A DNA stretch of 17,025 nucleotides from Gemmatimonadota bacterium. Its GTDB lineage: Bacteria; Latescibacterota; UBA2968; UBA8231. Both the position numbers and the translations under genes were made by a program. Below, one piece after another: positions 1 through 17,025 of this stretch. The notes beneath the pieces are model-generated. The model saw nothing but the letters and a program-made list of their open reading frames with translations. It did no database searches and was not told the DNA's origin. Position 1 is the stretch's first letter. The number at the start of each line of letters is the position of its first letter. The stretch is taken from assembly GCA_002712305.1 (NCBI GenBank), contig PATE01000123.1, forward strand, positions 1 to 17,025, in the 5' to 3' direction.

Positions 1-213
1 ACCATTGCGGCGCCCTTGGGCGCCGGCAGCGTGAGCTTCCACCACAGCCTGATCCTGCACCGCAGTGGGACAAACCGATCGGCACGGCGTCGACGCGGCT
101 ATGCCGTTCACTACATGCGCGCCTCGTCCGTCCAAGACGCGTCGGTGACGGACGCCCCCAAGATGCCCGCCTTCCGGCAGGTGCGAGGGCGCTCTTTCCC
201 GGGTCGAGTCTGA
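1..213 (+). CDS. Phytanoyl-CoA dioxygenase (PhyH) family protein, C-terminal fragment
   Basis: Partial gene entering from the left edge in frame 1 and ending at TGA 211-213; about 70 residues are visible. The segment around VSFHHSLILHRSGTNRSARR matches the end of the PhyH double-stranded beta-helix fold. The His of LILH is the expected distal iron ligand of the HxD...H triad, and the Arg run after the conserved Asn-Arg-Ser is where the 2-oxoglutarate-binding Arg sits. The following HYM is also typical of the last core strand. Family members are Fe(II)/2-oxoglutarate oxygenases acting on diverse small molecules; the substrate is unknown here. The N-terminal half with the HxD motif lies outside the window. 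A TTG at 16 could be misread as a start, but that would truncate the fold, so the frame is better read as open to the edge. It is followed by a DUF6807 gene 71 bases downstream on the same strand, possibly co-transcribed. Confidence 0.8.
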   Translation, partial: TIAAPLGAGSVSFHHSLILHRSGTNRSARRRRGYAVHYMRASSVQDASVTDAPKMPAFRQVRGRSFPGRV

Positions 214-274
214 AGGATTTGCGGCGAAATAGGTTTTCGTCCACTTAGGCCGACGCTTCGAGGCCACAACCCAT

Positions 275-280
275 GAGGTG
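275..280 (+). promoter_or_regulatory. Ribosome binding site deciding the start of the DUF6807 gene
   Basis: GAGGTG lies four bases before ATG 285. An in-frame ATG at 273 overlaps this site and has no comparable purine-rich site upstream. The later ATG is therefore preferred. Confidence 0.55.
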
Positions 281-284
281 CGCA

Positions 285-1181
285 ATGACATCATCCGCTC
301 CCGCTGTAAGCATTGCACCCAGGGCGGGAGGCTTTGTGGTTACTGAAGACCGCCAGGACGTGCTGTTCTATCAGCGCGAGACGAAACGGTTCGATGAAAC
401 CTATTCTCGGTCCCATTACATCCATCCCCTCTACGGTCTGGATGGAGAGTTGTTGACGGAAGAATTCCCCGCTAACCACCCCCATCATTGTGGCATTTAC
501 TGGGCCTGGCACCAAGTGTGGATCGGCGGGAGGAGGATCGGCGACGCCTGGAGTCTGAGAGATTTCGCCTGGGATGTGCGAGACGTAAAAGCGATCGCTG
601 CCCATACCCACGCCACCTTGGAAGCCGAAGTGTTTTGGACCAGTCCCCTATGGACCAATGCCCAGGGCGTGCGCAAGCCCCTTGTCAGGGAAATGGCGAT
701 GATCACGGTCCATCGAGCATCACGTGATATTCGTAAGATTGATTTCGACATTCGCCTCGTTGCTCTGGAAGATGAACTGCGCATTGCTGGGGCCGAAAAT
801 GCAAAAGGATACGGGGGCTTCTGTGCCCGCGTCCCACTACCTGACGATCTCCAGTTTGTCAGCTCTGGAGGCGACGTAGAACCGACAACGGTGCCCGTTG
901 AGGCCAGCCCCTGGATGGATTTTTCAGGGACCTTCGGCGAGGTGGGCAAAGTGAGCGGCGTCGTCATTCTCTGCCATCCGACCGTGCCGGGCTTTCCGCA
1001 GCCCTGGATTTTGAGACGGAAGACGAGCATGCAGAACCCGGTCTATCCCGGCGCTCATCCGGTTGCGCTCCCCCGCGAAGATCCACTTGTACTGCGTTAC
1101 CGCTTGGTCGTGCACCGGGGTGCTGGTCGTGAATTGGATCTGGATCACTTACAGGCAGAGTACGGTGCTGATGGCACTTAG
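285..1181 (+). CDS. DUF6807 / PmoA-like family protein
   Basis: A protein of 298 residues that I recognise as the Pfam PF14100 family (called methane oxygenase PmoA-like, now DUF6807). The signature is at about residues 46-77: HPLYGLDGELLTEEFP, then the His-rich NHPHHCGIYWAWHQ. A later conserved block is KGYGGFCAR at about residues 173-181. There is no signal peptide or membrane segment. Despite the name, these proteins have nothing to do with membrane methane monooxygenase. They are very abundant in Planctomycetes and Latescibacteria genomes, usually next to sugar oxidoreductases and PhyH genes, and their reaction is not established. The length suits a complete family member. The gene follows a PhyH gene and precedes the rhodanese with a 196-base gap. 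That gap holds only a weak stem-loop (GCCAG/CTGGC, 1218-1231). Confidence 0.85.
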   Translation: MTSSAPAVSIAPRAGGFVVTEDRQDVLFYQRETKRFDETYSRSHYIHPLYGLDGELLTEEFPANHPHHCGIYWAWHQVWIGGRRIGDAWSLRDFAWDVRDVKAIAAHTHATLEAEVFWTSPLWTNAQGVRKPLVREMAMITVHRASRDIRKIDFDIRLVALEDELRIAGAENAKGYGGFCARVPLPDDLQFVSSGGDVEPTTVPVEASPWMDFSGTFGEVGKVSGVVILCHPTVPGFPQPWILRRKTSMQNPVYPGAHPVALPREDPLVLRYRLVVHRGAGRELDLDHLQAEYGADGT

Positions 1182-1377
1182 GTGTCGCCAACCAGGTGGC
1201 CTCGCCTTCGTTGAAATGCCAGCCGCCTGGCTTCCCAAAAGGGCCATTGGTGTCACATTGCTAGACCACGGATACGCCCTAATGTTACCGCCACCCGGAC
1301 GTAGAACCAGAAATGAGCGAAACGACGCGCCCGTGCCACAGAGCTTCGTGGGCGGATTCAGCCAGTAGGCCAACCTC

Positions 1378-1692
1378 ATGCAAGAGCCCATCAAGACCAT
1401 CACGGTCACCCAGGCGAAGGAGAAACTGGCAGACGGACATGCCGTGTTCATCGACATCCGCGATCCTAACGCCTATGCTGCCGCCCACGTCCCAGGCGCA
1501 ATCCGTATCCACAACACGAATGTCGATGCCTTCATTGCCAGCACGGACAAGTCTATGCCGCACATCGTCTACTGCTATCATGGCATCACCAGTCAGGGCG
1601 GTGCTGCTTTCTTCCAGGAGAAGGGCTTTGAAGACGTCTACAGCATGGAGGGTGGCCTGCGCCTGGGAGGACTGACATCAGGCCATCATTGA
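1378..1692 (+). CDS. glpE: GlpE-like rhodanese (thiosulfate sulfurtransferase), single domain
   Basis: A 104-residue single rhodanese domain resembling GlpE in length and motifs. VFIDIRDPNAYAAAHVPGA lies at about residues 23-41. The active-site loop CYHGIT (Cys66) is followed by an amphipathic helix and VYSMEGG. The CYHG loop is distinctive for GlpE-type enzymes, which transfer sulfane sulfur from thiosulfate to cyanide or thioredoxin-like acceptors through a Cys persulfide. It should be cytosolic, since no signal peptide is seen. No clear ribosome binding site precedes ATG 1378. The C-terminus is odd: after MEGG the family normally has a short stretch ending in an aromatic AW, but this frame reads LRLGGLTSGHH. 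A one-base shift near 1660 would give AWED and a stop at 1675, so a frameshift close to the end is possible. The gene sits 202 bases before the mannonate-dehydratase-like gene. Confidence 0.85.
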   Translation: MQEPIKTITVTQAKEKLADGHAVFIDIRDPNAYAAAHVPGAIRIHNTNVDAFIASTDKSMPHIVYCYHGITSQGGAAFFQEKGFEDVYSMEGGLRLGGLTSGHH

Positions 1693-1883
1693 TAGCTGTG
1701 GAAGGGGCTGAGTATCTTCCCAAGCCGTCCAAGCTGACCCAAAGACCCGGGTAGTTTCGGGCTCGACCAACCAGGTGAACCACACCCAACCGGCAGGCAA
1801 TTGCCTATCTGTTATCCCGATCCCGAGGCGACACAGCCCAGGCCAGCGGGTGGCACTCATCCATGAAGCAGCAAACCGGCGTA

Positions 1884-1889
1884 AAGGGA
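1884..1889 (+). promoter_or_regulatory. Ribosome binding site deciding the start of the mannonate-dehydratase-like gene
   Basis: AAGGGA lies five bases before ATG 1895. The frame stays open upstream to a GTG at 1775, but the extra 40 residues carry no recognisable family sequence and that GTG has no comparable site. Confidence 0.55.
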
Positions 1890-1894
1890 ATCAC

Positions 1895-2956
1895 ATGAAG
1901 GAGTTCGAAGAGGGTCTGGCGGCCGGCGAGGCGGCAGCCTCTGCCTCCGAAGGAAGCTCGGGCGCATCGACGAAGGCCGGACGTATGTATGTGCGCACAC
2001 AAAGTTTCGGGTCTTCTGACGAGGATCTGCGCTTCCTGCAGCGCTGCGGTGTGCACCACAAGGCGGCCACCTTCCCATTCCATCCGGGTCGTGGGTGGGA
2101 TCTCGATGATCTGCTGCGGGAGAAGGAGCGCTTCGAACAATTCGGTATCACGCCGGACATGAGTGCGATCCCGATTTACGAGCAGTTCCCCAGCATCATC
2201 TACTACGGCAAGAGCCCGGATCGAGATCGAGACATCGACACGGTGTGCGAGATGATCCGCACCGCTTCACGGGCGGGTATCGAGTCGCTGCGTTACAACA
2301 CGTGCGTTCTAAACATCGACCGCACGGAAGACGAAGAAGGTCGAGGTGGGTTCTGGCACACCGCCTTCCGTCTGGACAAGATTTCGGCAGAGGATCAGGC
2401 CAAGCTGACCGACGCCGGTCGGGTCACGGCAGAAATGCACTGGGAGCGGATCGAGTATCTGCTCGAACGCATGATTCCGGTGGCTCAGGAGTGCAGGGTG
2501 CGGGTGGGCAACTCGCAGGAGGACCCGCCCACGCCGCCGGGCTATCGGGGCGTGGACAAGGTCCTCAACGACTTCGAGGGCATGAAGCGTTTCATCGAGA
2601 TCCAGCGGAGTCCGTATCACGGCTGGAATTTCTGCGTCGGCTCGATCGCGGAAATGCTCGAAGACTCCGCCACGGAGATCTTTCCGTTCATCGAGTATTT
2701 CGGCGGTCGCGACACGATTTTTCTCGTGCACTACCGCAATCTCATCGGGGGGCGCTACAGCTTCCGCGAGGCCTTGCCGGATGAGGGGGATATGGACTTC
2801 TGCAAGGTCTTGAGGGCACTGAAGGACGTGGGCTACTGCTACGGCATCGATCCGGATCACGTCCCTTACTGCAAGGACGATCCTCAGGGCAGCTATCAGG
2901 GCTACGCGTATTGTTTCGGCTATATCAATGCCATGATTCAGTCGGTCTATACCTAG
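1895..2956 (+). CDS. Mannonate dehydratase (UxuA)-like TIM-barrel protein
   Basis: A 353-residue relative of D-mannonate dehydratase, which removes water from D-mannonate to give 2-keto-3-deoxygluconate in glucuronate catabolism. Family landmarks appear in order: GWNFCVGS (Cys247), FLVHYRN (His279), SFREALPDEGDMDF (about 289-302), GIDPDHVP (Asp319, His322), and a C-terminal GYAYCFGYINAM. Cys247, His279 and an Asp/His of the PDH motif fit the known metal site. The block that reads IHPDDPP in classical UxuA is NSQEDPP here (206-212), so the metal-ligand His is Ser207. The Arg before PDH is also not conserved. The first 30 residues are Ala/Ser/Gly rich and probably disordered; another in-frame ATG at 1985 starts exactly where family sequence begins. 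Fold and family are confident. Activity on mannonate is doubtful because of the altered ligand. Confidence 0.85.
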   Translation: MKEFEEGLAAGEAAASASEGSSGASTKAGRMYVRTQSFGSSDEDLRFLQRCGVHHKAATFPFHPGRGWDLDDLLREKERFEQFGITPDMSAIPIYEQFPSIIYYGKSPDRDRDIDTVCEMIRTASRAGIESLRYNTCVLNIDRTEDEEGRGGFWHTAFRLDKISAEDQAKLTDAGRVTAEMHWERIEYLLERMIPVAQECRVRVGNSQEDPPTPPGYRGVDKVLNDFEGMKRFIEIQRSPYHGWNFCVGSIAEMLEDSATEIFPFIEYFGGRDTIFLVHYRNLIGGRYSFREALPDEGDMDFCKVLRALKDVGYCYGIDPDHVPYCKDDPQGSYQGYAYCFGYINAMIQSVYT

Positions 2957-3092
2957 CGGTTTGTGATGGCGACATCTGTCGCTGGAGAAGGTTGCCGTCG
3001 TTGCCGATCCGCAGGGTGCGCCTCTCTGCTTGATCACCCTCGCCATGCCTGCCGACTGATCCCGCGGAAGATCAAGACGTAATCCAAAGAAT

Positions 3093-3122
3093 GAGGCCGG
3101 TCGTCATCAGATGACCGGCCTC
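3093..3122. terminator. Strong hairpin between convergent genes, likely terminator
   Basis: GAGGCCGGTC (3093-3102) is perfectly complementary to GACCGGCCTC (3113-3122). The pairing can extend by three more pairs into the loop. It is followed by a T-rich but interrupted run (GGTTCGTTCTCTC). It lies between the end of the + strand dehydratase-like gene (2956) and the end of the - strand esterase (3154), where a terminator shared by both directions is expected. A smaller hairpin (GCGAC/GTCGC, 2969-2982) lies just after the dehydratase-like gene. Confidence 0.7.
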
Positions 3123-3153
3123 GGTTCGTTCTCTCAGATACGGCCGTGCCCTC

Positions 3154-5091
3154 TCACGCAGGCGGCGAGAGCAGCTGTTTGAGGGTGGCGCGCTTCGGTG
3201 ACGTGCGCAGACCCTTCGGAAACAACGCACGATCGGCTGGCCGCACGCCGAACAGCCGTCCCTTCCCCTTGCCCGCTAACTGCGCCAGACCCGAGATCCC
3301 ACCCGCCCCGAGCAACAGGGGGACGTAGGCGAGTTTGACCCAGGTTGTTGGCGCGCGCAGGTCAGCACCACCCAGATCGGCCACGAGACTTCCCGCCAGC
3401 TTTTCGGATTGCAGGAAAGACCACACGGCGTAGGTGAGGATGCCCATGCTTGAATCGGCAACCAAGGTGACAGTGCTGGGTTGAACGCCCAACTCGACCT
3501 GTGCCATGCGCACCGTTGTCGCCACATCATCGGCCTGGTGCATGTGCGCCGTCTTGCCATAGGTCGTGGCCAGATAGGTATCCGCTCTTCGATGGAATTC
3601 CTCGCTCGGAGCTGAGCCTTGCTGCCCGAAGAGCAGCGGAATCACCACACCCCAGCCCTCATCCATCAGTTTGCGCACAGCCGTCGAAGGTCTTCCACAG
3701 AACGCCGCCCACGCGCCCTTCCCCGCCCATTGGCGTAGCAGCACCAGTGTGCGATCCGCTTTTGTTGCGGGGGGCAGAAAGCGGGCCTGCATGCTACTGT
3801 CCTGCGAGAAACGTCCATACGTAATAGAGAACAGACCGGACCGACTGCTTCCATACTCGTGTCGTGCCGGTTGGCTGCGGATGAGAATGTCCTTCTTCTC
3901 CGGCAGCTGTGTCTGCAGCACGTCCGCCACGTCGGCCGAGCTTCCTGACTTGCCGTGCAGATCCTGCCACATGTCGAACAGTTGCTTGGGGCGACGGATG
4001 GCGCCCTTGTAGGGTGGAATCTCCTTGTCGAACACCAACAGCCGTGCACGATCGGGAACGGGCGTCGCAGCTTCAGGAATTCTCGCCGTGGGTTTGGTGC
4101 CGCCCTTCATCAGCCACTGCACCATCCACGAGTACACCGCCTCGCGGGCGCGACGATTGTAGTTATGCCCCTCGTCCTGGTAGAAGCCGTCGATCGACGC
4201 AGGCTTCTTGTACAATTCGTAGAGCTCGCGCATCGCCGGCAGTTCACGGTCACGCATATGGTGAGTCCAATCGCCTGTACATCCCAGCAGCAGCATCGGT
4301 CTGGGCGCGATGAGACCCGCATAGTGGAGATTGCTGTACTGCACATGCAATCCAGGTGCATTCTCACAGACACAACCGCCCTGCATGTGACCAGAAAGCA
4401 TCACGGCCGGTGCAGCGACCTTCACCCGCTCGTCCACAGCGGCAAGGAAGTAGGTCTGCGTACCGCCCCCTGACTCGCCGGTGCAGCCAACACGCTTTGG
4501 ATCGATCTCCTTGCGCGACAGCAGATAGTCGAGGGCCTTGATCGAGTTGTTGAGCTGCAGACCAAACAGACTCAGGCCGAGGGTGTTGGCTGCACCCTTT
4601 TCAGGACCACTGAGCAGCGATCGATGGGAGATCTGTCTCGTATCGTCGTCGTAGTCGATCATGGAATAGGCGAAGGACGCAAAACCGAGAAGGGCGCTGT
4701 TCATCGCCCTGTGTGGGACGGAGTAGTCGGCGAGAGGCGTTGTGCGTGCATTCATGGCATGACCATGAGGGTGCAGGATCAATGGCAGACGCGACGTCGC
4801 CTTCTTGGGCCGATACAGATTGCCCGTCAGATAGAGGCCCGGCAGGGTCTCGATGCACAGATTCTCGACGATGAGCCCTTCATGTTCGTAGCGATCGACC
4901 ACACGGCCGCGTGCTTTGAAAGCGGCCGTCTGTGCATTCAGACCGGCACACAGCAAGAGATGTCGACGGATCTGCTGTCGCTGCGCCTTCCAGGCGGCAA
5001 GGGTCCCCCAATCGGGAGCGGCCATGGTACTCTGATAGTTACGGAACGCGTAGAGTCTGGCGTCGGTGTCTAGCATCTGATCGGTGGCCAT
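3154..5091 (-). CDS. Acetyl-xylan-esterase-like alpha/beta hydrolase with two hydrolase-like modules
   Basis: A 645-residue protein with an N-terminal alpha/beta hydrolase domain (about 70-330). It has the oxyanion-region LILHPHGH (about 104-111), the nucleophile elbow GCTGESGGGTQ (Ser207), the acid candidate Asp274 in CTGDWTHH, and His309 in DEGHNY. This pattern is common in planctomycete-type acetyl xylan esterase and dienelactone-hydrolase-like proteins, which cleave acyl esters from sugars. The C-terminal half (about 440-620) looks like a second, weaker copy of the fold: TLVLLRQWAG, then VTLVADSSMGILTYAVW at the elbow position (541-557). The first Gly of GxSxG is replaced there and no terminal catalytic His is evident, so this half is probably structural or substrate-binding. 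No signal peptide is seen, so it is likely cytoplasmic. GAGGA (5101-5105) sits nine bases before ATG 5091. The gene stands alone on its strand. Ester hydrolase is a safe call; the substrate is unknown. Confidence 0.85.
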   Translation of the reverse strand: MATDQMLDTDARLYAFRNYQSTMAAPDWGTLAAWKAQRQQIRRHLLLCAGLNAQTAAFKARGRVVDRYEHEGLIVENLCIETLPGLYLTGNLYRPKKATSRLPLILHPHGHAMNARTTPLADYSVPHRAMNSALLGFASFAYSMIDYDDDTRQISHRSLLSGPEKGAANTLGLSLFGLQLNNSIKALDYLLSRKEIDPKRVGCTGESGGGTQTYFLAAVDERVKVAAPAVMLSGHMQGGCVCENAPGLHVQYSNLHYAGLIAPRPMLLLGCTGDWTHHMRDRELPAMRELYELYKKPASIDGFYQDEGHNYNRRAREAVYSWMVQWLMKGGTKPTARIPEAATPVPDRARLLVFDKEIPPYKGAIRRPKQLFDMWQDLHGKSGSSADVADVLQTQLPEKKDILIRSQPARHEYGSSRSGLFSITYGRFSQDSSMQARFLPPATKADRTLVLLRQWAGKGAWAAFCGRPSTAVRKLMDEGWGVVIPLLFGQQGSAPSEEFHRRADTYLATTYGKTAHMHQADDVATTVRMAQVELGVQPSTVTLVADSSMGILTYAVWSFLQSEKLAGSLVADLGGADLRAPTTWVKLAYVPLLLGAGGISGLAQLAGKGKGRLFGVRPADRALFPKGLRTSPKRATLKQLLSPPA

Positions 5092-5113
5092 GAATCACGA
5101 TCCTCGTGGCGGG

Positions 5114-5184
5114 CAGATGGCGGGGGCCATTGACAGATGGCGCGAAGCCAATGGCGGAGTGAGGCGAAGCCTATGACACAGGCT
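5114..5184. other. Cluster of short hairpins upstream of the esterase
   Basis: The 278 bases between the esterase start and the DUF2461 start contain no gene. Near the esterase is an imperfect 20-base tandem repeat: units begin CAGATGGCG at 5114 and 5134. Four short inverted repeats also occur: ATGGC/GCCAT (5117-5130), TGGC/GCCA (5138-5150), AGGC-GAA-GCCT (5162-5172) and AGCCT/AGGCT (5168-5184). The last two are mutually exclusive. Transcripts of the esterase starting further upstream would carry them in the leader. Function is unknown; they may be chance structure in GC-rich DNA. Confidence 0.35.
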
Positions 5185-5369
5185 CCGTGGACGCCACCAC
5201 TGCCAGAAAAGAGTTGCACGGGGTGTATGGGTCCAGCAGATTCGCCCCCGAGAGCACCCTGACAAGGATCGTCTACCGAAGATCGGCAGACCCGTCACCC
5301 TGAACCTGCAAACCGCATACCTCATACCGCATGTTCGGAGCAGAGAAACCATCCTGGAGTCGACAACCC

Positions 5370-6065
5370 ATGGCGACGCACAATCCCTATATCACGCCCA
5401 AACTCTTCAAGTTCTTTTGCGACCTGAAGAAGAACAACGACCGGGAGTGGTTTGAAGCGAACAAACAGCGTTATGAGGACGATGTCCGTACACCACTGTT
5501 GGCGTTCATCGATGATTTCGCCGAACCCCTGTACAAGATCAGCCCCCACTTCCGGGCCGATGCACGCAAGGTCGGTGGATCCTTGTTTCGCATCTTTCGT
5601 GACGTGCGTTTCTCGAAGGACAAGTCGCCGTACAAGACGCAGGCCGGGGTGCACTTCCGACACGAGAATGCGAAGGACGCCCATGCCCCCGGCTTCTATC
5701 TGCACCTGGAACCGGGAGAGGTGTTTCTCGGCGCAGGCATCTGGCATCCAGAGACAGCCGTCGCACGACAGATCCGGGCGGCGATCCTCGAGCATCCCGA
5801 TCGCTGGAAGAAGGCGATGAAGAGTGCCGCTTTCACGAAATACGGATACAGCCTGGCCGGTGAGTCGCTGAAACGTCCACCGGCGGGGGTTGAGAAGGAT
5901 CACCCCCTCCTGGATGACCTCAAACGAAAGGACTTCATCGCCGTGGCCGAACGGACAGAGAAGGATGCCTGTGCACCCGGATTTCCGAAGTTCTTTGCCG
6001 AGCGCTGCAAGTCGACGTCCGCCTTCGTCAAATTCTTATCTGAAGCGGTGGAGCAGCCCTTTTGA
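5370..6065 (+). CDS. DUF2461 (TIGR02453) family protein
   Basis: A 231-residue member of the DUF2461 family (PF09365), recognised by LFKFFCDLKKNNDREWFEAN at residues 12-31 and the very characteristic FRIFRDVRFSKDKSPYKT at 73-90. GFYLHLEPGEVFLGAGIWHP follows at about 107-126, where the family also has a conserved aromatic/Gly strand. The length matches the family (about 220-230). The biochemical role is not established; the family is widespread and soluble. ATG 5370 is preferred over an in-frame ATG at 5331 because GGAG lies at 5356-5359 and the family's N-terminal helix begins right after it. The stop codon overlaps the TTG start of the following propeller gene, implying translational coupling. 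Confidence 0.9.
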   Translation: MATHNPYITPKLFKFFCDLKKNNDREWFEANKQRYEDDVRTPLLAFIDDFAEPLYKISPHFRADARKVGGSLFRIFRDVRFSKDKSPYKTQAGVHFRHENAKDAHAPGFYLHLEPGEVFLGAGIWHPETAVARQIRAAILEHPDRWKKAMKSAAFTKYGYSLAGESLKRPPAGVEKDHPLLDDLKRKDFIAVAERTEKDACAPGFPKFFAERCKSTSAFVKFLSEAVEQPF

Positions 6066-7369
6066 TCACAGGTATCACCAGGGGTCCCGTCGATCTGGTG
6101 ACACCTCCCGACGGGGACAACTTTCGGTATGGTCTGGGTTTCCCTATGCAGATCGGGCCGCGGCAGGCGGCGCTGCTGTGCAATCTGCGCACCGAGCAGA
6201 TGCCCACCGGAGATTTCGAGAACGGCGCAGATGTGCTGCTCTTCGACGACATCGGTGAGATCTCAGAGACCGTCGCTGTGCCGATCACCCGCAATGAACG
6301 AACCACCCATCCCGAGACCGATTCACCACGCATCATCGTCAAGTATCCCATCGTGGGTGGCTTTGTCCCCTACGGGGCGCGCCGCGCCGACGGCCAGGTC
6401 CACCCTTGTGCGGGAACGGGGTTCGGTGTCAGTGAGGCGCTCGACTTTCCCATGCTGCCAGATGGTTCCTACAGCAAGGCGGACAAGACAAAGAGCATGG
6501 TTCGTCGAGCCGTTGTGCATCAGCTCACCTTCGATGGCAGAGCCTTCACGGCCCACGAAGATCGTGCCGACGATGACCTGCTCGCCGTGCCGGAATCCGA
6601 CTGGATCGTCTACGTCAACGGCCTGCACACGGCGATTCCCGATGGCGACGACCTGCTCTATCCGGCGTGCGCCACAACGGGGGATGCGTCTCTGTGTTGG
6701 CCGACACCGACGGCGGCGGGGGTCTGCCGTTGGCAGTTCAGAGAGGACCGCTGGAAGTTGAGCCACTTCGAACCCGTAGCGATGAGTCGGCAAGCCGATG
6801 AACCGCGGATTCTGTACGATGAACCCATCGAACTGGCGGCGGCTGAACCTAGCCTGGTTCGCGACCACGATGGCTCCCTGCTCTTCACGGCACGCATGTG
6901 TGGCGACGATGAAGAAGATCATGTGATCCGCGTGTGGCGCTCGAGTGATGGCGGCAGATCCTGGTCAACCGTCATCGAACAATCACAGGCTCGCGGTCAG
7001 GCGCCGATCACCATCAATCGGGCGTCAGACGGCACGGTCTATCTGGCCGCCAATGCCCTCGGCCGCGAACGGGATCTGCTGTGGCTGTGGCCTCTGAATG
7101 AGCAGCGAACGGGGCTGCTGGAAGGGATGGAGATTCGCGACGCCCTCGAAGAATTCGGGCCACCACCGACAGGACCCGTGTGGTTCATGGATCATCCCAC
7201 AGCAGTCACCCTGCGGCTGGGTGATGGGCAGTGGCACCATATACTGGTCTGTCGATTGATGGATCGCGGCGAACACGCAGGCGCTGCGCCGCCGCCCCAG
7301 ACGGGGATGTATGTGGAGGAAGTGACCTCGTCGGGACCGGCGATCCCGGAGTGGCACTTCGAGGATTAG
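6062..7369 (+). CDS. Sialidase-like (BNR/Asp-box) beta-propeller protein
   Basis: A 435-residue protein with one clear Asp box, SSDGGRSW at residues 294-301. It is preceded by EPSLVRDHDGSLLFTAR (262-278), the usual strand pattern leading into an Asp box in sialidase-like six-bladed propellers. Further strand-like segments follow (PITINRASDGTVYLAAN; HPTAVTLRLGDGQWHHILV). Sialidases usually have several Asp boxes and a catalytic Arg triad with a Tyr/Glu pair. I cannot place those, so glycosidase activity is only a possibility. There is no signal peptide. The start is uncertain: TTG 6062 overlaps the upstream stop (TTGA arrangement), and the next in-frame Met is residue 29, inside the apparently conserved RYGLGFPMQIGPRQ segment, so the early start is kept. 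It converges on the aldo/keto reductase with only 19 bases between the stop codons. Confidence 0.65.
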   Translation: MITGITRGPVDLVTPPDGDNFRYGLGFPMQIGPRQAALLCNLRTEQMPTGDFENGADVLLFDDIGEISETVAVPITRNERTTHPETDSPRIIVKYPIVGGFVPYGARRADGQVHPCAGTGFGVSEALDFPMLPDGSYSKADKTKSMVRRAVVHQLTFDGRAFTAHEDRADDDLLAVPESDWIVYVNGLHTAIPDGDDLLYPACATTGDASLCWPTPTAAGVCRWQFREDRWKLSHFEPVAMSRQADEPRILYDEPIELAAAEPSLVRDHDGSLLFTARMCGDDEEDHVIRVWRSSDGGRSWSTVIEQSQARGQAPITINRASDGTVYLAANALGRERDLLWLWPLNEQRTGLLEGMEIRDALEEFGPPPTGPVWFMDHPTAVTLRLGDGQWHHILVCRLMDRGEHAGAAPPPQTGMYVEEVTSSGPAIPEWHFED

Positions 7370-7388
7370 GTCATCGCCCTTCGCAGGC

Positions 7389-8273
7389 TCACGGCATCTC
7401 GGGCTGTGGCTGCCCCACCAGGGACAGGGCCATCTCCAGCTCATCGACACTGGCCACCGCCACCAGGGCCGTATCCACGTTCTGATTCTTCAGCACCCAC
7501 GCCACAGCAGGCCCCGTTTGGGCCACCTCTTCACCCGGCTGGGCGAGATCCTTCCAGGGACCGGCGCTGAAGGAATACACCAGATCGATCTCGTGCCGCA
7601 TGCTCTCGCCCAGCGGCGACAGTTGCATCAGGGCTTCCTGATCTGCGGCTGACCAATCCGTCGTGTTCTTGTGAATCCAACTCAGATACTGCCCACCGAG
7701 GGCCTTCATGATCAACACGCCCTTGCCCTGCTCGGCGGCCCTCGCGATGCCCGGTTCCTGGCCTCGACAGACGTAGTTGTAGATCACCAGATCGGCATCG
7801 GCGTCGGGTTCAGGTCCGTCACCGAGATAGGCCTGCTGATCGGCTTCGAAGTGACGGATCGTGCACAACGCTCGGACCTTGCCCGCACCCTTCAGGTCTT
7901 CGACTCGCCGACGTAGCGCGTCGTCGCCCACGTAGGCGTAGTGGTGCACGCGGAGGATATCGATCGCATCCCGTTTCACATTGGCCAGGTGTTTGTCGAC
8001 CGTTCCCTCGAGATCATCCGCCGTGGGAGCCCCTACCTTCAGCGAGAAATGACGCTCGTCGCTCGGCCCCTTCAACTCGTCGGGGATGTGGACTTCATCG
8101 CCGTAGCCCATGTCGAAGAGGTTGATGCCCAACTCTTCGGCGCGCAGATAGATCCGCCGTTTTTCTGTGGGAGGTGGATGCGCCGTTTCACCTTCCCAGT
8201 AGTGGGCGAGCAGACCTCCCAGCCCGACCACACTCAGACGCATTCCCGTTCGACCAAATTCCCGATACTCCAT
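7389..8273 (-). CDS. Aldo/keto reductase family oxidoreductase
   Basis: A 294-residue NAD(P)H-dependent aldo/keto reductase. The N-terminus EFGRTGMRLSVVGLGG (4-20) is the family's opening hairpin and first strand. The catalytic tetrad can be read off as Asp54 and Tyr57 (FDMGYG), Lys79 (FSLKV) and a His at 110-111 (DILRVHH). GKVRALCTIRHF and GVLIMKALGG match later barrel strands, and AWVLKNQNVDTALV is the C-terminal cofactor-side segment. The family reduces aldehydes or ketones of sugars and other carbonyls. ATG 8273 is chosen because AGGA lies six bases upstream (8280-8283); an earlier in-frame start at 8315 would overlap the upstream VOC gene and add 14 unrelated residues. It is the last gene of the PPOX-PhyH-VOC-reductase run, 17 bases after the VOC gene. 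Confidence 0.9.
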   Translation of the reverse strand: MEYREFGRTGMRLSVVGLGGLLAHYWEGETAHPPPTEKRRIYLRAEELGINLFDMGYGDEVHIPDELKGPSDERHFSLKVGAPTADDLEGTVDKHLANVKRDAIDILRVHHYAYVGDDALRRRVEDLKGAGKVRALCTIRHFEADQQAYLGDGPEPDADADLVIYNYVCRGQEPGIARAAEQGKGVLIMKALGGQYLSWIHKNTTDWSAADQEALMQLSPLGESMRHEIDLVYSFSAGPWKDLAQPGEEVAQTGPAVAWVLKNQNVDTALVAVASVDELEMALSLVGQPQPEMP

Positions 8274-8290
8274 GACTGTTCCTGTCTCTC

Positions 8291-8704
8291 TTACGCCATC
8301 TGCACGCCAGGCCACTGCTCGTCGCTGGCTGTGATGTCCACGGTGATCCCATCCGGATCCTCCACCTTGAAGGCCCCCTCTTCGATGTTGGTCACATCCA
8401 CAGGGATCTTGCCCGCCAATCCATCGGAGAAAATCTCGTATCCCATGTCGAGCAGCCGTGCGGCAGTGCCTTCGAGATCACGCACACGTACGCCGATGTG
8501 CAAATAGTCGAGCATGCCGCTCACGTGAGGCGGACGTGCCGGGCCCTCGTGTTGAAAGACACGAAAGTTGTGGTGTCCGTCGCTCAGGTCGAAGCTCTTC
8601 TCGCGTTCGACGACGACGGGAATGCCAAGGCCATCCCGCCAGAAGCGGATGGTCTTCTCCAGATCGGTGGCGCGGACGCCGACGTGGACGAGGGTTGTGG
8701 ACAC
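8291..8704 (-). CDS. VOC superfamily (glyoxalase/dioxygenase fold) protein
   Basis: A 137-residue protein with the two beta-alpha-beta-beta-beta modules of the vicinal oxygen chelate fold. Module 1 starts TLVHVGVRATDLEKTIRFW (4-22) and module 2 DYLHIGVRVRDLEGT (66-80), followed by GAFKVEDPDGITVDI (110-124). Candidate metal ligands are His7, His69 and an acidic residue in the DPDG-ITVDI strand (Asp123, where Glu is usual). Members include glyoxalase I, methylmalonyl-CoA epimerase and ring-cleaving dioxygenases; the sequence does not pick one. The start is GTG 8704, because AAGGAG lies five bases upstream and the fold begins immediately; the longer frame from 8758 would overlap the PhyH stop. 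It sits 50 bases after the PhyH gene and 17 before the reductase, so it is probably co-transcribed. Confidence 0.88.
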   Translation of the reverse strand: MSTTLVHVGVRATDLEKTIRFWRDGLGIPVVVEREKSFDLSDGHHNFRVFQHEGPARPPHVSGMLDYLHIGVRVRDLEGTAARLLDMGYEIFSDGLAGKIPVDVTNIEEGAFKVEDPDGITVDITASDEQWPGVQMA

Positions 8705-8709
8705 GGGGG

Positions 8710-8715
8710 CTCCTT
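8710..8715 (-). promoter_or_regulatory. Ribosome binding site deciding the GTG start of the VOC gene
   Basis: On the - strand AAGGAG is spaced five bases from GTG 8704. It is one of the best Shine-Dalgarno matches in the window and supports a non-ATG start. Confidence 0.65.
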
Positions 8716-8754
8716 CTTCGAATGAGATGGCAGCGACAGGGTCGTAGTTTTGAG

Positions 8755-9513
8755 TCAATCTGTCGGTTCAGGGTGACGGCGAACACGTCCATCAAAGGCG
8801 TGGCGTGTCCAGGATCGATGGGGCCAGTCGTCGAATCCGTAGGGGATATAGTGGTTGGCCAGGACGTGGCGATCGGACCCTTCCTGGAGAATGGGTCCTC
8901 CCCGGTGCACGAGCACACCATCGAAGAAAACGACACTGCCTTTGCTCACCTGCACAGGCACCTCGAGAAGCGCATTGCGTTTCGCCTGTTCATCGACGGC
9001 ATCGTTGTACTCCCAGCCTTCGAATTCGCCCCCTTCCTGAAAGTCGGCTTGTGTCAGGAGCCGATTCTTGTGCGAGCCGGGCTGAACGAAAATGGTGCCA
9101 TTGTTCTCGTCCACATCCATGAAGGCGAGCCAGGCTGAAATGCAGGCGGGCAGATAGTATTGGTCCTGGTGACGGCGCTGTTCCGATCCCTCCCAGAAAT
9201 ACATCGTCTGAATGCCCTCTGCCTCATCGCCGCCGAGACAATCCCGCAGGGGCGCCTGCAGTTGTGGCAGCAGGAGATACTCCAGGGCGAGGAAATCATA
9301 AGTATGCTGATTGTGGGTGCGCCCCCGTTCGCCGATCGTGCGAGGCGCAAAACCGTCGAGTTCCTTGCTACCGTCGAGCAAGGCGACCATGTGATCCACG
9401 AAACGATCACACTCGGCGTCAGACATCAGATTCTCGACGATGACGAATCCCTGTTCGTCATACGCAGCCTGTTGCTGCGGGGTCAGACCATTGGTCACAG
9501 GTTGGACATCCAT
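8755..9513 (-). CDS. Phytanoyl-CoA dioxygenase (PhyH) family Fe(II)/2-oxoglutarate oxygenase
   Basis: A 252-residue complete PhyH-family protein. LTPQQQAAYDEQGFVIVENLMS (10-31) is the typical N-terminal helix and strand. The iron triad is visible: His115 and Asp117 in RRHQDQYY, and His203 in LVHRGG. Arg215 in GSDRHVLANHY is the likely 2-oxoglutarate-binding residue. Other core strands are SAWLAFMDVDENNGTIFVQPGSH (126-148) and GSVVFFDG (192-199). The family hydroxylates or otherwise oxidises small molecules using O2 and 2-oxoglutarate, so an aerobic reaction is implied. ATG 9513 is preferred on family alignment, although no strong ribosome binding site precedes it; a TTG at 9576 would add 21 residues. 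It lies 72 bases after the PPOX gene and upstream of the VOC gene on the same strand. Confidence 0.9.
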   Translation of the reverse strand: MDVQPVTNGLTPQQQAAYDEQGFVIVENLMSDAECDRFVDHMVALLDGSKELDGFAPRTIGERGRTHNQHTYDFLALEYLLLPQLQAPLRDCLGGDEAEGIQTMYFWEGSEQRRHQDQYYLPACISAWLAFMDVDENNGTIFVQPGSHKNRLLTQADFQEGGEFEGWEYNDAVDEQAKRNALLEVPVQVSKGSVVFFDGVLVHRGGPILQEGSDRHVLANHYIPYGFDDWPHRSWTRHAFDGRVRRHPEPTD

Positions 9514-9585
9514 GTCGAAATGGGTAGGTAGCTGGAAACTGTCGCGGCACAAGATAGGCAGCCGCGCGAGCTGCAAACACCGGGC

Positions 9586-10137
9586 TCAACGTTTCACGGA
9601 AGGCTCGTCGCGATTCGCTGCGATCACTTCCGTATCCCATAGACGCGAGAAGTTCAACGCCCGCGGACAGTGAGGATAGGCCTCCTCCACCTCGATGAGT
9701 AGTCCCTGCTGCAGGGCCGCATTATCGTCCGGATCAAACACATCGAGATCCATGCCTCGCTGCCGCAGATCCTCTTCCCCCACCACTTCAGCTTGGCCAT
9801 TGACGCGTGCCGTGTGATTCATGCCGGGAATGAAGAAGACCAGACCCACCCGGGGGTTGATGTCGATGTTTTCGTAGGACTGAAACAGGTTGTTGCCGCG
9901 CACATCGGGAAGCAGCAGATGCCGGTCGTCGATGACTTTCACAAACCCCGGAGTGCCGCCCTTGGGTGAGGCATCACAGTTGCCATCGCTGTCGGCCGAG
10001 GCTAGCACGGCGAAGGGTGCGTGGCGAATAAAGTTCTGCACGAATTCGTCGAGATAATCGACCACCTTCGTACGGGCACGCTCACTGGGTGTGCCAAAGG
10101 TCGCCTGGTAACGATTGGTCGGGGCAACATCGGTCAT
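9586..10137 (-). CDS. Pyridoxamine-5'-phosphate-oxidase-related FMN-dependent protein (PPOX class)
   Basis: A 183-residue split-barrel flavin reductase-like protein. FAVLASADSDGNCDASPKGGTPGFV at about 42-66 and LLLPDVRGNNLFQSYENI at 74-91 are typical of the PPOX-class, DR_2398-like subgroup. IDINPRVGLVFFIPGM (91-106) and ARVNGQAEVV (110-119) follow as the next barrel strands. These proteins bind FMN or sometimes F420 or heme and reduce small organic compounds; most have no defined substrate. They differ from true PdxH, which has a longer C-terminal PLP-binding part. ATG 10137 has AGGAG six bases upstream (10144-10148), a strong site. It is the first recognised gene of the - strand run and diverges from the Gfo/Idh/MocA gene across a 177-base intergenic region that must hold both promoters. 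Confidence 0.88.
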   Translation of the reverse strand: MTDVAPTNRYQATFGTPSERARTKVVDYLDEFVQNFIRHAPFAVLASADSDGNCDASPKGGTPGFVKVIDDRHLLLPDVRGNNLFQSYENIDINPRVGLVFFIPGMNHTARVNGQAEVVGEEDLRQRGMDLDVFDPDDNAALQQGLLIEVEEAYPHCPRALNFSRLWDTEVIAANRDEPSVKR

Positions 10138-10314
10138 TCCGGGCTCCTAGTCTGATGCGGAGGCTCACGATATGCGGCGCCCAGGCGCTCATGACAGGGC
10201 GATGTAATTGAGATATGGTTGTGCCCAGACGAATGCAAGGGTGAGTGCAAGAGCGAGCAGGTCGCCAAAGCCAATTGATTGCGCACCGAAAGACACTCCG
10301 AGAGGGAAATCTCC
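10138..10314. promoter_or_regulatory. Divergent intergenic region between PPOX and Gfo/Idh/MocA genes
   Basis: This stretch separates two genes that start outward from it, so it should contain both promoters. I do not see a convincing sigma-70 pair. On the - strand an open frame (GTG 10296 to TGA ending at 10189) encodes a 35-residue peptide with a hydrophobic segment of about 17 residues, described under findings. GAGGGA (10302-10307) is the ribosome binding site for ATG 10315. Confidence 0.45.
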
Positions 10315-11571
10315 ATGAGCAGCGATGATCTGATACGGGTGGGCGTGATCGGCGTGGGCCGTGGGCGCTCCTTCGCCACGGGAGCCTCCACGTCCCTGGG
10401 CATGAAACTGGTCGCCGTGTGTGATCAGTGGGAAGAGAAACTCACCGAGGCGGGCGAAGAGTTCGGTGTGGCCACCTACACCGACTACGACGAATTCCTT
10501 CAACACGACATGGATGCCGTCATCCTCGCCAACTACTTCCACGAACACTCCCCCTTCGCGATCAAGGCACTGCGAGCGGGGAAACACGTGATGAGTGAGA
10601 CCGCCGCCAACACGACACTGGCCCAGGGGGTTGAACTGTGTCGCACCGTGGAAGAAACAGGTCTCACCTACATGTTCGCCGAAAACTATCCGTATACGGT
10701 GTTCAATCAGGAGATGCGGCGCGTCTATCAGACCGGCGAGATCGGCTCAGTCACGTATGCCGAGGGCGAATACAACCACCCCATGTCACCGGAGGCTCGC
10801 CTGCGCATCTCACCTGGCCGCAAACACTGGCGGGCGTGGATTCCATCCACCTACTACTGCACCCATGCCCTAGCGCCGCTCATGTACATCACCGACACCA
10901 TGCCTGTTCGGGTCAATGCCCTCTCCATCGCCTGCGAATCCATCGAGAATGAAGTGGCCGCTGTCGGCGATCCGGGATCCGTGATCCTGTGCCGGATGGA
11001 CAATGGCGCCGTCTTTCGGCTCTTCGGACTCATCCTTCCGGGACATAGCTGCTGGTATCGTGTTCACGGCCAGACGGGCGCCATGGAAATCACAAGGGGC
11101 GGCGGCTACTTTGGCCCGGGGCAGGTGCGCGTGTGGCACGAAGACTGGAACATGCCCGACGGAGTTGAGGCCGAGCGCGTGTATGACCCCCAATGGCCAG
11201 AGCATGGGGATCTGGCCGAGAAGGCAGGTCACGGCGGCGGCGATTTCTGGACCCCCTTTCACTTTGCCCAGGCCATTCGTTCCGGCAAACCTCCCTTTCT
11301 CGATGTCTATCGGGGTGTCGCCATGTCGAGTGTGGGCATCGTCGCATGGCGCAGCGCTCTTGAGGAAGGAGCCCCCCTCGACATGCCAGACTTCCGCGAC
11401 GAGGCGAATCGCAGCGCCTACGAGGCCGACCACTGGTCGCCCTGGCCGCAGGATGCCGGACCGGATCAGCCGCCCCCCAGCATTCGTGGATTACGTGAAC
11501 CCCATCCCGAGGGGCTGGCCAGAGGCCGCAAGATCTGGAAAGAGATGGGGTACTCCGGGGAAGACATGTAA
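10315..11571 (+). CDS. Gfo/Idh/MocA family oxidoreductase
   Basis: A 418-residue NAD(P)-dependent sugar-type oxidoreductase. The Rossmann start RVGVIGVGRGRSF (8-20) and LVAVCDQWEEK (32-42) fit the dinucleotide fold, and DAVILANYFHEHSPFAIKALRAGKHV (67-92) leads to the spot where the family has EKP. Here it reads SETAANTT (94-101), so the catalytic Lys is replaced by Thr96. MFAENYPYTVF (120-130) and the His of STYYCTHALAPLM (His184) match the catalytic-side segments of a known variant subgroup. The C-terminal domain carries the usual open beta-sheet strands. Typical substrates are sugars, inositols or their acids. ATG 10315 is chosen over a TTG at 10279 because of the ribosome binding site. There is no signal peptide, so it is cytosolic. 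It is followed by a convergent propeller gene. Confidence 0.9.
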   Translation: MSSDDLIRVGVIGVGRGRSFATGASTSLGMKLVAVCDQWEEKLTEAGEEFGVATYTDYDEFLQHDMDAVILANYFHEHSPFAIKALRAGKHVMSETAANTTLAQGVELCRTVEETGLTYMFAENYPYTVFNQEMRRVYQTGEIGSVTYAEGEYNHPMSPEARLRISPGRKHWRAWIPSTYYCTHALAPLMYITDTMPVRVNALSIACESIENEVAAVGDPGSVILCRMDNGAVFRLFGLILPGHSCWYRVHGQTGAMEITRGGGYFGPGQVRVWHEDWNMPDGVEAERVYDPQWPEHGDLAEKAGHGGGDFWTPFHFAQAIRSGKPPFLDVYRGVAMSSVGIVAWRSALEEGAPLDMPDFRDEANRSAYEADHWSPWPQDAGPDQPPPSIRGLREPHPEGLARGRKIWKEMGYSGEDM

Positions 11572-11575
11572 AATC

Positions 11576-11639
11576 GCGGGTGAGTCGTAGTGACGTCGGC
11601 ATCGGTGCCGACACGCGCTCCGCCTGTCGACTCCCCCGC
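11576..11639. terminator. Nested hairpin between convergent genes, probable bidirectional terminator
   Basis: Outer arms GCGGGTGAGTCG (11576-11587) and CGACTCCCCCGC (11628-11639) pair at 11 of 12 positions. Between them is a second perfect hairpin, GTCGGCA (11595-11601) with TGCCGAC (11606-11612) and a four-base loop. It begins four bases after the Gfo/Idh/MocA stop and ends 16 bases before the convergent propeller stop. There is no T-run, so factor-independent termination is not assured. Confidence 0.5.
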
Positions 11640-11655
11640 TGAGCTAGCGAATCTG

Positions 11656-14382
11656 CTACGCCTTCAGAATTGAAATCTGCCCCTGATGAGCGCAGGCGAT
11701 TTCGCCGAGTCCATCCCCGTCGAAATCGCCGATCACCGCCCACCCCAGCGGCACTGGTGACGTCCAGCGTATCTCGCCATGACCTGACGCGTCGGTGCCG
11801 ATACACCAACGATCGACGAGGAACTCTCCCTTGCCGTCACCATCGACATCGGCACTGATCACGGGGCCGCTGGGCGCACTCGGCAATTCCACGCTCCACT
11901 TCGTCATTCCCGTCCAGATGTCTCGACAGAGAAACTCGGTGCTGTTGCGCAGGGCGTATCCCACCTCCAGTGTGCCATCGCCATCCACGTCGACGAAACC
12001 CACGCGGTCGGGTGTATCGTATCCGACGTCCTCGTGCCACAAGCCTTGCACCGGGTCGGTCCCCACGACACCAAAACGCCCATGCCCGTGGTGGACGAGC
12101 CAATGCGGACGATCGTCAGACACGCTTCTGTAGACGGGAGTGAATCCGTTGTACAGAGAGATCGCCGGTACCGCCTCGGGTTCGGGTCGCACATTGGGAC
12201 CACCAAACAGGGCCGCAAACTCACCATCCCCCCGCAGAAAGGCCATATAGCTGTACATGTCCCAGGCGATCTCTTCGGCCCCATCGCCGTCCCAGTCGAA
12301 AGCGCCGGGAATACCCACGGGCCGATAGGCGCGGATGTGATTCTCGTCGTGGAAGGTGCCTCGAAACCAGTGGACACGGCCATCGGCACCCGCGAGAAGA
12401 TACGTGCCTTCCTGCACGCGCCGATGGCTGTAGATGCTGATGGCCACTGCCGCTCGTGCACTGTCACCATCGAGCAGAAAGTGTCCAGCATTCCAGGCGA
12501 TCGCCTTGCCTTGGTCATCGGTGCGGGCCTTGGGCAGGGTCACCTCCCATAGATCGGTTCCGTCTGCACGCAGCGCTCGAACGGTCAGTTCACCCGTTGC
12601 CGACGCACCGGGGATCACTAACTCGAGCTGCCCATCGCCATCGAGATCGAAGAGGAGTGGACTGTACCGAGCGCTCTCGCCGAGAAAGGGTTCGTCCAGC
12701 ATCGGGACAGACGGTCTCGGGGCGGCCGACTCCTCTCGTGGCTCAGAGGCTGCTGGTACAGTGCCCGACAGATCCCACGCACGGATCCGGTGGCCGGGAA
12801 CGTGAGCCAGCAATTGGGTACGGCCCTCCGTCCCCCAGGCGGCGGCACTGAGCGTCGCGGGGGCTCCCCCCTCCAGATCGAGTGGTGTCGCAGCCGGATC
12901 GGACGAACCGAAGAGACCGAGGGCATTGACGATTCGCAGCGAACCACCCTCGTCGATACAGGCACCGAAGGGGGCTGCCAGTGCCGGCCCGGCTTCGAAC
13001 CGGTCGACTACGTCAGCACCATCCCAACGGACGATGACCGGGCGCGATTTCTCTACGACCCGCAGAAAGAGATGAACACCCGCATCAGGCCCGTCGGCCT
13101 TTGGACCAGCCCGTCGACCCGATGGTTGATCGAGCTTAGTCGGCACTGATCCCCAGGGCCCCGCGTGGTCGAACTCGTGAAGAACATGGACGCTACCGTC
13201 ACGCAGACTCACCACCTGAAGGGGTCCCTGCTCGGTTGTCGCCCCCTCCGGAGCCGGGTGCACGAGCAGCACCGTCTGCCAGGCCGTGCCGATGCCACTC
13301 GTCATGGCGGAGCACCACTGGTCGGCCAGTTCGTACTTCACCACTCCCGTGGCGACGTCTCGTGCACGCACGAAGGAGCGATAGTCGTTCTCCGGGTCAC
13401 GGACATTGTAGACTACCTCGTCGATCCCATCGCCATCCACATCGTCGACACCGAGGTATTCAACAGCCACACCGGGAACGACATAGACCTCGCCGTAGTA
13501 ACGATCCCAGGCCAATTCGGGCGTGCCATCCGGATGTAGATGTAAGCCGTGAACGTGGGTCTGTACCATCTCGGAGACCACGGCGATGGCGCGTTGATTC
13601 GGCGAACCGGTCGCAATACGCCAGGGGCCGTAGTTGCGCCGAAAGGCCCCCTCCAACTCATACTGCACACAACCCATCGACGCACCCGTGGCGGCATCGA
13701 AACTCTGACAGCGGTGATGGCGAACATTCCACAGGAGCGGCGATTCGAGGCTCATATCGAAGGCGACATCACATCCGTGATCGGCACGCACAGGCCACAC
13801 GTCATTGGCGATCACCTGCCGACGCCACACCTCCCGCACCTCACCATCGGCCTCGAACGACAGAAGCCGGCCCGCTTCGCCGTACTGTTCGACCGCTGCC
13901 ACCTGCAGCCCGTCGACGCCCGGCAGGACCTTTCCGACACAAAGGCGCAGATCCACATGGGGCGGGTCGTAGACCTGCTGCCAGCGGATGTCGCCTGTAC
14001 CACCGTCGACCACCCAGAGCCGATTCGCCCGTCGCAGCAGACCCACCTTGCTGCCGTCAGCAAACAGATCACCCCAGAACACGAGCTTGCCGGAGATAGG
14101 CGCCCTCCAGTGCGGACGGCCGTCCGTTCCGTACAGGGTGATACGCCCATCGTCGACGAGGAAGGCGGGGCCGGTGGTGGTCTCCACGGCCTCGACCCAG
14201 TGATAGACGCCCGGAATGTCGATGGACTGCCAGACATCAGGCGCCTCCGTCATCCCCAGAACGAGGGGTGAAAACCCTGTGAGTTGCTTGTCGTGGAGTG
14301 TTCGGGGCCAGTCCGGGCAGTTGATCTCGGCTGAACGGATGCCCGGCATGAGGGGGTGGGTCGAGGCCGGCGACGAGTCCAT
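11656..14382 (-). CDS. Large FG-GAP/VCBS-repeat beta-propeller protein without signal peptide
   Basis: A 908-residue protein with six calcium-type DxDGDG loops, at about 314, 579, 696, 798, 845 and 886, each flanked by strands as in FG-GAP/VCBS integrin-like propellers. Between about 60 and 160 there are also PQQ-like blades (GTDGRPHWRAPI, VDGGTGDIRWQ). Two propellers, about 60-540 and 570-908, are a reasonable reading. Such proteins usually bind Ca2+ and ligands and are normally exported. Here the N-terminus (MDSSPASTHPLMPG) is not a signal peptide, and no membrane anchor is present. ATG 14382 is used; GTG 14388 is an alternative two codons upstream. It is the last gene after the sulfatase, with a 16-base gap, so the two are probably made together. 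Its role may be carbohydrate binding or scaffolding, which is inference. No catalytic motif is recognised. Confidence 0.75.
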   Translation of the reverse strand: MDSSPASTHPLMPGIRSAEINCPDWPRTLHDKQLTGFSPLVLGMTEAPDVWQSIDIPGVYHWVEAVETTTGPAFLVDDGRITLYGTDGRPHWRAPISGKLVFWGDLFADGSKVGLLRRANRLWVVDGGTGDIRWQQVYDPPHVDLRLCVGKVLPGVDGLQVAAVEQYGEAGRLLSFEADGEVREVWRRQVIANDVWPVRADHGCDVAFDMSLESPLLWNVRHHRCQSFDAATGASMGCVQYELEGAFRRNYGPWRIATGSPNQRAIAVVSEMVQTHVHGLHLHPDGTPELAWDRYYGEVYVVPGVAVEYLGVDDVDGDGIDEVVYNVRDPENDYRSFVRARDVATGVVKYELADQWCSAMTSGIGTAWQTVLLVHPAPEGATTEQGPLQVVSLRDGSVHVLHEFDHAGPWGSVPTKLDQPSGRRAGPKADGPDAGVHLFLRVVEKSRPVIVRWDGADVVDRFEAGPALAAPFGACIDEGGSLRIVNALGLFGSSDPAATPLDLEGGAPATLSAAAWGTEGRTQLLAHVPGHRIRAWDLSGTVPAASEPREESAAPRPSVPMLDEPFLGESARYSPLLFDLDGDGQLELVIPGASATGELTVRALRADGTDLWEVTLPKARTDDQGKAIAWNAGHFLLDGDSARAAVAISIYSHRRVQEGTYLLAGADGRVHWFRGTFHDENHIRAYRPVGIPGAFDWDGDGAEEIAWDMYSYMAFLRGDGEFAALFGGPNVRPEPEAVPAISLYNGFTPVYRSVSDDRPHWLVHHGHGRFGVVGTDPVQGLWHEDVGYDTPDRVGFVDVDGDGTLEVGYALRNSTEFLCRDIWTGMTKWSVELPSAPSGPVISADVDGDGKGEFLVDRWCIGTDASGHGEIRWTSPVPLGWAVIGDFDGDGLGEIACAHQGQISILKA

Positions 14383-14398
14383 CAGCACTTTCCGAGGC

Positions 14399-15913
14399 TT
14401 ACACGCCGGGCAGGGGCGCCGTGTCGCCCACCTGTGCCTGCCAGAGCCGCAGTCGCGCCGCCATCCAACGAATGCGATCCTGGTGCCCGGGGCGACCGAA
14501 GAGATTCGTCATCTCCAGCGGATCGGTGTTCAAGTCAAACAGCTCACCCTGATCTGCAGCACACAATGTCATCTTCCATCGATCCGCCGTGACCACGCTG
14601 CGCCACGGTGCCGTCTTCAGCAGGTTGATCTGATGCACCTGTTCCGGCGGCATGGTGGTGGAGCTGGCCGCGGAAGTCAGATCACGATCACCGATCCCAT
14701 TGTGCTGGATAAACACATCATTTCCGGCCAGATCCTCGTGACCGCGCAGCACAGTGGCGCGACTCGTGCCAGGAAGCTCATCGGGGGGACGCTGACCGAG
14801 CATCTCCAACAAGGTGGGCACGAAGTCGATCTGACTGAAGTTGCCCTCGATGCGCCGCTGAGTCTGACCCAGCCACGGAGCCCGGATCAACAAGGGCACA
14901 CGCGCCGAATCCTCATAGGGTGAACGCATCTCCACGTGGCCGTGGGTACCCACCATCTCGCCATGATCGGAGGTGAACACGACGATCGTGTTGTTGCGAA
15001 CGCCCGCGTCTTCGATGGCACTCAGGATATTGCCCACCATGCCATCCACCAGCGATACACACCCGTAGTAGTTGGATCGCATTTGACGAAAGCCGGCCTC
15101 CGTCGCCAGATCGAAGTGCGGGCCTGCGGCACGACGGCCGTGGTGCGTGTCGCCCCCATACTGCGACTGCATCCAGAAGTCGGCGCGAACCCGATTGAAG
15201 AGCGAATGCCCCTCCGGGAATCGCCGGAAGTTCTCCTCCACCGGCAGCGATTCGGGGTCGTAAAGATCGTTGAAGGGGCTCGTGAAGGGCGGATGGGGCT
15301 CCTTCGAACTGGCGAAAAGGACGAAGGGTTGCTGCGCATTGCGCTCGATGAAACCCGCCGCCTGTTGGCCGATCCAGGTGGCCATATGGTATTCGAGGGG
15401 CAACTGCGACCTGAAACGTTCCGAGAAATACTTCCCTGCCGGATGGGGTGCATCAGGCTCGAAACCGTGGCTCACGAGCCACTGGTGATAGGGCGAGAAT
15501 CGCTGGCTGTAACTCTCGTCAGTGTATTCGTGCCACCAGTGGTCGAAACAAGGCAGCCACTCGTCGAACCCGTGCTGCGCCACCACTTCGTCACCCAGAT
15601 GCCACTTGCCCACGTATCCTGTGTGGTATCCCTCCGGCAACATCTCGGCAATCGTCGGCAGATCGGCGGGCAGGATGTGTCGATTGACGGGCATTCCCGC
15701 ATCGATGGGATACTGACCGCACATGATCGACGCACGCGCCGGACAACAGACGGGCTGCGTCACGTAGCAGTTGTCGAAGACGAGACTCTCGTCGGCCAAC
15801 CGATTCAGATGGGGAACCTGAATCCAGTCGTTGCCGTAGCAGGCCATAGTATCCCGACGTTGCCGGTCGGGCAGGATAAAGATGAGATTGGGACGTTCCG
15901 GTGGTTCGATCAT
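14399..15913 (-). CDS. Type I sulfatase (formylglycine-dependent), apparently cytoplasmic
   Basis: A 504-residue alkaline-phosphatase-fold sulfatase. The formylglycine motif CxPxR is intact as CCPARAS, with Cys56 the residue to be modified, followed by IMCGQYP. Other active-site landmarks: PNLIFILPDRQRRDTMACYG (8-27) with metal-binding Asp16, GYVGKWHLGD with Lys103 and His105, KEPHPPF with His207, and FTSDHGEMVGTHG with Asp316 and His317. Usual enzymes have adjacent Asp residues at the first site; PDRQ here resembles the PDQQ variant. It cleaves sulfate (less often phosphate or phosphonate) esters; carbohydrate sulfates are likely from the context. No signal peptide precedes the first strand. 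The start overlaps nothing but uses GAGGG (15920-15924), which lies over the upstream gene's TGA, nine bases away. No formylglycine-generating enzyme is in the window. Confidence 0.93.
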   Translation of the reverse strand: MIEPPERPNLIFILPDRQRRDTMACYGNDWIQVPHLNRLADESLVFDNCYVTQPVCCPARASIMCGQYPIDAGMPVNRHILPADLPTIAEMLPEGYHTGYVGKWHLGDEVVAQHGFDEWLPCFDHWWHEYTDESYSQRFSPYHQWLVSHGFEPDAPHPAGKYFSERFRSQLPLEYHMATWIGQQAAGFIERNAQQPFVLFASSKEPHPPFTSPFNDLYDPESLPVEENFRRFPEGHSLFNRVRADFWMQSQYGGDTHHGRRAAGPHFDLATEAGFRQMRSNYYGCVSLVDGMVGNILSAIEDAGVRNNTIVVFTSDHGEMVGTHGHVEMRSPYEDSARVPLLIRAPWLGQTQRRIEGNFSQIDFVPTLLEMLGQRPPDELPGTSRATVLRGHEDLAGNDVFIQHNGIGDRDLTSAASSTTMPPEQVHQINLLKTAPWRSVVTADRWKMTLCAADQGELFDLNTDPLEMTNLFGRPGHQDRIRWMAARLRLWQAQVGDTAPLPGV

Positions 15914-15922
15914 GAATCGCCC

Positions 15923-16768
15923 TCAGCTCCAGCCCCAGGTGCCGGCCACTTCGTTTGTCTGCCGTGCGAGATCTTCGAGGCTCTCCCCGTGCCGAGGGAC
16001 GATCACCTCGAAGGTCTGAGCCGCTTCGTATCCGACGTCGTCAAAGGCTTCTCGAATCTGATCCCAATTCAAGCCACCGTGCCCAGGCACCCAGTGGTTG
16101 TCCTGTGGATTCTCACCATCCACATCCTGAAGGTGGGTCCCCCACAATCGTGATCCGGCCATACGAATTTCGTCGGCGGGGTCATCACCACTCGTCCATG
16201 CGTGTCCCGTGTCGACCACGAGTCCCACGGCATCTTCGGGGTAGGGATCGATGAGTGGCCGAAGTTCGGCCATGTTGAGAAAGGGGTATCCGCAGTTGTA
16301 GGGCAGATTCTCCAGCAGCATGCGCACACCTGCATCCTGAGCGACAGGGATCAGTTCATCGAGAGAGCGCCGTGTGGCATCGCGCATGATCTGGGACAAC
16401 TCCGGTCGCTCAGGGTCGGTGACGAACATCGGATTCGGAACTGGATGAATGACCATGCCCTTCGCACCGATGTCGGCCGTGAAGCGAAGGTAGTCGGACA
16501 TGACCTTCATCTTCTCCGCGCGCCAGGTCTCGTCGGGTGCGCCCAGCACGTTCTCGCGCATGGGCGCATGCACCGTCGCCGCACCGACACCGGAATCCCG
16601 CAGCATCGACCGGAACTGATCCAACTCGCTCCCCATGAGTGGATCTGACGCGTGCGGTGCCTGGCTTGATATCTCGGCCTGTGGAAATCCCGCTGTGGCG
16701 ATCGCCGCCAACGCAGATGCCAGGTCGCGATCGATAAACCCCTGTGTGCTGTAGCTGATCCGTGTCAT
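15923..16768 (-). CDS. Sugar phosphate isomerase/epimerase-like TIM barrel (xylose isomerase-like, PF01261)
   Basis: A 281-residue TIM barrel. The four carboxylate/imidazole ligands of the xylose-isomerase-like metal site can be placed: Glu153 in RMLLENLP, Asp186 (with His189) in LVVDTGHAW, His212 in WGTHLQDVDG, and Glu254 in AQTFEVIVP. HAPM (67-70) and VIHPVPNP (106-113) mark other strand ends. Relatives are ketose epimerases, inosose dehydratases and endonuclease IV-like proteins; the sequence alone does not separate them. ATG 16768 starts directly at the first strand (MTRISYSTQGF); a TTG two codons earlier is possible. It is the first gene of the operon with the sulfatase, with a nine-base gap, suggesting they act on one sugar. 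No signal peptide is seen. Confidence 0.9.
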   Translation of the reverse strand: MTRISYSTQGFIDRDLASALAAIATAGFPQAEISSQAPHASDPLMGSELDQFRSMLRDSGVGAATVHAPMRENVLGAPDETWRAEKMKVMSDYLRFTADIGAKGMVIHPVPNPMFVTDPERPELSQIMRDATRRSLDELIPVAQDAGVRMLLENLPYNCGYPFLNMAELRPLIDPYPEDAVGLVVDTGHAWTSGDDPADEIRMAGSRLWGTHLQDVDGENPQDNHWVPGHGGLNWDQIREAFDDVGYEAAQTFEVIVPRHGESLEDLARQTNEVAGTWGWS

Positions 16769-16929
16769 GTCCAATCACCGTGTTCTTACTGGAAGGTGTG
16801 GGCTTTGCTGAATCATTGCCTGGATTCTTGATCACTCGGTGTGCCCTCGCACAAGGTGACCTCTGTGATGGCTTCTGGCCAGATGCTATGTTACACCCCA
16901 CCGCTACAGACGCCCAAACCCGAACGCTT
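16769..16929. promoter_or_regulatory. Divergent promoter region with a small dyad
   Basis: This region separates the isomerase-sulfatase-propeller operon from the divergent gene at the right edge, so it must hold both promoters. A dyad is centred near 16846: TGTGC (16840-16844), CCTC, GCACA (16849-16853). It is flanked by TCAC (16832-16835) and GTGA (16856-16859), giving an operator-like symmetry with unequal spacers. No clear -35/-10 pair was found. Confidence 0.35.
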
Positions 16930-17025
16930 ATGTCCGCTCCTGGAAGTCGCCAACTACCTGACTACAGAATCATCTACAACTGGGACGGTGCACCTCACGG
17001 TTATACACCCACGCCCCAGTCCATG
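16930..17025 (+). CDS. Start of an unidentified gene truncated by the right edge
   Basis: An open frame of 32 codons runs to the window end without a stop. It begins MSAPGSRQLPDYRIIYNWDG and continues APHGYTPTPQSM. The RIIYNWDGAPHGY segment looks like the first strand and loop of a real protein, and I associate the YNWDG opening with uncharacterised proteins of carbohydrate-rich lineages, but I cannot name a family. An in-frame ATG at 16888 is an alternative start that would add 14 residues without family-like character; neither start has a good ribosome binding site. It diverges from the TIM-barrel/sulfatase operon and may share its control region. Confidence 0.5.
   Translation, partial: MSAPGSRQLPDYRIIYNWDGAPHGYTPTPQSM

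Follow-up and report, generated by a model that had tools for sequence, protein, structure and literature searches.

The sulfatase homologue encoded in the window (the whole 17,025-base stretch of DNA analysed, which is one complete contig of a 4.77-Mb draft genome) is not a canonical sulfatase; its active site is remodelled at two core positions, and the remodelling is fixed across its orthologue clade. In particular, the second metal-binding position, which corresponds to Asp14 of PAS and is otherwise Asp or Gln, is Arg17 (codon at 15863-15865, minus strand), and the conserved sulfate-binding lysine (PMH Lys337 / PAS Lys375) is Met329 (codon at 14927-14929, minus strand). The new aspect of the locus is this sulfatase clade with an altered active site, and not the missing signal peptides of its proteins. 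Annotation pipelines name such proteins sulfatases from the fold and the CxPxR motif alone, and a clade that keeps the formylglycine motif yet swaps a metal ligand and the lysine would show how the fold changes its chemistry.

The substitutions were read from an ungapped alignment of the window sulfatase and seven orthologues with the 22 nearest paralogues (44-53% identity). The Arg17 site is Arg in 8/8 orthologues and Gln in 22/22 paralogues; likewise, the Met329 site is Met in all eight and Lys in all 22. The first metal motif is Asp16-Arg17 throughout the orthologues, outside the published S1 pattern [DE]-[DQ], and this DR pair is unique to the window protein among its genome's sulfatase frames with a recognised motif (41 of 45). 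Moreover, a pattern search of 386 genomes located the Arg motif in exactly the eight genomes that bear an orthologue (the window's own and G001, G002, G010, G015, G022, G044 and G046, at 58-85% identity), and the Arg/Met orthologues form one clade with a support of 1.0. Met329 sits 13 residues past the Asp of SDHG, the same distance that separates Asp324 from Lys337 in phosphonate monoester hydrolase, where the lysine corresponds to Lys375 of the Pseudomonas arylsulfatase (PMC4014121). Two aligned PDB relatives have Glu or Asp at the Arg17 site and Lys at the Met329 site. According to a survey of S1 sulfatases, the Asp14 site is variable (consensus [DQ], 76% Asp), and Lys375 is functionally important and conserved in 96% of 4058 sulfatases (PMC5066984). 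The adjoining Arg330 occurs in many paralogues too and is thus not a specific substitute for the lysine, although it may contribute.

The remainder of the protein is that of an S1 sulfatase. It matches Pfam PF00884 with E=1.8e-52 (179 bits against a cut-off of 25), and the NCBIfam arylsulfatase and choline-sulfatase models match it far under their cut-offs. The formylglycine maturation motif CxPxR is present as CCPAR (15734-15748, minus strand; residues 56-60), and its C56 and R60 are invariant in the eight orthologues, as are the TSDHG (second calcium-binding), GKWH and EPHPP motifs; the active-site Arg, Lys, His, His and Asp/His positions are otherwise kept in 8/8. The fold and the CxPxR, GKWH, PH and SDHG motifs are shared with S1 sulfatases such as 9ihk (S1_30), 5g2v (N-acetylglucosamine-6-sulfatase), choline-sulfatase and phosphonate monoester hydrolase; the window's clade differs in that it has a fixed Arg for Asp/Gln at the metal site and a fixed Met for the sulfate-binding Lys. 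The first-pass annotation had called the sulfatase intact, which holds for its formylglycine motif and fails at these two other active-site residues. Further, the window's genome has 10 matches to FGE-type domains, which could form formylglycine in the sulfatase homologue.

Without the lysine, the protein may have lost its sulfatase activity. The homologue may have ceased to be an O-sulfatase, acting instead as a pseudoenzyme that binds a sulfated ligand or as a hydrolase of sulfamate, phosphate or phosphonate, an alternative that is possible but rather doubtful. Two of about 10 core positions, at the metal site and at a lysine whose importance and 96% conservation are documented (PMC5066984), are replaced and fixed, and the N-sulfatase SGSH offers a precedent for altered specificity, having an Arg at the same lysine site (PMC4014121). 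A pseudoenzyme, however, would not need the formylglycine Cys and all of the other catalytic positions, which are kept in 8/8, and the gene is under strong purifying selection (dN/dS of about 0.05 against the congener G001).

The comparison with sulfamidase SGSH also suggests how the two changes are connected. Its Arg282, at the lysine site, forms a salt bridge with Asp32, at the Asp14 site (PMC4014121), so that the two replaced positions are spatial neighbours in that solved relative. The simplest reading, by analogy, is that a positive charge seems to have moved from the Lys site to the Arg17 site, so that the cation contacting the sulfate would probably lie on the other side of the pocket. 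SGSH likewise lacks the O-sulfatase lysine in an otherwise standard active site (PMC4014121), but it keeps both metal Asp residues and has an Arg at the lysine site, whereas the window sulfatase has its Arg at the Asp site and a Met at the lysine site. Tentatively, and with the chances somewhat against it, the clade can be described as a formylglycine-hydrolase subfamily with a relocated cation that may also have a changed or missing metal and cleave a different kind of bond, in a lineage whose sulfatases are almost all cytoplasmic. Because the pocket is altered, an ordinary sulfate ester is not assumed as the substrate.

The sulfatase gene (14399-15913, minus strand; 504 aa) lies in the middle of three genes, transcribed in the order TIM barrel, sulfatase, propeller. 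The TIM barrel gene (15923-16768, minus strand) encodes 281 aa from an ATG start, and the propeller gene (11656-14382, minus strand) encodes 908 aa from its ATG, or 910 if a GTG at 14388 is used. The frames and spacing reproduce the earlier description of three genes separated by 9 and 16 bases; these gaps lie at 15914-15922 and 14383-14398 (both minus strand), the second shortening to 10 bases with the GTG at 14388. All three genes are real, since they are under purifying selection against G001, with dN/dS ratios of roughly 0.05-0.12 (dN of 0.22, 0.09 and 0.21 for the TIM barrel, sulfatase and propeller) that are rough values, dS being near saturation at about 1.7-2.0. They are probably co-transcribed, because the gaps are short and the TIM stop and sulfatase start overlap by 4 bases in G001. 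Promoter and terminator scans gave nothing, with fewer matches than in shuffled sequences; an Rfam search of the window gave no match, and the window has no transporter or kinase pointing to a sugar.

The absence of signal peptides from the three N-termini, as first described, is borne out by a hydropathy rule (10 uncharged residues close to any potential start, with a mean hydropathy of 2.0 or more), applied in place of SignalP. The TIM barrel and sulfatase cannot hide a signal peptide, because their frames have zero and three open codons upstream, respectively (a TTG at 16774 comes right after a stop in the TIM frame), and the 40 open codons upstream of the propeller contain no hydrophobic core. 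This check of all three frames rules out a hidden upstream start that restores a signal. Judged by hydropathy, the three proteins look cytoplasmic. As a positive control for the rule, 9 of 15 assessable FG-GAP_3 proteins of the same genome pass it (one more match fell within a repeat, and a contig end truncated one frame).

The same rule removes the distinction that the missing signals had been thought to confer on the operon, as 44 of the genome's 45 sulfatase frames are also without a signal; the one that passes has a lipoprotein-like N-terminus. Across five relatives, 2 of 46 sulfatases pass, one of them falsely, and inspection by eye added two Tat-like N-termini and one lipoprotein N-terminus that the rule had overlooked. 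By these measures, signal-less sulfatases are a lineage-wide trait and not special to the trio. Choline-sulfatases are known cytoplasmic members of the family. The Kiritimatiellales strains F1 and F21 are likewise rich in sulfatases, some of which are predicted to be cytoplasmic, and signals are present on most of their sulfatases (354 and 339) (PMC6388578); in contrast, nearly all those of the present lineage are without one. That almost none of some 45 sulfatases has a signal suggests that this lineage takes up sulfated molecules and removes their sulfate intracellularly, with an intracellular sulfatase set that differs from the mainly exported ones reported for other sulfatase-rich marine bacteria. 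Export without a classical signal would overturn this intracellular reading and would be invisible both in sequence and to a rule-based test, but it is very improbable, as the ordinary signals on 9 of 15 assessable FG-GAP proteins indicate a normal export route in use and signal-less sulfatases occur genome-wide.

The first gene encodes the xylose-isomerase-like TIM barrel with a complete metal site that was originally described: it matches Pfam PF01261 (AP_endonuc_2) with E=1.2e-33, and its four metal residues (Glu-Asp-His-Glu) are invariant in 4/4 orthologues, those besides the window's own occurring only in G001, G002 and G012. Its PDB relative is MJ1311 (3wqo, E=1e-14), and its best NCBIfam matches are ketose 3-epimerases, with which, as with MJ1311, it shares the fold and the four metal residues. 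It differs from the named equivalogs of PF01261 in falling far under every NCBIfam cut-off (52.8 bits at best, against 300). The protein probably isomerises or epimerises a sugar or a polyol.

An isomerase- or epimerase-type barrel beside a sulfatase fits the catabolism of an imported sulfated sugar. The substrate would be a small compound, imported and carrying a sulfate or another ester, probably cleaved in the cytoplasm by the sulfatase homologue, and the TIM barrel would probably carry out an isomerase or epimerase step on the sugar or polyol. The intracellular desulfation and isomerisation route proposed by the first-pass annotation is thus retained in part: the cytoplasmic look of the proteins, their probable co-transcription and the pairing of barrel and sulfatase agree with it, while a standard sulfatase, a scaffolding propeller and a conserved trio are not supported.

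The third gene encodes, as initially noted, a 908-residue protein with six DxDGDG loops (11710-13443, minus strand; starts at 13443, 12648, 12297, 11991, 11850 and 11727). Its Pfam matches are FG-GAP_3 (E=2.2e-11; 44.6 bits against a cut-off of 26.9), PQQ_2 (E=1.7e-6) and FG-GAP, and it shares DxDGDG loops and PQQ-like blades with the FG-GAP/PQQ-like propellers (PF13517 and PF13360), including PL11 lyases and GH150. It differs from PL11 and GH150 in that it does not match them beyond the loops and has no signal peptide. Membership in GH150 or PL11 was rejected: the weak profile matches are confined to the calcium-type DxDGDG loops, RGL11_C is not matched, and the GH150 lambda-carrageenase propeller domain (PF25292) scores 9.1 bits against a cut-off of 26.8; the homologue in G046 exceeds that cut-off. 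A PDB search by the propeller sequence alone gave no match, and an AlphaFold2 model built from only 4 admissible sequences has a pLDDT of 37.0 for the whole protein and 42.5 for its N-terminal part, with only residues ~73-190 reaching 50-85.

The propeller also has a conserved polar block (13348-13827, minus strand; residues 186-345), a candidate active or binding site with the motifs DHGCD, WNVRHHRC, RRNYGPW, VQTHVH, YYGExYVVPGV and YNVRDP. The block is nearly unchanged in a class-level homologue of 43% overall identity. A scaffold would have no need to preserve this many His, Arg, Tyr and Cys residues, so the conservation suggests a catalytic or ligand-binding protein; nothing supports the scaffold role that had been put forward. 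The propeller would more likely act on or bind sulfated compounds of the same class than serve as a scaffold.

The linked trio is found only in the window's genus, in 1/1 congener (G001), where the neighbourhood is also syntenic from DUF2461 onward. Because the whole neighbourhood is syntenic in the genus, this linkage may reflect inheritance alone. Elsewhere the genes are dispersed, and the conserved trio sought by the proposed survey did not emerge: in G002 the three genes are on three separate contigs, five genomes (G010, G015, G022, G044 and G046) have sulfatase orthologues of 73-78% identity without either partner beside them, and the TIM orthologue of G012 is away from the trio context. 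The propeller, single-copy in its own genome and without a match in plasmids, is present in 6 of the phylum's 64 genomes (the window's own, G001, G002, G005, G009 and G046).

This scatter of orthologues, together with the three contigs of G002, is what would be expected if the three genes were ordinary neighbours that share a transcript without a joint pathway. Such an explanation is nevertheless unlikely, given how closely the genes are spaced in both genus members, including the 4-base overlap in one of them, and given the company that the propeller keeps: in 5/6 genomes a sulfatase lies no more than 2.6 kb away, and these genomes represent three lineages and three non-orthologous sulfatases. 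It comes after the Arg/Met sulfatase in the window's genome (G000) and G001, is divergent from a different sulfatase in G005 and G009 (apparently reduced in G009, with only a 50-residue match), and has another sulfatase 1.2 kb downstream in G046. A genome with 45-80 sulfatases would place one of them no more than 2.6 kb from the propeller by chance in about 6-9% of cases, an estimate that is weakened because sulfatases cluster with catabolic genes anyway; the three independent neighbourhoods are suggestive. The reading of the locus as a sugar-catabolic gene cluster of one genus in a sulfatase-rich, uncultured lineage, cytoplasmic, with a remodelled formylglycine hydrolase and a cytoplasmic propeller that has its own polar site, is given a little under an even chance. 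The propeller and the Arg/Met sulfatase occur together in 4/6 propeller genomes (hypergeometric 0.0015, relatedness ignored), and the propeller and the TIM barrel co-occur with a value of 0.0018, likewise uncorrected for relatedness.

The altered active site is common to the sulfatase orthologue clade: the arginine at the metal-ligand site (window 15863-15865) and the methionine at the sulfate-binding lysine site (window 14927-14929) are each found in 8/8 genomes. When a simple hydropathy rule was applied to the whole source genome (G000), 1 of its 45 sulfatase frames passed as having a signal peptide, leaving nearly all without one; by the same rule, the sulfatases of relatives in the phylum likewise tend to be without signal peptides. 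In addition, the search table shows a single in-frame stop codon, either TAA, TAG or TGA, in each of several sulfatase paralogues with 46% identity; these paralogues are found in genomes G016, G018, G022 and G010 (for example, G018:C1:1661239-1662669).

In compared genome G005, the propeller gene and a different, non-orthologous sulfatase are divergently oriented (L018:1-1796). In compared genome G009, a low-coverage draft, the match to the G005-type sulfatase beside the propeller is limited to a fragment (L016:2462-2644), so this sulfatase may be broken there.

Within the window, a Gfo/Idh/MocA gene (10279-11571) is convergent with the propeller gene, and positions 273-9576 hold many DUF6807, UxuA-like, AXE1-like esterase, PhyH and glyoxalase genes.
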